Assembly: GCA_017849615.1 (NCBI GenBank)
Contig: JAFIGS010000017.1
Location: forward strand, 62,001-126,000
Length of the DNA: 64,000 bases
From: Pseudolabrys sp.
Lineage (GTDB): Bacteria > Pseudomonadota > Alphaproteobacteria > Rhizobiales > Xanthobacteraceae
Direction: 5' to 3'
Position numbers and translations under genes: made by a program. Each line of letters begins with the position of its first letter. The first letter of the stretch is position 1. This document shows positions 1 to 64,000 of this stretch, piece by piece. The notes beneath the pieces were generated by a model that had not been told where the DNA came from, searched no databases, and worked only from the letters and a program-made list of their open reading frames with translations.

Positions 1-1
1 A

Positions 2-37
2 GACGTCTGGGCCTATCCGCCGGAGCCCCGCCTATGA
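2..37 (+). CDS. 3' end of an unidentified upstream gene (partial)
   Basis: The last eleven codons of a reading frame run in from the window edge and end DVWAYPPEPRL before a TGA at 35-37. The stop overlaps the ATG of the next gene (ATGA at 34-37), the same four-base coupling seen at most junctions in this window, which is why it is taken as a real gene end. Too little remains to name a family. Confidence 0.4.
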   Translation, partial: DVWAYPPEPRL

Positions 38-771
38 CGACCTGCGCGCCCACCGACGTCGCCTTACGCATCATGCCGCGCGAAATGCGCATGATGACCG
101 AGCGCGTGTTCTCGCTGTCAGGCCAGCCCAAGGGCTTCTTCCTGATGGTGCAGGACGTCGTGATGTATTCGCAAAAACTCGGGCTTGGCGGCTTCGCTTT
201 GCTCGAGCAGCGCTGGGAAAGCCTCAAGAGCGCCGATCCGTCGCTCGCCCGCATCGCGCGCGACCACGGCGACAGGCTCGTCCTCGACGGCGCCGGCCAG
301 CACGCCTGGTTCGTTATCCCCGCGGTCATCGACCTGCTCGGCGAACTCGCCGCGCGGCACGGGCACGGCACAGTCACGGTAATCAATGCCGTCGACGCGG
401 CGGAGCTGCGCGTCGCCGCCGACCTTGCCGCCCGCAGCGGCCTGAGCGTCACCGTTCAGGACGGCGACCAGCCCTCGCTCGCCGCGACGCCTGCCGTCAT
501 GAACTGCGACCTCGGCCGCGACGAGCCGCTGCTGTGGGATCTCTTGCAGAACGGTGTGTCGATCGACGCCGACCTGTGGTGGCGCGTCTACGCCGTCGCG
601 CAGAAGGCGCTGGCGCCCGACAGCGTCGTGTCGCGCCGCCATGCTGGCCCGGTCATTGTCAATGACGACGGCTCGATCATCGGCCGGAAGGACAGCGACG
701 ACGAAACGGATTTGAGCTTCCTCATTACCCCTCTCGGTTCCGAGTCGAAGAAAGAAAGCGTCGGCCCATGA
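34..771 (+). CDS. Hypothetical protein, first full gene of the ABC/dipeptidase operon
   Basis: A 245-residue protein that I do not recognise with confidence. It has no signal peptide or membrane segment and looks like a soluble alpha/beta protein: a helical N-terminal part (about residues 20-70), a middle part with the hydrophobic stretch WFVIPAVIDLLGEL, and a charged C-terminal tail. It might belong to the alphaproteobacterial DUF3726 group, but that is a weak impression. The start at 34 overlaps the stop of the gene before it; in-frame ATGs at 73 and 88 are alternatives. Its stop overlaps the ATG of the dipeptidase homologue (ATGA at 768-771), so the two are probably co-translated and may act together. 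Confidence 0.75.
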   Translation: MTTCAPTDVALRIMPREMRMMTERVFSLSGQPKGFFLMVQDVVMYSQKLGLGGFALLEQRWESLKSADPSLARIARDHGDRLVLDGAGQHAWFVIPAVIDLLGELAARHGHGTVTVINAVDAAELRVAADLAARSGLSVTVQDGDQPSLAATPAVMNCDLGRDEPLLWDLLQNGVSIDADLWWRVYAVAQKALAPDSVVSRRHAGPVIVNDDGSIIGRKDSDDETDLSFLITPLGSESKKESVGP

Positions 772-1733
772 TCATTGACGGTTTGCAGTGCGGACATTTC
801 GACCGGCCGGCGTTCCAGGCCTTGCAAGCGGGCAATGTCGGCGGCGTGGTCGTCACCTGCGGCTTCTGGGAAGGCGCCGTCGAATCGCTCGACTCGCTCG
901 GCCGCTGGCGCGACCTGGTGCGCGAGAACGCCGACGTCGCGGAAATCGCCCTGACCGCTGCCGACGTCAAGCGCATCGGCGAGTCCGGCAAGGTCGCCGT
1001 CATTCTTGGGTACCAGAACTCCAACCTGCTCGATGGCCGCATCCGTTTCGTCGAATTCTTCGCCGAGCTCGGCGTGCGCGTGATCCAGCTCACCTACAAC
1101 AACCAGAACGAACTCGGCGGCAGTTGTTACGAAGCCGAGGACTCGGGCCTCGCCCGCTACGGCAAGGAAGTCGTGCGTGAGATGAACAACGCCGGCATCC
1201 TGGTCGATTGCAGCCATGTCGGCGACCGCACCACCCTCGACGCCATTGAGGTCTCCTCCAAGCCGATCGCCGTCACCCACGCCAATGCGCGCGCCGTGTT
1301 CGACCACAGCCGCAACAAGTCGACCGACGTGCTCAAGGCGCTGCGCGAAACCAAAGGCGTTATAGGCTGCGCCACCTATCGCAACATCACCGGCGACTTC
1401 TACTGCAAGACCATCGAGAACTGGTGCACCATGGTCGCCAAGACCGTCGAGATCGCCGGCATCGACTCCGTCGCCATCGGCACCGACCGCAGCCACAACT
1501 TCACGCCGCCGGATTACGCCTGGATGCGCCAGGGCCGCTGGACGCGCGGCGTCGATTATGGCGCCGGCTCCGCCGCCCGCCCCGGCAAGCAACCGCCGCC
1601 GGAGTGGTTCCCCAATGTCGAGGACATGAAGATCATCCCCAACGGCCTCCGCAGCGTGGGATTCTCGGAAGAAGAGGTCGCAAAAATAACCCACGGCAAC
1701 TGGCTTCGCCTCTACGAAGCAACGTTCGCATAA
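768..1733 (+). CDS. Membrane dipeptidase family (peptidase M19) protein
   Basis: A 321-residue protein with the amidohydrolase-type TIM-barrel layout of peptidase family M19. Visible landmarks are IDGLQCGHFD at the N-terminus, ILGYQN near residue 82, VDCSHVG near 145, VTHANARAV near 167, HSRNKSTD and the late barrel motif AIGTDRS. Classical renal-dipeptidase-type enzymes carry HxD near the N-terminus and a metal-bridging Glu; here HFD could be the HxD, while the Glu position appears to be Gln (LGYQN). Substrate and metal content may therefore differ from true dipeptidases. It lies just upstream of a polyamine/opine-type ABC importer, suggesting hydrolysis of an imported amide or peptide. The stop is directly followed by the ribosome binding site of the binding-protein gene. 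Confidence 0.9.
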   Translation: MIIDGLQCGHFDRPAFQALQAGNVGGVVVTCGFWEGAVESLDSLGRWRDLVRENADVAEIALTAADVKRIGESGKVAVILGYQNSNLLDGRIRFVEFFAELGVRVIQLTYNNQNELGGSCYEAEDSGLARYGKEVVREMNNAGILVDCSHVGDRTTLDAIEVSSKPIAVTHANARAVFDHSRNKSTDVLKALRETKGVIGCATYRNITGDFYCKTIENWCTMVAKTVEIAGIDSVAIGTDRSHNFTPPDYAWMRQGRWTRGVDYGAGSAARPGKQPPPEWFPNVEDMKIIPNGLRSVGFSEEEVAKITHGNWLRLYEATFA

Positions 1734-1747
1734 CAGGAGGGCTCAGC

Positions 1748-2806
1748 ATGACGATATACCGTCCGGATACCCAAGGCCTGCTCGTTCCCAGCCGCCGCAG
1801 CTTCATCAAGGCCGGCGGCGCCGCGCTCGGCGCAGCAATCATGATGCCGCACATGGCGCGCGCGCAGAGCAAGGAACTTTACATCAACACCTGGGGCGGC
1901 CCCTGGGAGGCCGCTGCCAAGACGCATCTGTTCGATCCGTTCACGAAGGAAACGGGCATCACCGTTCGTACCGTTTCGCCGGTATCCTTTGCGAAACTCG
2001 CGGCCCAGGTAAAGACGGGCTCATATGAGTTCGACATTACGACGCTCGGCGGCGGCGAACTCGTTCGCGCCAACCAGGCCAAGATCATCGAGCCGTGGAC
2101 GAGCGAACCATTCAAGGGCGCGGTGTTCGAGAACGGCGTCGCCTCGCACGCCTTCGCCACCATCATTGGCTACCGCAAGGACAAGTACCCCAACGGCGGC
2201 CCGAAGGACTGGAAGGACTTCTGGGACGTCGCCAAGTTCCCAGGGCCGCGCTCGCTGCAACGCTACCCGGTGCGCGTGCTACCGTTCGCCCTGCTCGCGG
2301 ACGGCGTGCCGATGGACAAGCTCTATCCGCTCGACGTCGATCGTGCCTTCAAGTCGCTCGACAAGATCAAGAAGCATGTCCGCGTCTGGTGGACGGCCGG
2401 CAATCAGTCGACGCAGATTCTTCGCGACGGCGAGGTCGACATGATCGGCATCTGGCACGGCCGCTACTACGACGCCGAAGACGCCGGCGCGCCGGTCGCC
2501 ATGACCTGGAACCAGGGTGAAACCGACGTCGCCTACTGGGTCGTCGCCAAGAATACGCCGAATGCGGCCAATGCCCGCAAATTCATCGAATTCGCCGTAT
2601 CGGCGAAGCCGCTGGCCGGCTTCGTGTCGGCGGCGGCTTACGGCCCGATGAACCCGGCCGCGAACGAGTTCATCCCCGCCGACAAGGCAGTGCGCATGCC
2701 GACATCGAAGGAGAACGCCTCCAAGATATTCGACCAGGACATCGCCAGGCTTGGCGCCGACCCGGCGGACATTTCGCGTCGCTTCGAGGAATGGCTGTCG
2801 GCGTAG
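1748..2806 (+). CDS. ABC transporter substrate-binding protein, PotD/spermidine-putrescine type
   Basis: A 352-residue periplasmic binding protein. The N-terminus carries a twin-arginine signal (SRRSFIK, then a hydrophobic GGAALGAAIMM and an ARAQS cleavage region), so export is probably by Tat. The mature part begins YINTWGGPWE, typical of family 1 extracellular solute-binding proteins of polyamine/opine importers (cluster D-I). The start is set by AGGAGG at 1735-1740, seven bases before the ATG; longer upstream readings of the frame would overlap the dipeptidase gene. Two permeases and an ATPase follow, giving a complete importer. A terminator-like hairpin after the stop probably raises this protein over the membrane parts. 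Confidence 0.93.
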   Translation: MTIYRPDTQGLLVPSRRSFIKAGGAALGAAIMMPHMARAQSKELYINTWGGPWEAAAKTHLFDPFTKETGITVRTVSPVSFAKLAAQVKTGSYEFDITTLGGGELVRANQAKIIEPWTSEPFKGAVFENGVASHAFATIIGYRKDKYPNGGPKDWKDFWDVAKFPGPRSLQRYPVRVLPFALLADGVPMDKLYPLDVDRAFKSLDKIKKHVRVWWTAGNQSTQILRDGEVDMIGIWHGRYYDAEDAGAPVAMTWNQGETDVAYWVVAKNTPNAANARKFIEFAVSAKPLAGFVSAAAYGPMNPAANEFIPADKAVRMPTSKENASKIFDQDIARLGADPADISRRFEEWLSA

Positions 2807-2818
2807 ACTGAAAGAGCA

Positions 2819-2851
2819 GGCGCGCGGCCATCTTCCCGCGCGCCTCTTTTT
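2819..2851 (+). terminator. Intercistronic terminator/attenuator hairpin after the PotD-like gene
   Basis: A perfect 9-bp GC stem (2819-2827 GGCGCGCGG pairing with 2836-2844 CCGCGCGCC) with an 8-base loop is followed by TCTTTTT. This is a classic intrinsic terminator. It lies inside an operon, 12 bases after the binding-protein stop and before the first permease, so partial read-through or mRNA stabilisation is the likely role. Confidence 0.85.
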
Positions 2852-2865
2852 ACCAAAACACAAAG

Positions 2866-3726
2866 GTGCCCGGAAGGATGCAGGCGTCAATCACACGGCT
2901 CACGGAACGGCCCACCTTGTGGCCCTGGCTGCTGTTGACGCCGCTCGCCCTCTATCTGGCGATCTTCTTCGTCGTACCGCTGGTCGACGTCGTGGTCATG
3001 AGCTTCACCGAGCCGAAGCCGACGCTATCCAACTACACCCATGTGCTGACCGGCGCGCTCTACCAGCGCGTCTTCATCAATACCTTCGCCACCGCGCTGC
3101 TCGTCACCGTCGTCTGCCTCGTGGTCGGCTATCCTCTCGCCTATCTGATGACTCGCGTGTCACCACGCAGCGCGATGCTGATCCTGACCTTGGTGACGAT
3201 GAGTTTCTGGACCAGCTTTCTGGTTCGCACCTACGCGTGGATGGTTCTGCTGGGCGACAGCGGCCCCATCATCGCCCTCGTAAGAGCGCTCGGGGTCCAG
3301 GACCCGCCGCACCTTCTCTTCACCCGGTTTTCCTCCACGCTGGCGATGGTGCACATCCTCGCGCCATACATGATCATGAACATCTACTCGGTCATGCGGA
3401 AGATCGATCCGGTGCTGATCCGTTCGGCGCAGAGCCTCGGCGCCAAAAGCGGCTCGCTATTCCGCCATGTCTATCTGCCGCTCACCGCGCCCGGCATCGC
3501 CAATGGCTCGGTGCTGGTATTCGTCATCTGCCTCGGCTTCTACGTCACGCCTGTTCTGCTCGGTTCACCGCGCGAACAGATGATCGCCGGCCTGATCGGC
3601 CACCAGATCGACGAGTTTCTCGCCTTCGGCCTCGGCTCGGCCATGGCGGTGGTGCTGCTGCTGATCACGCTGACGATCCTGACGATCTATCACCGCCGCT
3701 TCGGCCTCGACAAATTGTGGGGCTGA
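2866..3726 (+). CDS. ABC transporter permease, PotB type
   Basis: A 286-residue inner-membrane protein with about six hydrophobic segments, the first at LLLTPLALYLAIFFVVPLV. It has the EAA-type cytoplasmic loop that contacts the ATPase (RSAQSLGAKSGSLFRHVYLPLTAPGI). This is the BPD_transp_1 fold of polyamine/opine importers. The start shown is a GTG; an in-frame ATG four codons later (2878) has a GGAAGG directly against it and is a weaker choice. It follows the hairpin after the binding-protein gene and is two bases from the second permease, with which it should form the heterodimeric channel. Confidence 0.92.
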   Translation: MPGRMQASITRLTERPTLWPWLLLTPLALYLAIFFVVPLVDVVVMSFTEPKPTLSNYTHVLTGALYQRVFINTFATALLVTVVCLVVGYPLAYLMTRVSPRSAMLILTLVTMSFWTSFLVRTYAWMVLLGDSGPIIALVRALGVQDPPHLLFTRFSSTLAMVHILAPYMIMNIYSVMRKIDPVLIRSAQSLGAKSGSLFRHVYLPLTAPGIANGSVLVFVICLGFYVTPVLLGSPREQMIAGLIGHQIDEFLAFGLGSAMAVVLLLITLTILTIYHRRFGLDKLWG

Positions 3727-3728
3727 CG

Positions 3729-4538
3729 ATGAACCGTTTGCTCCTGTCGATCGGCGTCTTCGCGGTGATCTTCATCGCCGCGCCGCTCGTCATCGTCGTA
3801 CCGATGTCGTTCTCCAATGCGCGCTCGCTGCAGTTTCCGCCGCCGGGATACTGGCTCGGCTACTACCAGGCCTATTTCACCGATATGCGCTGGCTGCGGC
3901 CGACCTGGAACAGCATCATCATCGCCTCCGGCACCACCGTGCTCACCATGACCCTGGTCGTGCCGGCCACCTTCGCACTGGTGCGTCACCGCTTCGCCGG
4001 CAAGAGCTTTGCCGACCTGATGCTGCTCATGCCGCTTGCCGTGCCGCACATCGTCATGGCGGTCGGCTACTACTCGTTCCTCGGCAAGCTCGGCATCGTG
4101 CAGACGCACCTCGGCGTCATCGTCGCGCATACGTGCCTGACCGTGCCGATCGCCTTCCTCGTGCTGTCCGCCAATCTCAAGGGCTTCGACCGCACATTGG
4201 AGCGCGCGGCCATCAGCCTCGGCGCCAGCCCATGGCGTACTTTCATCCATATCACGCTGCCAATCCTCAAGCCCGGCCTCATCGTCAGCGCGCTGTTCAC
4301 CTTCGTCCAGTCCTTCGACGAAACGGTGGTCGCGATCTTCATCTCCGGGCGGGATGCGGCGACCTTGCCGCGCAAGATGTTCGACAGCATCCGTCAGGAA
4401 GCCGACCCGGTCATTGCCGTGGTATCCACCTTGCTCTTCCTCCTCGTCCTCGCCGGCATCGTTGCGCCGCCTTTGTGGAAGGCGCTGCGCACCCGCATGA
4501 AAGCTCCGGCCCTCTCAAGCGGCGATTTTCAGTCATGA
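3729..4538 (+). CDS. ABC transporter permease, PotC type
   Basis: A 269-residue permease with an N-terminal membrane anchor (LLLSIGVFAVIFIAAPLVIVV) and further segments spread along the chain. The EAA loop reads ERAAISLGASPWRTFIHITLPILKPG, as in PotC/YdcV-like proteins. The start follows the PotB-like stop by two bases. Its stop overlaps the ATG of the ATPase gene (ATGA, 4535-4538), so the membrane and ATPase subunits are translationally coupled. Confidence 0.93.
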   Translation: MNRLLLSIGVFAVIFIAAPLVIVVPMSFSNARSLQFPPPGYWLGYYQAYFTDMRWLRPTWNSIIIASGTTVLTMTLVVPATFALVRHRFAGKSFADLMLLMPLAVPHIVMAVGYYSFLGKLGIVQTHLGVIVAHTCLTVPIAFLVLSANLKGFDRTLERAAISLGASPWRTFIHITLPILKPGLIVSALFTFVQSFDETVVAIFISGRDAATLPRKMFDSIRQEADPVIAVVSTLLFLLVLAGIVAPPLWKALRTRMKAPALSSGDFQS

Positions 4539-5599
4539 CCAGCTATCTCCAACTCACCGGCATCTCCAAGACTTACGGCACCTTCGCCGCGCTCTCGAAA
4601 GTGGATCTTGCCGTCGACAAAGGCGAGTTCATCACCTTTCTCGGCCCCTCGGGCTCGGGCAAGACCACAACGCTGATGATCATCGCCGGCTTCGAAAAGG
4701 CGTCCACCGGCGACGTCCTCATCGACGGCGGCTCGATCACCGCCATGGCGCCGCATGAGCGCAACATCGGCATCGTGTTCCAGAATTACGGCCTGTTCCC
4801 GCACAAGAGGGCGATCGAGAACGTCTATTTCCCCCTGCAGATGCGCGGGGCCGCCCGCGCCGAAGGCCTGCGCAAGGCTGCCGCCATGCTCGACCTCGTC
4901 GGCCTGAAGGACCTCGGCAGCCGCTATCCCAAGGAGTTGTCCGGCGGCCAGCAACAGCGCGTCGCCCTCGCCCGCGCCCTGGTGTTTGAGCCGTCGCTGC
5001 TGCTGCTCGACGAGCCGCTCGGCGCGCTCGACAAGAACCTTCGCGAGCAGATGCAGATCGAGATCAAGCGCATCCAGCGCGCGCTCGGCGTCACCACGGT
5101 GTTCGTCACCCACGACCAGTCCGAGGCGATGTCGATGTCGGATCGAATCGTCGTGTTCGACAAGGGCCGCATCGAGCAGGCGGCCACGCCGCTCGACATC
5201 TATCACCGCCCGCAGACCAAATTCGTCGCCGGCTTCGTCGGCGAGAGCAATCTGATCGAGGCGGTGGTCACCGACGCCGGCTCGCGCCTGGCGACCAGCC
5301 CTGCCCTTGGCGAGATCGAATATGCTCCGAGCGAGACCGCCGCGCCGGGCAAGCCGGTCATGCTGATGATCCGGCCGGAGCACATCCGCCTGTCGCGCCG
5401 GCCGATCGAGGGCCGCCGCAACGCGGCGATGAAAATCGAGACCATCGTCAACTACGGCGACAACGCCCTGGTCATCGGCAATTCCAGCGGCGTGCCGATG
5501 CGCGTGCGCGTCCTCGGCGCAGATGTGGTCATCCTCAAGGAAGGCGACGATTGCCACATCAGTTGGATGCCAGACGCCGTGTTCCCCATCACGGCTTGA
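4535..5599 (+). CDS. ABC transporter ATP-binding protein, PotA type
   Basis: A 354-residue ATPase. Walker A is GPSGSGKT at residues 37-44, the Q-loop lies at VFQNYGLFPH, the signature is LSGGQQQRVALARAL, Walker B is LLLLDEPLGALD and the switch His is in VFVTHDQ. The roughly 100 residues after the nucleotide-binding domain match the TOBE regulatory domain of PotA/UgpC-type ATPases, with the familiar MIRPEHIRLS motif. It powers the importer encoded just upstream. The substrate is unknown; polyamines, opines or amino-acid derivatives are all possible for this clade. Confidence 0.95.
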   Translation: MTSYLQLTGISKTYGTFAALSKVDLAVDKGEFITFLGPSGSGKTTTLMIIAGFEKASTGDVLIDGGSITAMAPHERNIGIVFQNYGLFPHKRAIENVYFPLQMRGAARAEGLRKAAAMLDLVGLKDLGSRYPKELSGGQQQRVALARALVFEPSLLLLDEPLGALDKNLREQMQIEIKRIQRALGVTTVFVTHDQSEAMSMSDRIVVFDKGRIEQAATPLDIYHRPQTKFVAGFVGESNLIEAVVTDAGSRLATSPALGEIEYAPSETAAPGKPVMLMIRPEHIRLSRRPIEGRRNAAMKIETIVNYGDNALVIGNSSGVPMRVRVLGADVVILKEGDDCHISWMPDAVFPITA

Positions 5600-5641
5600 A
5601 ACACCGACCGTGTCCCTGAATTCAAGAACAGTGAGTTTCTC

Positions 5642-6031
5642 ATGACTGCCGCCTCGCCCGTTGCCGGGCTCGATGCCATGATTCAGCGCTTCGGCGTCGG
5701 CTCTCGTTCCAGTACCGGCGTCGTCCATAATGCCACCGGCTATTTCGCCTGCACACCGCAGGCGCCTTATGACGCTTCGCTCAGCGTTGCCGGACAGACG
5801 CGGCAGTTGCTGGCCAAGGCCGACGCCCGGCTCGCCGAGATCGGCACGGCCAAGGACAAGCTTTTGTTCGTCGCCATTATCCTCGCCGATATGGCGGGCT
5901 ATGCCGAGATGAACGAGGTATGGGACGAATGGGTGAGCGGCATCGCGCCGCCGTCGCGCGCCTGCTTTGCTGCCGCCCTCGCCAGCCCCGCGCTCAAGGT
6001 CGAGATGATCATGATCTCGGCCGTACCATAA
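5642..6031 (+). CDS. RidA family (YjgF/YER057c/UK114) protein
   Basis: A 129-residue protein with the full RidA fold. After HNATGYFACTPQ come TRQLLAKADARLAEIGTAKD and the signature PPSRACFAAALASPALKVEM, which contains the conserved Arg that binds the carboxylate of 2-aminoacrylate or other imines. Members deaminate reactive enamine/imine intermediates or act in catabolic operons as amidohydrolase-like helpers. It lies 42 bases after the ATPase gene and is the last gene of the operon. Together with the dipeptidase homologue it suggests that the imported compound yields an amine or imine. The exact RidA subfamily cannot be fixed here. Confidence 0.9.
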   Translation: MTAASPVAGLDAMIQRFGVGSRSSTGVVHNATGYFACTPQAPYDASLSVAGQTRQLLAKADARLAEIGTAKDKLLFVAIILADMAGYAEMNEVWDEWVSGIAPPSRACFAAALASPALKVEMIMISAVP

Positions 6032-6041
6032 ATCTCCGCGG

Positions 6042-6062
6042 CCTGACGCCGGTAGCGTCAGG
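6042..6062 (+). terminator. Hairpin after the RidA-like gene, possible terminator
   Basis: CCTGACGC (6042-6049) pairs perfectly with GCGTCAGG (6055-6062) around a 5-base loop, eleven bases after the RidA stop. There is no T-tract, so intrinsic termination is uncertain. It marks the likely end of the first operon. Confidence 0.45.
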
Positions 6063-6212
6063 ACAGCTTGCTTGCTCGACGGGGCAGCCGCATCGCCAAA
6101 GCCGGCGCCGCCGGATTAGCCCTGCGCGGCATTGGTGGGGGTGTGTTCGAACATCGCCAGCAGCGAGAATGTCGTAGTCGTGAGTGGGCGTTATACCTTG
6201 CCGCCGAGATAA

Positions 6213-6326
6213 GCGCTGACGGCCTGCGACAAGTTCATCGCGATTAAGCGCCGCCGCGTTACAGCGGTCGGAGATGCATCCGACAAAAACGCCTGCGAAC
6301 GCCTGATGCAGGCCGTCTCATTTTGA
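6213..6326 (+). pseudogene. Remnant of the 3' end of a livF-type ABC ATPase gene
   Basis: In the 348-base gap between the RidA gene and the molybdenum hydroxylase genes, 37 codons plus TGA translate to a clear LivF C-terminus (starts ALTACDKFIAIK, ends CERLMQAVSF). Against the C-terminus of the intact LivF at 45009-45716, 27 of 37 residues match without a gap, including DAS-K--CERLMQA-SF. An in-frame TAA sits directly upstream (6210-6212) and no start, Walker or signature sequence precedes it, so it cannot make an ATPase. The rest of the gap holds only the hairpin at 6042-6062 and no other recognisable sequence. It is a scar of a lost or recombined Liv operon. Confidence 0.85.
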
Positions 6327-6379
6327 CGCTTGTGTGCGAGACGCCAACCGGGCCGCGCAAGCTTGCCTCTGGCGGCTTC

Positions 6380-8710
6380 TTAACTGAGCGGTTTCTGAAC
6401 GATCCCGGAAGCCGCAAAGTCGGCCCTTCGAACGACCATCTGCTTCACGCGGTCCGGCGTAATGGGCAGTTGGGTGACGGCTCCGGGCAGGCCCAGTGCA
6501 TCGTCGATCGCCGCGGCAATGGCCGCGCCCACGGCATTCGTACCGCCCTCACCCGCGCCCTTCACGCCGAGATGATTGAGCGGACTGGGCGCGTCTTCGG
6601 TGACCAGCACGTCGATCGAGGGCACCTCGTGCGCAGTGGGAATGAGATAATCGGCAAAGGTCACCGAGAGCGGTTCGCCGCGCTCGTCATAGCTCAACTC
6701 CTCGAACATCGCGCCGCCCAGCCCTTGCGCGAAACCGCCGACGATCTGGCCTTCGACCAGCATGGGATTGATGGCGCGGCCGACATCGTAGGCCACGAGA
6801 TACTTCTCGATTGCGACATCGCCGGTTTCCGCATCGATGCGGACCACGGCAACGTGAACGCCATAGGGATAGTTCATGTGGTCGCTGAAGAACCAGCCTT
6901 CCGCCGACAGGCCCGGCTCGCGCTCGCCGCGGGTTCGCGACACAGGCAGCAGATGGCGCGCAACGTCACCTAACGCAATCGAAGCCTTGGCCCCACTGGC
7001 GGCGGTGACACGCCCGTCGACAATTTCCAGATCGGCAGCCGCGGCCTGCATCAGATCGGCCGCCATATCGAGCGCCTTGGCCTTGACCTTGAGCGCGGCG
7101 ATACGCGTCGCCTCGCCGGTCATGGCCGTGACGCGAGAGGCGAAGGCACCCATGCCGTTGTCGATACGATCGGTCTGGCCGTGCACCACGCGCACGGCCG
7201 TGTAATCGACGCCCAGCGTATCGGCGCAAATCTGCGCAATGACCGTTTCGACGCCCTGCCCGACCGACGCCGCGCCGGTGATGACCTCGACCTTGCCGCC
7301 GACATCGACGGCGATCTTGACCCCGTCATAGGGGCCAAGACCGCTCTTCTCGACGAACATGCCAATGCCCGCGCCGACCAATTCACCCGCCGCCCGCCTC
7401 GCCTCGATGCTCATCTGCAATTCGTCCCAGCCGACCTTGCGCAGGGACTTGTCGAGCAGGCCGGCATAGTCGCCCGAGTCGTAAACGACATGCGTGCCGA
7501 GGGCGTCGATCGGCCGCTCGAACGGCATCTCGTCCTTGCCGATGAGATTGCGCCGGCGCGCTTCGACCGGCGTAATGCCGACCCGCGCGGCAATGGCATC
7601 CATCAGGCGCTCCCGCACGAAAGTCGTTTCGAAACGTCCCGGCGCGCGGTAGGTGCCGCATGGGGTCTTGTTGGTCAGGCGGATGTGCCCGAGCGTCCGG
7701 TAGTGGGGAACGTGGTAAGGCCCCAGCACCATCGCCGCCGAAAGATCGGGAACGGTCGCGGCATGGGTGCGGACATAGGCGCCCTGATCGTGAAAAAATT
7801 CGTTCTCGATGCCGATAATTTTTCCGGTCGCGTCGATGGCGGCGCGAATTTTGTGCCTCTGCTGGCGTGAATGATTGGCCGCGATCAGGTGCTCGCGGCG
7901 ATCCTCGATCCACTTGACCGGCCGGCCCAGCCGCAAGGCCGCGGCGCAGACCAACACGTCCTCGGGATAAAGCTCGCCGCGCACCCCGAAGCCGCCGCCG
8001 ACATGCCCCTCGTAGAAATGCACCTGCGACGGGCTGCGCTTGAGCATCCGGGCGACCTGATCGCGATTCCAGTGCGGCACCTTGGCGGCACCGTACATTT
8101 CCAGCACGTCTTTCGATGCGTCGTAGCGGCCCAGCGCGCCGCGCGTTTCCATCGGCACGGCAGAGTGTCGTCCGGTCGACAGATCAAGTTCGACGACATG
8201 GGTCGCCGATTTGAAGGCCGCCTCGACGTCGCCATAGCCCTTCCTGACCTGCGCGGGTTCGGTCGAGGCCGTCCCCGCGAAGATCCCCACCGGGCCGTCG
8301 GCGGCGGTGATGACAGGCAGCTCTTCGATGCCGACCTCAACCAGATCGGCAGCGTCTTCGGCGATATAGGGATCCTCGGCAAAGACGACCGCCACCGGCT
8401 CGCCGACATAGCGGACGTGATCCGTGGCCAGGATATGCTGGCGATATGGCTCCAGCCCTTCGATCTTGGTCATGCGGAAATCGATGGGCGGAATATCGCT
8501 GACATCGCCCGCCGTCCACACGGCCACGACGCCGGGCAAGCCCAGCGCAGCGCTTGTGCCGATCGCCAGAATGCGGCCATGGGCCTGAGGCGAGCGCACC
8601 ACGCGCATGTGAAGCTGATGCGGAAACGAAACATCGGCGGCAAAGCGCCCCTTGCCGGTCACCAGAGGCCTGTCTTCGAGGCGGGGAACGGACCGGCCGA
8701 TGAACGCCAT
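6380..8710 (-). CDS. Molybdenum hydroxylase large subunit (xanthine dehydrogenase/CoxL family), copy 1 of two in the operon
   Basis: A 776-residue Mo-cofactor subunit. The N-terminal a/b-hammerhead domain begins RSVPRLEDRPLVTGKGRF. The cofactor-binding part follows with GGGFGVRGE, TYRAPGRFETT, GQGVET and the catalytic Glu in GAGEGGTNAVG. The CO-dehydrogenase loop AYxCSFR is absent, so this is not form I CODH; it is an aromatic, heterocycle or aldehyde hydroxylase type. The start at 8710 overlaps the stop of the 2Fe-2S subunit gene (ATGA). It is the last gene of the minus-strand operon. A second large subunit lies on the other side of the 2Fe-2S gene. Confidence 0.93.
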   Translation of the reverse strand: MAFIGRSVPRLEDRPLVTGKGRFAADVSFPHQLHMRVVRSPQAHGRILAIGTSAALGLPGVVAVWTAGDVSDIPPIDFRMTKIEGLEPYRQHILATDHVRYVGEPVAVVFAEDPYIAEDAADLVEVGIEELPVITAADGPVGIFAGTASTEPAQVRKGYGDVEAAFKSATHVVELDLSTGRHSAVPMETRGALGRYDASKDVLEMYGAAKVPHWNRDQVARMLKRSPSQVHFYEGHVGGGFGVRGELYPEDVLVCAAALRLGRPVKWIEDRREHLIAANHSRQQRHKIRAAIDATGKIIGIENEFFHDQGAYVRTHAATVPDLSAAMVLGPYHVPHYRTLGHIRLTNKTPCGTYRAPGRFETTFVRERLMDAIAARVGITPVEARRRNLIGKDEMPFERPIDALGTHVVYDSGDYAGLLDKSLRKVGWDELQMSIEARRAAGELVGAGIGMFVEKSGLGPYDGVKIAVDVGGKVEVITGAASVGQGVETVIAQICADTLGVDYTAVRVVHGQTDRIDNGMGAFASRVTAMTGEATRIAALKVKAKALDMAADLMQAAAADLEIVDGRVTAASGAKASIALGDVARHLLPVSRTRGEREPGLSAEGWFFSDHMNYPYGVHVAVVRIDAETGDVAIEKYLVAYDVGRAINPMLVEGQIVGGFAQGLGGAMFEELSYDERGEPLSVTFADYLIPTAHEVPSIDVLVTEDAPSPLNHLGVKGAGEGGTNAVGAAIAAAIDDALGLPGAVTQLPITPDRVKQMVVRRADFAASGIVQKPLS

Positions 8711-9192
8711 CAACGCGCCGCCCGCATATCGGCCGCGGCTGCGAGAACGGCCTTGATGATGTTCTGGTAGCCCGTGCAACGGCACAGATTCGACGACAGC
8801 GCATCGATGAGCCCCTCGTCGGAAATATCCGGCTCCTGTTCCAGAACACCGGCCGTCAGCATCAGGAATCCTGGCGTACAGAAGCCGCACTGCAGGCCGT
8901 GATGATCGATGAAGGACTGCTGCAACGGGTGCAGCCTGTCGCCATCAGCGAGGCCCTCGACGGTCCTGAGTCTGGCGCCATCGGCCTGCACCGCGAACAT
9001 GAGGCACGAGCGCACGGGCTTGCCGTCCAGCATGATGGTGCAGGCGCCGCAAACGCCATGTTCGCAACCGATATGCGTTCCGGTTTGCCCGCACTCGTCG
9101 CGAATGGCATCGACGAGCGTGCGCCGCGGCTCGACCTGGACATGGTGGTCGACGCCGTTGATGTTCAGCGTGATGTTTTTTTTGGCGCTCAT
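8710..9192 (-). CDS. Molybdenum hydroxylase 2Fe-2S subunit (CoxS family)
   Basis: A 160-residue protein binding two 2Fe-2S clusters. The plant-type ferredoxin cluster uses Cys43, 48, 51 and 63 ([11 protein letters not shown], then SC). The all-helical second domain uses Cys102, 105, 137 and 139 (CGFCTPG and CRCTG). It moves electrons from the Mo centre to the FAD subunit. It overlaps both large-subunit genes by four bases and is the only 2Fe-2S subunit of this operon, so it probably serves both. Confidence 0.95.
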
Positions 9193-11552
9193 GCGCGAGC
9201 TCCTTCAGGTGTCATCGACGGCACTTTCGATGCGGCATTCAGGGCCGTGTGGATGCGCTCCGGCGTAACCGGAAATTCGTCAAGCGACACGCCGAACGGC
9301 GACAGGGCGTCGTTGATCGCGTTGACGATCGCCGCCGGCGCGCCGATCGATCCGCCCTCGCCGAGCCCTTTCGCCTTGGTGATGGTGGCGCTGCTCATCG
9401 TTTCGAGATGCATGATTTCGATGGCGGGAATTTCATGCGCGGTCGGCGGCATGTAATCGGCCAAGGTTGTGGTCAGAATGTTGCCGGTCTCGTCATAGAC
9501 GATCTGTTCATAGAGCGCGTTGGCGACGCCCTGCGCAACGCCGCCGCAAATCTGACCATCCGCGATCATCGGATTGATGAGACGCCCGGCGTCTTCGGCG
9601 ACGATATAGCGCTCGATGGACACACCGCAGGTTTCGATATCGACTTCGACAATCACGGCGTGGCAGGCGTTCGAGAAAGTGCCGGCCGGATCATAGCTGG
9701 CGGAATCGCTCAGGCCCGGGCCGACATCGGCGCCGAACTTGTGGCTGTGATGATAGACCTCGCGGGCCAAGGCCTCGACCGGCAGCGCGCGATCGGTGCC
9801 GGCAACCTTGGCGACACCATCGGCAATGAAGATATCGGCGGCACTCGCCTCCAGCATATGGCTGGCGATCCTGACCAGTTTCTCCTTCACCTTGCGCGAA
9901 GCGAGCAAGGTGGCGCCGCCACAGATAACGGCCGACCGGCTGGCGAAGGTGCCCCAGCCATAGGGCGTGCGATCCGTGTCGCCGTGAACGACCCTGACCT
10001 TGTCGGGCGTCACGCCCAGCTCATCGGCCATGATCTGCGCCAGCGCGGTGTCGAGCCCCTGCCCGTGCGGCGAAGCGCCGATCCGCGCCTCGACATAGCC
10101 GGACGGATCCATGGCGATCTCGACCGTTTCCCAACCCGGTGTGATGCCCATCCCACGCGCCGCAAAAGCCGGCGTGCCGTAACCGGTGCGTTCGGAGAAC
10201 GCGGCAAAGCCGATGCCCAGGTAACGGCCTTCGGCAAGCGCCTGCTGCTGTCGTCGGCGGAACGCCGGAATGTCGATGGCGTCAACCGCCATCTCCATGG
10301 TTTCGGCATAGGAGGCTTCGTCGAAAACGAGACCCATCACCGAGGTATAGGGAAAGGCGCGAACGAGATTGCGGCGGCGAATATCGATCGCATCCATCCC
10401 GAGATGGCGCGCCGCCTTGTCCATCAGCCGCTCGAGCGCAAAGGTAATCACCGGGCGCGACACGCCGCGATAAGGCGCCATCGGACATGTGTTGGTCACG
10501 ACGCCGCGCGACACGCAGGCGTAATCCCGGACGTCGTAAGGTCCCGGCAACTCGGCGAGCGCCATCAAAGGCTCGACGCCGCATGTCGTTGGGAAGCAGG
10601 AATAGGCGCCGATATTGGCCAGAATGTCGGCGGACAGGCCGAGCAGCTTGCCCTTGGCATCGAAGGCGCCGCTCAAAGTGATGTACTGGTCCCGGCTGTG
10701 AAAGGACGACATCAGGTTTTCGCGGCGGTCTTCCTTCCAGGCGACGGAGGTGCGATATTTGCGCGCCAACCACACCAGCAGCACATACTCCGGCGCCAGC
10801 GACATTTTCTGACCGAACCCACCGCCGACATCCGGCGCGATGACGCGAAGATCGGCCTCGCGCATTCCGAGCAGGTCGGCGATCGCCGTTCGCATCAAAT
10901 GCGGCATCTGGGTCGAGCAGATCAGCGTCGTGCGCCTGGTGACCGGATCGTAGACGGCATGGGCGCCGCGCGTTTCCATCGGCAAGGCGTTCTGGCGATG
11001 CGACCGGACCTCGACGGTCTCGACCCGCGCCGCCGTGGCAAAGACGGCATCGCATTCGGGAGTCTTGACGCGGCCTTCGACAATGACATTGTTCGGGGCC
11101 TCGGCATGGACAGCCGCCGCCGCGCCGCCAACCGCCATTCGCGCATCGACCACCGGCGCAGTATCCTCGATCTGAAGATCGACCAGATCGCAATGGTCCT
11201 CCGCCTCGTCCTCGTTTTGGCAGATTACCGCCGCGACCGCCTCGCCGACAAAACGAACCACCCCATCCGCCAGCACGGGCTGCATCACCGGGACGTAGTT
11301 GAACTTATGCAACATCGGCTGGATCGGCTTCACGCCGGACAGGTCGGCCGCCGTGACCAGCCGGACGTGATCCGGCGCTGCTATTTTCACGATCTTGCCC
11401 GACGCGACCGGGCTGCGGACGAAACGAACATAGAGCGCCGCCGGGACATCCGCCGTAAACCGCCCATCACCACGCACGAGGCTCGGGTCTTCGAACCGGC
11501 GCAGAGACCGGCCGACCCAGTTCGTCGCGGTTTCGCGCACCGGCGGCTTCAT
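9189..11552 (-). CDS. Molybdenum hydroxylase large subunit (xanthine dehydrogenase/CoxL family), copy 2
   Basis: A 787-residue Mo-cofactor subunit of the same family as its neighbour but clearly diverged. It starts VGRSLRRFEDPSLVRGDGRF, then has GGGFGQKMS, the active-site APYRGVSRP, the cofactor-contacting SPHGQGLDTALAQ and catalytic Glu in GLGEGGSIGAP. The start at 11552 overlaps the FAD-subunit stop (ATGA); a longer upstream reading would lie wholly inside the FAD gene and is rejected. Two intact large subunits with one FAD and one 2Fe-2S partner is unusual; they may form a mixed complex or two enzymes sharing small subunits. Confidence 0.93.
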   Translation of the reverse strand: MKPPVRETATNWVGRSLRRFEDPSLVRGDGRFTADVPAALYVRFVRSPVASGKIVKIAAPDHVRLVTAADLSGVKPIQPMLHKFNYVPVMQPVLADGVVRFVGEAVAAVICQNEDEAEDHCDLVDLQIEDTAPVVDARMAVGGAAAAVHAEAPNNVIVEGRVKTPECDAVFATAARVETVEVRSHRQNALPMETRGAHAVYDPVTRRTTLICSTQMPHLMRTAIADLLGMREADLRVIAPDVGGGFGQKMSLAPEYVLLVWLARKYRTSVAWKEDRRENLMSSFHSRDQYITLSGAFDAKGKLLGLSADILANIGAYSCFPTTCGVEPLMALAELPGPYDVRDYACVSRGVVTNTCPMAPYRGVSRPVITFALERLMDKAARHLGMDAIDIRRRNLVRAFPYTSVMGLVFDEASYAETMEMAVDAIDIPAFRRRQQQALAEGRYLGIGFAAFSERTGYGTPAFAARGMGITPGWETVEIAMDPSGYVEARIGASPHGQGLDTALAQIMADELGVTPDKVRVVHGDTDRTPYGWGTFASRSAVICGGATLLASRKVKEKLVRIASHMLEASAADIFIADGVAKVAGTDRALPVEALAREVYHHSHKFGADVGPGLSDSASYDPAGTFSNACHAVIVEVDIETCGVSIERYIVAEDAGRLINPMIADGQICGGVAQGVANALYEQIVYDETGNILTTTLADYMPPTAHEIPAIEIMHLETMSSATITKAKGLGEGGSIGAPAAIVNAINDALSPFGVSLDEFPVTPERIHTALNAASKVPSMTPEGARA

Positions 11553-12406
11553 GGCAACGAGCGCTCCAGCGCGCGCCGGACCACCGTCCGCGCCAGATCG
11601 CGCCGATAATTGGCGCTGGCCTGCAGGTCGCTCATCGGATCGGCCGCGTTGGCGACCGCCTCCGCGGCGGCGCGGAACAGGTCCGGCGACGGCTTCTGAC
11701 CGAGAAGCACCTCTTCCGCTTCGGCAATGCGCCGGGGCACCCCCTCGACGCCGCCAATGCCGACGCGCGGCGCGGCGATGACGCCGTCGGCCAGTTCGTA
11801 GGTGACCAGCGACATCGCCAGCGCATAATCGCCGGCGCGGCGGCTGAATTCGTAGAAACCGAAACGCGTGTTTTCCGGCAGGAGCGGCAGGCGCACCGAG
11901 GTCAGGATTTCGTCCTCGGCGAGCGTTGTGGACATCGCCCATTCGATCAATTCAGTGACGGCGATGCTGCGCGCCCCGCGGACGCTGGTCGCCGTGATCT
12001 CAGCGTCGAGCGTGGCGGACACCAGGCACCACTCCGAGGACGGGTCGGCATGAGCCAGGCTGCCGCAGAAGGTGCCGCGCTGCCGGATCGGATAATGCGC
12101 GATATGGCGGACGACAAACGACAAAAGCTGGCCAAGCGCGCCATCGACGACCGGCTTGTGAAAAGCGGCGTGGCGCACGCCGGCGCCGATGATCAGGGCA
12201 TCTTCCGTCACCTTGATGTCCGCGAGTTCGCGGACGCCATTGATATCGATGAGATGCGCCGGCTTCGCCATCCGGAGTGCCATGGTCGGCACCAGACTCT
12301 GCCCCCCCGAAAGGATACGGCCGTCCTGCGGGGCATATTCAGCCAGCGCCTTGACCGCTTCTTCGAGCGTCGTGGGACGGTGGTATTCAAACGACGCTGG
12401 CTTCAT
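11549..12406 (-). CDS. Molybdenum hydroxylase FAD-binding medium subunit (CoxM family)
   Basis: A 285-residue FAD subunit. The N-terminal FAD-binding PP-loop reads ILSGGQSLVPTMALR, the second FAD contact is IRQRGTFCGSLAHADPSSE, and the C-terminal CO_deh_flav_C-type domain ends RRDLARTVVRRAL. It passes electrons from the 2Fe-2S subunit to an acceptor. It begins 21 bases after the stop of the reductase gene and overlaps the large-subunit gene after it. Confidence 0.94.
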   Translation of the reverse strand: MKPASFEYHRPTTLEEAVKALAEYAPQDGRILSGGQSLVPTMALRMAKPAHLIDINGVRELADIKVTEDALIIGAGVRHAAFHKPVVDGALGQLLSFVVRHIAHYPIRQRGTFCGSLAHADPSSEWCLVSATLDAEITATSVRGARSIAVTELIEWAMSTTLAEDEILTSVRLPLLPENTRFGFYEFSRRAGDYALAMSLVTYELADGVIAAPRVGIGGVEGVPRRIAEAEEVLLGQKPSPDLFRAAAEAVANAADPMSDLQASANYRRDLARTVVRRALERSLP

Positions 12407-12427
12407 CGGTCGGGACGCCTTGGTTTT

Positions 12428-13456
12428 TCAGAGGTCGAGAACGAGCCGGGAGGTCGCGGCTCGCGAGCAGCAGACCGTCATGACGCCGTTGGACGCCTTC
12501 TCGGACGGGTCGAGCACCACGTCACGATGATCCGGTATGCCCTTGAGGACTTTCGTGATGCAGGTGCCGCAGGTCCCTTCGTCGCAGCTGTAAGGGACAT
12601 CGACATTGTGGCGGAGCAGCACCTGCAGGATGGTTTCGCCGGGGTTGACCGTCACCGTGAGGCCGGACCGCGCCAGCGCGACCTTGAAGGGCTGGTCGCC
12701 CTGCTTGTCGAGCGGGGTATCGTTCGAGAAATACTCGAAATGGACCCGGTCCTGGGGCCAGTGGCCGGCGGCGTTCCTGACCGCTTTCATCAGCCCGGTC
12801 GGGCCGCAGCAATAGATATGGGCGCCCGGGCGCACGTCGCGCAGCAACCCGGCCAGATCGAACTGCCGGTCCGGCAGGCCCCCGTCATGATGGAACGTCA
12901 CTTTTCCGGCAAAGGCCGCCGCGACCTCCGCCCTAAACGCCGTCTCCGCCATGGAGCGGGTTAAATAGACAATCTCAAACGGCGTGCCGCGATCCTGGTG
13001 CTGATAGGCCATCGAGAGGATCGGGGTGATGCCGATGCCGCCGGCGATCAGAATCGCCGGCGCTGCGCTGTCACGTATGGTGAAGTGATTGACCGGCGTG
13101 CCGATAAAAAGCGAATCGCCCTCGCGGAGGGTGGCGTGGATGTAGGACGAACCGCCCGTGCTGTTGGCGTCCCGCTGGATGCCGAGGACATAGCGGTGCG
13201 TTTCCAACGGGTTATTGGCCAGCGAATAATGGCGGATCAACCCGGACGGCAACCGGACGGCGACATGCGCCCCGGCCGTAAACGCCGGGAGCGGGCTCCG
13301 GTCGGGTCGCACGAGCTCATACATGCGGATTCGATCGGTCTCGTCGACAATCCTGGCGACACGCACTTGCAGCAGGTCGTTCATGGCAAATCCGGTCTGT
13401 AACGCGCTACCAACCGGCGGCGGCGCGTACGAAGTCATCGGTTGATGCGCATTCAT
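12428..13456 (-). CDS. Rieske oxygenase reductase, VanB/phthalate dioxygenase reductase type
   Basis: A 342-residue flavin-iron-sulfur reductase. An FMN-binding ferredoxin-reductase domain carries RHYSLAN (75-81), an NAD domain carries GGIGITP (139-145) and CCGP (216-219), and a C-terminal plant-type 2Fe-2S domain uses Cys291, 296, 299 and a Cys at 329 or 330. The C-terminal ferredoxin order is that of class IA reductases such as VanB. A GGAG eight bases before the ATG supports the start at 13456, although a Met at residue 25 would be nearer the usual family start. It lies 21 bases after the oxygenase gene, its obvious partner. Confidence 0.94.
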   Translation of the reverse strand: MNAHQPMTSYAPPPVGSALQTGFAMNDLLQVRVARIVDETDRIRMYELVRPDRSPLPAFTAGAHVAVRLPSGLIRHYSLANNPLETHRYVLGIQRDANSTGGSSYIHATLREGDSLFIGTPVNHFTIRDSAAPAILIAGGIGITPILSMAYQHQDRGTPFEIVYLTRSMAETAFRAEVAAAFAGKVTFHHDGGLPDRQFDLAGLLRDVRPGAHIYCCGPTGLMKAVRNAAGHWPQDRVHFEYFSNDTPLDKQGDQPFKVALARSGLTVTVNPGETILQVLLRHNVDVPYSCDEGTCGTCITKVLKGIPDHRDVVLDPSEKASNGVMTVCCSRAATSRLVLDL

Positions 13457-13477
13457 CGAGCGCGCTCCGCAGAACGA

Positions 13478-14491
13478 TCAGGGGAGATAGGCCTCGGACG
13501 AGCCCATATCGCGCAGAAGTCGCCGATAAATGATCGCCGGGGCGTCAGGAAAACGAAGATGCAGTTCTTCCTTGATGTCGGTCGGGATCTGCTCGGGACG
13601 CTGGCTTTCGACGATAAGCTGGTCCTGCGCCGTCACCAAATCGAAATTGGCGACAAAGGACTGGTCTTCCATATCGAGAGAATGGTTACGAGCCATAAAG
13701 GCGTACATGTGCGTCGTCTTCTCGTCGACCGGCGCAGCAATGAACGTCAGGATCGTCGAGTCGCCCTGCCTGGTGTCGTCGGTCTCGGACCAGGTGCGTC
13801 CCTTGTCGGTCGCAATCACTTTCTTATGGTCGTGGATCACGAACGGAAAATCGAGCGTGTATTCCCGCCGGATACGACCATCCTCATACGCGAAGGCCAG
13901 TCCTTCCTTGGTGCGCTCGACTTCATAAGGCTTCACGACCGGTCCGTCCGCCAACTCGGTGTAGCCGGCGTGAACAATGTTGAAGTGAGAGAAATCCATC
14001 GCATTTTCGACGGCGCGACCGGCCGACGACTTCCAGCGGTACACATTGATGAGGAATACGTGGTAATCGGGATTGCTCCACGCGTTGTCCGGCCATTGCG
14101 GAAACGGCTGCACCGGATCTTTCATTGCCACCCAGACGAGTCCGTATTCTTCGCGGGCTTGGTATGGAATGGCGCGCGCCTTGGCCGGAATCGGCTGGCC
14201 CGCCGGCAACGACGGAATGTGAACGCAGGCGCCCGAACGGTCATAGGCCCAGCCGTGATAGGGGCAAACGATGTTGCCGTCCTTGACCTTGCCATTCGAC
14301 AATGCCGCCCCGCGATGAATGCAGAGATCCTTGAACGCCGCGACACCCTTCTCGTCCCGGAACGCCACGACGGTATCGCCGAGCAGCCGGAACTGCTTCG
14401 GCTTGTCGGAAACCTCGGCAGAGGTCGCGATGGGGTGCCAGAAGTTCTCCAGCGTTAACGCATTCGGCGTCTGAGCAGCGGCGACGTTCAT
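13478..14491 (-). CDS. Rieske non-heme iron oxygenase alpha subunit, VanA/O- or N-demethylase type
   Basis: A 337-residue oxygenase. The Rieske cluster ligands are Cys57, His59, Cys76 and His79 (CIH and CPYHGW). The mononuclear iron site is Asp166, His169, His174 in NAMDFSHFNIVH, where the D-x2-H-x4-H spacing matches vanillate demethylase, dicamba demethylase and toluenesulfonate methyl-monooxygenase. No beta subunit gene is near, as expected for this alpha-only group. Demethylation or hydroxylation of an aromatic acid or N-heterocycle is the likely role; the substrate is not readable. It sits between the binding-protein gene and its reductase. Confidence 0.94.
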   Translation of the reverse strand: MNVAAAQTPNALTLENFWHPIATSAEVSDKPKQFRLLGDTVVAFRDEKGVAAFKDLCIHRGAALSNGKVKDGNIVCPYHGWAYDRSGACVHIPSLPAGQPIPAKARAIPYQAREEYGLVWVAMKDPVQPFPQWPDNAWSNPDYHVFLINVYRWKSSAGRAVENAMDFSHFNIVHAGYTELADGPVVKPYEVERTKEGLAFAYEDGRIRREYTLDFPFVIHDHKKVIATDKGRTWSETDDTRQGDSTILTFIAAPVDEKTTHMYAFMARNHSLDMEDQSFVANFDLVTAQDQLIVESQRPEQIPTDIKEELHLRFPDAPAIIYRRLLRDMGSSEAYLP

Positions 14492-14519
14492 GGTCCTTGC
14501 CCTTTCCTGACGATCGCCA

Positions 14520-14540
14520 GCGGCGCAAAGGCTGCGCCGC
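14520..14540 (-). promoter_or_regulatory. Intercistronic stem-loop between binding-protein and oxygenase genes
   Basis: A perfect 8-bp stem (14520-14527 pairing with 14533-14540) encloses a 5-base loop in the 80-base gap after the binding-protein stop. There is no T-tract. As with the other SBP-linked hairpins in this window, it could protect the 3' end of the SBP part of the mRNA or weaken read-through. Confidence 0.6.
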
Positions 14541-14571
14541 CGGCCTTCGATGATGCTTATTTGATCCGCGG

Positions 14572-15681
14572 CTACTCGTTGGCGTCCGCTTCCTTGCCGC
14601 CCTTGACGACGATCATCGCCGCCGAGTGCGTCGGATCGCCCTTGGCGTCGAATTTGAAGACGCCGCGCGCGCCGTTGATTTCGACGGTCTTGAGCGCGTC
14701 GCGCACCTTCGCCTTATCGGTCGAACCGGCCTTGGTGATGGCGGCGGCGGCGAGCTTCACCGCGTCGTAAGCCTGCGCATGCGTGTAATCGGCGAGACGG
14801 TTGTAGTTGTCCTTGACACTCTTGACGAGCGCCATGCCGATCGCGGTCTTGGCTGTCGGAATCGCGAAGTCGGTCGGATAGACCACGCCTTCCGCCGCGT
14901 CGCCGGCGAGTTCAAGATACTTCGGCGTGCCGTCGCCGGCGAGCAGCGGGATATTGAGACCCATCTGCTTCTTCTGCTTCGAGATCAGGGCCTGCTCGGC
15001 ATACCGCGACCATTCGATCAGCACTTCCGCACCGGACGAACGAATGCGGGTGAGCTGGCCGGTGAAATCGAGGTCGCCGCGCGCATACTTTTCGTCAGCG
15101 ACAAGCGTCATGCCGAGCGTCTTGGCCTTGGCATTGAATTTCTCGAAACCGCCTTTACCGAAGTCGTCGTTGACGTAGATGAAGGCGTACTTCTTCTTGT
15201 TCGGATACTTCTTGGCGACGAAGGCGGCAAGACTCTCGGCGAAAGCGGTATCCGGAATAGTCGAACGGAACACCCAGGGATTGCCCTGCGTGGTAATGCG
15301 CTGCGCCGTCGACGTGATGACGATCTGCGGTGTCTCGGTCTGCGCGGCGATCTGCGAAGCGGCAAGGCTCGCCCCGCTCGAAATGCTGCCAAGCAGAACG
15401 GTGACCTCGTCCTGGTTGGCGAGACGCAAGGCGACGGCCGCCGCCTGCTCCGGCTTGCCCGCATCGTCGGCATAGACAATTTCGAACTTCTTGCCGAGCA
15501 CTCCCCCGGCGGCATTCACTTCCTTGACCGCGATCTCGACGCCTTCCTTCTGGCTCTGGCCGTAAGCGGCGGCGTCACCCGTGAACGGACCAAATACACC
15601 GAGCTTGATTTGGGCGGACGCGGGCGTGACCGCAAAAGCCGCCGACAGGCCTAGAGCAATTGCCAGATTCCGTAACTTCAT
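14572..15681 (-). CDS. Branched-chain amino-acid-type ABC substrate-binding protein (LivJ family)
   Basis: A 369-residue periplasmic protein with a Sec signal peptide (MKLRNLAIALGLSAAFAV, cleavage near ASAQ). The mature part starts IKLGVFGPFTGDAAAYGQSQ and continues with the ligand-binding ANQDEVTVLLGSISSGASLA typical of Peripla_BP_6 proteins. The start at 15681 is supported by AGGGGAG nine bases upstream; a longer reading would overlap livF. In catabolic operons these proteins often bind aromatic acids rather than amino acids. It lies between the transporter genes and the oxygenase genes, tying uptake to catabolism. Confidence 0.94.
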   Translation of the reverse strand: MKLRNLAIALGLSAAFAVTPASAQIKLGVFGPFTGDAAAYGQSQKEGVEIAVKEVNAAGGVLGKKFEIVYADDAGKPEQAAAVALRLANQDEVTVLLGSISSGASLAASQIAAQTETPQIVITSTAQRITTQGNPWVFRSTIPDTAFAESLAAFVAKKYPNKKKYAFIYVNDDFGKGGFEKFNAKAKTLGMTLVADEKYARGDLDFTGQLTRIRSSGAEVLIEWSRYAEQALISKQKKQMGLNIPLLAGDGTPKYLELAGDAAEGVVYPTDFAIPTAKTAIGMALVKSVKDNYNRLADYTHAQAYDAVKLAAAAITKAGSTDKAKVRDALKTVEINGARGVFKFDAKGDPTHSAAMIVVKGGKEADANE

Positions 15682-15730
15682 CGTCTTGACTCCCCTCGTT
15701 GACAATTCGTGTACGTCGTTAGAAACCACT

Positions 15731-16477
15731 TCATGAGGCAACCGCGGGTATGCGCCCCATGTCGGCAGACGCGCGCCCGCCAAGATAACTTTCAACGACC
15801 CGCGGGTCCCGCCGCAGCGCCGATGCGTCGTTACTGAAGACGATGCGCCCGTTCTCGATGACATAACCTCGATCAGCGATGGCGAGCGCCACGCGCGCAT
15901 TCTGTTCGACCAGAAGAATGGTCATGCCCCGCTTGCGCAACGACAGGATGGTGCGCGCGACATCCTCAACGATTATCGGCGCCAGGCCGAGCGAGGGTTC
16001 GTCGAGCAACAAGAGCTTCGGCCGGCTCATCATGGCGCGGCCGATGGCCAGCATCTGTTGCTCACCGCCGGACAGGCTTTCCGCCAGTTGTCGACGGCGC
16101 TCTTTCAGCCGCGGGAAGGTGTCGTAGATCCCCTCGATATCGGAACGGATTTGCGCCTTTGAAGCGATCAGATGCGCACCGACAATCAGGTTGTCCTCGA
16201 CGGCGAGCTTTGGGAACACACGGCGGCCTTCGGGGACGTGAGCAATGCCCATCGAGACAACCCGATCGACAGGAGCGCCGCTCGTCGTCGTGCCCTCGAA
16301 GGAAATCGAGCCCCGCTTGATGGTGGTCATGCCAGAAATCGTGCGCAGCAATGTCGATTTGCCGGCACCATTGCCGCCGATCAAGGTGACGATTTCGCCA
16401 CGCTTGACCGAGAACGATACGCCCCTCAATGCGACGATCTCGCCATAAGCGACCGTGAGATCTTCGACCTCAAGCAT
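15731..16477 (-). CDS. ABC transporter ATP-binding protein, LivF type
   Basis: A 248-residue ATPase. Walker A is GGNGAGKS (34-41), the signature LSGGEQQMLAIGRAMM, Walker B LLLLDEPSLGL and the switch region LLVEQNA. The start MLEVEDLTVAYG overlaps the end of livG by eight bases; an alternative 17 codons upstream would lie further inside livG. The protein ends about 15 residues beyond the usual LivF end (GGRASADMGRIPAVAS). It pairs with the LivG-type ATPase. Confidence 0.94.
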   Translation of the reverse strand: MLEVEDLTVAYGEIVALRGVSFSVKRGEIVTLIGGNGAGKSTLLRTISGMTTIKRGSISFEGTTTSGAPVDRVVSMGIAHVPEGRRVFPKLAVEDNLIVGAHLIASKAQIRSDIEGIYDTFPRLKERRRQLAESLSGGEQQMLAIGRAMMSRPKLLLLDEPSLGLAPIIVEDVARTILSLRKRGMTILLVEQNARVALAIADRGYVIENGRIVFSNDASALRRDPRVVESYLGGRASADMGRIPAVAS

Positions 16478-17261
16478 AGGCGGCCAGCCTTTCCTCAAGG
16501 CCAGGCCGGCCAAGATAGGCTTCAACAACCTGCTCGTTGTTCTGGACCTCGCTCGGCGAGCCCTCAGCCAGGAGCTTTCCGTAGTTGAGTACGCTGATTT
16601 GCGAGCAGGTGGACATGATGACGTCCATGTGGTGCTCGACGAGAATGATGGTTACGCCGGACTCGCTGATGCGCTTGATGAGTTGGGTCAGCGCGACCGC
16701 TTCCGTCGGATTCAAACCGGCGGCAGGCTCATCGAGCAGCAGGAGTTGCGGCGTCGATGCCATCGCACGCGCGATTTCCAGAAGCCGCTTCTGTCCATAA
16801 GAAAGCGATCCCGCCTCGACCTCCGCCAAGGCGAGCAGTCCCACGGTTTGCAGCGCCGCCAGGGCTTCGTCACGCAGACGCCGCTCCTCGGCGGCGGCCG
16901 ACGGAAGGCATAGCATTGCACCCCAGATGCCCGCCCTGCCGCGCAAGTGCGAGCCAACCATCACGTTTCGCAGCACGCTCATGCTGTCGAACAGCTTGAT
17001 GTTCTGAAAGGTACGGCCAATGCCCATCGCCGCACGCCGATGCGTCGGCGACGCGGAGACCTCGAGACCATCGAACACAATCGAGCCTTCACTGGGCTGC
17101 ATTGTGCCGCCGATGAGACTGAGCAAGGTCGTCTTGCCGGCGCCGTTCGGGCCGATTACGCCGCGTACCTGACCGTGCGCGACCGTCATCGAAATATTGT
17201 CGGTGGCGACGAGGCCGCCAAAGCGCTTGGCCAGGCCGCTGATCTGAAGAAGCGCGCTCAT
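16470..17261 (-). CDS. ABC transporter ATP-binding protein, LivG type
   Basis: A 263-residue ATPase. Walker A is GPNGAGKT (37-44), followed by GIGRTFQNIKLF, the LivG-type Q-loop with its RTFQ motif. The signature is LSYGQKRLLEIARAM and Walker B LLLLDEPAAGLNPTE; the C-terminal BCA_ABC_TP_C stretch is LNYGKLLAEGSPSEV. The start at 17261 overlaps the livM stop (ATGA). Confidence 0.94.
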   Translation of the reverse strand: MSALLQISGLAKRFGGLVATDNISMTVAHGQVRGVIGPNGAGKTTLLSLIGGTMQPSEGSIVFDGLEVSASPTHRRAAMGIGRTFQNIKLFDSMSVLRNVMVGSHLRGRAGIWGAMLCLPSAAAEERRLRDEALAALQTVGLLALAEVEAGSLSYGQKRLLEIARAMASTPQLLLLDEPAAGLNPTEAVALTQLIKRISESGVTIILVEHHMDVIMSTCSQISVLNYGKLLAEGSPSEVQNNEQVVEAYLGRPGLEERLAAYA

Positions 17262-18259
17262 TCGGCCAGCTCCCGTCGTTCGAGCCGACCCGGGTCGAAA
17301 CTGGCGCGCCGGCTGACCGCCCGCGCCGCGGAGACGCAAAGCCCCGCAATGCCGTTCTGACCCAGCCCCATCAGAACAATCAGTAGCAGAGCAAAAATCA
17401 GCATGCGGTATTCCGCAGCGAACCGCAGCGCTTCCGGCAGAAGCATCACCACGAAGGCGCCGATCACCGCGCCTCCAATGCTGCCGATCCCCCCGACCGA
17501 AACCATGAGCAAGATCTCAATCGACCGCCACAACGAGAAGTCGTTGGGATTGAGATACTGCGTATGGTGAGCGTAAAGCGCGCCGGCAATACCGGTGATG
17601 ACCGCCGACACCACGAAGGCCTGGGCTTTATAGAGCGTTACGTTTATGCCACTCGCCTGCGCGGCATCTTCATTGAGCATGATGGCGCTCAAAGCGCGGC
17701 CGAAACGCCCGATGACCAGGCGATAGGCCACAAAACACGCCGCCCCAAGGATCGAGAGATAGAGATAGTAGGCCGCCGCGGGGCTGCGCAGCAGCCACGG
17801 TCCGATGCTCGGGCGGGGAATACCCATCAGGCCGAGCGAACCGTGGGTCAACCATTCCTCGTTCAGAATGACCAGATGCACGATAATGGTGAAGCCGAGC
17901 GTCGCGACACCGAGATAGGTGCCTTTCAGCCGGAGGATCGGCACCAGGATCAGGCTGGAGAGGCCGCTCAACAATCCGGCCGCGACGATCGTCAGCTCAA
18001 AAGGCAACTTCAATCCGGTTGCGAGCAGACCCGAGGTGTAAGCGCCGACACCCAGAAACGCCGCCTGCCCCAGCGACAGCAGCCCGGTAAAGCCAAGCAG
18101 CAATTGCAACGCCACCGCCGCAATCGAAAAGATCATCGCCGAACTGACGATATGGAGATGATACTTGCCCAGGAACAACGGCAGCGTCAGCAGCGCCAGC
18201 AGGCCGGCGAGCAAGGCGGCGATCGCGAAGGGCGAAACTCTGGCGACGGGTTCGCTCAT
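17258..18259 (-). CDS. ABC transporter permease, LivM type
   Basis: A 333-residue membrane protein of about eight to ten segments, beginning FAIAALLAGLLALLTLPLFL. The LivM signature GFTGLLSLGQAAFLGVGAYT is present, as is the cytoplasmic stretch ALSAIMLNEDAAQASGIN. It pairs with the LivH-type protein whose gene ends one base upstream. Confidence 0.94.
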   Translation of the reverse strand: MSEPVARVSPFAIAALLAGLLALLTLPLFLGKYHLHIVSSAMIFSIAAVALQLLLGFTGLLSLGQAAFLGVGAYTSGLLATGLKLPFELTIVAAGLLSGLSSLILVPILRLKGTYLGVATLGFTIIVHLVILNEEWLTHGSLGLMGIPRPSIGPWLLRSPAAAYYLYLSILGAACFVAYRLVIGRFGRALSAIMLNEDAAQASGINVTLYKAQAFVVSAVITGIAGALYAHHTQYLNPNDFSLWRSIEILLMVSVGGIGSIGGAVIGAFVVMLLPEALRFAAEYRMLIFALLLIVLMGLGQNGIAGLCVSAARAVSRRASFDPGRLERRELAE

Positions 18260-18260
18260 G

Positions 18261-19145
18261 TCATCGCCCCCGCCGCATCGCGCCTGCGAAGCCTTGCGGC
18301 AGCACCAGCAGAATGACGATGAGCAAAACCATGCCGACGGCGTCTTTATAGGCCGTCGAAATGCTGGTCGCGGTGAAGGTCTCGATCAGGCCGAAAACAA
18401 TGCCGCCAAGCATGGCGCCGCCGATACTCCCAAGCCCGCCGAGAGTGGCCGCGACGAACGCCTTGATACCCGGCAGAAACCCCATGTTGAACGAGGCATA
18501 GAACATCGAGCCGAGCAGCACGCCGGCGGCGCCGCCGAGTATCCCGGCAATGCCGTAGGTCGAGGCCACCGCCCGCGTCAGGTTGATGCCCATAAGCTGA
18601 GCCGCCTCAGGATCCTGCGCCACCGCCTGCACGGACAGGCCGGCCCGCGTGAAGCGCAGGAACAGCTGAAGCGCCAGCATCATGCCGAGCGCCAGAACGA
18701 CGATCCAAACCAACTGAGGCGCGACCCTCACCGGCCCAAGCTGGAGGCCTTCGAGCGCAAACAGGCGTGGATAAGCAATCGGCTCCGAACCCCAAACCAA
18801 CTGCGCACCGTTCTGCAGCAGAATCGACATGGCGATGGTCGAGATCACGATATTGACCATGGGAACGCGCCTGACCCGCAAGGTGCGGTAGATCAAGAGC
18901 TCGATGATCACGGCCATCACGCCGGCAAAAAGCGCGCCGGCCACGAACAGCGCCGGAAACGGCAGCGGCACCAGCCGGTAGGTCGCGAGCCCGAACATGG
19001 CTCCCAGCATGACGACCTCGCCTTGCGCGAAATTGAGCACGCCGGTCGCGCGGATGATGATCGAGAGACCGAGAGCGATCAGGCTGTAAATGCAGCCGAT
19101 GGCCAGACCGCCGACCAGCAACTCCACCATCTCGGCTATCGTCAT
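18261..19145 (-). CDS. ABC transporter permease, LivH type; first gene of the oxygenase/Mo-hydroxylase operon
   Basis: A 294-residue permease with the LivH hallmark GLAIGCIYSLIALGLSIIIRATGVLNFAQGE (residues 13-43) and eight or so membrane segments. It is the first gene of the run down to 6380: all eleven genes are on the minus strand with gaps of 80 bases or less. Upstream is an AT-rich gap shared with a divergently transcribed XRE-cupin regulator, the likely controller. Confidence 0.94.
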   Translation of the reverse strand: MTIAEMVELLVGGLAIGCIYSLIALGLSIIIRATGVLNFAQGEVVMLGAMFGLATYRLVPLPFPALFVAGALFAGVMAVIIELLIYRTLRVRRVPMVNIVISTIAMSILLQNGAQLVWGSEPIAYPRLFALEGLQLGPVRVAPQLVWIVVLALGMMLALQLFLRFTRAGLSVQAVAQDPEAAQLMGINLTRAVASTYGIAGILGGAAGVLLGSMFYASFNMGFLPGIKAFVAATLGGLGSIGGAMLGGIVFGLIETFTATSISTAYKDAVGMVLLIVILLVLPQGFAGAMRRGR

Positions 19146-19517
19146 CGCGAGCGCTCCCGTCCCACCAGACGTTGCAGTCGTGCCGTCACGGCATCCGTTC
19201 GCCTCTCGGCGTCCGGCCCGGCCGCAATCACGTTAAAGGATTTCTATTCTCATTCAAGTCGCGCGAGTTTTATTTTCGCTAAAATTGTTTTCAGCAGTGC
19301 GAAATTGCGCGGCACCCTGCCTCAAGAACGGGCTTCCGGCCGAGCGCAGCGCAGCAACTCGGCGCCCGAAGCCGCGCTGAAAGTCTGCACGTATTTGTTG
19401 AATTGTGCTCAAATAAGCTCGCCGGACGATGACGCGCTGGCGCGCGGCCGCCGCACGATGCTAGACATGAGCGTGCCGTTCGGGCTTTCGCCGCCCACAG
19501 AAACAAGGACCAAACAC
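19146..19517 (+). promoter_or_regulatory. Divergent promoter region between livH operon and XRE-cupin regulator
   Basis: This 372-base gap holds no convincing gene. Its centre (about 19228-19295) is markedly AT-rich against a GC-rich background. On the minus strand a possible -35 TTGAAT (19252-19257) and weak -10 TAACGT (19230-19235), 16 bases apart, face livH. An inverted repeat ATTTT-cgct-AAAAT lies at 19272-19285, and a looser TTGA/TCAA dyad near 19397 faces the regulator. These are candidate promoter and operator elements; none is proven. Confidence 0.5.
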
Positions 19518-20129
19518 TTGAAGAAGCGCAAAAAAGACTCCACGGCGCACCGCAAAAATGGAGCGGAAGGCGGCATGGGGGATGTCATCGCTTCGATCGG
19601 CAAGACGGTGAACAGCCTGCGTACAGCCAAAGGCCTCACGCTTCAATCCTTGAGCAAGCGCGCCAATCTCAGCGTTTCCATGCTCAGCCTTATCGAACGC
19701 GGGAAAGCGAGCCCCTCGATCGGAAGCCTTGTGGTCCTTGCGTCCGCCCTTGGCGTGGAAATGACCGACCTGATCGGCAACGGCTCGTCGAAGAACGATC
19801 GGCTGGTCTCGCGCGCCAAGGAGCAAAAGGTTGTGCAGACAAATGACGGCGTCATGCGCCGCATCGTCAAAACCGACGCCGCGCACGGCATCGAAATCGC
19901 CATCAACGAGTACGATGTGGCCACCGCCAACAGCCCAAAGCCGGTGAAGCATCAAGGCTTTGAGTACGGCATCGTGCTTCAGGGCGAACTGCAGATCACC
20001 GTCGATGGCGTCAAGAACACCCTCATGGCCGGCGATCTGATCTCCTATCCATCGACGCAGCCCCACCGCATCGTCAACAGCGGCAGCAAACGCGCGCGCG
20101 CGCTCTGGATCAATCTCAAGCGCGAGTGA
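19518..20129 (+). CDS. XRE-family transcriptional regulator with C-terminal cupin domain
   Basis: A 203-residue regulator. A basic N-terminal tail (MKKRKKD) is followed by a helix-turn-helix at about residues 28-85 (LRTAKGLTLQSLSKRANLS, SMLSLIERGKASPSIGSL) and a cupin effector domain at about 125-200 (GFEYGIVLQGELQIT, GDLISYPSTQPHRIVNSG). I chose the TTG at 19518 because AAGGA lies eight bases upstream; in-frame ATGs at 19458 and 19467 lack a ribosome binding site, and an ATG at 19575 would remove 19 residues. This PuuR-like group usually represses catabolic operons until a small ligand binds the cupin. Position suggests control of both the livH operon and the cupin/cyclase genes. Confidence 0.9.
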   Translation: MKKRKKDSTAHRKNGAEGGMGDVIASIGKTVNSLRTAKGLTLQSLSKRANLSVSMLSLIERGKASPSIGSLVVLASALGVEMTDLIGNGSSKNDRLVSRAKEQKVVQTNDGVMRRIVKTDAAHGIEIAINEYDVATANSPKPVKHQGFEYGIVLQGELQITVDGVKNTLMAGDLISYPSTQPHRIVNSGSKRARALWINLKRE

Positions 20130-20133
20130 GAAA

Positions 20134-20148
20134 ACGCCGCTACGGCGT
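20134..20148 (+). terminator. Short hairpin after the regulator gene
   Basis: ACGCCG (20134-20139) pairs with CGGCGT (20143-20148) around a 3-base loop, four bases after the regulator stop. There is no T-tract; a weak terminator at best. Confidence 0.3.
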
Positions 20149-20244
20149 CGACGACCTTCCAGGTTTACCCCCACTCAACATTTCCTGTGGCCGCCGCCGC
20201 GCCCCGCCGGCCATCGGGAAGTTTGGCCTTGCCAATGTCCGCGA

Positions 20245-20272
20245 GTTTGATACGTTTCAAATTCGTTTGATA
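20245..20272 (+). promoter_or_regulatory. Paired GTTTGATA repeats upstream of the cupin genes, candidate operator
   Basis: GTTTGATA occurs at 20245-20252 and again at 20265-20272, exactly 20 bases apart (two helical turns). Between them TTTCAAA is the inverted half-site, giving TTTGA-n6-TCAAA-n4-TTTGA. The array lies about 20-45 bases before the first cupin ATG and directly downstream of the XRE-cupin regulator gene, so it is a good candidate binding site for that regulator. Confidence 0.6.
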
Positions 20273-20291
20273 TGAACAAAACAGGCAGGGC

Positions 20292-20687
20292 ATGTCGCAG
20301 GCTGAACCGCTCGACAGGGTACGCGTGATCGATAGCCAGGGCGCGCTGCCCGAGGTCGACATTGTCGATGGCGCCGGCTGGGCCAAAGCCGTCATCTGGC
20401 CAGGCAATGGCGCGCGCTACCGGACCTTTCAGATCATCAATCTCGGCGCGGGCTCTTCCACCCGCAGCCTCGATCACAAGACCGACAGCGTTTACTACGT
20501 GATGCGGGGCGCCGGAACCGTCGAGGACGTCAACGCCAGGACCGACACGGAGATCGTCGAAGGGTCGATGATCCATATCGACGCCGGCGACCGGTACCGT
20601 ATCAAGGCGCATGCGACGGGCCTTGAGCTGCTGGGCGGCCCCTGCCCGGCCGACGAGCGCTGGTACAGCGCCGCGCAATCCAACTGA
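20292..20687 (+). CDS. Small single-domain cupin protein 1
   Basis: A 131-residue cupin. The first motif region reads LGAGSSTRSLDHKTDSVYYVMRG and the second EGSMIHIDAGDRYRIKAH. Compared with the canonical G(X)5HXH(X)3-4E(X)6G, only one clear His (DHKTDSVYYV) is present and the Glu looks like Asp, so metal binding may be altered. Function unknown; such proteins act as lyases, isomerases or ligand-binding helpers in catabolic clusters. It starts a plus-strand run after the putative operator repeats. Confidence 0.85.
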   Translation: MSQAEPLDRVRVIDSQGALPEVDIVDGAGWAKAVIWPGNGARYRTFQIINLGAGSSTRSLDHKTDSVYYVMRGAGTVEDVNARTDTEIVEGSMIHIDAGDRYRIKAHATGLELLGGPCPADERWYSAAQSN

Positions 20688-20697
20688 CAGGTCGGTC

Positions 20698-21102
20698 ATG
20701 AGCATTCGCGTTTTCCACCGGGATCATCCCAGCCTTTATATTCCCCTCATCTCCAAGGACGCCCGCTTCGTCGTGTGGCCCGGAACCGGCGCCTGGAACG
20801 CCAACATGAATTATGTTCGCCTCGAGCCGGGCGAAGCCAACGTTCCGCATATCCACGCCGAATCCGAGGACACGATTTTCATCCTGGAAGGCGAAGGCAC
20901 GATCTACGACCACACCAATGGCATCGCGCTGCCCTTTCACGCCGGCTGTGCCGTGCACGTGCCTGTTGGCGTCAAGCACGCGGTCGCGGCCGACAAGGGC
21001 GTGCGCGTCGTGAGCGTCGGCGGCCCCGCCCCGGCGGACGTTCGTTTGCTCAAGGCCGTCGGAGCGCTGGAACCGGGCGCAGCGGCGCCCGTCCCAGCCT
21101 GA
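20698..21102 (+). CDS. Small single-domain cupin protein 2
   Basis: A 134-residue cupin lying ten bases after the first. Here the metal motif is well kept: VPHIHAESEDTIFILEGEG gives HxH and Glu, and AVHVPVGVKHAV gives the last His. It is therefore likely a metal-binding cupin enzyme or sensor. The two neighbours share the opening pattern VVWPG/VIWPG and look like an old tandem duplication in which one copy lost ligands. The extreme C-terminus is Ala/Pro rich. Confidence 0.87.
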   Translation: MSIRVFHRDHPSLYIPLISKDARFVVWPGTGAWNANMNYVRLEPGEANVPHIHAESEDTIFILEGEGTIYDHTNGIALPFHAGCAVHVPVGVKHAVAADKGVRVVSVGGPAPADVRLLKAVGALEPGAAAPVPA

Positions 21103-21137
21103 TTTACCAAAGCCACTCCCGTTTCAGGATCAGTGCC

Positions 21138-21995
21138 ATGAAAATCGTCGATCTCTCGCATGTGATGAATGTGCACACGCCCGGCTGGGTCGGCTATGCC
21201 GGCAACAAGATGTACTACGCGCAGAATTTGCAGACCGTGCGCATCGTGGCGCAGCGCATCGATACCGCGCTTCATGTCGGCACGCATTTCGACGGAGCCA
21301 TGCACGCGACGGATAACCCGACCGGCGATATGGCGCATCTGCCGCTCGATTATCTGATGAACCGCGGCGTCGTCGTCGACATCTCCAGGCACATGCACGA
21401 CTGGGCGGTGATCACGCCCGAAATCATCGAGTCGGCCGGCGCCGACATTCGCGAAGGCGACATCCTGATCCTGCACACCGGTTGGCACAAACATTACGAA
21501 GGCCAGAAGCAGCAGGATCTGGTGAAGTACTTCTGCTACCACCCGGGCCCCAGCCTTGAGACCATGGACTGGATGCTCAAGAAGAAGATCAAGTGGTGGG
21601 GCATGGACACCGGTTCATGCGACCATGCCATGAACACCTCCATCCGCTTCATGCGCCCAGATCTGGCGGAGGAGTTCACCAAGAAGCACGGCAAGACGCC
21701 GGGAGAGTTTTTCGGCACCTTTACCTATACGCACAAGCGCTCCGGCCGCGTCGTCTCAGACAACGTGTTCCCGTTCCACAACATGGCGTTCAACGAAGGC
21801 TTGCTGCATGCCGAGAATATCGGCGGCGATATCGAGCTGATGCTTAACAAGCGCTGCGTCATCGGCGCGTTTCCGTGGCGCTACGAAGGCCTCGAGGGTT
21901 GCCCGTGCCGCATCGTCTGCTTTGTCGACGATGGCGACGAGATGACGGTGGAAGCGCTGGGCGATGCCGCGATGGGCATTCTGCAGCCGCGGTAA
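21138..21995 (+). CDS. Cyclase family / kynurenine formamidase-fold metal hydrolase
   Basis: A 285-residue protein of the cyclase (PF04199) fold. The metal motif HVGTHFDGAMH has His46, His50, Asp52 and His56 in the positions of the usual HxGTHxDxPxH. Known members are KynB-type formamidases, isatin hydrolase and some amide or lactone hydrolases. The protein is longer than KynB (about 210 residues), with an insert around 150-210 (KWWGMDTGSCDHAMNT, then a KKHGKTPGEFF stretch) like the larger bacterial cyclase group. Hydrolysis of a cyclic amide, imide or lactone would fit a heterocycle pathway. Confidence 0.9.
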   Translation: MKIVDLSHVMNVHTPGWVGYAGNKMYYAQNLQTVRIVAQRIDTALHVGTHFDGAMHATDNPTGDMAHLPLDYLMNRGVVVDISRHMHDWAVITPEIIESAGADIREGDILILHTGWHKHYEGQKQQDLVKYFCYHPGPSLETMDWMLKKKIKWWGMDTGSCDHAMNTSIRFMRPDLAEEFTKKHGKTPGEFFGTFTYTHKRSGRVVSDNVFPFHNMAFNEGLLHAENIGGDIELMLNKRCVIGAFPWRYEGLEGCPCRIVCFVDDGDEMTVEALGDAAMGILQPR

Positions 21996-22024
21996 GGCGC
22001 GGCAAGACAAGGGAGGTGCTGATC

Positions 22025-23215
22025 ATGTCCTCACCTCCCTATCTGTCTCCCGGCCGCATCGGCAGTCTTCATCTGCGCAATCGACTGATCCGCGCGGCGA
22101 CGTCGGAGACGATGTGTACCGTCGAAGGCGATGTTACCGACGACCTCATCACGCTCTATGAAAATCTGGCCAAAGGCGGCGCCGGTCTTCTGATCACCGG
22201 ACACGCCTATGTCGAGCCGCGCGGGCAGTGCTCGGACCGGCAAATCGGCATCTACAGCGACCGTCAGGTGGACGGCCTCAAACGGCTGACCGACGCCGTG
22301 CACCGCCAAGGCGGCAGGATTTTTGCCGAATTGTCGCATGCCGGCAGCCAGTGCGGCATGGCACATATCGAGCCGGTGGCACCCTCGGCGGCGCGCAACG
22401 ACATCTTCGGCACCGCGGCCCGCGCGTTGACAGCACAAGAGATCGACGACCTCATCGTCGCCTTTTCCGAAGCTGCCCGGCGCGCGATCAAAGCCGGCTT
22501 CGACGGCATTCACATTCATGGTGGCAACGGTTACCTTATCTCCCAATTCTCCTCGCCTTACACAAACCGTCGCACCGACGAATGGGGCGGCGATGCCGCC
22601 CGCCGCAACCGTTTCATCGTGGAGGTTTATAGCGCTATCCGCCTGGCGGTCGGCCCGAGTATTCCGATCAGCGCCCGCTACGGTATCGCCGATGCGATCG
22701 CCGGTGGCCTCGAAATGAAGGAAGGCATCGACCGTGCCGTTCTGCTGCGCCAAGCCGGCATCGACGCAATCGAAGTCAGTTACGGCATCATGGACAGCTA
22801 TCTTTCCAACATCAGGCCCTATGTCGGGCTGACGCTTGGACGCGCGCTATCCGACTGGGTGCTGCCGTGGCTTTGGCGCAAGCCTTCGACCGAGGCCTAC
22901 TACCGCCCCTTTGCCGCGGCGCTACGACGCGCAAGCGACGTGCCGATCATTCTTGTCGGCGGGGTTCGCAGCACGAATGCCATGGCCGCCGCTCTCGATT
23001 CCGGCGATGCCGATTTCCTGTCGTTTGCACGCCCGTTCGTGCGGGAGCCGGACTTTCCAAATCAGTTGATGGCCGGGCGAACGGGTGCCGTCGACTGCGT
23101 TTCGTGCAACATCTGCCTTGAGCACGATGGCTACGACGCACTCAAGTGCTGGCGAAAGGGCGCAGGATCGCTCGCGGCACACGCGCTCTGGAGAATTCGA
23201 CGGGCAGCGCGGTGA
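22025..23215 (+). CDS. NADH:flavin oxidoreductase / Old Yellow Enzyme family protein with C-terminal cysteine cluster
   Basis: A 396-residue FMN enzyme. The TIM barrel shows LRNRLIRAATSE near the start, ELSHAGSQC, the active-site GIHIHGGNGYLISQFSSP, the YTNRRTDEWGG loop and the phosphate-binding ILVGGVRS. The C-terminus carries CVSCNICL followed by KC, a cysteine pattern like the 4Fe-4S site of the 2,4-dienoyl-CoA reductase branch, but the FAD/NAD domains of that branch are missing. Reduction of an activated C=C is likely. GGGAGG eight bases before the ATG supports the start. Confidence 0.9.
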   Translation: MSSPPYLSPGRIGSLHLRNRLIRAATSETMCTVEGDVTDDLITLYENLAKGGAGLLITGHAYVEPRGQCSDRQIGIYSDRQVDGLKRLTDAVHRQGGRIFAELSHAGSQCGMAHIEPVAPSAARNDIFGTAARALTAQEIDDLIVAFSEAARRAIKAGFDGIHIHGGNGYLISQFSSPYTNRRTDEWGGDAARRNRFIVEVYSAIRLAVGPSIPISARYGIADAIAGGLEMKEGIDRAVLLRQAGIDAIEVSYGIMDSYLSNIRPYVGLTLGRALSDWVLPWLWRKPSTEAYYRPFAAALRRASDVPIILVGGVRSTNAMAAALDSGDADFLSFARPFVREPDFPNQLMAGRTGAVDCVSCNICLEHDGYDALKCWRKGAGSLAAHALWRIRRAAR

Positions 23216-23560
23216 TTACACGCAGATAGAGTCCGCTATCGCGGCCTGAACGCGCGCGGCCACTTCCTAAACCATGCTCGACCGATCAGGCTCTTGAATT
23301 TAGAAGCGAAATCAAAGCGCCAAAGACGGAATTATCCACGTCCCGCTGTTGATGACGCCGGCGCCGTACATGACCTATCGCGGTAGCGGCGGTCCATCGC
23401 GCTGCGCCTTTTGCGTCAGCCATCGACTTCCCAACCCCATTCTCCGACGACAGGCGCCACCCCGTAGCGCGGACCAGCAGGACGCGCTAATTAAAGAGCA
23501 GCAGCGTTGCCCGGCCCGTCCGAAAGCTATACGACCGACCACACTTCCAAGGGAAAGCCA
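23216..23560 (+). other. 345-base gap between OYE and racemase-fold genes
   Basis: No gene is supported here. A weak dyad GATAG/CTATC sits just after the OYE stop, and an isolated ATCAAA half-site (as in the GTTTGATA repeats upstream of the cupins) lies near 23310. A short frame around 23340-23420 shows no recognisable domain. Confidence 0.4.
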
Positions 23561-24352
23561 ATGAGCGAGACCAAGAAGAGATTTCGGATCTGGGCGCAGG
23601 GGGCGACGCATCAGACGGCTCACGGTAACTACCTCAACGAACTGCTGCCGCATATGCAGTCCTGCCTCGACCCGGATTTCGAGCTGACCTTTCACACCAT
23701 CGAGCCGCCGGTCACGACGGTGCACGCCCTGACGGAATTTCGCTTCTCGCGAGAAGTCATCCGCGGCGCCATCGAGGCCGAAAGGACCGGCTGTGACATC
23801 TTCTTCATGAACCACTTTCAGGATGTCGGCCTCTATGAGGCGCGTTCCGCGGTCTCGATCCCCGTGCTTGGCCTCGGCGAAACCACCTTGCTGCACAGTT
23901 GCATGCTCGGCCGGAAGCTGGGGCTGCTGGCGATCAATCCAGCCTTCATCCCGGCGCATGCCGATCAGGTGACCCGGTATGGACTGCAAAATCGCGTGGT
24001 GGGTATTCGCGCGATCAACGCCAACATCAGCGACTATATGGAAGCCTTCAAATCGTCCGCCAAGAAGGAAGCCCTCGCCGAGGTGTTCAACCGCGAAGCG
24101 CGGCGTCTGATGGACGACGGCGCCGACGTCATCGTTCCCACCGGCGGCATCCCGATGATGCTGTTCGCCAATGACAACGGCGCCAATATCGATGGCGCTC
24201 CGATCGTCAACGGCGTGACCATTCTGGTGAAGGCCGCCGAGATGGCACTGAAGCTGAAAATGCGTGGCGGCATCGGCTGCAGCCGCGTCATCCATTCCGG
24301 CTATGCCCTGCCGTCACCGCAGGCACTGCAGGAATTTCTTGCGCACGGCTGA
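23561..24352 (+). CDS. Asp/Glu/hydantoin racemase-fold protein lacking both catalytic cysteines
   Basis: A 263-residue protein of the Asp/Glu racemase superfamily, recognisable from the double alpha/beta layout, VLGLGETTLLHSCMLGRKLGLLAI and VIVPTGGIPMML. Hydantoin racemases and maleate isomerases use one Cys in each half. Here the first position falls in FFMNHFQDVGL (Asn84/His85) and the second is Thr194 in PTGG, so neither Cys is present. A Cys at 114 lies elsewhere. It may be a lyase or decarboxylase-like member, or catalyse without cysteine. It ends five bases before the convergent FAD-oxidase gene. Possible last gene of the cupin/cyclase unit. Confidence 0.85.
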   Translation: MSETKKRFRIWAQGATHQTAHGNYLNELLPHMQSCLDPDFELTFHTIEPPVTTVHALTEFRFSREVIRGAIEAERTGCDIFFMNHFQDVGLYEARSAVSIPVLGLGETTLLHSCMLGRKLGLLAINPAFIPAHADQVTRYGLQNRVVGIRAINANISDYMEAFKSSAKKEALAEVFNREARRLMDDGADVIVPTGGIPMMLFANDNGANIDGAPIVNGVTILVKAAEMALKLKMRGGIGCSRVIHSGYALPSPQALQEFLAHG

Positions 24353-24357
24353 TGCTC

Positions 24358-25791
24358 TTACGCATCGAGCGTGAATATCTTGCCCGGATTCATGATATTG
24401 CGCGGGTCGATGCTGCGCTTGATCTGACGCATGAAGTCGAGCGCCGGGCCGAACTCATCGACCAGATAGGCGATCTTGCCCTGCCCCACGCCATGCTCAC
24501 CGGTGCAGGTGCCATCCATTGCGATCGCACGCCTTGCCAGCCGCGCGGTAAAGCCCTTGACGCGAGCCAGTTCGTCTTCGTCGTCGCGGTCGAAAAGGAC
24601 GGCGACATGGAAGTTGCCGTCGCCGACATGGCCGACGATCGGCCCGAACAGGCCGCTTTCGGTGAGATCCTTCTTGGTTTCCGCGACGCAATCGGCCAAC
24701 CGGGAAATCGGCACGCAGACGTCGGTCGGCGCCACCTGAGCCCCCGGCCGCAAGGTCAGGCATGAAAACGCCGCATCGTGGCGCGCCTGCCAGAGCTTGC
24801 TGCGCTCCTCCGGCCGTATCGACCAATGGAATTCGCCGCCGCCATGTTCGCCGGTGATCGCCTTGAACAATTTGACCTGCTCATCGACGGACGACGACGT
24901 GCCGTGGAATTCGACGAACAAAGTCGGCGTCTCGGCCAGCGATAGCTTGGAGTAAGTGTTGCAGGCGCGAATCTGCAGTTCGTCGAGCAACTCGATGCGC
25001 GCAATCGGCAGCCCCATCTGCATGGCCGCAATCGCCGTCTTGCAGGCGCCATCGAGATTTTCGAAGGGGCAAACGGCGGCGGCTACCGTCTCGGGGATGC
25101 CGTGCAGGCGCAACGTCACTTCGGTGATGATGCCGAGCGTGCCTTCCGAGCCCACCAGCAGCCGCGTCAGATCGTAGCCCGCGGCGGACTTTCTGGCGCG
25201 ATGCGCGGTGTGAATGACCCGGCCGTCCGGCATCACCACTTCGAGCGCGATGACGTTTTCACGCATCGTGCCGTAACGGACGGCGTTGGTGCCGGACGCC
25301 CGGGTCGCCGCCATGCCGCCGAGGCTCGCGTCGGCACCCGGGTCGATCGGGAAAAACAGTCCCTTGTCGCGCAGGTGGTCGTTGAGCTGTTTGCGCGTGA
25401 CGCCCGCCTGCACAGTGCAGGTCAGGTCGTCGTCATTGACGGCCACGATCGCATTCATGCGTGACAAGTCGATGCACAGACCGCCGAACGGCGCGTTGAC
25501 CTGCCCTTCCAGCGACGTGCCGGTGCCGAAGGCGATGATCGGGGCCCCATGCTGCGCGCAGAGGCGGACGGCCTCCTGAACTTCGGGCGTGCTTTCGGCA
25601 AAGAAAACGGCATCCGACATTTGCGGCCGGTGCCACGTCATGGTGTTGGCGTGATGCTGCCGTACTGCTTCGGCGCGCGAGACGCGCTCCGGCCAACGTT
25701 GCGTCAGCGTCTCGATCACCGCCGAGATGTCAGTTTGCGGCTCGCCGCTCGCCAGGGGGTTGGACAAGGCGCACTCCTTCATCGCTCCCAT
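24358..25791 (-). CDS. FAD-binding oxidoreductase, D-lactate dehydrogenase (cytochrome)/GlcD type
   Basis: About 477 residues with an N-terminal FAD_binding_4 domain (AFGTGTSLEGQVNAPFGG, then DPGADASLGGMAATRASGTNAVRYG) and a C-terminal FAD-oxidase domain with GHVGDGNFH and GTCTGEHGVGQGK, motifs of D-2-hydroxyacid dehydrogenases. It ends DPRNIMNPGKIF, as in D-lactate dehydrogenase (cytochrome). Likely reaction: oxidation of a D-2-hydroxyacid such as D-lactate or glycolate to the oxoacid, with electrons to cytochrome c or quinone. The start is uncertain: ATGs at 25791 and 25782 follow a G-rich stretch; the frame could extend to 25896. It is divergent from the EthD-like gene. Confidence 0.92.
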   Translation of the reverse strand: MGAMKECALSNPLASGEPQTDISAVIETLTQRWPERVSRAEAVRQHHANTMTWHRPQMSDAVFFAESTPEVQEAVRLCAQHGAPIIAFGTGTSLEGQVNAPFGGLCIDLSRMNAIVAVNDDDLTCTVQAGVTRKQLNDHLRDKGLFFPIDPGADASLGGMAATRASGTNAVRYGTMRENVIALEVVMPDGRVIHTAHRARKSAAGYDLTRLLVGSEGTLGIITEVTLRLHGIPETVAAAVCPFENLDGACKTAIAAMQMGLPIARIELLDELQIRACNTYSKLSLAETPTLFVEFHGTSSSVDEQVKLFKAITGEHGGGEFHWSIRPEERSKLWQARHDAAFSCLTLRPGAQVAPTDVCVPISRLADCVAETKKDLTESGLFGPIVGHVGDGNFHVAVLFDRDDEDELARVKGFTARLARRAIAMDGTCTGEHGVGQGKIAYLVDEFGPALDFMRQIKRSIDPRNIMNPGKIFTLDA

Positions 25792-25930
25792 CCCCCGTGA
25801 AGGGACCGGAGCAAGCGAATATTTGAAGCATGAAGTATTCCATTCCGCCGGCAAAGAATCCATAGTTTGCGGTGCCGCCGGCAAGGACATGGTCATCCGG
25901 CGGTGATTGGACCACCGGCAGGAAATGGAA

Positions 25931-26632
25931 ATGTCACACGACTATGCCTACGAAGTGGCGCTGCGCGGCGATCAAGCCCAGGCGGGCCCGCTGGCGGCAT
26001 GGTTTGCGGACGGGCCGCTGCAGGCGCTGACGCGCCTGCAGCGACTGGTGAGCCTCGACCGGTACCTGCCGATCGGTGGCGCCTCGCGCGACCCGTACAA
26101 TCACGACGGCGTCGGCCCTCTCATGTTGCTGATGCTCGTCTTCCCGAGTGCGGCGGCCTTGAGCGGCGCCCGTCCTGAGATCGAAGCGGCGTTTGCCACG
26201 TTGCCGGCCGACGTCGCCGCAACCGGTGCGAGTTTCAAGCGCCTGCTCTATCCGGCCACCGAAGGCGGCGCGCCGGCGGCACTCGAGGCGCCCTTCTCCT
26301 ATGTCGTGCGCTACCACCGGCCAGCCGACGACGAAGCGCTGTTCGTAGGTAACTACCTCGCCACGCATCCGCACACCCAGGCGAAGCTTCCGGCGATCCG
26401 CAGCATCCTCTGTTACGTGCCGGTTGAGACCAGCGCCACCAGCGGACGTCTGACCGATCCCCATTACATGGTCGGCAACGAAGTCGTGTTCGACGATGCG
26501 GATGCATTCGGCGCTGCCATGGCCTCGCCGGCGCGCGAGGAACTGCGATCGCACTATCGCGAGTTTCCGCGCTTCACGGGCGCCAACACCCATTATCCGA
26601 TGCAGCGCGCGCGGCTTTTTGGCGTCGCCTAG
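25931..26632 (+). CDS. EthD-like dimeric alpha/beta-barrel protein
   Basis: A 233-residue protein. The second half (from about residue 115: YVVRYHRPADDEALFVGNYLATH, LPAIRSILCYVPVE, NEVVFDDADAFGAAMASPARE) has the size, order and edge motifs of EthD/dimeric alpha-beta barrel proteins; the first half may hold a second, weaker copy. Such proteins are helpers or small catalysts in oxidative degradation. CAGGAA six bases before the ATG at 25931 favours this start over the one eight codons earlier. It is alone on the plus strand between gaps, divergent from the FAD oxidase. Confidence 0.72.
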   Translation: MSHDYAYEVALRGDQAQAGPLAAWFADGPLQALTRLQRLVSLDRYLPIGGASRDPYNHDGVGPLMLLMLVFPSAAALSGARPEIEAAFATLPADVAATGASFKRLLYPATEGGAPAALEAPFSYVVRYHRPADDEALFVGNYLATHPHTQAKLPAIRSILCYVPVETSATSGRLTDPHYMVGNEVVFDDADAFGAAMASPAREELRSHYREFPRFTGANTHYPMQRARLFGVA

Positions 26633-27008
26633 CCTCACTCCACCATGGCCGCATCAACCGGGCCGCCGATGCTGCATTGCCGCGCAGAACCACGTCTTCG
26701 CAGGCAGCCGCTGCCGCAAATATCTCCATCGGCCTGGCGCAAACGCTATTGCGCCCCCGGGACACACATTTTAAGCTTCAAGTAATTAGGTGCCTTTCCA
26801 GGCTAGCCGAGTGGCTTCAATGCTCCGTTCTGTTGCGGCGAGAAAGCCTGCAGTGTGGTGCTCCCCGTTTCAGGGTGAATGCCCGCTCGGCCGTCGCGTC
26901 GCGAAACGCGCGGCCTCCCGGCACGCTGGCGCGCTGATCCAACAAATCGACATGATCCGTCGCGCGACCACGCGCGCCGCATCGTCCGTGAACCGGAGGG
27001 GATGACTT
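26633..27008 (+). other. 376-base gap upstream of the Dpp-type operon
   Basis: No gene is supported. A 63-codon minus-strand frame (26574-26765) has some protein-like composition but no recognisable motif and partly overlaps the EthD-like gene. An AT-rich patch at about 26768-26790 (TTTTAAGCTTCAAGTAATTAG) may be part of a promoter for the operon that starts at 27009; GGAGG lies close to that ATG. Confidence 0.4.
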
Positions 27009-28541
27009 ATGACAACGGCAATCGAACGGCGGGCCCTGCTGCAGCTGCTCGGACTTGGCATCGGCGGTGCGACGCTCGGCCTGTCATGGCCCGCCGCCGC
27101 ACAGCAGACCGATGCCGTAACCATCGGATGGCCGAGCGACGTACCCTCCTGGGATCCCAACCAGCGCTTCACGCCCGAGGCGCAGCATCTCTACAAACTG
27201 GTCTTCGATCAGCCGCTCGACCAGGATCCCAAACTCGCGCTGGTTCCCGCGCTGATCAAGACCTGGGACATGGCGGCGGATGGCAAGTCGCTCAAGATCG
27301 AATTGCGCGATGACATCGTCTTCCACGACGGCACCAGGATGACGACGGAAGACTTCCGCTACACCTTCTTCGAGCGCATCAAGGCCGGCCACGCCGTCGA
27401 CACCAAGAACTCCTGGCGCAGCGTTTCCGACATCGAAATCTCCTCGCCGACCCAATGCGTCATGAAATTCGCGTCGCCCGCGGTCACCGCGCCGCAATGG
27501 CTGGCCTTCATGGGCAGTTTCGTCGTGCCGAAAAAATATATGGAATCCATCGGCGTCGAGAAATTCCGCGAGAAACCGATCGGCACCGGGCCCTACAAGC
27601 TCGTCGATTACCAGCTCAATACCCGCATCGTGCTGGAGCGCAACGAGCAGTACTGGGGCCCGAAGCCGATGGTCAAGCGCGTCACCATCGAGATCATCAA
27701 GGATCCGTCGGCGCGCGTCGCCGCCCTGCAATCCGGGCAGATCGACCTCACCATCAACGTCCCCGTGCGCGAAGTGGCGCGTCTCGAACGCGAGCCGAGC
27801 CTCGCTGGCGAGATCAATCCGATCACCCGCGTGATGCTGCTGCAATGCCGCAACGACCAGGGCTTCACCGACCAGAACATCCGACTCGCCGCGCATCACG
27901 CCATCGACAAGGCGGCGCTGTCCAAGGCGTTCTTCAACAACGCCGCGGTGCCGCTGTCGGTGCCGGTGACGCCGGGAACGCCCGGCTTCCCGGCCGATTA
28001 CAAGTTCGCCTACGATCCCGACAAGGCCAAGGCGCTGCTCGCCAAATCCGGCTTCGACATGGGCAAGCCGGCCAAAATCACCTTCGGCTCCACCAATGGC
28101 CAGTTCCCGAGCGATTACGATATCGCCCGCGCCATCCAGCAGATGTGGAAAAAGGTCGGCATCGATGCCGAACTGGAAACCATCGAGTACGCCAAATACT
28201 TCGAACTCAATCGCGGCGGCAAGCTGCCGGACGCCATGCTCTATAGCTGGGACAATGCCACCGGCGATCCGGAAATTTTCGCCGGCTATCTGCTCAACAC
28301 CAAGATGCCGTTCTCGGCCTTCAAGGATCCGGCGGTGGGCGACAAGATCGCGCCGCTGTTCGGCGTCACCGACTATCAGGCCCGCATCCAGGGTTATAAG
28401 GACGTGGTGAAGTTCGCGGTCGACTATGGCGCGACGATCCCGCTGCTGCAGAGCGTGCAGACCGTGGTCCGCAGGAAGAAGCTGAACTACGAGAAATTCG
28501 GCAATGGCTGGGTGCTCGCCAACACCATGTCCTGGTCCTGA
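27009..28541 (+). CDS. ABC transporter substrate-binding protein, peptide/opine/nickel type (SBP_bac_5)
   Basis: A 510-residue periplasmic protein. The N-terminus ERRALLQLLGLGIGG-LSWPAAAQQ is a signal peptide with a Tat-like double arginine. The mature part starts VTIGWPSDVPSWDPN and has the family landmarks LRDDIVFHDGTRMTTEDF, IGTGPYKLVDY and NIRLAAHHAIDK. These proteins bind oligopeptides, opines, glutathione or other bulky solutes. It is the first gene of an ABC operon; two permeases and a fused ATPase follow. Confidence 0.95.
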   Translation: MTTAIERRALLQLLGLGIGGATLGLSWPAAAQQTDAVTIGWPSDVPSWDPNQRFTPEAQHLYKLVFDQPLDQDPKLALVPALIKTWDMAADGKSLKIELRDDIVFHDGTRMTTEDFRYTFFERIKAGHAVDTKNSWRSVSDIEISSPTQCVMKFASPAVTAPQWLAFMGSFVVPKKYMESIGVEKFREKPIGTGPYKLVDYQLNTRIVLERNEQYWGPKPMVKRVTIEIIKDPSARVAALQSGQIDLTINVPVREVARLEREPSLAGEINPITRVMLLQCRNDQGFTDQNIRLAAHHAIDKAALSKAFFNNAAVPLSVPVTPGTPGFPADYKFAYDPDKAKALLAKSGFDMGKPAKITFGSTNGQFPSDYDIARAIQQMWKKVGIDAELETIEYAKYFELNRGGKLPDAMLYSWDNATGDPEIFAGYLLNTKMPFSAFKDPAVGDKIAPLFGVTDYQARIQGYKDVVKFAVDYGATIPLLQSVQTVVRRKKLNYEKFGNGWVLANTMSWS

Positions 28542-28578
28542 TCGCCGCCTCCTCGACAATCCGGATCGCGCCTGGTTT

Positions 28579-28615
28579 CGCCGGTTCAGGAACACGGATC
28601 ACGACTGAACCGGCG
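28579..28615 (+). promoter_or_regulatory. Intercistronic stem-loop after the Dpp-type binding-protein gene
   Basis: CGCCGGTTCAG (28579-28589) pairs perfectly over 11 bp with CTGAACCGGCG (28605-28615), with a 15-base loop, in the 115-base gap before the first permease. A second small dyad, GGCGCC-acc-GGCGCC, follows at once. There is no T-tract. An mRNA-stabilising or attenuating role is likely. Confidence 0.65.
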
Positions 28616-28656
28616 CCACCGGCGCCGGCCGCCACCTGCCGCACCCGGAGCAATGC

Positions 28657-29673
28657 ATGCTTGCCACTGTCCTGACGCTCATTGGCAGGCGCGCGCTGCT
28701 GTCGTTCCTCATCCTGTTCATCGTCTCGGTGCTACTGTTCATCGTGCTGCGGGCGCTGCCTGTCGATCCCGCAGCTATGTCCTTGCCGCCGAATGCCACG
28801 GTCGCGGAGATCGAGGCCAAGCGCCACGAGATGGGGCTCGACCTGTCCCTGCCGCGGCAATACCTGATCTGGCTGTCGCATGCGGTCAGCGGCGATCTCG
28901 GCTCCTCGATCCAGTTCCGCCGCGGCGTGCTGGGCCTCGTGGCCAGCACCCTGCCGGCGACGATCGAACTTGCCGTGCTGGCCATGCTCGTTGCGTCGGT
29001 GCTCGGCCTGGCCGGCGGTCTCGCCCTGTTTCACGTGCGCGGCACCGCCAAGGAGCCGGCGCTCGACCTCGGCACCGTCGTCCTGCTGTCGCTGCCGGAA
29101 TTTCTGTGGGCGCTGTTTTTCATTCTTGTCGTCGGCGTCGCACTGCGCTGGCTGCCTTTCACCGGGCGCATCGATCCCGATATGCGGCTGCCGGTAACCA
29201 CCGGCTTCCTGCTGATCGATTCATGGATCGCCGGGCGGCCGGATATTTTCCGCAGCGCCATCGAGCATCTGATCCTGCCATCGCTGGCGCTCGGCATCGC
29301 GTTCTCGCCGGCGATCATGCGCGTGCTGCGCTCAAGCCTCCTCGATGTCTATCAGGAAGACTATATCCATCTCGCGCGGCTGCGCGGCCTCGGCGAAAAG
29401 CATATCCTCATCCGCCATGCGCTGAAGAACGCGATCCTGCCGACCTTGAGCCTGATGGGTGTGCAGTTCGGCTTCCTGTTCGGCGGCACGCTGCTGGTCG
29501 AGCTGATATTCTCCTATCCCGGGCTCGGCAATCTGATGGTCGATGCGGTCCGCAACGCCGACCTTCCGATCATCCAGGCCGTCGGCCTCACTTATTGCAT
29601 CGTCGTGCTGTCCATCAACACCATCGTTGACAGCCTGTACGTCATTCTCAATCCGAAGCTGAGGCTGCAGTGA
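28657..29673 (+). CDS. ABC transporter permease, DppB type
   Basis: A 338-residue permease with the DppB/OppB N-terminus (IGRRALLSFLILFIVSVLLFIVLRALPVDP) followed by the periplasmic GDLGSSIQFRR. The EAA loop is DYIHLARLRGLGEKHILIRHALKNAILPTLSLMG, and FSYPGLGNLMVDAVRNADLPIIQA is the typical C-terminal stretch. It forms the channel with the next gene product, whose start overlaps this stop. Confidence 0.95.
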   Translation: MLATVLTLIGRRALLSFLILFIVSVLLFIVLRALPVDPAAMSLPPNATVAEIEAKRHEMGLDLSLPRQYLIWLSHAVSGDLGSSIQFRRGVLGLVASTLPATIELAVLAMLVASVLGLAGGLALFHVRGTAKEPALDLGTVVLLSLPEFLWALFFILVVGVALRWLPFTGRIDPDMRLPVTTGFLLIDSWIAGRPDIFRSAIEHLILPSLALGIAFSPAIMRVLRSSLLDVYQEDYIHLARLRGLGEKHILIRHALKNAILPTLSLMGVQFGFLFGGTLLVELIFSYPGLGNLMVDAVRNADLPIIQAVGLTYCIVVLSINTIVDSLYVILNPKLRLQ

Positions 29674-30542
29674 TGGCCGCGCGCGCATTCGCATCCTTGC
29701 CACCTTGGCTGCGGTCGGGCCGCGTCCTCATCGGCCTGACCATCGTCGCCGCGCTGGCCATCTGCGCGCTGCTGGCGCCGCAGATCGCGCCGCATGATCC
29801 GAACGAGCAGAACCTCCTAGCGACTTTCCTGCCGCCGGCCTGGATGCACGACGGCGATCCGGCCTACCTGCTCGGCACCGACAGTCTCGGCCGGGATGTG
29901 TTGTCGCGGCTGATTTACGGCGCCCGCGTCGCCATGATGGTCGCCGTGTTCGCCTCCTTCGGCGCCATGATCGTCGGCGCGACATTGGCTTATATCGCTG
30001 GCTATTTCGGCGGTCGGGTCGATGCGTTGATCGGGCGCGCCGTCGACGTCTGGATGTCTTTCCCGCCGGTCATCCTGTCGCTGATCCTGATGGTCGGCCT
30101 CGGTATCGGCCTGCGCAACGTCATCCTCGCCATTATCCTTGTTGACTGGACGCGGTTCTGCCGCGTCATGCGCAGCGAGGTCCTGGTAATCGCACGCAAG
30201 GATTATGTCGCGGCCGCACGTCTGCTGGGGTTCTCGCATGCCCGCACCATCACCAGCGAGATAGTGCCGGCAACGGTGCCGCTGCTGATCACGCTGCTCA
30301 GCCTCGAAATGGGCGTTGCGGTCATCGTCGAGGCGCTGCTGTCCTTCGTCGGCATGAGCGTCGGCCCACAAACGCCGGCCTGGGGCCAAATGATCGCCGA
30401 TGCGCGACAATACATCTACGATTCGCCGTGGGGCCTGATTCTGCCGATCCTGGCGATTTTCCTCGCCGTGTTCGGCTTCAACATTCTCGGCGACGGTCTG
30501 CGGCGCACGCTCGACGTCCGCGTCACCGCGCAGCGGACCTGA
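29673..30542 (+). CDS. ABC transporter permease, DppC type
   Basis: A 289-residue permease with the OppC_N-type start (LRSGRVLIGLTIVAALAICALLAPQIAPHDPNEQN) and the LLGTDSLGRDVLSRLIYGAR motif. The EAA loop includes KDYVAAARLLGFSHARTI and the end reads FGFNILGDGLRRTLDVR. The ATG at 29673 shares its first base with the stop of the DppB-type gene; a GTG one codon earlier is an alternative start. Confidence 0.95.
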   Translation: MAARAFASLPPWLRSGRVLIGLTIVAALAICALLAPQIAPHDPNEQNLLATFLPPAWMHDGDPAYLLGTDSLGRDVLSRLIYGARVAMMVAVFASFGAMIVGATLAYIAGYFGGRVDALIGRAVDVWMSFPPVILSLILMVGLGIGLRNVILAIILVDWTRFCRVMRSEVLVIARKDYVAAARLLGFSHARTITSEIVPATVPLLITLLSLEMGVAVIVEALLSFVGMSVGPQTPAWGQMIADARQYIYDSPWGLILPILAIFLAVFGFNILGDGLRRTLDVRVTAQRT

Positions 30543-30546
30543 CGCC

Positions 30547-32439
30547 ATGGATACGTTGGTCGCACGAAAGCTCAGCGTCAGCGCCGCTCTTGCCGAGCGC
30601 CCTGTCAATGTCATCGACAATCTCGATTTCTCGCTGGCGCCGGGACGCATCCTCGGCATCGTCGGCGAATCCGGGGCCGGCAAGTCGATGATCGGCCGCA
30701 CCATCGCCCAGCTTCTGCCGTCGCTGTTTTCGGTGTCGCAGGGCGAGCTGATGTTCGATGGCCAGGACCTGGTGACCATGGCCCCGGAGAACCGCCGCGA
30801 ACTGCTCGGACGCGACATCGCCTTCGTGCCGCAGGAGCCGATGTCCGGGTTGAACCCGGTGCTGACCATCGGCCGGCAGATTGACGAACACCTCGCGCGC
30901 CTGAAGGTCGGCAGTCGTCGGGCCCGCTTCGATCGGGCAATCGAAATGCTCGAGGCGGTGCATCTGCCCCGCGCGCGGGAGTTGCTCTCCAAGTATCCGC
31001 ATCAATTGTCCGGCGGCATGTGCCAACGCGTCCTGATCGCCATGGCCTTTGCCAGCCGGCCCAAGCTCCTCGTCGCCGACGAACCAACCACCGCGCTCGA
31101 CGTCACCATCCAGGCGCGCATCGTCCAGTTGATCGCCGAGATGCAGCGCCAGGACGGCACCAGCGTCGTCTTCATCACGCATGATCTACGGCTCGCCGCT
31201 CAGATCTGCGACGAGATCCTGGTTCTTTACGCCGGCCGCGTGGCCGAGTATGGCCCGGCGCGCGAGATCCTCGCTCGGCCGAGCCACCCCTACACACGCT
31301 GCCTACAGCTCGCGAACCCCGTCATGGGTGGCGTCCGCCGCGGCCTCTTCACCTTGCCGGAGCGGATGCCGGGCCTTGCCGCGCTGAGCGGACTGACCGG
31401 CTGCGCATTCGCCTCACGCTGCCCGGTCGTTCAGGACGATTGCCGGACGGTGACGCCGCTGCCGGTAGAGATCGGCCCGGCACATCGCGCCGCCTGCCTG
31501 CACAGCTCACTGACGGCAACCATCGCCGCGCCCGAACTGCCGGTCGAAGCCGCGCCGTCCGCCCGGGCGCCGCTGCTGACGGTGAGCAATCTCGGCAAGA
31601 CCTTCCGCATCGGTCGCGGCTTCTTCCGTCACGAGAGCGTCGAAGCGGTCAAGAATGTGAGCTTTGAGCTGGCCGACAATGAATTCGTCGGCATCGTCGG
31701 GGAAAGCGGCAGCGGCAAGTCCACCGTGGCCCGCATGCTGTGCGGTCTTGAAACCACGACATCCGGCACGGTGGTGGTGGACGGGCGCGACGTCAGTTCC
31801 GGCGACGCCGCGTCGCGCCGCCATCTGCTCGCCTATGCGCAGATGGTGTTTCAGGACCCGCAATCGGCGCTCAATCCACGCCGCCGCGTCGGCAGCATCG
31901 TCACGCAGTCGATGGAAGCGACCGGCACAGGCGGCCGCGCCATGCGGCTTGCCCGCGCGCAATCGCTGCTGTCGGAAATCGGCCTGCCGCCGGAAGCGGC
32001 GCTGCGTTTTCCGCCGCAACTCTCCGGCGGCCAGCGCCAGCGCGTCAATATCGCGCGCGCGCTCTGCGCCGAGCCACGCATCCTGGTCGCCGACGAAATC
32101 GTGTCGGGTCTCGATGTCTCGGTTCAGGCGCAGTTGCTCAATCTGCTGCTGCGGCTGCGGCGGGAGCGCGGCTTCGCCATGCTGTTCATTTCGCATGACC
32201 TGTCGGTCGTCCGCTATCTCTGCGACAAGGTACTCGTGATGTATCGCGGCGAGGTCGTCGAATGCGGGCCGACAGCCGAAGTCTTCGACAATCCGCGCCA
32301 CGCTTACACGAAGGCTCTGCTCGCCGCCGTGCCGCCGGACGATCCATCCTCGGCGTGGAGCTCGCCCGCGGAAAGCTCGGACAGCGACGTCGCGGCCAGC
32401 AATTCACTGTGGACAGGCACTCCGGAATCCCAAACATGA
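30547..32439 (+). CDS. Fused double ABC ATPase (DppD-DppF / GsiA type)
   Basis: A 630-residue protein with two full nucleotide-binding domains. Domain 1 has Walker A GESGAGKS (40-47), Q-loop FVPQEPMSGLNP, signature LSGGMCQRVLIAMAF and LLVADEPTTALD, then the oligopeptide-type C-terminal stretch with Cys residues (GCAFASRCPVVQDDC). Domain 2 has GESGSGKS near residue 385, VFQDPQSALNP, LSGGQRQRVNIARAL and ILVADEIVSGLD. Separate DppD and DppF genes are the rule; here one polypeptide does both, as in the glutathione importer GsiA. Its stop overlaps the ATG of the next gene. Confidence 0.95.
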   Translation: MDTLVARKLSVSAALAERPVNVIDNLDFSLAPGRILGIVGESGAGKSMIGRTIAQLLPSLFSVSQGELMFDGQDLVTMAPENRRELLGRDIAFVPQEPMSGLNPVLTIGRQIDEHLARLKVGSRRARFDRAIEMLEAVHLPRARELLSKYPHQLSGGMCQRVLIAMAFASRPKLLVADEPTTALDVTIQARIVQLIAEMQRQDGTSVVFITHDLRLAAQICDEILVLYAGRVAEYGPAREILARPSHPYTRCLQLANPVMGGVRRGLFTLPERMPGLAALSGLTGCAFASRCPVVQDDCRTVTPLPVEIGPAHRAACLHSSLTATIAAPELPVEAAPSARAPLLTVSNLGKTFRIGRGFFRHESVEAVKNVSFELADNEFVGIVGESGSGKSTVARMLCGLETTTSGTVVVDGRDVSSGDAASRRHLLAYAQMVFQDPQSALNPRRRVGSIVTQSMEATGTGGRAMRLARAQSLLSEIGLPPEAALRFPPQLSGGQRQRVNIARALCAEPRILVADEIVSGLDVSVQAQLLNLLLRLRRERGFAMLFISHDLSVVRYLCDKVLVMYRGEVVECGPTAEVFDNPRHAYTKALLAAVPPDDPSSAWSSPAESSDSDVAASNSLWTGTPESQT

Positions 32440-33371
32440 GCGACATCGCCGCCATTCAATTCTCCGCCTATGGCGGCCCGGACGTCCTATCCGTCAATCG
32501 CATCGTGGCGCCGGCGGCCCGCGCCGGTGAAGTCGTGATCGATGTGCATGCCGCCAGCGTCAACCCCATCGACTGGAAGGTGCGCGCCGGTGTGTTGCGC
32601 AACATCGTTCCCGTGGCGTTTCCGATGACCACGGGCCGCGATGGCGCGGGCGTCATTGCCGCGGTCGGCGAAGGCGTCTCGACGGAACGCATCGGCCAGC
32701 GCGTTTGCTTCCTGGCCTCGCGCGGCGTCGGCACCTGGGCGGCGCGCATCGTACTGCCGGCGGCGCTCGCCGTACCGATCCCCGATGCGCTGTCGATGGC
32801 GGAGGCCGCGGCGCTGCCGCTCGGCGGCCTGAGTGCCTGGGCGGCACTGGCGTCTGCGGTTCCGGTGACCTCGGACATGAAAGTCCTCATCCATGCGGCT
32901 GCCGGCGGTGTCGGCTCGATGGCCGTCCAACTGGCCCGCTATCGCGGGGCTTACGTCGCCGCCACCTGCTCTGCCGCCAATGTCGGCTTCGTCAAATCGC
33001 TCGGCGCCAACTTGCCGATCGCCTACGATCAGGACGACTTCTCACAAGCCATTGCCGACGTGGACATCGTATTCGATACGCTGGGCGGCGACGTGCACCG
33101 CGCGAGCTACCGCGTACTGCGCAAGGGCGGCACCATGGTTTGTCTGGTCGCGGCCCCGTTCGAGAACGAAGCCGCGACCTACGGGGTCACGGTCAAGGTC
33201 GCGCAGGTAATGCCCGATCCGGAGGCGCTCGCGACACTTGTCGAACTGGCGGCTACCGGTGTCGTCAAGCCGACGGTGGGCAAGATCCTTGCCTTCAGCG
33301 AATTCGCCGACGCCCACCGGCTATCCGAGCGGGGCCATGGCCGTGGTAAGATTGTGCTGAGCCTGCGCTGA
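32436..33371 (+). CDS. Zinc-independent MDR family quinone oxidoreductase-like NADP-binding protein
   Basis: A 311-residue medium-chain dehydrogenase/reductase. GroES-like part: GGPDVLSVN, DVHAASVNPIDWKVRAG, GRDGAGVIAAVGEG. The nucleotide fold carries VLIHAAAGGVGSMAVQLAR and DIVFDTLGG. The structural-zinc Cys cluster and catalytic zinc ligands of alcohol dehydrogenases are absent, pointing to the quinone oxidoreductase/enoyl reductase branch. It overlaps the fused ATPase gene by four bases (ATGA), so it probably acts on the imported compound or a product of it. Confidence 0.93.
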   Translation: MSDIAAIQFSAYGGPDVLSVNRIVAPAARAGEVVIDVHAASVNPIDWKVRAGVLRNIVPVAFPMTTGRDGAGVIAAVGEGVSTERIGQRVCFLASRGVGTWAARIVLPAALAVPIPDALSMAEAAALPLGGLSAWAALASAVPVTSDMKVLIHAAAGGVGSMAVQLARYRGAYVAATCSAANVGFVKSLGANLPIAYDQDDFSQAIADVDIVFDTLGGDVHRASYRVLRKGGTMVCLVAAPFENEAATYGVTVKVAQVMPDPEALATLVELAATGVVKPTVGKILAFSEFADAHRLSERGHGRGKIVLSLR

Positions 33372-33474
33372 CGGCCGGCCCTTCGCGTGGACATTACCTG
33401 TCACCGCAGGCATCTGGGCCGACAATAGCAATCCGCATTCCGCCCTCCTGCCAGCCGAGTCTCTGGAATGGGCG

Positions 33475-33520
33475 CCCGCTTGACTGTTATCATGAGTTTT
33501 TCTTATGTAACATCAGCGGG
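33475..33520 (+). promoter_or_regulatory. Candidate promoter framed by inverted repeat, upstream of the AraC regulator
   Basis: TTGACT (33480-33485) and TATGTA (33504-33509), 18 bases apart, resemble -35 and -10 boxes. They sit between the inverted arms CCCGCT (33475-33480) and AGCGGG (33515-33520), in an AT-rich stretch directly before the AraC gene. A promoter with a flanking operator, perhaps for autoregulation, is plausible. Confidence 0.5.
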
Positions 33521-33546
33521 TTTTCGCCGTTATCGCACAGGCCGGA

Positions 33547-34407
33547 ATGTCGTCAGCGTTGCGCATCATTCACGGGACTTTCGGCCGTGTCGCCTTGCTC
33601 GACATGGACCGCTCGCTCGTGCGCCACGCTCACCCTCACTGCCATGTTTTGATCAAGGCGGATGGGGCGGATACGCAATTCACGGTCGGCGATAATCTCG
33701 TGCAACTCACCAACTCCCAGGCGGTGCTCGTCAACACCTGGGAGCCGCACGCTTACGTCCATTACCCGGAGCGGCCGCGGACGATCATTCTTGCGCTCTA
33801 TATCGAGCCGGATTGGCTCAAGGTCTTCCGGCCGAACTGGGCCGCAAGCGGCGCGCCGGGCTTCTTCGAGGCGCCGGCCGGGGAAGTGTCGCCGCGCATC
33901 CGGCGGCTGTCGATGGATCTCGCCGCGATGATGCTGGCGGACCCCGGGGCCGGAGCCGAGCAGGAGCAATTGCTGTCGGATCTGATGATTTCTGTGATCG
34001 AGCGTTTCACGCCCTGGCGAACGCTGTCGCGCAGCCTCGCCGATGTCGACCGCAACCGCGACCGGTTCGACTGGCGCATTCGCCGGGCCGTGACCCTGAT
34101 GCGCGCCGATCCGGCGGTTGCGTGCGACATCGACACACTCGCCAGGGAGGCGGGGCTGTCGAGGGCCCATTTCTATCGGCTCTTCGAGCGCTCCACCCGC
34201 ATGACGCCGCATGTTTATCTCAACCTGCTGCGTATGGAGTTGGCCGTCGGGTCCGTGGTGCACAGCAACAACAGCTTCGCGGTGGTGAGCGACAAGCTCG
34301 GCTTCAGCGCGCCGGGGCACTTCACCCGTTTCTTCCGCGACCATGCCGGGGTGACCCCGAGCGAGTTCCGCCAGGTCGCGCGCATGGGTTCGCCGGTCGG
34401 CGCCTGA
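33547..34407 (+). CDS. AraC-family transcriptional regulator
   Basis: A 286-residue regulator. The N-terminal half is a cupin-like sensor (HAHPHCHVLIKADG, QAVLVNTWEPHAYVHYP). The C-terminal AraC DNA-binding domain (about 175-280) contains IDTLAREAGLSRAHFYRLFERSTRMTPHVYLNLLRME and the second helix-turn-helix ending GFSAPGHFTRFFRDHAGVTPSEFR. It precedes, on the same strand and by 124 bases, the Mo-hydroxylase/CoA-ligase/Liv operon that it most likely controls. Confidence 0.95.
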   Translation: MSSALRIIHGTFGRVALLDMDRSLVRHAHPHCHVLIKADGADTQFTVGDNLVQLTNSQAVLVNTWEPHAYVHYPERPRTIILALYIEPDWLKVFRPNWAASGAPGFFEAPAGEVSPRIRRLSMDLAAMMLADPGAGAEQEQLLSDLMISVIERFTPWRTLSRSLADVDRNRDRFDWRIRRAVTLMRADPAVACDIDTLAREAGLSRAHFYRLFERSTRMTPHVYLNLLRMELAVGSVVHSNNSFAVVSDKLGFSAPGHFTRFFRDHAGVTPSEFRQVARMGSPVGA

Positions 34408-34531
34408 CTTTTCGCCAAATGAGATTCCTCGGTAAGCCATGAGACGGCTCGGCATCGTCACGCCCGCACGGCCGTGAAAGCTTGCCCCCCCTGCGCGCCA
34501 TTTCAAGAGCGCGTCGAGGGATCGTCCGGGA

Positions 34532-37468
34532 ATGTCGTCTGTCGCTAACAGCACCCAGTGGTGCGGCCAATCGGTCGAGCGCGTCGAGGATGCCGCGCTG
34601 CTGACGGGCCGCGGGCGCTTCATCGACGATCTCGGCGTCAAGCCCGGCACGCTGCACGCCGCCATCCTGCGCTCGCCGCACGCCCATGCCCGCCTCGCCG
34701 CCATCCGCACCGACGCCGCCCGCGCGCTGCCGGGCGTCGCCGCAGTGCTGACCGGCGCCGATATCCGGACGCTGTCGTCGAGCCTCGTCGTCGGCGTCAA
34801 GGCGCCGGTCGAATGCTGGCCGATCGCCACCGACCGCGTGCGCTATGTCGGCGAGCCGGTCGCCGTCGTCGTCGCCGCCAGCCGCTATGTCGCCGAGGAC
34901 GCGCTCGATCTCATCGACATCGACTACGAGCCCCTGCCCGCCATCGTCGATCCGGTCGCCGCGCTCGATCCCGCCGCGCCGGTCCTGCATGACGGCCTCG
35001 GCGCCAACCTCGCCAGCGAGCGGGCGTTCCGCTACGGCGACCCCGAGCAGGCCTTCGCCGCGGCCGCGCACCGCATCGCCGTCACCATCCGCTATCCGCG
35101 CAATTCCTGCACGCCGATGGAGACCTACGGCCTCGTCGCCGAATACGACGCCGCCGAGGACGCCTATGACGTGCTCGCCAATTTCATGGGCCCGTTCAGC
35201 CTGCACGCCGTGATGGCGCGCGCGCTCAAGGTGCCGGGCAACCGCTTTCGCCTGCGCACGCCGCCGGATTCCGGCGGCAGCTTCGGCGTCAAGCAGGGCG
35301 TGTTTCCCTACATCGTCCTCATCGGCGTCGCCGCGCGCGTCACCGGACGCCCGGTGAAATGGATCGAGGACCGCCTCGAACATCTGGCCGCCTCGGTATC
35401 CGCCACCAACCGCGTCACCACGCTGGAAGCCGCGGTCGATGCCGACGGCCGCGTCCGCGCGCTGGCCTGGGACCAGCTCGAAGACGTCGGCGCCCATATC
35501 CGCGCGCCGGAGCCGGCCACGCTCTACCGCATGCACGGTAATCTGACCGGCGCCTACGACATCCACCATGTCTCGGTGCGCAACCGCGTCGTGCTGACCA
35601 ACAAGATGCCGACCGGGCTCAATCGCGGCTTCGGCGGCCCACAGGTCTATTACGCGCTCGAGCGGCTGATGCAGCGCATCGCCGTCGAGCTCGAGCTCGA
35701 TCCCGTCGACGTCATCCGCCGCAATCTCATCCCCTCGGGCCGCTTCCCCTATCGCACCGCGACCGGCGCCCTGCTCGACTCCGGCGATTACGTGAAGGCT
35801 TTCGACATCGCGCTGAAGGACGGGGCGTTCGCCTCGCTGCGCGAGCGCCAGGCCAAGGCCCGCGCCGAGGGCCGCCTCTATGGCATCGGCCTCACTGCCG
35901 CGGTCGAGCCCTCGGTGTCCAACATGGGCTACATCACCACGGCGCTGACGCCGCAGGAGCGTCGCAAGGCCGGCCCGAAGAACGGCGCGCAGGCGACTGC
36001 CACGGTCTCGCTCGATCCGCTCGGCGGCGTCACCGTCAATGTCGCTTCGGTACCGCAGGGCCAGGGCCATCGCACGGTGCTGGCGCAGATCGTCGCCGAC
36101 GATCTCGGCCTCATGCCCGCCGATATCCGCGTCGTCACCGATTTCGACTCCGGCCGCGATGCCTGGTCGATTGCTTCGGGCAACTATTCGAGCCGCTTCG
36201 CCGCGGCGGTCGGCGGCGCCGCCAAGCTCGCCAGCGGCAGGATCAAGGCCAGGCTCGCGCGCATGGCCGCGGCGCAGCTCAATGTCGGCGTTGACGAGAT
36301 CGAATTCGCCGCCGGCAAGGTGCGCGCCCGCGGCAATCCCGACAACGCCCTGCCTTTCACGCGCCTCGCCGCCACCAGCCACTGGTCGCCCGGTCTTGTG
36401 CCGGTAGAGAACCAGGCCTTGCGCGAGACCGCCTTCTGGTCGCCGCCGGAGCTGACCGCGCCGACCGAAGGCGATGAGATCAATTCCTCGCTCTGCCACG
36501 GCTTCATCTTCGACTTCTGCGGCGTCGAGATCGACCGCGTCACCGGCGCGGCGCGGATCGACACATACGTCACCATGCACGACTGCGGCACCATCCTGCA
36601 TCCCGGCATGGTTGCCGGCCAGGTGACGGGCGGCTTCGCCCACGCGGTGGGCGCCGCGCTCTATGAAGAATTTGCCTATGGCGACGACGGCAGCTTCCTC
36701 ACCGGCACCTTCGCCGACTATCTCGTGCCGACGGCGATGGAGATCCCCGCGCCGCTCATCCTGCATCTCGAGACACCTTCGCCCTTCACGCCGCTCGGCG
36801 CCAAGGGCGTCGGCGAAGGCAATTGCATGTCGACGCCGGTGTGCCTCGCCAATGCGGTCGCCGATGCGCTCGATCTCGACGCCATCGACCTGCCGCTGAC
36901 ACCGGCGAAACTCGCCGGCCACATCCACGGCGCCGAGCGCGCGCCGCCGCAGCGGCCAGCCGCGGCGAGGACCGGCAAGGGCCGCGCGCTGCACGGCGTC
37001 GGCGAAGCCCGCGTCGATGCTCCGCCGGAGACGGTGTGGCGCATGCTGCTCGATCCCGGCACGCTCGCCGCCATCATTCCCGGCGCGCACGGCGTCGCGA
37101 AAGTGTCCGACACGCATTTCCGCGCCGACGTGACGCTCGGCGTCGGCCCGGTCACCGGGCGCTACAAGGCGGACATCAGGCTGTCGGATCTCGATGCCCC
37201 CCGCGCGGTCACGCTGATCGGCGTTGTCACCGGCGCGCTCGGCGACGCCCGCGGCGCCGGCCGCATCACGCTGACGGCGGATGCCGGCGGCACCAGGGTC
37301 ACCTACGACTATGACGCCGAGATCGGCGGAAAGGTCGCCTCCATCGGCGGCCGCCTGCTCGACGGCGCCGCGAAGGTCGTCATCCGGCAGTTCTTCGCCG
37401 CGCTGGTGCGTCACACCGGCGGCGCGAAGCCCGGCTTCCTCGCCCGTCTGTTCGGGAGGGGCGCATGA
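34532..37468 (+). CDS. Molybdenum hydroxylase large subunit fused to a C-terminal CoxG-like SRPBCC domain
   Basis: A 978-residue protein, about 200 longer than a normal CoxL-type subunit. Residues 1 to about 800 are the Mo subunit: RVEDAALLTGRGRFIDD at the start, DSGGSFGVKQG, GLNRGFGGPQ, VPQGQGHRTVL and the catalytic Glu in GVGEGNCMS near 760. After a Pro/Ala linker, about 825-960 match the CoxG (CO dehydrogenase subunit G, SRPBCC) fold: GEARVDAPPETVWRMLLDPGTLAAIIPG, VGPVTGRYKADI, IGGKVASIGGRLLDGAAKVV. CoxG is normally separate and tied to cofactor insertion or membrane anchoring. No CODH-type AYxCSFR loop is present. First of three overlapping subunit genes. Confidence 0.94.
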   Translation: MSSVANSTQWCGQSVERVEDAALLTGRGRFIDDLGVKPGTLHAAILRSPHAHARLAAIRTDAARALPGVAAVLTGADIRTLSSSLVVGVKAPVECWPIATDRVRYVGEPVAVVVAASRYVAEDALDLIDIDYEPLPAIVDPVAALDPAAPVLHDGLGANLASERAFRYGDPEQAFAAAAHRIAVTIRYPRNSCTPMETYGLVAEYDAAEDAYDVLANFMGPFSLHAVMARALKVPGNRFRLRTPPDSGGSFGVKQGVFPYIVLIGVAARVTGRPVKWIEDRLEHLAASVSATNRVTTLEAAVDADGRVRALAWDQLEDVGAHIRAPEPATLYRMHGNLTGAYDIHHVSVRNRVVLTNKMPTGLNRGFGGPQVYYALERLMQRIAVELELDPVDVIRRNLIPSGRFPYRTATGALLDSGDYVKAFDIALKDGAFASLRERQAKARAEGRLYGIGLTAAVEPSVSNMGYITTALTPQERRKAGPKNGAQATATVSLDPLGGVTVNVASVPQGQGHRTVLAQIVADDLGLMPADIRVVTDFDSGRDAWSIASGNYSSRFAAAVGGAAKLASGRIKARLARMAAAQLNVGVDEIEFAAGKVRARGNPDNALPFTRLAATSHWSPGLVPVENQALRETAFWSPPELTAPTEGDEINSSLCHGFIFDFCGVEIDRVTGAARIDTYVTMHDCGTILHPGMVAGQVTGGFAHAVGAALYEEFAYGDDGSFLTGTFADYLVPTAMEIPAPLILHLETPSPFTPLGAKGVGEGNCMSTPVCLANAVADALDLDAIDLPLTPAKLAGHIHGAERAPPQRPAAARTGKGRALHGVGEARVDAPPETVWRMLLDPGTLAAIIPGAHGVAKVSDTHFRADVTLGVGPVTGRYKADIRLSDLDAPRAVTLIGVVTGALGDARGAGRITLTADAGGTRVTYDYDAEIGGKVASIGGRLLDGAAKVVIRQFFAALVRHTGGAKPGFLARLFGRGA

Positions 37469-38292
37469 AGCCCGCCCGCTTCGACTACATCCGCGCAGGC
37501 GATATCGCCGAGGCGCACGCAGCGCTCGCCGACCACGGCAACGACGCGCGCATCATCGCCGGCGGCCAGACCTTGATGCCGATGCTGTCGATGCGGCTGG
37601 TGCGGCCGAAGATCGTCGTCGACATCATGCATGTCGCCGCACTGCACGGCATTGCCGCCAGCGGCGCCGACATCCGCATCGGCGCCGGCGTCCGGCAAGC
37701 CGAACTGCTGGCATGGCCCGGCCTTGCCGAGCACCTGCCGCTGCTGCATGCCGCCCTGCCCTGGGTCGGCCACGCGCAGACGCGCAGCCGCGGCACCGTC
37801 TGCGGCTCGGCCGCGCATGCCGATCCCAGCGCCGAGATCCCGCTTTGCCTTCTGGCGCTCGACGCCACCCTTGAACTGTCGTCGCGCCGCGGCCGCCGCC
37901 GCGTGACAGCCGCCGACTTCTTTACCGGCATGATGACGACGGCGCGCGCCGACAACGAATTGATCGAGGCCGTGCGCATTCCAAAGAAGCCGGCCGGCGC
38001 CGGCTATGCCTTCAACGAATTCGGCCGCCGCCATGGCGATTTCGCCATCGTCGCCTGCGCGGCTGTCGCCAGCGGCGACACCACCCGCCTCGCCGTCGGC
38101 GGTGTCGCCGATACGCCGGCCCTGCACGAGCTCGGCGCGCTCGGCGGCAAGGAACTGGACGACGCCCTCGACGCCTTCGCCTGGGCGCTCGACGCGCGCG
38201 ACGATCTGCACGCCACCGCCCGCTATCGCCGTGAGCTGGTGCGCCGGATGGGCCGAGCCACCATCGAGGAGGCGCGCGCATGCCGAGACTGA
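37465..38292 (+). CDS. Molybdenum hydroxylase FAD-binding medium subunit (CoxM family)
   Basis: A 275-residue FAD subunit. FAD contacts are IIAGGQTLMPMLSMRL and SRGTVCGSAAHADPSAE; the C-terminal part has FNEFGRRHGDFAIVACAA. It overlaps the fused large subunit gene by four bases and the 2Fe-2S gene by 13, so the three subunits should be made together. Order here is large-medium-small, unlike the minus-strand operon. Confidence 0.94.
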   Translation: MKPARFDYIRAGDIAEAHAALADHGNDARIIAGGQTLMPMLSMRLVRPKIVVDIMHVAALHGIAASGADIRIGAGVRQAELLAWPGLAEHLPLLHAALPWVGHAQTRSRGTVCGSAAHADPSAEIPLCLLALDATLELSSRRGRRRVTAADFFTGMMTTARADNELIEAVRIPKKPAGAGYAFNEFGRRHGDFAIVACAAVASGDTTRLAVGGVADTPALHELGALGGKELDDALDAFAWALDARDDLHATARYRRELVRRMGRATIEEARACRD

Positions 38293-38789
38293 GCGCCGCC
38301 GAGCGTCACACCGTGCGCTTCACCCTCAATGGCCGCGCCGTCGAGGCGCAGGCCGAGCCGCGCATGCTGCTCACCGACTTCCTGCGCCACGAACTCGGCG
38401 CGACCGGCACGCATGTCGGCTGCGAGCACGGCGTCTGCGGCGCCTGTACCGTGGAGATCGACGGCGTTCCGGCGCGCTCCTGCCTCACCCTGGCGGTGCA
38501 GGCCGACGGCGCCACGATCCGCACCGTCGAGGGCCTCGCGCCCGAACCGGGACGGCTGTCGGTCCTGCAGGAAGCGTTCCGTCGCCACCACGCCTTGCAG
38601 TGCGGCTTCTGCACGGCCGGCATCCTGATGTCGCTCGACAGCTATCTGCGGAGTCAGCCCGACCCCAGCGAACAGGATCTGCGCGAGTTCCTGGGCGGCC
38701 ATATCTGCCGCTGCACCGGCTACGTCCCCATCATGGCCGCGGCCATGGATGCGGCAAAAAGACTGCGGGAGTCTCCTTCCGATGTTTGA
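38280..38789 (+). CDS. Molybdenum hydroxylase 2Fe-2S subunit (CoxS family)
   Basis: A 169-residue two-cluster ferredoxin subunit. The first cluster uses Cys48, 53, 56 and 68, the second Cys108, 111, 143 and 145. The usual CGFCTPG reads CGFCTAG here. A short N-terminal extension (about ten residues) precedes VRFTLNGR. The gene overlaps its neighbours on both sides. Confidence 0.95.
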   Translation: MPRLSAAERHTVRFTLNGRAVEAQAEPRMLLTDFLRHELGATGTHVGCEHGVCGACTVEIDGVPARSCLTLAVQADGATIRTVEGLAPEPGRLSVLQEAFRRHHALQCGFCTAGILMSLDSYLRSQPDPSEQDLREFLGGHICRCTGYVPIMAAAMDAAKRLRESPSDV

Positions 38790-40323
38790 TCTCGGCAACA
38801 GCTTTATCGGCAGCGTGGAGCGCGACCCCCGCGCGCTCGCCATCGTCGACGGCGATCTGCGTCTCACCTATGCCGATTGGTATGCGCGCATCTCGTCCGT
38901 CGTCGCGGCCTTCGATGAACTCGGCCTGATACCGGGTGACCATGTCGTCACCGTGCTGCAGAACCGCTGGGAAGCCGCGACGCTGCATTGGGCCTGCCAG
39001 TTCGCCGGCATCGTCATCACGCCGATCAACTGGCGGTCCAAGGCCGACGAGATCGACTTTTGCGTCGAGAACTCCGAGGCCAAGGCCGTGGTGTTCGAGG
39101 CGGTGTCGGCCGAGGCCGTCCGCCTCTCGACCGAAGCCAGGAGCCGTATCCGTATCGCGATCGATATCGCGCAGGATGACGAGGTGAAATTCGCCGGCAT
39201 GCTTGCTCGTCCGGCGGCGCCGGTACAGCCGCGCGTCGGCGCCGACGCCTGGTCGGTGATGCTCTACACGTCGGGCACCACGGCGAAGCCGAAAGGCGTG
39301 CCCCGCCGCCAGCGCGCCGAACGGGCCGCGGCAATCGCCCATGTCGCGCAGAACCAGTATTCCAACGGCGAACGCACCCTCGGCGTCATGCCGCTCTACC
39401 ACACCATGGGTGTGCGCTCGCTGCTCGCCATGTCGCTGATCGCCGGCGCCTTCGTCTGCCTGCCGCGCTTCGATGTCGCCAGGGCGTTGAAGCTGATCGA
39501 GGCGGAGAAGATCACCAATCTCTATCTGGTGCCGACGCTCTACCACGACCTCATCCACAACGACGTTTTCGCCGGCACGGATATCTCTTCGGTCCGGAAG
39601 CTCGGCTTCGCCGGCGCCTCGATGACCGACGGGCTGCTCAAGGAACTCGACGCGGCCTTCAGGCCCGACTTGTTCGTCAATCACTACGGCTCATCGGAAA
39701 TCTACACTTTCACCATCGACCAGAACGCGCCGAAGAAGCCGGGTTCGGCCGGCCGCGCCGGCATCAACCAGCGCATCCGCGTGGCGAAGCTCAACGCGGT
39801 CGGCCCCGAAGACACCGCCGACGTCGGCGAGGAAGGCGAAATCATCGCCCATCTCGCCAGCGACGAGGCCTTTGAAGGCTACTGGCGCCGTCCGGAATCG
39901 GACGCCAAGGCGTTGCGGCAGGGTTGGTACTTCACCGGCGACACCGGCTATGTCGACAAGGATGGCGACCTGTTCGTCACCGGACGCGCCGACGACATGA
40001 TCATCACCGGCGGAGAAAACGTGTCTCCGATCGAGATCGAAAGCTGCCTGTCGCTGCATCCCTCCGTGTTCGAAGTCGCCGTGGTCGGCCTGCCGCACGA
40101 GCGCTGGGGCAAGATCATCGCCGCCTTCATCAAGCGCAGCGCCCCGGTCACCGGTGAGGAGCTTGACGAGTTCTGCCGAACCTCCGGCCTCGCCAACTTC
40201 AAGCGTCCGCGCCAGTACGTCTTCGTCAACGAAATCCCGAAATCCCCGGTCGGAAAACTCCTGCGCCGCAAGCTGGTGGCAGGCGAGTTCGCGCCCGAAG
40301 GTCAACAAGGAACCGCAGCATGA
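38782..40323 (+). CDS. AMP-dependent acyl-CoA synthetase/ligase
   Basis: A 513-residue adenylate-forming enzyme. The P-loop is LYTSGTTAKPKG, A5 is NHYGSSEIYTF, the A7-A8 region GWYFTGDTGYVDKDGDLFVTGRADDMIITGGENVSP and the catalytic Lys is in PKSPVGKLLRRKL. It activates a carboxylic acid to its CoA thioester. The ATG at 38782 with GGAG upstream overlaps the 2Fe-2S gene by eight bases; an earlier in-frame ATG at 38749 is less likely. Lying between a Mo hydroxylase and an enoyl-CoA hydratase, it may activate an aromatic or alicyclic acid taken up by the Liv importer downstream. Confidence 0.95.
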   Translation: MFDLGNSFIGSVERDPRALAIVDGDLRLTYADWYARISSVVAAFDELGLIPGDHVVTVLQNRWEAATLHWACQFAGIVITPINWRSKADEIDFCVENSEAKAVVFEAVSAEAVRLSTEARSRIRIAIDIAQDDEVKFAGMLARPAAPVQPRVGADAWSVMLYTSGTTAKPKGVPRRQRAERAAAIAHVAQNQYSNGERTLGVMPLYHTMGVRSLLAMSLIAGAFVCLPRFDVARALKLIEAEKITNLYLVPTLYHDLIHNDVFAGTDISSVRKLGFAGASMTDGLLKELDAAFRPDLFVNHYGSSEIYTFTIDQNAPKKPGSAGRAGINQRIRVAKLNAVGPEDTADVGEEGEIIAHLASDEAFEGYWRRPESDAKALRQGWYFTGDTGYVDKDGDLFVTGRADDMIITGGENVSPIEIESCLSLHPSVFEVAVVGLPHERWGKIIAAFIKRSAPVTGEELDEFCRTSGLANFKRPRQYVFVNEIPKSPVGKLLRRKLVAGEFAPEGQQGTAA

Positions 40324-41123
40324 CCGTTATGTCTTTCCCCGATCCCCGTCTGGCCAAGCTCAACGGCTTCTCGGTCGAACTCGACGAGGCGAAGCAGCGC
40401 GCCGACATCGTGCTGCAGCGCCCGCCCCTCAACGTCATCGAGATGCCGCAGCGCGATCAGATTCGCCTGGTGTTCGAGGCGCTCGACGAGGACGAGCGCG
40501 TGCGCATCATCGTGCTGCGCGCCGTCGGCGAACATTTCTCCTCCGGCGGCAACATCAAGGGCTTTCTCGAAGCCTCGCCAGAACATGTCTCGAAGCTGGC
40601 CTGGAACATGGCCGCGCCGGCGCGCTGCTCAAAGCCGGTGATCGCCGCCAACCGCGGCTACTGCTTTGGCGTCGGTTTTGAGATCTCGCTCGCCTGTGAC
40701 TTCCGCATCGTGTCGGAGACCTGCCAGTACGCCCTGCCCGAGCAGAAGCTCGGCCAGATCCCCGGCTCCGGCGGTTCGGCGCGGCTGCAGAAGATGGTCG
40801 GCATTACCCGCACCAAGGACATCGTGATGCGCAGCAAGCGCATTCCCGGAAAGCAGGCCTATGAGTGGGGCGTCGCCACCGAATGCGTGGCCGATGACAA
40901 ACTGGAAGCCGCGACCGACGCCCTGGTCGATGAACTGCTGACCTTCTCGCCGATCGCGCAGCGCACCGCCAAGAAGCTGCTCAACGACACCGAGGATTCC
41001 ACGCTCGCCATCGCCATCGAGCTGGAAGGCCACTGCTACAGCCGCCTGCGGCAGTCGCACGACTTCAAGGAAGGCGTCGAAGCCTTCCACGCCAAGCGGC
41101 CGGCGAAGTTCACCGGCACCTGA
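40320..41123 (+). CDS. Enoyl-CoA hydratase/isomerase family protein
   Basis: A 267-residue crotonase-fold enzyme. Oxyanion-hole segments are FSSGGNIKGF and RGYCFGVGFEISLACDFRI; PEQKLGQIPGSGGSARLQKMVG holds the active-site Glu position. The N-terminus is about 25 residues longer than usual. Hydration, isomerisation or ring cleavage of the CoA ester made by the ligase is likely; overlap with the ligase gene by four bases supports a shared path. Confidence 0.94.
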   Translation: MTVMSFPDPRLAKLNGFSVELDEAKQRADIVLQRPPLNVIEMPQRDQIRLVFEALDEDERVRIIVLRAVGEHFSSGGNIKGFLEASPEHVSKLAWNMAAPARCSKPVIAANRGYCFGVGFEISLACDFRIVSETCQYALPEQKLGQIPGSGGSARLQKMVGITRTKDIVMRSKRIPGKQAYEWGVATECVADDKLEAATDALVDELLTFSPIAQRTAKKLLNDTEDSTLAIAIELEGHCYSRLRQSHDFKEGVEAFHAKRPAKFTGT

Positions 41124-41186
41124 TCGATACGAAGCGAAGAAAGACAGCGGCAACCGCCGCAATAAGCAAACCCAAGGGAGGAAACG

Positions 41187-42356
41187 ATGACCTACAAGAC
41201 GACGATACTGGCGGCGCTGCTCGCCGCCACGGCGCTCACCGGGGCGCAGGCCGCCGATCCGATCAAGATCGGCGTGGTGACGCCGCTGTCCGGCACCTAT
41301 GCCGGCATCGGCCAGCAGGTGCGCTGGGGCCTCGAGCTCGCCACCAAGGAAGTCAATGCCTCCGGCGGCATCGCCGGGCGTCAGGTCGAGCTGATCTTCG
41401 AGGACGAGGAAGCCAACCCCGCCGTCGCCGTGCAGAAGGCCGACAAGCTGTTCCAGGTGAACAAGGTCGACTTCCTCACCGGCACGGTGAATTCCGGCTC
41501 GACGCTCGCCGTCGGCCAGGTCGCCGAGCGCGCTGGCAAGCTGATCGCCACCACGGTGTCTTTCGCCGACTCCATCACCACCGACAAGTGCTCGCCGAAC
41601 GTGTTCCGCGTCAATGCGCGCGCCGGGCAGCAGTCGTCGGCGCTGGCGGTGTGGCTGTCCAAGGAAAAGCCGCAGGCCAATGTGTTCTACCTGGGCCCGG
41701 ACTATGAAATGGGCCGCTCGACGGTGGCCGCCTTCAAGTCGGCCGCCGAGAAGGTCGGCGCCAAGTCGACCGGCGAGGTGTTCGCGCCGCTCGACAGCAA
41801 GGACTACACCCAGTATTTCGGCCAGCTCCGCTCGGCCCGGCCCCAGGTGCTCTACACCTCGGTCGCCGGCAATGACACCGTGCGCCTGCTGACGCAGATG
41901 CAGGAATTCGGCCTGCTCGGCAACCTCACCGTGGTCGGCGCCTCCGGCACCGTCACCGCGCAGAACCTGCCGGCGATCGGCAAGGCGGCGGAAGGCTTTG
42001 TCACCGGCGTCGGCTATTCGGCGCAGATCGACACCCCGGAGAACAAGAAGTTCGTCCAGGCGTTCCAGGCGGCCACCAAGAGCGATCCGGACCTGTACGG
42101 CGCCGACTCCTACGGCCTGATCTACGCCTATAAGGCGGCGGTGGAGAAAGCCGGCGACACCGAGACCGACAAGGTCCGCAAGGCGTTCGAAGGCCTCAAG
42201 TGGTTGACGCCGCAGGGAGAAAAGACCCTCCGCGCCGGCGATCACCAGGCCATCCAGACCATGTATGTGGTTCGCGTCACCGGCGGCAAGTTCATGACGG
42301 TAGGTCAGGTTTCCGGCGACGACGCCATCGGCCCCGACGCCTGCCCCCGCTTCTGA
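41187..42356 (+). CDS. Branched-chain amino-acid-type ABC substrate-binding protein (LivJ family)
   Basis: A 389-residue periplasmic protein with a Sec signal (MTYKTTILAALLAATALTG, cleavage near AQAAD). The mature start IKIGVVTPLSGTYAGIGQQVRWG and the NSGSTLAVGQVAERAG region fit Peripla_BP_6. A DKCSPNVFR stretch and a C-terminal CPRF tail give one Cys in each half that might pair in the periplasm. GGGAGG precedes the ATG. First of five transporter genes at the end of the operon; aromatic acid binding is plausible from context. Confidence 0.95.
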   Translation: MTYKTTILAALLAATALTGAQAADPIKIGVVTPLSGTYAGIGQQVRWGLELATKEVNASGGIAGRQVELIFEDEEANPAVAVQKADKLFQVNKVDFLTGTVNSGSTLAVGQVAERAGKLIATTVSFADSITTDKCSPNVFRVNARAGQQSSALAVWLSKEKPQANVFYLGPDYEMGRSTVAAFKSAAEKVGAKSTGEVFAPLDSKDYTQYFGQLRSARPQVLYTSVAGNDTVRLLTQMQEFGLLGNLTVVGASGTVTAQNLPAIGKAAEGFVTGVGYSAQIDTPENKKFVQAFQAATKSDPDLYGADSYGLIYAYKAAVEKAGDTETDKVRKAFEGLKWLTPQGEKTLRAGDHQAIQTMYVVRVTGGKFMTVGQVSGDDAIGPDACPRF

Positions 42357-42389
42357 TCGAAGCATGACCCACGAACACGAGGTCCGCTG

Positions 42390-43283
42390 ATGTCAACGGC
42401 GATAGAATACTTTCAGTTCGTACTGGCGCCGCAAATGCTCATCGGCCTCGTGCTCGGCGTCGCCGTCATATTGGTGGCGTTGGGCCTGACCATCATCTTC
42501 GGTCTGCTCGACGTCATCAACATGTCGCACGGCGAATTCTACGCGCTCGGCGCCTTTATCGCGCTGGCGCTGGGTTCGATCGGCTTGCCGTTCTGGCTGC
42601 TGCTAATCCTCGTGCCATTAGTGATGCTGCCGGTCGGCTACATCGTCGAGCGGGGCCTCATCCAGCGCGTCTTTCATAGTGGTGAGCGGCACGTCACGAC
42701 GCTGCTGCTCACCTTCGGACTTGGCTTGGTAATGGAAGATGCGTTTCGCCTCGTATTCGGCCCCAATCCCCATAAGCCGGAAACGCCGATTGTCGGCGCA
42801 ATCGACGTCTTCGGTGTTTTTCTGCCGCTCTACCGGCTTTTCCTGATTGTCGGCGGTGCGGTGGTCGTTGCGCTGGTCGCGCTGGTCGTGTACCGCACGC
42901 GGCTCGGAGCGATGGTGCGCGCCGCCGCGTTCGACCGGCATATGGCGGCTTCACTCGGCGTCCCCGTGCAGCACGTCTATGCCGGCGCCTTTGCCTTTGG
43001 CGTTGCCCTCGCTGGCTTGGCCGGCGTGCTGCTGGCGCCGGTATATTCCGCGTTTCCCACCATGGGTCGCGATTTCATCCTGATGGCCTTCACCGTCGTC
43101 ATTGTCGGCGGCATGGGTTCGATTGCCGGCGTCGTCGTCGCCGGCCTTCTGCTCACGCAAGTTCAAGCAATCTCCTCGCTCTATATCTCGCCCGTGTGGT
43201 CCGACCCGATCGTGTTTGGGATCATGGTGATCATGCTGATGGTACGCCCGCAGGGCCTGTTCGGACGACTCGGTCATGGCTGA
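42390..43283 (+). CDS. ABC transporter permease, LivH type
   Basis: A 297-residue permease with LGVAVILVALGLTIIFGLLDVINMSHGEFYALGA, the LivH signature, near the N-terminus, and the C-terminal GGMGSIAGVVVAGLLLTQ. It starts 33 bases after the binding-protein stop and overlaps the LivM-type gene by eight bases. Unlike the other importers here, no strong hairpin separates it from the binding-protein gene. Confidence 0.95.
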   Translation: MSTAIEYFQFVLAPQMLIGLVLGVAVILVALGLTIIFGLLDVINMSHGEFYALGAFIALALGSIGLPFWLLLILVPLVMLPVGYIVERGLIQRVFHSGERHVTTLLLTFGLGLVMEDAFRLVFGPNPHKPETPIVGAIDVFGVFLPLYRLFLIVGGAVVVALVALVVYRTRLGAMVRAAAFDRHMAASLGVPVQHVYAGAFAFGVALAGLAGVLLAPVYSAFPTMGRDFILMAFTVVIVGGMGSIAGVVVAGLLLTQVQAISSLYISPVWSDPIVFGIMVIMLMVRPQGLFGRLGHG

Positions 43284-44265
43284 CGCACTAACCAGATCGA
43301 TGCGCGCGAGCCATGTGCTCGTGGCGATCCTCGTCGTGGCCTCACTGATCTTCGCCGCAATCGGCGTCGTCAACGGCGACACGTTTTACTTGCGGCTCGG
43401 CACCGAGGCGCTGATCTTTGCCGGGCTTGCCTTGTCCGTCGATGTCCTGCTCGGCTACACCGGCCTGCTCTCGCTCGGCCAAGCACTGTATTTCGGACTC
43501 GGCGCCTACATCTCGGCGCTCGTCCTGATGGTAACTCCGTCGTTCTGGGCGGCCATGGGGGCGACCTTCGTGGCTACCATTGCCATTGGCGCCATCGGCG
43601 GCTTCATCGCCAACCGCGTGCGCGGCGTCTACTTTGCTCTGATCACCTTCGGCATGGCGCAGGTTGCCGCCAAGGTCGTCTACAACGCCCGCACCCTCGG
43701 CGCCTCCGACGGACTGATCGGCGTGCCAATCATCAAGGTTGACTTCGGCTTCGCCGCGATCTCTACGGCCTCGCCGGCCGGCTTCTTCCTGTTCACACTG
43801 GCGTTTATAGTCATTCTGTACGCGCTCGCCGCCTATCTGCTCGACACACCGTTCGGCCGACTGCTCATTGCGCTCAAGGCCAACGAGCGGCGGGTCCCCT
43901 TCCTTGGCTACGACACGGTGACTCCGCGCCTGCTGGCCTATGTGATCGCCGCCGTGATCGCCGCGCTATCGGGTGCGCTGTATCCAATGCTGCGCGGCTT
44001 CGTGTCGCCGGAGCTGCTGTTCTTCTCGACGTCCGGCAACGCCGTCATCACGGTCGTGACCGGCGGTGTCGGGACACTGGTCGGCGCTCTTTACGGAGGC
44101 ATCCTGCTGACGCTTATGAAATCGGTGATCGGCAGCTACACCGAGCACCACCTCATCGTCATCGGCTTGTTGTTCATGGGTGCCGTGATCTTTCTGCCGC
44201 GCGGCCTGATGGGCATCGTACGTCCGGCCATTGCACGAATTCTTGAGCGGAGGACGAAGTCATGA
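43276..44265 (+). CDS. ABC transporter permease, LivM type
   Basis: A 329-residue membrane protein with the LivM signature GYTGLLSLGQALYFGLGAYIS and GVYFALITFGMAQVA. Its end (FLPRGLMGIVRPAIARIL) and the following LivG start overlap by four bases. It pairs with the LivH-type protein. Confidence 0.95.
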   Translation: MADALTRSMRASHVLVAILVVASLIFAAIGVVNGDTFYLRLGTEALIFAGLALSVDVLLGYTGLLSLGQALYFGLGAYISALVLMVTPSFWAAMGATFVATIAIGAIGGFIANRVRGVYFALITFGMAQVAAKVVYNARTLGASDGLIGVPIIKVDFGFAAISTASPAGFFLFTLAFIVILYALAAYLLDTPFGRLLIALKANERRVPFLGYDTVTPRLLAYVIAAVIAALSGALYPMLRGFVSPELLFFSTSGNAVITVVTGGVGTLVGALYGGILLTLMKSVIGSYTEHHLIVIGLLFMGAVIFLPRGLMGIVRPAIARILERRTKS

Positions 44266-45005
44266 CAACGCCCGTTCTCGAAGTCCGCGGACTGTCGGTC
44301 AATTTCGGCGGCCTCCGCGCCGTCGACAATGTCAGCTTTGCCGTGGCGCGAAACCGCGTCACAACTGTCATCGGCCCGAACGGCGCCGGTAAATCGACGT
44401 TGTTCAACCTGATCTCCGGCGCCGTGCGTGCGGCGGCAGGACATGTACTGATCGACGGCACTGACTGCACGGGGCAAACACCGAACCGCCTCCAGGCCGC
44501 CGGGCTTGCCCGCTCTTTCCAGATCACCAATCTGTTCTTCGAACTCTCGGTGGCTGAGAACCTTCGGCTCGCGGCACAGATCCTGGAGCCGGTGCGCATG
44601 GCGCTGAGGCCCGTGGCCTCCAGCCGCACCACGCAGGCGCGCGTCGACGAACTGCTCGAGCGCTTCGATCTTGCCGGCAAGCGCGCCATGCCGGTTGCCA
44701 AGCTATCGCACGGCGAGCAGCGGCGTCTGGAAGTGGCCGTGGCGCTGGCCGGCAAGCCAAAAATCCTTCTGCTCGACGAACCGACCCAGGGCATGAGCCA
44801 CGGCGACACTGCCGACACCGCCCATCTCATCAAGTCGCTGGCCAGCGACGTCACCGTGCTGCTGATCGAGCACGACATCGGGCTGGTCATGAGCCTTTCG
44901 GACACGGTGATCGTCATGCATCAGGGCCAGAAGCTTGCCGAAGGAACCCCCGAGGCCGTACGCGGCAATCCCGATGTTCAATCGGCCTATTTCGGCCACG
45001 CGTGA
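44262..45005 (+). CDS. ABC transporter ATP-binding protein, LivG type
   Basis: A 247-residue ATPase. Walker A GPNGAGKS (38-45), Q-loop-type GLARSFQITNLF, signature LSHGEQRRLEVAVAL, Walker B ILLLDEPTQGMS and switch His in LLIEHDIGL. The C-terminal stretch is MHQGQKLAEGTPEAVRGNPDVQSAYFG. Three bases separate it from livF. Confidence 0.95.
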   Translation: MTTPVLEVRGLSVNFGGLRAVDNVSFAVARNRVTTVIGPNGAGKSTLFNLISGAVRAAAGHVLIDGTDCTGQTPNRLQAAGLARSFQITNLFFELSVAENLRLAAQILEPVRMALRPVASSRTTQARVDELLERFDLAGKRAMPVAKLSHGEQRRLEVAVALAGKPKILLLDEPTQGMSHGDTADTAHLIKSLASDVTVLLIEHDIGLVMSLSDTVIVMHQGQKLAEGTPEAVRGNPDVQSAYFGHA

Positions 45006-45008
45006 CCC

Positions 45009-45716
45009 ATGCTCGCCATTCAAAACCTCCACACCTATTACGGCACGAGCCACGTCATTCAAGGTATCGACCTCAATGTCGATCAGGGTGCCGTTATCGG
45101 CGTCTTCGGACGCAATGGCGTCGGCAAATCGACGCTGCTGAAGACCATCGCCGGCTGGATCAGGCCGGCGCAAGGCGAGATCGTATTCAACGGCGAACGC
45201 ATCCACGGCCAAGCCGCTGACCGCATCGCCCGCAAGGGCGTCGGCTTCGTGCCGGAAGACCGCCGCATCTTTCCCGGCCTTACCGTCGAGGAGAACCTCA
45301 CCCTCGGCTTTCTGCAGGTGCCACGGCGTTCGGGTGCCGATAACAGCGCCGCACTACGCCGCATTTACGACCGTTTTCCGCGTCTCGCCGAAAGACGTCA
45401 CCAGAATGGCACGACGCTGTCGGGCGGCGAACAGCAGATGCTGGCCATGGCCCGCGTTATGATCGGCGAGCCACGGCTGCTCCTCATCGACGAGCCGAGC
45501 GAGGGGCTGGCGCCGATGATCGTCGCCGATCTCTTCGCCATCATCGGCGAAATGAAGCAACGCGGCTGTACCATCCTGCTGGTGGAGCAGAACGTCCCGC
45601 AAGCATTGACCGCCTGCGACAGCTTCATCGCAATCGAGCGCGGGCGCGTTATAAGGGCTGGCGATGCATCCAACAAAGACGATTGCGAACGCCTGATGCA
45701 GGCGATCTCGTTTTAG
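45009..45716 (+). CDS. ABC transporter ATP-binding protein, LivF type
   Basis: A 235-residue ATPase. Walker A GRNGVGKS (34-41), signature LSGGEQQMLAMARVM, Walker B LLIDEPSEGLAP, switch LLVEQNVPQALTACD. It ends CERLMQAISF. The last 37 residues match the decayed fragment at 6213-6326. It is the last gene of the operon that begins at 34532. Confidence 0.95.
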   Translation: MLAIQNLHTYYGTSHVIQGIDLNVDQGAVIGVFGRNGVGKSTLLKTIAGWIRPAQGEIVFNGERIHGQAADRIARKGVGFVPEDRRIFPGLTVEENLTLGFLQVPRRSGADNSAALRRIYDRFPRLAERRHQNGTTLSGGEQQMLAMARVMIGEPRLLLIDEPSEGLAPMIVADLFAIIGEMKQRGCTILLVEQNVPQALTACDSFIAIERGRVIRAGDASNKDDCERLMQAISF

Positions 45717-46140
45717 CGATAGCGTTTCAATTGAAATAGGCGCTGCTGACTTTGACCATCAGGCGGAAGTACACAAAGTAGTTTGGACGGTCAGGACCCG
45801 GGGCCCACGGCACGGGCCGTCGAAACGCCCGATGGCGACGCCAACGCCGTTCGAGCCGGCGGCGCTGGAGCGTCCGCCACGACGTCGGACGCATTGCCGG
45901 TACTGCTGCTCAAGGCCGTCGCGCCGGTGACCGTCCCCGCGCGCTTCGGTGTCACGACCAGCCAATTCCGCAAGGAAAGGATCGCGGCCTCGATGACGAC
46001 GCAGCTGACCTCCCCGGAAGTCGTTCAATAGTGGTGGATGAGCGTCGCATCGAAGAGCGGAAACTAACCCGCTCGTCCCCTACCGTGAACGGTCGACGTG
46101 CCGCTAAATCGCCACTTCGGTCTGTCCTGCCGCACGCGCA
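45717..46140 (+). other. 424-base convergent gap with a palindrome and a doubtful short frame
   Basis: The gap lies between the plus-strand livF and the minus-strand DUF2848-like gene. A perfect 12-base palindrome TTTCAATTGAAA sits at 45725-45736, nine bases after livF, loosely flanked by AGCG/CGCT arms; it could form a hairpin or bind a regulator. An 82-codon plus frame (45783-46031) has protein-like composition near its end (LLLKAVAPVTVPARFGV) but no recognised domain and no ribosome binding site, so it may be a gene remnant. No clear terminator with a T-tract is seen for either operon. Confidence 0.5.
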
Positions 46141-46827
46141 TCATGCTTCTTCCGGCAAGCTCCGCACGTTGTAGGTATGTCCAAGTACGCGGCCGAGGAC
46201 GGGATCGTGCAGTTCGATGTCGAATTGGGGGGTCGGGCGAATGCCGCCGATCGCGCTGCAAGCCCCGCAAAACATCAGCCATTCGTGCGGCCGCAACGCC
46301 GTACGCTCCTCGAACAGTCGCAACATGTCGCCGGGCGTTCGGAATTCCTGCGCCAGCGCCTGCTGATACAGCTTGCGCTCGCCATTCTCGGTGACGAAAG
46401 CGCGCAACTCGAGGCGATCCCAGTGGCCAGCGACCTCGTCGAAGCGCCATAACGCCGGCGCCATGACCTTCGAGCACAGTTGTTTCGCCAGCGCGACGGA
46501 ATGAGCTTCCATTCTGTTGTCGGTGTGGTCCGAACCGACGCCGACATAGCGCTGGCCGTCGACTTCCATGACAACGATTTCGACCTCGCCCGACGTCGCA
46601 GCGCCGACGACCTCGATGCTGTCGGCGGTGGTCAGGAGACTGGCGCTGACGCGATAGAACACCGGCACCTGCGACGGCGCCGAAACGCCGGCTTCGGCCA
46701 GCTCGTCGATGTGATGCTGGACGCTTGCGGCGCTCCGGCCGGTCCAGCCCGCCATGATGACCGTGCCGTCTCCGCGCGCGTTGAAGTTGACCGTTTCATC
46801 GCCGGCGAGTTCGAAGATCGCGACCAT
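46141..46827 (-). CDS. DUF2848-like protein
   Basis: A 228-residue soluble protein that resembles the DUF2848 family, loosely related to fumarylacetoacetate-hydrolase-type folds. Visible features are VIMAGWTGR near residue 25, IEVVGAATSGEVEIVV, YVGVGSDHTDNRMEA and the C-terminal PQFDIELHDPVLGRVLGHTYNVRSLPEEA. The conserved GSDHTD-R/E and FDIELHDP stretches could bind a metal. No reaction is known to me. It lies 15 bases after pyrE and ends the minus-strand unit, so it may act on a pyrimidine-related or amide product. Confidence 0.8.
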   Translation of the reverse strand: MVAIFELAGDETVNFNARGDGTVIMAGWTGRSAASVQHHIDELAEAGVSAPSQVPVFYRVSASLLTTADSIEVVGAATSGEVEIVVMEVDGQRYVGVGSDHTDNRMEAHSVALAKQLCSKVMAPALWRFDEVAGHWDRLELRAFVTENGERKLYQQALAQEFRTPGDMLRLFEERTALRPHEWLMFCGACSAIGGIRPTPQFDIELHDPVLGRVLGHTYNVRSLPEEA

Positions 46828-46842
46828 TGTCAGATTCGCCCT

Positions 46843-47517
46843 TCAGCGCGGCAAATGCGATGAGCGTCCGCCGTGCCGGGTGGACCAGCCGACAGGATCA
46901 GACAAGAACCGGGCGATTTCCTCGCGATCCTTGTCGGACGCGCTGTGTTGATCGACGGCAAGAACGTCGTCCCAGGTCGCAAGCGACCACAGAGTGAGCC
47001 CGGATTGCGCCAGACGGTCGCGAGACCCCGGAAACGCGTTGTTGTGAAAGATGGTGAGGACATGTTCGACCTTGGCGCCGGCCGCCTCCAGTCCGCGCAT
47101 GAACGCGATCTTGCTGCCGCCCTCGGTCGTCAAGTCGTCCATCAATAGAATACGAAAACCCTCGACGGCGCCGCCTTCCACCTGGCCGTTATGGCCGATT
47201 CCCAAGGAGCGCTTGCGCACATAGCGCAGCTTCAGACCGAGAAGATCGGCGACCCAGGAGGCGAAAGGAACGCCCGACGTTTCGGCGCCCGCGATGGCGT
47301 CGAAGGCGCCGGCCGGGAAATTCTGCCGGATGAAGTCGGCCGCCAGGTTCGCGGTCTGGTTTCGCCACGCCGGTTCGCCGATCAGGAGACGGCAATCGAT
47401 GTAAACGGGGCTGGCCCAACCGGATGAGAGTATGAAAGGCTGATCACGGCCGACGCGAATGGCGCCCGCCTCCCACAGCATCTTTGCAATCGCTTGCCCG
47501 GTCGGAGTCGAGGTCAT
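46843..47517 (-). CDS. pyrE: Orotate phosphoribosyltransferase
   Basis: A 224-residue phosphoribosyltransferase. The N-terminal FILSSGWASPVYIDCRLLIGEP is typical of PyrE, as is AIAGAETSGVPFASWVADLLGL followed by YVRK; the PRPP loop is ILLMDDLTTEGGSKI. It converts orotate and PRPP to OMP in pyrimidine synthesis. The ATG overlaps the pyrC stop by four bases. Pairing with a carbamoylase remnant and the DUF2848-like gene, away from other pyrimidine genes, leaves open whether this copy is biosynthetic or belongs to a salvage/catabolic unit. Confidence 0.95.
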   Translation of the reverse strand: MTSTPTGQAIAKMLWEAGAIRVGRDQPFILSSGWASPVYIDCRLLIGEPAWRNQTANLAADFIRQNFPAGAFDAIAGAETSGVPFASWVADLLGLKLRYVRKRSLGIGHNGQVEGGAVEGFRILLMDDLTTEGGSKIAFMRGLEAAGAKVEHVLTIFHNNAFPGSRDRLAQSGLTLWSLATWDDVLAVDQHSASDKDREEIARFLSDPVGWSTRHGGRSSHLPR

Positions 47518-48599
47518 CGCCGGATCTCGCCGAGCGACCAGGCCAGCGGCTCGTTGCCCCGGAAGATCACGACTTCTTCGTCCTCGACCGGCACGGACAC
47601 GGCGACCCGGTCGGGGCGCTTGTGCAGAGTGAGGGTGCCGGAATTGAGCGGCAGGCCATAGAAGCGCGCGCCGTTTTCGGAGGCGAAAGCCTCGAAGCGG
47701 TCGAGAGCGCCGGCCTCGTCGAATACTTCAATATAGGTCTGAAGCGCGGTCGCGCCGCCGAACACGCCCGCGCTGCAACACTCCGCTTCCTTCTTGCCCC
47801 GAACATGCGGCGCCGTATCGGTGCCGATGAAGAAGCAGCTGTCGCCGGACGTAACGGCTTTACGCAGCGCCAGGCGATGTCGCTCGCGCTTGGCGACCGG
47901 CAGACAGTACAGGTGGGGACGCAGCCCGCCCTGGAAAATCGACGTCCGGTTGATGATCAGATGATGCGGCGTGATTGTTGCGGCGCAATGCCGCCGATGC
48001 TCGCGGACAATGTCGAGAGTTTCGGCGGTCGTGGCGTGTTCGACTACCACCTTGAGACCTTCATGCCGCTTCAGCAGCGGTATCAGCTCGGCCTCCATGA
48101 AAGCGGCCTCGCGATCGAAGATGTCGATGGCGGGATCGGTCGCTTCACCGTGGATCAACACGGGCATGCCGATCTTTTCCATGCGTGCGAGCACGGGGGC
48201 GAGCGCGGGAATGTCGGTGACACCGAAATGGGCGTTGGTGGTCGCGCCCGCCGGATATAGCTTGGCCGCAACCCAGACCTTCTCGGCAAATCCCCGCTCG
48301 ATTTCGTTCGGCGACGTGTGGTCGGTCAGGTAGCAGGTCATCAACGGTTGAAAGTCGCTGTCGGCGCCGCGCGCTTCGAGAATGCGCTGTCGGTATGACG
48401 CCGCGTCGGCCACCGAAACCACCGGCGGCACGAGGTTCGGCATGATAATGCCTCTGGCGAACTGCCGGGCCGTGAAGGGCAGCACGGCCTTCAGCATCGC
48501 TCCGTCGCGGAGGTGGACGTGCCAGTCGTCGGGCCGGCGGATGGTCAGGGCAGTCTCGGCCTTGGGGCTCCCGGCGTCAAACATGCTGTCCAAAGTCAT
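47514..48599 (-). CDS. pyrC: Dihydroorotase, PyrC (type II) family
   Basis: A 361-residue enzyme of the E. coli PyrC type. Metal ligands His27 and His29 (WHVHLRDG), the carbamylated Lys113 (AAKLYPAGATTN), then VLIHGEAT and VVEHATT, and the catalytic Asp in FIGTDTAPH are all present, so it should be active. It interconverts N-carbamoyl-aspartate and dihydroorotate. The N-terminus is about ten residues longer than usual. Its ATG overlaps the stop of the decayed carbamoylase (ATGA at 48596-48599), showing the two genes once formed an operon. Confidence 0.95.
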   Translation of the reverse strand: MTLDSMFDAGSPKAETALTIRRPDDWHVHLRDGAMLKAVLPFTARQFARGIIMPNLVPPVVSVADAASYRQRILEARGADSDFQPLMTCYLTDHTSPNEIERGFAEKVWVAAKLYPAGATTNAHFGVTDIPALAPVLARMEKIGMPVLIHGEATDPAIDIFDREAAFMEAELIPLLKRHEGLKVVVEHATTAETLDIVREHRRHCAATITPHHLIINRTSIFQGGLRPHLYCLPVAKRERHRLALRKAVTSGDSCFFIGTDTAPHVRGKKEAECCSAGVFGGATALQTYIEVFDEAGALDRFEAFASENGARFYGLPLNSGTLTLHKRPDRVAVSVPVEDEEVVIFRGNEPLAWSLGEIRR

Positions 48600-48870
48600 T
48601 CTGCAGCCTCCCTGATCGCGGCCCGCATGACGGCGATACCGGCCGTAAAATCGTCGAGATCCATCGCTTCTGCCGGATTATGCGAACCGTGCTCGTTTCG
48701 CACGAAAATCATCGCGCTGGGCACCCCGGCGTCGCAAATACCGCAGCGTCGTGGCCGGCGCCACTCGGGATTTCCTCGTCCGGCAGCCCCAGAGCCTTGG
48801 CGTGCCGCTTCAGCCGGGCGATCCATTCGCCATCCATGATGGCCCCGCGATCGAGTTTAAGCTCGCTCTC
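48596..48870 (-). pseudogene. Truncated, frameshifted Zn-dependent amidase/carbamoylase (HyuC/AmaB/allantoate amidohydrolase family) remnant
   Basis: Only the C-terminal part of an M20-type carbamoylase is left. Reading from about 48870 downwards, one frame gives ESELKLDRGAIMDGEWIARL and then LPDEEIPSGAGHDAAVFAT, the family's SGAGHDA metal motif. The reading then jumps frame near 48730-48734 (a one-base loss) and continues GVPSAMIFVRNEHGSHNPAEAMDLDDFTAG to the stop. The first 300 or so residues are missing and the acyl-CoA synthetase gene lies in their place, overlapping the remnant in another frame. The intact enzyme would cleave an N-carbamoyl amino acid, perhaps N-carbamoyl-aspartate given pyrC next door. 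Confidence 0.88.
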
Positions 48871-50960
48871 GTGGCGACGAGTCCGTCGACGGCGCTCACA
48901 CCATGACCTTCCGTCATGACAAGCAGCGGGTTGATCTCCGCCTCGGCCACCAGGCCGCCGGCGCAGAGCTGCGACAGCCGCGATACCGCTTCCGCCAGCG
49001 CGGCCAGATCGCCGCGCGGCCGGCCGCGAAAACCTTTCAGAACCGCAAAACCCCGGACATCATCGAGCATTTCAGCCGCCTCGGCGGGCGTTACCGGAGC
49101 CAGGCGCAGCGCGATGTCTCGATAAATCTCGGTCGTTATGCCACCCATGCCGACCGTGATGACCGGCCCTACCGAAGGGTCCTCGCGCAAGCCGACCAAA
49201 ACCTCCCCGACCGCGGACAATTGCCGCTGCAGCATCACACCGTCGATCCGCGCGCCCGGCGCATAGGCCTTGGCGGAGGCCAGCATACGCTCCACGGCAG
49301 CGCGCAGTTCCTGCGCAGAGCCAATGCCGAGCGCGACCGCACCGGCCTCGGTCTTGTGCGGCAGGTCGGCCGACAGCAGCTTGGCGACGACGGGAAACGA
49401 CAGATCCAGCGGCTTGCCGCTTCGGACGTCCTCGACCGAGACAATGTCCTGCTTCACGGTGGCGATGCCGCAGGCGGCGAACAGAGTGAGCGCGTCGCGC
49501 TCGGTCCAGGCGCCCTTCTGCGCGGCGATGAGCGCCGCCGCAGCCGCCGGCAATTCGGGCGCGGCGGGCACGCGCGGCGGCCGCCTTTCGGCCCAGGCAC
49601 GGATGGCATCGGCACAGGATTCGGACGTCCGGAAACAGGCAATGCCCGCCTCGGCCAGCATTTGCATCGCCCGCTCGGCCTGCGGCACCAGCGACACCGC
49701 GACAGGCGCGTGCCCCGGCTTTGCCGCCTTCACGGCATCGACGATCGGCGCGACCGTCTGCTCCGGGAAGAACTCGGCCGACGAGCCGATCACCGACACG
49801 ATGATGTCCGTGTCCGGCGCGACCAGGAGTTCGTCCACGATGGTGCGAACGGTGTCGTAGCGCGTCCCGGTCAAGGTAAGATCGGCGATGCGGCCCGGCT
49901 TGATGACAATACCCTTGTCCTTGAGCACGGCGCGGCTCGCCTCGCCGACGCCCTCGACATCAATGCCGAAAGTGCCGAGCTGATCGGCCACCATTGCGGC
50001 GCCGCCACCGGTCGTCGTCAGCATGGTCACGGTCGGCCTCGTGCCGCGCGGCGCCCGGCCACGCAATAGCGGCGGGCCTTCCAGCAGCGCCTCGAAGATA
50101 TTGACGCGCGAAATGCCGAGATCGCGCAACAGCGCGTCGGCCGCCGCATCCGATCCGACCAAGGCGCCGGTGTGCGACACCGCAAGCTCGGCGCCGATAT
50201 CGGAACGGCCAAGTTTGTAGGCCAGCACCGGCTTGCCGGCCGCCGCCGCGCGGCGCGCGAAAGCCGCGAGCCTGTCCGCATGACGGATGGTCTCGAGGAA
50301 CAACAGAAAGGTGTCGGTCTCCGGATCGTCGATCAGGCAGTCGCCGATTTCACCGATCGAGAGATCCGCCTCATTGCCGACGGAAACGAGATTGGCAAAA
50401 CCGATGCCGCGCGTGCGACCGCGTGACACGAAAGTGCCGATCAGGCTGCCGCTCTGCGACAGCACCGTGCAGCCACCGGTATTGAGCTTGTCGTGGGCGA
50501 ATGCCGCGTTCGCGGTCATCGACAGGCCATTCCAGGTGCGCACCAGCCCGAGACTGTTGGGGCCGACGACGCGCGTGCCTGTGCCCTGCACCAGGGCGAT
50601 CAGTTTGCGCTGAAGTTCAAGCCCCTGCTCGCCCAGCTCCGCGAAGCCATCGGCGAGAATCGAAATCGCCTTGACGCCATGGCGCACGCATTCCTCGACC
50701 GCCTGCATCGCGGGTCCGGTCGGCAGCACGATGTAGGCCTGATCGACCTTGCGCGGCAGCGCATTGAGGCTGGCAAAGGCCTTGCGGCCAAGCACGGTGT
50801 CACGGCGCGGGTTGATCGGGAATATCTCGCCGGCGAAGCCATGCCGCATCAGGAACTCGACCGGCCGCGCGGCGATCTTGCCCGCCTCGTCCGACGCGCC
50901 GATGACCGCGACCGCCGCCGGTTCGAATAGTGCCTTGCGCAGGTCGTCGCGGTCGCTCAT
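48810..50960 (-). CDS. NDP-forming acyl-CoA synthetase (acetate-CoA ligase family, fused alpha-beta)
   Basis: A 716-residue fusion. The CoA-binding domain starts FEPAAVAVIGASDEAGKIAARP, a succinyl-CoA-ligase-like part follows with GPNSLGLV, SQSGSLIGTF and the phospho-His site AVSHTGALVGSDAA, and the C-terminal ATP-grasp domain has FPVVAKLLSADLPHKTEAGAVALGI and VGMGGITTEIYRD. It makes acyl-CoA with ATP or GTP giving NDP. The natural C-terminus seems to lie near GVSAVDGLVATR; the last 17 or so residues are read out of the carbamoylase remnant in a foreign frame. It follows the acyl-CoA dehydrogenase gene with no gap. Confidence 0.93.
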   Translation of the reverse strand: MSDRDDLRKALFEPAAVAVIGASDEAGKIAARPVEFLMRHGFAGEIFPINPRRDTVLGRKAFASLNALPRKVDQAYIVLPTGPAMQAVEECVRHGVKAISILADGFAELGEQGLELQRKLIALVQGTGTRVVGPNSLGLVRTWNGLSMTANAAFAHDKLNTGGCTVLSQSGSLIGTFVSRGRTRGIGFANLVSVGNEADLSIGEIGDCLIDDPETDTFLLFLETIRHADRLAAFARRAAAAGKPVLAYKLGRSDIGAELAVSHTGALVGSDAAADALLRDLGISRVNIFEALLEGPPLLRGRAPRGTRPTVTMLTTTGGGAAMVADQLGTFGIDVEGVGEASRAVLKDKGIVIKPGRIADLTLTGTRYDTVRTIVDELLVAPDTDIIVSVIGSSAEFFPEQTVAPIVDAVKAAKPGHAPVAVSLVPQAERAMQMLAEAGIACFRTSESCADAIRAWAERRPPRVPAAPELPAAAAALIAAQKGAWTERDALTLFAACGIATVKQDIVSVEDVRSGKPLDLSFPVVAKLLSADLPHKTEAGAVALGIGSAQELRAAVERMLASAKAYAPGARIDGVMLQRQLSAVGEVLVGLREDPSVGPVITVGMGGITTEIYRDIALRLAPVTPAEAAEMLDDVRGFAVLKGFRGRPRGDLAALAEAVSRLSQLCAGGLVAEAEINPLLVMTEGHGVSAVDGLVATRASLNSIAGPSWMANGSPG

Positions 50961-52121
50961 CTATTCGGCCGCCGACGCTGCCTTGCGCCGCGTGCTCGTC
51001 TCGAAGATCGACCCGGCAATACGATTGAGCATGATCTCGATCGAACCGCCGGCGATCATCCAGCCGCGCGTGCGGCGCAAGCAATACTGCACGATACTTT
51101 CCTCGGTGAACCCGAGCGCACCCATCACCTGCAGCGCCTCATTGGCCACTTCGAAACCGGCGCGGTTGCAAGCCACTTTGGCGATCGCGGTTTCGTACTC
51201 CGAGGGCATTTTCTCGGCGGCATTGATGGCCGCGCGATAGAGCAGCAACTGGGCAGCTTCGAGCTTGACGGCCATTTCGGCAAACTTCCACTGGATGCCC
51301 TGGAATTCGCTGAGCAACTGGCCGAACTGGCGGCGGTTGCGCGCGTGTTCGCGCGCGACATTGTAGGCATGACGCCCGACCGCGAGCGCGCGGGAGGTGT
51401 TGCCGATGCGCTCGGCATTGAACCCGGCGATCTGCTTCTTGAAGCCGCCGGCGGGCAGCAACACGTTCTCCGGCGGCACGTAGACATTCTCGAAATAGAG
51501 CTGCTGCCACGCATCGCCGCCCATGAAGCGCGTCTTTTGCCCTTGGGTGAAGCCGGCCGTGCCGCGCTCGAGCAGAACCGAACCGATGCCGCCGGTACCG
51601 GGGCCGAACCGCATATAGACCAGAAACAGGTCCGCTTCGTCGCTCAGCGTGCCGAAAACCTTGGTGCCGTTGAGGCGATAGCCGTTACCGTCCGGAGTGG
51701 CCGAGGTCTTGAGTTCTGTCACGGCGGAGCCGGCTTCCGGCTCGGTCATCGCCACCGAGATGACTTTCTTGCCGGCCAATAGATCGGGCAGAAAGCGCTT
51801 TTTCTGTTCCGGCGTTGCGTATTCCGAAAAGGTGCGGATCGCGCCGAAATTGCCCGCCTGAATGACGTCGGCACTGCGCGGGCAAGCCAGCGCGATTTCC
51901 TCGATGGCGAGAACCGCGTCGAACAATGTGCCGCCCTGCCCGCCATCGGCTTCCGGCATCGTTATTCCCATGAGGCCGTTGTCGGCCAGAAGCTTGGCCA
52001 CGTCCCACGGAAAGCCATCGGAATTGGCGCGCGCGACGGCTCCCGGGGCGAGGTGCTTCTGCGCCAGCTTTCGGACGGTATCCTTGTAGAACTGCTGTTC
52101 TTCAGTCAGCCGGAAGTCCAT
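50961..52121 (-). CDS. Acyl-CoA dehydrogenase family protein
   Basis: A 386-residue flavoprotein: N-terminal helices MDFRLTEEQQFYKDTVRKL, the FAD/substrate loop VAMTEPEAGSAVTELKT, and the C-terminal NRRQFGQLLSEFQGIQWKFAEM. The catalytic-base motif usually written YEGTSEI reads AGGSIEI here, so the canonical Glu is missing; long-chain and isovaleryl-type enzymes also lack it there and use a Glu elsewhere. The ATG at 52121 with GGGG upstream is preferred over a TTG four codons earlier. It probably works with the acyl-CoA synthetase directly downstream. Confidence 0.93.
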   Translation of the reverse strand: MDFRLTEEQQFYKDTVRKLAQKHLAPGAVARANSDGFPWDVAKLLADNGLMGITMPEADGGQGGTLFDAVLAIEEIALACPRSADVIQAGNFGAIRTFSEYATPEQKKRFLPDLLAGKKVISVAMTEPEAGSAVTELKTSATPDGNGYRLNGTKVFGTLSDEADLFLVYMRFGPGTGGIGSVLLERGTAGFTQGQKTRFMGGDAWQQLYFENVYVPPENVLLPAGGFKKQIAGFNAERIGNTSRALAVGRHAYNVAREHARNRRQFGQLLSEFQGIQWKFAEMAVKLEAAQLLLYRAAINAAEKMPSEYETAIAKVACNRAGFEVANEALQVMGALGFTEESIVQYCLRRTRGWMIAGGSIEIMLNRIAGSIFETSTRRKAASAAE

Positions 52122-52227
52122 CTCGCCCCGCAATATCAGATGAATGACGGGCTAGCGCCCGAAGGCATACCAATGACTTTCTGTCTCCGAGGCCAGTTCG
52201 TTGCGGTCATCGAGCCATGCGGTCCGG

Positions 52228-53175
52228 TTATGTGCCGAGCTTCTGCCCGGGACGGCGAAGGGCAACCGGAGCGGGAACCGCGACCGGCCCTTTCCGCTCG
52301 GACTCCGCCTGAGCGATGATCCAATCGACGAATTTGCGGGCTTCGGGCGACAACCGGCGGCCGGTGGGCCAGACGATCCAGTACTGAAACTCGCGGCGCA
52401 GCGGCATGTCGAACGGCTTGATAAGGACGCCGGTCTTGAGTTCCGCGCCCAGCAGCGCCGTCTGCCCCATCGCGATGCCGAGGCCTTCGATCGCCGCTTG
52501 ATAGGTCAGGATGGAGCTTTCAAAGGCCAGCCAGCGCTTCTCGGAACCCGGCTGAATGCCGACGTGTTCGAACCAGTCGTTCCAGTCGCGCGAGCGGTAC
52601 TTCGACGTCAGCAGGGTTTGGTGCAGCAAGGCCGTGAGATCGCCACGCAATGGCACGGCGGCCAGATGCGGGCTGCACACCGGCTCGATGGCGTCCGTCA
52701 CCAGCGGGTGCGCCACCGTGTTGGGCCAATCGCCGCGGCCGAACTGGATGGCGATTTCGGTGTCCGTCTTGCTGAAATCGACCGGCTTGATCGCCGTCTG
52801 CACCCGCAGATCGACCGACGGGAACTTGGTCATGAAATGCGACAGGCGCGGCATCAGCCAGCGCGCCGCGAATGTGGGATAGGTCTGCACCCGCACCAGG
52901 ACGTTCTCCTGGAAGATCCGGTCCGTGGACCAACGGATGATCTGGAACGCCGACGATACGTCGTCGTAAAGCTGCCGGCCGACCGGCGTCAGTGTCACCG
53001 AGCGCACATTGCGCTCAAACAGCCTTGCCTTGAAGAAGCCTTCCAGCACGCTGATCTGGCGGCTGACGGCCGCCTGCGTCACGCCAAGTTCGTCAGCAGC
53101 CTCGGTGAATGACTTGCAGCGCGCCGCCACTTCAAAAGTGCGCAACGGGTTCAGCGGCGGAAAACGTCGTCCCAT
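52228..53175 (-). CDS. LysR-family transcriptional regulator (GcvA-like)
   Basis: A 315-residue regulator. The winged helix-turn-helix is at residues 9-66 (NPLRTFEVAARCKSFTEAADELGVTQAAVSRQI, LFERNVRSVTLTPVGRQL). The effector domain has the GcvA-group patterns RWLMPRLSHFMTKFP and GIAMGQTALLGAELKTG. All neighbours are on the same strand: it lies 33 bases after the PrpD-like gene and 106 before the acyl-CoA dehydrogenase gene, so either unit could be its target. The C-terminal tail is Ala/Pro rich. Confidence 0.95.
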   Translation of the reverse strand: MGRRFPPLNPLRTFEVAARCKSFTEAADELGVTQAAVSRQISVLEGFFKARLFERNVRSVTLTPVGRQLYDDVSSAFQIIRWSTDRIFQENVLVRVQTYPTFAARWLMPRLSHFMTKFPSVDLRVQTAIKPVDFSKTDTEIAIQFGRGDWPNTVAHPLVTDAIEPVCSPHLAAVPLRGDLTALLHQTLLTSKYRSRDWNDWFEHVGIQPGSEKRWLAFESSILTYQAAIEGLGIAMGQTALLGAELKTGVLIKPFDMPLRREFQYWIVWPTGRRLSPEARKFVDWIIAQAESERKGPVAVPAPVALRRPGQKLGT

Positions 53176-53208
53176 GGCATCATCTCCGGTTTGAGACCGG
53201 AGCCTATA

Positions 53209-54576
53209 TCAGAGGGCCCTTGTCGGTAGCGATTCAGGTGAGACCGATACGCCCCGCGGCAGGGCATCGATCCAGGCGAGCCAGACATCGACATTGCCAC
53301 GATGGCGTGTAGCGCCGGCGAGACGCTTGAATTTGTCGCGCAACTCTGCTGCGGTGAAAGGATTGGTCGGCTCGCCCTTGCGCGTCACTGCGACGTCGGC
53401 ATGCACGGTGCCATCCTTCATCGTAATCGAAACGCGGCCGCCGCGCAGCTTCGGGAACGCCGCGGTGATCTGGGCGTCCTCGACCAATGTCATCTTGTCG
53501 ATGAGCGCCGCAATCTCGCGGTCGGCATAGAGCCTTTCGAAAGACGTGGGATCGGTCAGATCGTGACCGAGCAACGACGCGGCAACGCAGAACGGCAGGG
53601 AAAATTTAGCTTCGAACACGCTGGCCGGCTTGATGATGCCTGCCGCTTTCAGCGCCACCGCATAGGTTGCGACATCGATGCGGGCGATCTCTCCCGGATC
53701 GATCCTGTTGCGCTGGCCAAGGTCCATGGCAACGTCGATCGGCGCGGCGATGTGGCCGCAGGACGAGAAGCGCTTGTACATGCTGCGCGTCACGGTCCAT
53801 TCGTTCATGAGATCGTCGAACTTGCCGGCGATTTCGCGGCCATGGCTCATCGCCTGCACGAAGCCGACGGGTCCCGAGACCATGTCGGACGAACCGGTGA
53901 AGCCGCTGCGGGCGATACGCGCGGCGAGCAGCCCCGCCTCGGCGGCGCGGCCCGCATGTAAGGGCTTGGTCATGCCATCGCTGCGGAAGGCCTGCTGCAG
54001 GCCGGCGGCCATCGACGCCGCATTGCCGATGGCGTCCGCCATCTGTTTGGCGTCGAGGTCGAACGCAAGGCCAGCCGCGATGGCCGCTCCGAACGTGCCG
54101 ACGGTGCCGGTCGTGTGCCAGTATTTGTAGTGGTCGGGATTGACGCCGGCGCCGATGCGATTGGAGATTTCGTAGCCGGCAATGACGGCGCGCAGGAAAC
54201 GGTCGCCCGGCGCCGTCACAAGCTGGCTGGCCGCGAGCGCCGCGGAGATGACGCATACGCCCGGATGATAAAGCGCCGGCGAATAGATGTCGTCGAGTTC
54301 GATCGTATGCGATGCCGTGCCCGATATCAGCGCGGCCAGGCCCGGATGACAAACGGTCGGGCCGACGAAACAGGTCGCCTTGCCGTGTCCGATCTCGTCG
54401 GCATGGGCCGCGACCAGCGCCTTCGCCGGCGCCGCCTCGGCGCCGATCAGCACGCAGCCGAGCCAGTCCATGATCAGCTGCTTGCCGGCGTCGGTGACCA
54501 CATCGGGCAGCTTCGCGGTGCTCAGCGTCTCGAAAGCGTCGATGATACGCCTTTCAACAGCGGCAGTGCTGCTCAT
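53209..54576 (-). CDS. MmgE/PrpD family protein
   Basis: A 455-residue all-alpha plus alpha/beta protein of the 2-methylcitrate dehydratase superfamily. Landmarks: LIMDWLGCVLIGAEAAP, GTASHTIELDDIY, HPGVCVISAALA, GYEISNRIGAG and the long KPLHAGRAAEAGLLAARIARSGF. The catalytic lid residues cannot be assigned by eye. Besides methylcitrate dehydratase, members include cis-aconitate decarboxylase and iminodisuccinate epimerase, so the reaction is open. The ATG overlaps the OYE stop by four bases; it is the last gene of the CoA-transferase operon. Confidence 0.92.
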   Translation of the reverse strand: MSSTAAVERRIIDAFETLSTAKLPDVVTDAGKQLIMDWLGCVLIGAEAAPAKALVAAHADEIGHGKATCFVGPTVCHPGLAALISGTASHTIELDDIYSPALYHPGVCVISAALAASQLVTAPGDRFLRAVIAGYEISNRIGAGVNPDHYKYWHTTGTVGTFGAAIAAGLAFDLDAKQMADAIGNAASMAAGLQQAFRSDGMTKPLHAGRAAEAGLLAARIARSGFTGSSDMVSGPVGFVQAMSHGREIAGKFDDLMNEWTVTRSMYKRFSSCGHIAAPIDVAMDLGQRNRIDPGEIARIDVATYAVALKAAGIIKPASVFEAKFSLPFCVAASLLGHDLTDPTSFERLYADREIAALIDKMTLVEDAQITAAFPKLRGGRVSITMKDGTVHADVAVTRKGEPTNPFTAAELRDKFKRLAGATRHRGNVDVWLAWIDALPRGVSVSPESLPTRAL

Positions 54577-55703
54577 GACGTCACCTCGCGGGCACCGACG
54601 GCACGCATCGACCGCAACCAGTTCGACTTGTAGCCACGGACATATTGCACCGGGTACTCGACCTCCGCGTCGAGCGTCGCCGCCGCGCGCCAGGGCCAGT
54701 GCGGATCGGACAGCACACCGCGCGCCAGCGCGATGAAGTCGGCGTCGCCATCCTGGAGGATGCGTTCGGCGTGGTGCGGATCGAAGATCATGCCGACGGC
54801 GATGGTCGGCATGCCGGTCTTGCCGCGCAGGAGACGGGCAAACTCGACCTGATGCCCCTCGCCGATCGGAATCTTCTGATGCACCGAGAGACCGCCGGTG
54901 GTCGCGGTCATGTAGTCGCAGCCGAGCTTCTTGAGCTCGCCGGCGAAAACTTCGGCCTCGTGCGGCGTCCAGCCGCCTTCGGCCCAATCCGTCACCGAGT
55001 GACGGACGCCCATCGGCCGATCGGACGGCCAGACCGCGCGCATCGCGGCAAAGACCTCGAGCGGATAGCGCATGCGGTTCTCGAGGCTGCCGCCGTATTT
55101 GTCGGTACGCTTGTTGGACAGCGGCGACAGGAATTCGTGGAGGAAGTAACCGTGCGCGATGTGGCACTCGATGAGATCGATGCCGATGCGCGCGGCGCGG
55201 CGCGTCGAATCGACGTGAGACTCCTTGGCGACAGCGAGACCGTCATCGTCGAGCGCGCGCGGTGCCGGCCAGCCGGGGCCATGCGGCACCGCCGACGGGG
55301 CGATGGTCTCCCACGGCTGCTCGCCGGGTGGCAGCGACTCGCCGCGGCCTACCCAGGGCAGCCGCGCCGAGCCCTTGCGGCCGGCGTGCGAGATCTGCAT
55401 GCCGATTTTCGCGGCGCCGGCCTGATGACAGAAATCAACGACGCGCTTGAGCGCGCGCTCGTTGTCGTCGCTGTAGAGACCGAGGCAGCCATGCGTGATG
55501 CGGCCCCGCGCTTCGGTGTGGGTTGCCTCGATGATGACGAGCCCGGCGCCGGACACGGCGAACTTGCCGAGATGCATCAGGTGCCAGTCGGTCGCGCTGC
55601 CCTCGACGGCGCTGTACTGGCACATCGGCGACACGACGATGCGGTTCGGCAGGGTCAGGCCACGCAAGGCGATCGGTGAGAACAGCGCACTCGGCATGGT
55701 CAT
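54573..55703 (-). CDS. NADH:flavin oxidoreductase / Old Yellow Enzyme, YqjM/XenA type
   Basis: A 376-residue single-domain OYE: FSPIALRGLTLPNRIVVSPMCQYSA with the Cys that tunes FMN in YqjM-type enzymes, QISHAGRKGS, ECHIAHGYFLHEFLSPLSNKRTDKYGGSLENR, and TIAVGMIFDP/GDADFIALARGVLSDPHWPWRAA. It reduces activated C=C bonds using NAD(P)H. No Fe-S or second domain is present. Overlaps at both ends place it inside the CoA-transferase operon, where it may reduce an unsaturated acyl-CoA or enone. Confidence 0.95.
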   Translation of the reverse strand: MTMPSALFSPIALRGLTLPNRIVVSPMCQYSAVEGSATDWHLMHLGKFAVSGAGLVIIEATHTEARGRITHGCLGLYSDDNERALKRVVDFCHQAGAAKIGMQISHAGRKGSARLPWVGRGESLPPGEQPWETIAPSAVPHGPGWPAPRALDDDGLAVAKESHVDSTRRAARIGIDLIECHIAHGYFLHEFLSPLSNKRTDKYGGSLENRMRYPLEVFAAMRAVWPSDRPMGVRHSVTDWAEGGWTPHEAEVFAGELKKLGCDYMTATTGGLSVHQKIPIGEGHQVEFARLLRGKTGMPTIAVGMIFDPHHAERILQDGDADFIALARGVLSDPHWPWRAAATLDAEVEYPVQYVRGYKSNWLRSMRAVGAREVTS

Positions 55704-57748
55704 CTCCGGGCCGCGCGCGGTGCGGACGGCTGTTCGAGGCCCAGTTCGCGCGTCAGCGCCGCGGTGAGCGGTTTGGGCTGCCCGATGGCGCGATCGACCC
55801 GCGGCGGCGTGACGGTCAGGCCGAGCGGCGAGCCGAGCAGCGGCCAGGGTTTATCGTCGCGCGACTGGATGATGAGGTTGCGCGCGGCCGTTCGCGGCGC
55901 AGCAGCGACCTCGGCGACGCTCTTGACCGGCTCGCGGTTACCGGCGGCATCGACCGCGGTGAAGCTGCCGCCATCCGGCTCGATCGTTCCGGCCGCGGGA
56001 CGCTCCCCGTTCCAGCTCAGTTGCGTCAGCCAGGCCGCGACGTCCTGCATCGACAGGTCGTAACGCGGCGCACGGCCGATGCGATCGCGCAATTCGAGGC
56101 CGGCCAGGATGGCGAGCAGGCCGAGCTGGCCGCCGCCGATATCGGCGATGGAAATGCCGGCCTTGAGCGGCATGCCGTCGTAGCGCGTGGCGTCCATCAG
56201 GCCGCACATCGCCTGCACCACGGTGTCGAAGGCCGGGCGCTGCGGATAAGCGGAGTCGGCGCCGAAGCCGGTGATCGAGGTATAGACCAGCCGCGGATTG
56301 AGGTCTGCGAGCACCTCGGCGGAGAAGCCGAGCCGCGCCAGCGAGCCGGGCTTCATGTTCTCGACCAGCACATCGGCGCTGCGCAGGAGATCGCGGAAGA
56401 ACGCGAGGCCGTCCGCGCCGCGCAGATCAGCGCCGACGGCGCGCTTGCCGGCGTTGCTGATGACGAAGAAGTAGCTCATGCCGTCGCGGTGCGGTGCCCA
56501 TTGCCGCGCCGAGTCGCCTTCCATCGGCTCGACCTTGATGACCTCGGCGCCGAGCGTGGCCAGATGTCGGCCCGCCAGCGGCGCGGTGGTGTACTGGCCG
56601 AGCTCGACGACGCGGATGCCCGCCAGCGGCAGTTGCGGCGCGCGGCTCTCGCCGGCAGCGACGGCCGCCTTTGCCGGGATCGCGGCGCGGCCGTTGTCCG
56701 GCGCGGGGATCGCCCCGGTGCCGTAGGCCGCCTGCCCCGGTTCGAACAGATTGCCGGCCACACGCAGCCGCCGGCCATCCGGCGCGGTGACGTCCTGCGT
56801 CATGTGGCGGTGGCGCAAATTCGGCTCGTCGGCGAGCGCGCCGACCGGCACGATCTCGCCGCAGGCGATATTCGCGGCGCTGAGCGCGGCGATGCATTCG
56901 CGCACGGGATGCGCCTTCATCCAGTCGCCGACATACGTATCGACGTCGTCGCGGCGCGCCATGCGGTCGGCCAGCGATCCGAAGCGCGGATCCCGGCCGA
57001 GATCGGGCTTGCCGATCACTTCGCAGATCTTCTGCCAATGCGCCTCGGAGGCCGAACACATCAGCACCCAGCCGTCGCTGGCGCGATAGGCGTTCCACGG
57101 CGCGGCCATCGAGTGACGGTTGCCGAGCCGGCGCGGCTTGCCGCCGCCGAAATGCGACGGGAGAAATGTCGCCATCGCGTTCACGGCGCAGTCGTACAAA
57201 GACATGTCGACGGCCTGCGCCGTGCCGCTGAGACGGCGCACACGCAATGCGGCCACGATCGAAGCGGCGGCATAGAGCGCGCTCGACAATTCGACCACCG
57301 GGGCGCCGATCGCGACCGGCGGACCGGAACTGTCGCCGGTCGTATCGACCATGCCGCTCATCGCCTGCAGCAGAAAGTCCGACACCGGCTTGCCGCCGCC
57401 TTCTCCGGCACCGAATGCGGTAATGTCGCAAACGATTGCGGCAGCCGGCGGCTTGACCGGCAAAGCCTTCAAATCAGCGTCGCTTGACGTGATGATCACG
57501 TCCGCAACCTCGATCAGCTTCTGCAGCGCCGGATCGCCCGCCTCGCCGCTCCAGCGCAGGCTGTTCTTGCCGTAGGCAAACACATCGCGCTGGCTGAACT
57601 TGTCCTCGAAGGAGGCATCGGGAGCGGCGTCCGTTTCGACAACGAAAACGCTGGCGCCAAGCTGCGCCAGGAACGAACCGGCCGCGCCGCAGGCCACCCG
57701 GCGGCCGACCTCGACGACGATGATATCCTGTAGCGGGTTGGCGCTCAT
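55700..57748 (-). CDS. Double-domain CaiB/BaiF-type CoA-transferase (fusion)
   Basis: A 682-residue protein made of two CoA-transferase family III units. Unit 1 (about 1-370) has LAQLGASVFVVETD, NSLRWSG and the catalytic-loop AVDMSLYD. Unit 2 (from about 385) has VVELGQYTTAPLAGRHLATLGAEVIKVEP, GDSARQWAP, NAGKRAVGADLR and RYDLSMQD. Family III enzymes are usually about 400-residue interlinked homodimers; here the two partners are in one chain, and unit 2 is shorter, ending soon after the catalytic loop. Both units keep an Asp in the loop. It should move CoA between carboxylates. Its ATG overlaps the OB-protein stop. Confidence 0.94.
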   Translation of the reverse strand: MSANPLQDIIVVEVGRRVACGAAGSFLAQLGASVFVVETDAAPDASFEDKFSQRDVFAYGKNSLRWSGEAGDPALQKLIEVADVIITSSDADLKALPVKPPAAAIVCDITAFGAGEGGGKPVSDFLLQAMSGMVDTTGDSSGPPVAIGAPVVELSSALYAAASIVAALRVRRLSGTAQAVDMSLYDCAVNAMATFLPSHFGGGKPRRLGNRHSMAAPWNAYRASDGWVLMCSASEAHWQKICEVIGKPDLGRDPRFGSLADRMARRDDVDTYVGDWMKAHPVRECIAALSAANIACGEIVPVGALADEPNLRHRHMTQDVTAPDGRRLRVAGNLFEPGQAAYGTGAIPAPDNGRAAIPAKAAVAAGESRAPQLPLAGIRVVELGQYTTAPLAGRHLATLGAEVIKVEPMEGDSARQWAPHRDGMSYFFVISNAGKRAVGADLRGADGLAFFRDLLRSADVLVENMKPGSLARLGFSAEVLADLNPRLVYTSITGFGADSAYPQRPAFDTVVQAMCGLMDATRYDGMPLKAGISIADIGGGQLGLLAILAGLELRDRIGRAPRYDLSMQDVAAWLTQLSWNGERPAAGTIEPDGGSFTAVDAAGNREPVKSVAEVAAAPRTAARNLIIQSRDDKPWPLLGSPLGLTVTPPRVDRAIGQPKPLTAALTRELGLEQPSAPRAARR

Positions 57749-58179
57749 CGCTCGACCACCTTGAAACGGGGGACCACGACATCGCCCTCGACAGGATCGA
57801 ACCAGGCCTCGACCGGACGGCCAACCAGATCCTCGTCGATATAGCGCCGCTCGGGATCGACGATGTCGGTGAACATGCGCGGGCCCTCGGCAAGCTGAAC
57901 CATGGCGACGCTGTAAGGGACATGCTCCTTCCATGCCGGGCTGTAAGCGCGGTGGAACACGAGATGCGACAGCACTTCGCCGCGCCCCGACAGCTTCACC
58001 CATTCGCATTTGTCGCTGAGGCACACGGTGCAAACCGGACCGATGGGAAAACGAATGTGGCCGCAATCGGAGCATTTCTGCATGCGCAGTTCGTTCTTCT
58101 TCGCCGCATCCCAGAATGGCTGGGTGGTGGCATTGATCTGCGGCGCGGGCTTCTTTGTGGGGGCGTTCATGGCGGTCAT
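57745..58179 (-). CDS. Zn-ribbon/OB-fold protein (DUF35, ChsH2-like)
   Basis: A 144-residue protein. The rubredoxin-like zinc ribbon is CSDCGHIRFPIGPVCTVC, giving two CxxC pairs, followed by an OB-fold (GRGEVLSHLVFHRAYSP, PYSVAMVQLAEGPRMF). DUF35 proteins bind acyl-CoA and partner thiolase-fold proteins, as in the steroid side-chain aldolase Ltp2-ChsH2. The start at 58179 overlaps the thiolase stop by four bases; an ATG at 58170 is an alternative. Coupling suggests one complex with the thiolase-fold protein. Confidence 0.93.
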   Translation of the reverse strand: MTAMNAPTKKPAPQINATTQPFWDAAKKNELRMQKCSDCGHIRFPIGPVCTVCLSDKCEWVKLSGRGEVLSHLVFHRAYSPAWKEHVPYSVAMVQLAEGPRMFTDIVDPERRYIDEDLVGRPVEAWFDPVEGDVVVPRFKVVER

Positions 58180-59318
58180 CCGCGCTGCAGGATCATGGCG
58201 TTGGAGCAATTGAGCGACATGCCGCGCCCGGTGACGAGGCAGTTGTCGACGTCCGGCACCTGGCGCGCGCCGCATTCGCCGCGCACCTGGCGCACGCCCT
58301 CGACGATGTGCAGCCAGCCCTCCATGTAGCTCTCGGACAGATTGCCGCCGGCGGTGTTGACCGGCAGGTCGCCGCCAAGCTGGATGCGGCCGCCTTCGAC
58401 GAAGCTGCCCGCCTCGCCTTCCTTGCAGAAGCCGGCGTGCTCCAGCCACAGCAGCACCGAGATGGTGAAATTGTCATAGAGCTGCGCGACGTCGATATCC
58501 GCCGGGCCGAGCTTGGCGGTGCGGAAGGCATCCGCCAGCGCCTGCTTCTGGTGCGGCACGTACCACCAGCGTTCGTGTTCCATATTCATCGTGGTGTGAG
58601 CCTGGCCCATGCCGGCGATGACCACCGGCTTCTTCTTCAGGTCGCGGGCGCGATCGAGGCTGGTGACGATGACGCAGACGCCGCCGTCGGAAATCAGGCA
58701 GCAATCGAGCAGCCGTAGCGGCCGCACGATGGGCCGCGAATTCTGGTGCTCGTCGATGGTGATCGGCGTGCGCATCACCGCATGCTCGTTCATCGACGCA
58801 TGCTTGCGGCAGGCGACCGCGACCTCGGCGAGATGCCGGCTGGTGGTGCCGTATTCATGCATGTGGCGGTCGGCGGCGATGGCGCTGTTGGCCGCCGCGC
58901 CGAGCATGCCCCACAGGCCCCAGCTCAGTTCGCCGCCGCTGGCACGGTTGAAGGTCACGCCGCCGGTCTTGGCGGTGTCGCCGAAGATGCAGGCGACCGT
59001 CGTGGCGAGACCGGCATGGATCGCCATGGCCGCCATCTGCACGAGACAGCCGCCGGTGGCGCCGCCCATGGTCATGCTGCCGGTGTAGCGGGGGTTGATG
59101 CCGACGGCCTCGCCGAAGCGAAGATAATGCAGGCTGCCTTCCGGCGACGTCGTGCCTGGCATGGTCAGAATGCCGTCGATGTCGTCCTTGCGAAGCCCGG
59201 CGTCGGCAATGGCGCACTTGAACGCGTCGATGCCGAGATCGAGCGGCGTGCGACCCTGCAACGTCCCCTGCTCTGTCGCGCCAACTCCGGCGATGGCAAT
59301 CCGCCCGGCAATACTCAT
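58176..59318 (-). CDS. Thiolase-fold protein (lipid-transfer/SCP2-thiolase type), candidate retro-aldolase
   Basis: A 380-residue thiolase-superfamily protein. It opens AIAGVGATEQGTL as in SCP2-type members; the region of the thiolase nucleophile is GGATGGCLVQ (a Cys is present near residue 92). The GHPxGATG loop of true thiolases, with its catalytic His, is not there; instead the chain reads NTAGGNLSESYMEGWLHI. Loss of that loop with a Tyr nearby is what one sees in Ltp2-like aldolases, which cut C-C bonds of beta-hydroxyacyl-CoA without CoA. Together with the adjacent DUF35 gene this favours a retro-aldolase. Confidence 0.9.
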   Translation of the reverse strand: MSIAGRIAIAGVGATEQGTLQGRTPLDLGIDAFKCAIADAGLRKDDIDGILTMPGTTSPEGSLHYLRFGEAVGINPRYTGSMTMGGATGGCLVQMAAMAIHAGLATTVACIFGDTAKTGGVTFNRASGGELSWGLWGMLGAAANSAIAADRHMHEYGTTSRHLAEVAVACRKHASMNEHAVMRTPITIDEHQNSRPIVRPLRLLDCCLISDGGVCVIVTSLDRARDLKKKPVVIAGMGQAHTTMNMEHERWWYVPHQKQALADAFRTAKLGPADIDVAQLYDNFTISVLLWLEHAGFCKEGEAGSFVEGGRIQLGGDLPVNTAGGNLSESYMEGWLHIVEGVRQVRGECGARQVPDVDNCLVTGRGMSLNCSNAMILQRG

Positions 59319-59323
59319 GTCGT

Positions 59324-60094
59324 CTAACGTCCCTTGAAGTCCGGCTTGCGCTTCTCGCGGAACGCCGCCCGGCCTTCGGCGCGGTCCTGCGTGTCGCGGA
59401 TGATGGTGAACAAGGTGCGCTCGAGCGCCAGGCCTTGCGCCAGCGGCATGTCGAGGCCGTCGCGGATCGCCTTGCGCGTCATCTGCACCGACAGCGGCGC
59501 GTTGTCGGCGATACGCCCGGCGAGTTGCATGGCGGCGGCGGCAAGCTCACTCTGTTCGACAACCTGACTGACCAAACCCATGGCGAGCGCGTCATCGGCG
59601 CCAACGCGGTCGCCACTCAGCGCCAGGTGCATGGCACGGCCCATGCCGACGAGGCGCGCCAGCCTTTGCGTGCCGCCGCTGCCTGGCATGCTGCCGATCT
59701 TGACCTCGGTCAGCGCGAAAGTGGCGTTGCGCGCAGCGATGCGGATGTCGCACAGCAGCGCCAGCTCCAGTCCGCCGCCGAGCGCCAGACCGTTCACCGC
59801 GGCGATGACCGGCTTCGAGAGATTGAGATCGCGCACGAGCGCGCGATTGGCGCGGTCGAGCTGCGCCGCGGGTCCCGTGGCCGGCGGCGGCGCGGCGGTG
59901 AGATCGGCGCCGGCGCAGAAGGCCTTGTCGCCGGCTCCGATGAGCACGGCGACGCGCTTCGCCGGGTCGGCGTCGAAGGACAGCAACGCGGCTTCCAGCG
60001 CATCACGCATGTCGAGCGATAGCGCGTTGCGCGCCTCGGCACGGTCGAGGGTAATGAGCGAGACAAAACCGTGCGAGGCGACCGTGATGGCCAT
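59324..60094 (-). CDS. Enoyl-CoA hydratase/isomerase
   Basis: A 256-residue crotonase with FCAGADL and NGLALGGGLELALLCDIRIA (oxyanion hole) and LTEVKIGSMPGSGGTQRLARLVG (active-site Glu region), close to standard hydratase length. It would hydrate an enoyl-CoA to the beta-hydroxyacyl-CoA that the thiolase-fold/DUF35 pair could cleave. The ATG overlaps the acyl-CoA dehydrogenase stop (60094-60096); five bases separate it from the thiolase-fold gene. Confidence 0.95.
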   Translation of the reverse strand: MAITVASHGFVSLITLDRAEARNALSLDMRDALEAALLSFDADPAKRVAVLIGAGDKAFCAGADLTAAPPPATGPAAQLDRANRALVRDLNLSKPVIAAVNGLALGGGLELALLCDIRIAARNATFALTEVKIGSMPGSGGTQRLARLVGMGRAMHLALSGDRVGADDALAMGLVSQVVEQSELAAAAMQLAGRIADNAPLSVQMTRKAIRDGLDMPLAQGLALERTLFTIIRDTQDRAEGRAAFREKRKPDFKGR

Positions 60095-61296
60095 CAGCGC
60101 GCCTCCGGCAGGCCGTTGCGGAGAAGATCGCGGCCGATGGTCCAGCGATGGATTTCCGACGGGCCTTCGACGATGCGATAGGCACGCGTCACGCGAGACA
60201 TGTACTCGAGCGGCAATTCCTTGCTCACACCCATGCCGCCGAACAGCTGGATGGCGCGGTCGATGACGCGGCCCACCATCTCGGGGCCTTGCACCTTGAC
60301 CATCGAGCCGTCGAGCCGGATGTCGCTGTCGCCGCGGTCGACGCGGCTGGCAAGCCGGTACACCGCGAGGCGGACGGCCTCCATCTCCTGATAGCTGTCG
60401 GCGATCCAGAATTGCACCGTCTGCCGGTCGGCCAGCTTGCTGCCGAAGGTCGATCGCGAATTGGCCTGCTCGATCATCATGGTGATGCAGCGGCGCGCCA
60501 GACCCAGGCAGCGGGCGGCGATTTCGGCGCGCCGGATGCTGAGGCGGCGCTGCAGCGGCGCAAAGGCCTGCCCGACCTCGCCCAGCACTTGGCTGTCGTC
60601 GAGTTCGACGGAGTCGTAGTGAACTTCGTAAGGGTGATACTCGCCGATCATCGGGAACGAGCTCGGAACGGTCAGCCCCGGCGTGTTGCGATCGACCAGA
60701 AAGGCCGTCATGCCGCCGCGCGCCTTCTTGGCGGGATCGGTCACGGCGATGGTGATGATGAAATCGGCGTCGCGCGCGCCGCTGATGAATACCTTGGTGC
60801 CGTTCAGCACCCATTTGCCGTTGCGGCGCTCGGCTTTCATGGAAATGCCGCCGGCGTCCGAACCGGCGCCGGGCTCCGTGAGCGCCAGACAGGATTTCTT
60901 GGCGCCGCTGGCGTAAGGCAGCAGGTAGCGCTCGATCTGGTCGCCCTTGCAGCAGTCCTTCAGGAGATGCAGGTTCGGGCTGTCCGGCGGCAGCACGAAC
61001 GGCGTGATCGAATATTTGAGTTGCTCGATGGCCACGATCTTGGCGAGCGCGCCGAGATTCTGCCCGCCGAATTCTTCCGGCACATCCATGCCCCAGAGGC
61101 CGATTTCGTGGGCCTCGTCCTGAAGTTTCTTCACGGTCTCGGGCGGCAGCAGCGGATTGTCGGTGAAGCCGCGTTCGGCATCGCGGCGGATCACGGTCTG
61201 CTCCAGCGGCACCAGTCGTTCGCGGGTGAAACGCGCGACCAGGTCGCGCACCATCCGGATGTCTTCGGGCAGATCGAAATTCATGGCGTCGGTCAT
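60094..61296 (-). CDS. Acyl-CoA dehydrogenase
   Basis: A 400-residue flavoprotein. Motifs: LWGMDVPEEFGGQNLG, LALTEPGAGSDAGGI, NGTKVFISGARDADF, RSTFGSKLADRQTVQFWIAD and RIVEGPSEIHRWTIGRDLL, where the catalytic Glu (VEG) is kept, unlike in the dehydrogenase at 50961. It makes the 2,3-enoyl-CoA for the hydratase encoded next. The ATG at 61296 overlaps the CoA-transferase stop; a Met four codons on is an alternative. Confidence 0.95.
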   Translation of the reverse strand: MTDAMNFDLPEDIRMVRDLVARFTRERLVPLEQTVIRRDAERGFTDNPLLPPETVKKLQDEAHEIGLWGMDVPEEFGGQNLGALAKIVAIEQLKYSITPFVLPPDSPNLHLLKDCCKGDQIERYLLPYASGAKKSCLALTEPGAGSDAGGISMKAERRNGKWVLNGTKVFISGARDADFIITIAVTDPAKKARGGMTAFLVDRNTPGLTVPSSFPMIGEYHPYEVHYDSVELDDSQVLGEVGQAFAPLQRRLSIRRAEIAARCLGLARRCITMMIEQANSRSTFGSKLADRQTVQFWIADSYQEMEAVRLAVYRLASRVDRGDSDIRLDGSMVKVQGPEMVGRVIDRAIQLFGGMGVSKELPLEYMSRVTRAYRIVEGPSEIHRWTIGRDLLRNGLPEAR

Positions 61297-62459
61297 TTGA
61301 TGACCCCTTGCGCGGCGAGCGCCTCGTATCGCCCGGCGCTCAGGCCGGCCAGCGCCGGCAGTTCGTCGTTGTGCTGGCCGAGCAACGGCGCACACGTGCG
61401 ATAGGCCGTCGGCGTGCGCGAGAATTTCGCGGCGATGCCGTGGTAGAGCGTGCGGCCCATGACGGGGTGATCGAGGTGCTGCCAGAAGCCGCGTGCGTTC
61501 AGGTGGCCATCGTCACGGATCAGATCGGCCGGACGGGCAACAACGCTGGCGGCGATGCCGGCGTTCTGCAGAAGACGCTCGGCGTCCTCAGCGGCGTGCG
61601 AGCGGGTCCAGGCGGCGAGCGCCTCGCCAATGTCAGAGGTGGGACCGGCGCCGAGAAGCTTTCGCAACGCTTCGAGCGGCGCGCCGGCTTTGACAGCGAC
61701 AGCGCACCAACGATCATCGCCGGCGCACGGGAACGTGCCGCGCAAGGCGTAGCCATGTTTCGCCTTCCCCGGGGCGGCGACACGCCCGTTGGCGGCATAG
61801 TCCAGCACCGCATCGGGAAAGGCCGCCATGGTGGATTCGATTTGCGAAATGGAGATCTCCTGCCCCTTGCCGGAACGACGACGCCACGCCAGCGCCGCCA
61901 GCACGGCGAAGGCGGCATGCAGCGGGTTGGGCAGGTGATCGGGAAAATTCGTGCCGGTCCCGACCGGCGCGTGGCCCGGCGCGCCGCCAAGGCCGAACAT
62001 GCCGGCAATTCCGGCGATACTCATGCCGTAGCCGATATAGTCGCGGTAAGGCCCCACCGCTCCGGCCATGGGCATCGATAGAAACACGATGCGCGGATTG
62101 ACGGCGGCCACGTCGGCATATTCGAGGCCGAACTTCTTCATCGCCTTAGGCGAGAACGAGTTGGCCATCACATCGGCATGGCGGGCCATATCGAGGATCA
62201 CCTCGCGCGCGCCCGGCGCCTTCATGTCGATCGAGACGCTTTTCTTGTTGGTGTTGCGCACGGCGAAATAGCCACTCTCCTCTAGGCTGCGCCTGCCGAC
62301 CAACGGCTCGGCGCGGCGCAACTGGTCCGGCCGCGTCCGCGACTCGATCTTGATCACCTCGGCACCGAAGTCGGCGAGGATCTTGGTCGTGAACGGCCCG
62401 GCGCCGACCCAGGTGAAGTCGATGACGCGGATGCCCGTGAGAGGAGCTTGCGCGCTCAT
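61293..62459 (-). CDS. CaiB/BaiF family III CoA-transferase
   Basis: A 388-residue enzyme: TGIRVIDFTWVGAGPFTTKILADFGAEVIKIES, NTNKKSVSIDMK, DVMANSFSPKAMKKFGLEYADV and VGTGTNFPDHLPNPLHAAFAVLAAL. The catalytic loop reads EISISQIES, so the usual Asp of this family seems to be Glu. It lies between a second CoA-transferase and the dehydrogenase. Adjacent family III genes can form heteromers (as in SmtA/SmtB-type pairs), so these two may be one enzyme. Confidence 0.94.
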   Translation of the reverse strand: MSAQAPLTGIRVIDFTWVGAGPFTTKILADFGAEVIKIESRTRPDQLRRAEPLVGRRSLEESGYFAVRNTNKKSVSIDMKAPGAREVILDMARHADVMANSFSPKAMKKFGLEYADVAAVNPRIVFLSMPMAGAVGPYRDYIGYGMSIAGIAGMFGLGGAPGHAPVGTGTNFPDHLPNPLHAAFAVLAALAWRRRSGKGQEISISQIESTMAAFPDAVLDYAANGRVAAPGKAKHGYALRGTFPCAGDDRWCAVAVKAGAPLEALRKLLGAGPTSDIGEALAAWTRSHAAEDAERLLQNAGIAASVVARPADLIRDDGHLNARGFWQHLDHPVMGRTLYHGIAAKFSRTPTAYRTCAPLLGQHNDELPALAGLSAGRYEALAAQGVIK

Positions 62460-63661
62460 GCCATCGCCTCGTCGGCCAGCGCCATGCGGATCGCTTCGGT
62501 CTGCTCGCCCAGCCGCGGCGCGCGCAAGCCGGCGGCCCACGGCGTTTGCGACAGATGATAGGGCGCGCCGGGGCCTCTCAGTTCGGTGCCGTCGATCTCG
62601 CCGATGCGGGTGAAGAAGCCGCAGGCGTTGAGATGGGCGTCGTTGAAGACCTCGCGGCTGTCGTTGATTGGTGCGATCGCGATGTGGCGAGCCTGGCCCT
62701 GTTCGAACAACTCCTGCTTGCCGCGCGTGGCGGCGAAGGCGGTGAAGATCACGCGAAATTTCGCCTTGTTCTCGGACTTCGCCTTGAAAGCGTTGTCGAA
62801 CCATTCCGGCTCACTCAGGCTGGCCGCATCCGGCACGCCGCTCTCTCGCAGCCAAGCGACGACGTCGGACCAGCCGGTGCCGAGCCCGGAGTCGGCGGCG
62901 TACAAAAGGACGTAGCCGTCCTTGCACGGATAGATACCGATGCCGGCCTGGCGTTCATCCTCGCCGAGACGCCGCCGCTCGATACCCTTCAGCGTCAGGA
63001 ATTGCGGCGCGGTCTCGGTGCCGAGCGCGACAATTTCCTGCATCGAAACGTCGATGAACTGGCCCCCGCCCACCGCCTCCCGGCCGAGATAGGCGATCAT
63101 GCTCATCACCGCCGCGTATTGCGCGCTGCTGTAGACGGCGAGTTCACCCTCCACCACCAGCGGGCCGCGATCGGCGTAACCGGTGAGCCACGCCATGCCG
63201 CCGGCAGCCATCGCCACCATGTCGTCGCCGGCGTCCTGTGCGCGCGGGCCGCTCTGGCCGAACGGCGTCACGCTGCACCAGACGATATCGGGATTGAGTT
63301 CGCTGACCTGCTCATACGCGATGCCATCGGCCTTTCGCGCGCTTTGCAAGCGGTCGTCGAGAACGATGTCGGCATTGCGCAGCATGCCGCGCAGCAGCGC
63401 GCGGTCGTGCTCCTCGGACAGGTCGAGCACGACGCTTTTCTTGCCGGCGCTCAGATATTGAAAATGCAGGCTGGCATTGTCGTCCCGCCTGTCGCCGAGG
63501 AATGGGCCCTCACGGCGGGCCTCGATGCCGCCTGGCGGCTCGACCATCGTGACGTCGGCCCCGAGATCGGCGAACAGCTTGCTGGCGTAACCCAGAGATT
63601 GCGTGAGATCGAGCACGCGGAGGCCCGCGAGCGCCTTGTTGTCTGTCGTGCCGCCGATCAT
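62456..63661 (-). CDS. CaiB/BaiF family III CoA-transferase
   Basis: A 401-residue enzyme: LRVLDLTQSLGYASKLFADLGADVTMVEPP, GKKSVVLDLS, NPDIVWCSVTPFGQSGPRAQDAGDDMVAMAAGG and the catalytic loop FIDVSMQEIVALG, again with Glu where Asp is more common. Its start overlaps the IclR stop (ATGA at 63658-63661) and its stop overlaps the next CoA-transferase start. Likely the activation step of the operon, with its neighbour. Confidence 0.94.
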   Translation of the reverse strand: MIGGTTDNKALAGLRVLDLTQSLGYASKLFADLGADVTMVEPPGGIEARREGPFLGDRRDDNASLHFQYLSAGKKSVVLDLSEEHDRALLRGMLRNADIVLDDRLQSARKADGIAYEQVSELNPDIVWCSVTPFGQSGPRAQDAGDDMVAMAAGGMAWLTGYADRGPLVVEGELAVYSSAQYAAVMSMIAYLGREAVGGGQFIDVSMQEIVALGTETAPQFLTLKGIERRRLGEDERQAGIGIYPCKDGYVLLYAADSGLGTGWSDVVAWLRESGVPDAASLSEPEWFDNAFKAKSENKAKFRVIFTAFAATRGKQELFEQGQARHIAIAPINDSREVFNDAHLNACGFFTRIGEIDGTELRGPGAPYHLSQTPWAAGLRAPRLGEQTEAIRMALADEAMA

Positions 63662-64000
63662 CCGGTGCCCCCCAGCCGCATGCCGAGCAGGCTCGAGAGC
63701 TGCGCCGCAGCTTCGACCACCATGGCGCGCAGCTTGTCCTCGCGATCGTCGAAACGCCCGCTCGGACCGGTAACGGTGATGCAGTAGGCGTTGCCGTCGT
63801 GGCTGAACACGGGCGCGGCGATAGCGGTCGCACCGCGCACGCGCTCGTTATGGGTGACGGCGTAGCCCTGCTTCTTGATTTTCGCGAGCGCCTTCTTGAG
63901 ACGCGCCTTGTCGACTTCGGTCGGCTTGCCTTGCGACTTGATGACCCGGTCGATCTCGGAGGCCTTCATGCGCGACAGGAACACCTTGCCCGTCGCGCCG
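63658..64000 (-). CDS. IclR-family transcriptional regulator (C-terminal part; 5' end outside window)
   Basis: About 113 residues of the IclR effector-binding domain, open to the window edge and starting GATGKVFLSRMKASEIDRV. Further landmarks are KKQGYAVTHNERVRGATAIAAPVFSHDGNAYCITVTGPSGRF and MVVEAAAQLSSLLG. The helix-turn-helix half lies beyond 64000. The stop overlaps the first CoA-transferase ATG, so the regulator is cotranscribed with, and probably controls, the ten-gene catabolic run below it. Confidence 0.93.
   Translation of the reverse strand, partial: GATGKVFLSRMKASEIDRVIKSQGKPTEVDKARLKKALAKIKKQGYAVTHNERVRGATAIAAPVFSHDGNAYCITVTGPSGRFDDREDKLRAMVVEAAAQLSSLLGMRLGGTG

What the first reader, a model, noticed from the sequence alone, without database searches (positions are those of the whole stretch)
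6380..19145. Eleven-gene uptake and oxidation operon joining a Liv importer, a Rieske oxygenase and a molybdenum hydroxylase
Seen: livH-M-G-F, SBP, Rieske oxygenase, reductase, then FAD, large, 2Fe-2S and large Mo-hydroxylase subunits, all minus strand with overlaps or short gaps. Known: Rieske VanA-type enzymes demethylate or hydroxylate aromatic acids; CoxL-family enzymes hydroxylate N-heterocycles or aldehydes using water. Inference: one pathway takes up a methylated or N-heterocyclic compound and oxidises it twice by different chemistry. I know of no described pathway with this exact gene set.
Basis: partly seen in the sequence, partly recalled or inferred. Interest (0 to 1): 0.72.

Follow-up and report, generated by a model that had tools for sequence, protein, structure and literature searches.

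The report
N-heterocycle catabolic cluster with twin Mo-hydroxylases
A bacterial gene cluster that most likely imports a nitrogen-ring compound and oxidises it with an iron oxygenase and an unusual molybdenum enzyme that has two different catalytic subunits; its core recurs in other bacteria, but its substrate is still unknown.

Summary
The eleven-gene minus-strand run is real: Liv importer, Rieske oxygenase, VanB-type reductase and a molybdenum hydroxylase, with gaps of at most 80 nt or overlaps. The conserved core is a molybdenum hydroxylase in the order M-L1-S-L2: one FAD and one 2Fe-2S subunit with two different large subunits, 37% identical, both with the catalytic Glu. All 7 strong L1 hits in 397 genomes of the order are followed by an L2. 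In 8 other genomes the same cupins lie by these genes (whole module seen in 7). Two plasmids, of Rhodococcus and Pantoea, pair the cupins with Rieske oxygenases and reductases but show no molybdenum hydroxylase in the stretches read, so the window looks like a bridge between two versions. The Rieske protein belongs with SxtT/GxtA and NdmA; one 61% relative was found, in a cluster with the same core. Best reading: inducible catabolism of an N-heterocycle, probably N-methylated, pyridine-type slightly ahead of purine-type. Ten searches of open-access papers listed no description. New variant of a known kind; substrate unproven.

The parts
18261..19145 (-). livH, Liv-type permease
   Evidence: LivH/UrtB family by NCBIfam, below the cut-offs
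17258..18259 (-). livM, Liv-type permease
   Evidence: LivM/UrtC family, below the cut-offs
16470..17261 (-). livG, ATPase
   Evidence: LivG, 261 bits with the longer ORF 16470-17339; start refined
15731..16477 (-). livF, ATPase
   Evidence: LivF, 270 bits with the longer ORF 15731-16528; start refined
14572..15681 (-). periplasmic Liv-type substrate-binding protein
   Evidence: Peripla_BP_6, 226 bits; signal-peptide-like N-terminus seen by eye
13478..14491 (-). rox, Rieske non-heme iron oxygenase of the NdmA/SxtT group
   Evidence: Rieske + VanA_C; PDB sequence and fold; C57/H59/C76/H79, D166, H169, H174, D290 invariant in an alignment of 32
12428..13456 (-). red, VanB-type reductase with C-terminal plant-type 2Fe-2S domain
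   Evidence: Fer2, NAD_binding_1, DmmA-like_N
11549..12406 (-). moM, FAD subunit of the molybdenum hydroxylase
   Evidence: FAD_binding_5 + CO_deh_flav_C
9189..11552 (-). moL1, large Mo subunit 1
   Evidence: MoCoBD_1/2; nearest solved: quinoline 2-oxidoreductase large subunit, 496 bits
8710..9192 (-). moS, 2 x [2Fe-2S] subunit
   Evidence: Fer2 + Fer2_2
6380..8710 (-). moL2, large Mo subunit 2
   Evidence: MoCoBD_1/2; nearest solved: 6-hydroxypseudooxynicotine dehydrogenase large subunit, 624 bits
19575..20129 (+). XRE-cupin regulator, divergent
   Evidence: HTH_3 + Cupin_2 on the ORF holding it; 44-49% to copies beside M-L1-S-L2 in 5 other genomes
19146..19574 (.). divergent intergenic region; ATTTT-CGCT-AAAAT inverted repeat at 19272 as candidate operator
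   Evidence: no statistic, suggestion only
20292..20687 (+). cup1, small cupin without the HxH metal motif
   Evidence: 45-51% in 5 alphaproteobacterial clusters of alignment A1; 35-42% on the Rhodococcus and Pantoea plasmids
20698..21102 (+). cup2, small metal-type cupin (H51, H53, H94)
   Evidence: 70-78% in 5 alphaproteobacterial clusters; 56-57% on two plasmids
21138..21995 (+). PF04199 cyclase-family hydrolase with HVGTHFD motif
   Evidence: PF04199 (on the longer ORF); 63-71% in clusters of G542, G604, G960; 55% on the R. ruber plasmid
22025..23215 (+). OYE-type FMN oxidoreductase, possible further step
   Evidence: Oxidored_FMN; no tblastn hit in the relative stretches shown
23561..24352 (+). 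Asp/Glu/hydantoin racemase family, possible further step
   Evidence: PF01177, 80 bits; no tblastn hit in the relative stretches shown

Best explanation
An inducible catabolic cluster for an N-heterocyclic, probably N-methylated, compound. Shown by sequence: a Liv-type importer; a Rieske oxygenase with its own reductase; a molybdenum hydroxylase with one FAD subunit, one 2Fe-2S subunit and two different, apparently active large subunits (M-L1-S-L2); a divergent XRE-cupin regulator; two small cupins; and a PF04199 hydrolase. Inferred mechanism: the binding protein and LivHMGF bring the compound in. The Rieske/reductase pair uses O2 and NAD(P)H to remove an N-methyl group as formaldehyde, or to hydroxylate the ring. 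L1 and L2, each docking on the shared M and S electron path, then put water-derived hydroxyls on two different ring carbons next to nitrogen. The activated ring is opened, possibly by cup1/cup2 acting as one bicupin dioxygenase, and the resulting cyclic or formyl amide is hydrolysed by the cyclase-family enzyme. The XRE-cupin protein senses the substrate or an intermediate and controls both arms.
For: Families and junctions. Rox: PDB neighbours SxtT/SxtDIOX (145, 140 bits), NdmA (134), NdmB (106), then a phthalate-dioxygenase-like protein (85) and dicamba demethylase (72); an AF2 model (pLDDT 88) finds GxtA/SxtT, then NdmA, NdmB, then dicamba monooxygenase; metal ligands invariant in 32 sequences. 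L1 and L2 nearest to N-heterocycle hydroxylases. In the catalytic-Glu column E stands in 10 of 10 L1 and 9 of 10 L2 sequences; the exception is the L2 of an M-S-L2 locus. 7 of 7 L1 hits at E<=1e-200 in 397 genomes (own genome included, two of the seven) have an L2 match next on the same strand, 0.5-0.7 kb after the L1 match in six; in G542, whose L2 match is partial, 1.2 kb. XRE, cup1 and cup2 beside M-L1-S-L2 in G212, G267, G421, G542, G960; cup1 and cup2 beside moM and L1 in G604, G735, G832, which are one genus (whole module seen in G604 and G735). R. ruber pmega_2: XRE, 2 x (Rieske + reductase), cup1-cup2 as one annotated 260-aa gene, CN-hydrolase, cyclase; Pantoea pPAT9B02: 2 Rieske, reductase, cup1, cup2. 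For a pyridine-type ring: L100 holds rox + red with a 2,5-dihydroxypyridine dioxygenase homologue (307 bits) and a monooxygenase resembling 6-hydroxynicotinate 3-monooxygenase (216 bits; tropone 2-monooxygenase scores 241).
Against: No substrate, expression or activity data. Rox sits with G960 on its own branch, unresolved against the clade with NdmA and against the clade holding Meiothermus, cyanobacteria and L099-L102 (quick tree only), so N-demethylation is not proven; HpxD, a relative at 32-34%, is tied to purine hydroxylation (PMC7373994, passages). Two NdmA pocket positions (N282, F286; numbers recalled) read F and T in the window protein (alignment). M-L1-S-L2 also occurs without cupin or Rieske hits in the stretches read (own C30 copy; G026), so the Rieske step is an add-on. 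No red hit was found in the G960 stretches read. The cyclase also occurs apart from the cluster: 35 of 198 family genomes, own included, have a match at E<=1e-80, and none of the four contexts read shows the cupins. In the own genome cup2 is 8 kb from moM, not beside it. No CN-hydrolase hit lies in the window (best in the genome 31%) and the only CoxG-like hit is a 24% one in the second Mo set at 37010-37393, while five relatives have both genes beside the cupins.
Confidence: 0.55

Rival explanations
1. Purine/ureide reading: the cluster degrades a methylxanthine, methyluric acid or methylhydantoin; Rox is an NdmA- or HpxD-like enzyme and L1/L2 are caffeine-dehydrogenase-like.
For: NdmA/NdmB among the closest solved structures; plasmid relatives annotated HpxD at 32-34%; Rieske relative in Meiothermus beside xanthine dehydrogenase and XdhC over their cut-offs or near them, an ABC importer and a Bmp protein; guanine deaminase in 15 and HIU hydrolase in 7 of 67 relative loci; HyuA, HyuB and creatininase in the G960 cluster.
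Against: L1 and L2 are not nearest to xanthine dehydrogenases: their nearest solved enzymes act on quinoline and a pyridine. Window rox is not in the same branch as the guanine-deaminase or XDH-linked ones (quick tree). No NCBIfam purine model reached its cut-off with the window proteins scanned; moL2 was not scanned against NCBIfam.
Confidence: 0.25
2. Two-pathway reading: Liv + rox + red demethylate or hydroxylate one compound, and the downstream Mo genes serve another; they merely share a transcript.
For: M-L1-S-L2 and rox + red each occur without the other in relatives.
Against: rox, XRE, M-L1-S-L2, cup1 and cup2 recur together in G960; the cupins tie both versions together across phyla.
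Confidence: 0.15
3. Only one large subunit matters: L1 or L2 is a decaying duplicate or a structural partner.
For: M-S-L2 without an L1 hit is seen beside 7 L2 hits (L122, L126, L127, L129-L132), so L1 is dispensable elsewhere; at 37% identity they are old paralogues.
Against: Both intact in the window, with E in the catalytic-Glu column and different, separately conserved active-site loops (YRGV[SA]RP in 10 of 10 L1; GTYRAPGR in 9 of 9 L2 of modules aligned).
Confidence: 0.15

Closest known systems
Quinoline pathway of Pseudomonas putida 86 (QorMSL + 2-oxoquinoline 8-monooxygenase)
   Same: Mo hydroxylase and Rieske oxygenase on one N-heterocycle (order recalled); L1 is nearest to QorL among solved structures.
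   Different: Two large subunits here; Rox scores only 31 bits with the quinoline Rieske enzyme. Other transport and downstream genes (recalled).
NdmA/NdmB caffeine N-demethylases
   Same: Fold and domain order of Rox; metal ligands conserved.
   Different: About 30% identity; ordinary VanB-type reductase instead of the multidomain NdmD; not in the same branch (quick tree).
Nicotine pathway KdhLMS (6-hydroxypseudooxynicotine dehydrogenase)
   Same: moL2 matches KdhL over 754 residues, 624 bits; 41-42% by tblastn with the annotated plasmid copies.
   Different: KdhLMS has one large subunit (recalled); no Rieske step known to me.
Riboflavin/lumichrome catabolism (lum operon; PMC12746152, passages seen)
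   Same: Xanthine-oxidase-like enzyme, Rieske oxygenase and a cupin enzyme in one N-heterocycle pathway.
   Different: LumC/LumD are alpha and beta subunits with separate ferredoxin and reductase, and open a quinoxaline dione; no twin large subunit in the passages seen.
HpxDE Mo-independent xanthine hydroxylase
   Same: Rieske oxygenase group, 32-34% identity.
   Different: A Mo hydroxylase is present here, and no purine gene was recognised beside it.

Membership tests
Rieske non-heme iron oxygenase | CxH...CxxH Rieske ligands, 2-His-1-carboxylate iron site, bridging Asp | tested here: met
   C57, H59, C76, H79, D166, H169, H174, D290 invariant in 32 sequences; roles of the residues recalled
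NdmA-type N-demethylase | Groups with NdmA/NdmB in a tree | tested here: not met
   Outside the 25-row clade (SH-aLRT 95) that holds NdmA/NdmB; quick tree only, careful tree not finished
NdmA-type N-demethylase | Removes N-methyl groups | not testable with these tools
   no assay
VanA vanillate demethylase | Closest to VanA | tested here: inconclusive
   VanA_C Pfam match 59 bits, but SxtT/NdmA 106-145 bits against dicamba demethylase 72 and Foldseek E-values in the same order; VanA itself not compared
Xanthine-oxidase/CoxL-type Mo hydroxylase | L, M and S subunits with MoCo domains, FAD and two 2Fe-2S domains, catalytic Glu | tested here: met
Aerobic CO dehydrogenase | AYxCSFR-type Cys loop (recalled) | tested here: not met
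   L1 has APYRGVSR and L2 GTYRAPGR
Single-large-subunit LMS Mo hydroxylase | One L per M and S | tested here: not met
   M-L1-S-L2 here and at all 7 L1 hits
Liv (HAAT) importer | LivHMGF + Peripla_BP_6 binding protein | tested here: met
Liv (HAAT) importer | Substrate is a branched-chain amino acid | not testable with these tools
   below the NCBIfam Liv cut-offs

The most novel reading that the evidence does not exclude
A molybdenum hydroxylase with two different catalytic large subunits that share one FAD and one iron-sulphur subunit carries out two successive, regiospecific hydroxylations of one ring, and is coupled in one pathway to a Rieske oxygenase and a heterodimeric cupin ring-opening enzyme: a previously undescribed N-heterocycle route of which the window is the bridging version between a molybdenum-based and a Rieske-based form.
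Probability: 0.3. Interest if true: 0.68.

Novelty: new variant of a known kind. Interest (0 to 1): 0.5.

Why it matters
If true, it gives a conserved, testable gene set for an N-heterocycle whose breakdown has no assigned genes, and a natural case of a molybdenum enzyme with interchangeable catalytic subunits on one electron-transfer pair. The cupin pair would serve as a marker to find the pathway in other phyla and on plasmids.

Tried and rejected
CO dehydrogenase or glyceraldehyde dehydrogenase for the Mo genes: best NCBIfam names for M, L1 and S, but below cut-off, and the CODH loop is absent. Riboswitches and other Rfam RNAs: none at gathering scores in the window or in L104, L106, L046, L052, L058, L032, L060. 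cup1/cup2 as (S)-ureidoglycine aminohydrolase: only 15-16 bits, E 0.004-0.009, on the fused Rhodococcus form. 3-hydroxypyridine four-component enzyme: a recalled lead; one search listed no such paper. Structure of cup2 from a single sequence: pLDDT 45, not used. Cyclase as isatin hydrolase: 21-31 bits only. Literature: 10 searches of an open-access library, of which I saw listings and abstract starts; four papers were opened for passages only (PMC7373994, PMC12746152, PMC12445004, PMC8079746), the last without use. No listing showed this gene set. Tree: the careful search did not finish; the quick tree of 82 rows is cited. Rows with under 270 aligned query positions and the short duplicate loci L009-L018 were left out of it.
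Full report
OBSERVATION. The window lies at C35:62001-126000 of a 4.4 Mb genome in 35 contigs. The eleven minus-strand genes are present as reported. Gaps are at most 80 nt and several stops overlap the next start. No minus-strand sigma-70-like site was found inside the run, which is weak evidence in this kind of organism.

RIESKE OXYGENASE. Rox (337 aa) matches Rieske and VanA_C in Pfam. Against solved structures the best are SxtT and SxtDIOX/GxtA (145, 140 bits), NdmA (134) and NdmB (106), followed by a phthalate-dioxygenase-like protein (85) and dicamba demethylase (72). An AlphaFold2 model from 32 sequences (pLDDT 88) ranks GxtA and SxtT first, then NdmA and NdmB, then dicamba monooxygenase, by Foldseek. 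The cluster ligands and iron ligands are invariant in those 32 sequences. One scan of the genome-contig collection (84,980 species) found 416 stretches encoding a relative and kept the best 80. A single one is close, 61% in a Rhodobacteraceae MAG (L019, the genome later called G960); the next over full length are 38-39% (L020, L075), and L073 reaches 47% over a part. That scan needs exact short peptides and can miss relatives. Among 198 genomes of the family, the best-scoring hit outside the own genome is 38% identical; the 10 congeners in that sample have nothing better than 39% over 190 residues, so the gene looks accessory.

WHERE ROX RELATIVES LIVE. Of the 80 named loci, 12 show a tblastn hit to a window Mo large subunit within the fetched flanks, many of which are cut short by contig ends: L019, L020, L028, L032 and eight similar Acidimicrobiia. 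L101, a family genome at 38%, also has Liv + Rieske + Mo hydroxylase genes. In a clustering of 67 loci, guanine deaminase accompanies rox in 15 and HIU hydrolase in 7, each named from one representative. In Meiothermus rufus rox lies among genes for xanthine dehydrogenase (large subunit over its cut-off, small subunit 452 against 467 bits), XdhC (over cut-off), an ABC importer that I take for nucleoside-type, and a Bmp binding protein. In L100 rox and red lie with a Liv importer, a 2,5-dihydroxypyridine dioxygenase homologue (307 bits) and a monooxygenase that resembles 6-hydroxynicotinate 3-monooxygenase but scores somewhat better with tropone 2-monooxygenase; L099 has the same rox, red and Liv hits but its other genes were not tested. 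So the wider group serves both purine and pyridine contexts. In the quick tree the window protein and L019 form their own branch (support 100), unresolved against both sets.

MOLYBDENUM ENZYME. L1 is nearest to quinoline 2-oxidoreductase (496 bits) and L2 to 6-hydroxypseudooxynicotine dehydrogenase (624 bits) among solved structures. They are 37% identical to each other. E stands in the catalytic-Glu column in 10 of 10 L1 and 9 of 10 L2 aligned; the exception is the L2 of G325, an M-S-L2 locus without L1, and the frame-broken L2 of G542 was not aligned. The CODH cysteine loop is absent. In 397 genomes of the order, L1 at E<=1e-200 is found 7 times in 6 genomes (the own genome twice). In 7 of 7 an L2 match follows on the same strand, 0.5-0.7 kb after the L1 match in six and 1.2 kb in G542, whose L2 match is partial; S lies between and M before. 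L2 at the same threshold is found 15 times in 13 genomes; of the 8 without L1, 7 show M-S-L2 and one (G402 C154) shows no M or S hit in the 13 kb read. Thus L1 appears to be a second catalytic subunit placed between M and S.

THE CORE CLUSTER. Beside M-L1-S-L2 lie an XRE-cupin gene (44-49%), cup1 and cup2 in G212, G267, G421, G542 and G960, from at least three families (G267 and G421 are one genus). Cup1 and cup2, without a detected XRE, lie beside moM and L1 in G604, G735 and G832, all of one genus; the whole module was seen in G604 and G735, only M and the start of L1 in the short G832 locus. CN-hydrolase and CoxG genes (families tested on the G267 copies) are added in G212, G267, G421, G542 and G960, and the cyclase in G542, G604 and G960. 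In the class sample 4 of 385 genomes have cup2 at E<=1e-40: the own genome, where it is 8 kb from moM across the Liv/Rieske genes, and the three of that one genus, where it is next to moM. Cup2 keeps H51, H53 and H94; cup1 lacks the HxH motif. The second M-L1-S-L2 of the own genome (C30) and that of G026 have Liv and MarR-type neighbours instead (MarR tested on the G026 copy) and no cupin hits in the stretches read.

PLASMIDS. Rhodococcus ruber pmega_2 carries XRE (44%), two Rieske/reductase pairs (rox 37% and 34%), one annotated 260-aa cupin gene covering cup1 and cup2, a CN-hydrolase and the cyclase (55%), and in the same stretch a formate dehydrogenase operon. Pantoea sp. At-9b pPAT9B02 carries two Rieske genes, a reductase, cup1 and cup2, with an FAD monooxygenase and an isochorismatase-family hydrolase. 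No molybdenum hydroxylase hit appeared in those stretches of 40 and 36 kb. The fused cupin suggests that cup1 and cup2 work as one protein. The window, with Rieske, reductase, M-L1-S-L2 and both cupins, combines the two versions; G960 has rox but no red hit in the stretches read.

MECHANISM. Import, two or three oxidations, ring opening and amide hydrolysis is the reading with best support; only gene content and residue conservation are shown. N-demethylation is favoured by the NdmA neighbours and, weakly, by the formate dehydrogenase on the Rhodococcus plasmid, but formate could also come from ring cleavage. Pyridine-type substrates are favoured by the L1/L2 neighbours and by L100; purine or ureide types by NdmA/HpxD and by HyuA, HyuB and creatininase in G960.

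NOVELTY. No description was found in 10 searches of an open-access library (listings and abstract starts seen), so subscription papers may hold one. Mo hydroxylase plus Rieske in one N-heterocycle pathway has precedent (quinoline, recalled; lumichrome, passages). The twin-large-subunit module and its cupin association are what I would call new; whether other twin-L modules are described I could not establish.

Noticed in passing
window 33547-45716 (+): A second Mo-hydroxylase set (L 34532-37468, M, S) with AraC regulator, AMP-binding ligase, enoyl-CoA hydratase and a second Liv-type importer.
   Followed up: partly
own genome C35:186001-205000 (locus L179): A 2,5-dihydroxypyridine dioxygenase homologue (34% to the L100 protein) directly beside Mo-hydroxylase L, M and S genes and a small cupin-like ORF (labels of the neighbours partly by eye).
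   Followed up: partly
own genome, whole: 15 MoCoBD_1 matches in 4.4 Mb: a Mo-hydroxylase-rich genome in my judgement, not compared with others.
   Followed up: no
locus L020 (Meiothermus rufus): Rieske oxygenase among genes for xanthine dehydrogenase, XdhC, an ABC importer and a Bmp protein: a candidate methylxanthine demethylase or HpxD-like enzyme.
   Followed up: partly
locus L142 7595-9892: An M-S-L2 large subunit with G where the catalytic Glu is expected (KGCGG).
   Followed up: no
loci L171-L174: Close relatives of the window cyclase (81-90%) without cupin hits in the 18 kb read; one (L173) has a 39% Mo large-subunit hit beside it; 35 of 198 family genomes, own included, have a match at E<=1e-80.
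   Followed up: partly
window 768-6031 (+): M19 dipeptidase, family-8 binding protein, ABC permease/ATPase and RidA-type genes convergent with the operon.
   Followed up: no
loci L037, L039-L041, L043, L049, L051, L071 (Acidimicrobiia): Conserved order of ABC importer, Mo hydroxylase L-M-S and Rieske oxygenase.
   Followed up: partly
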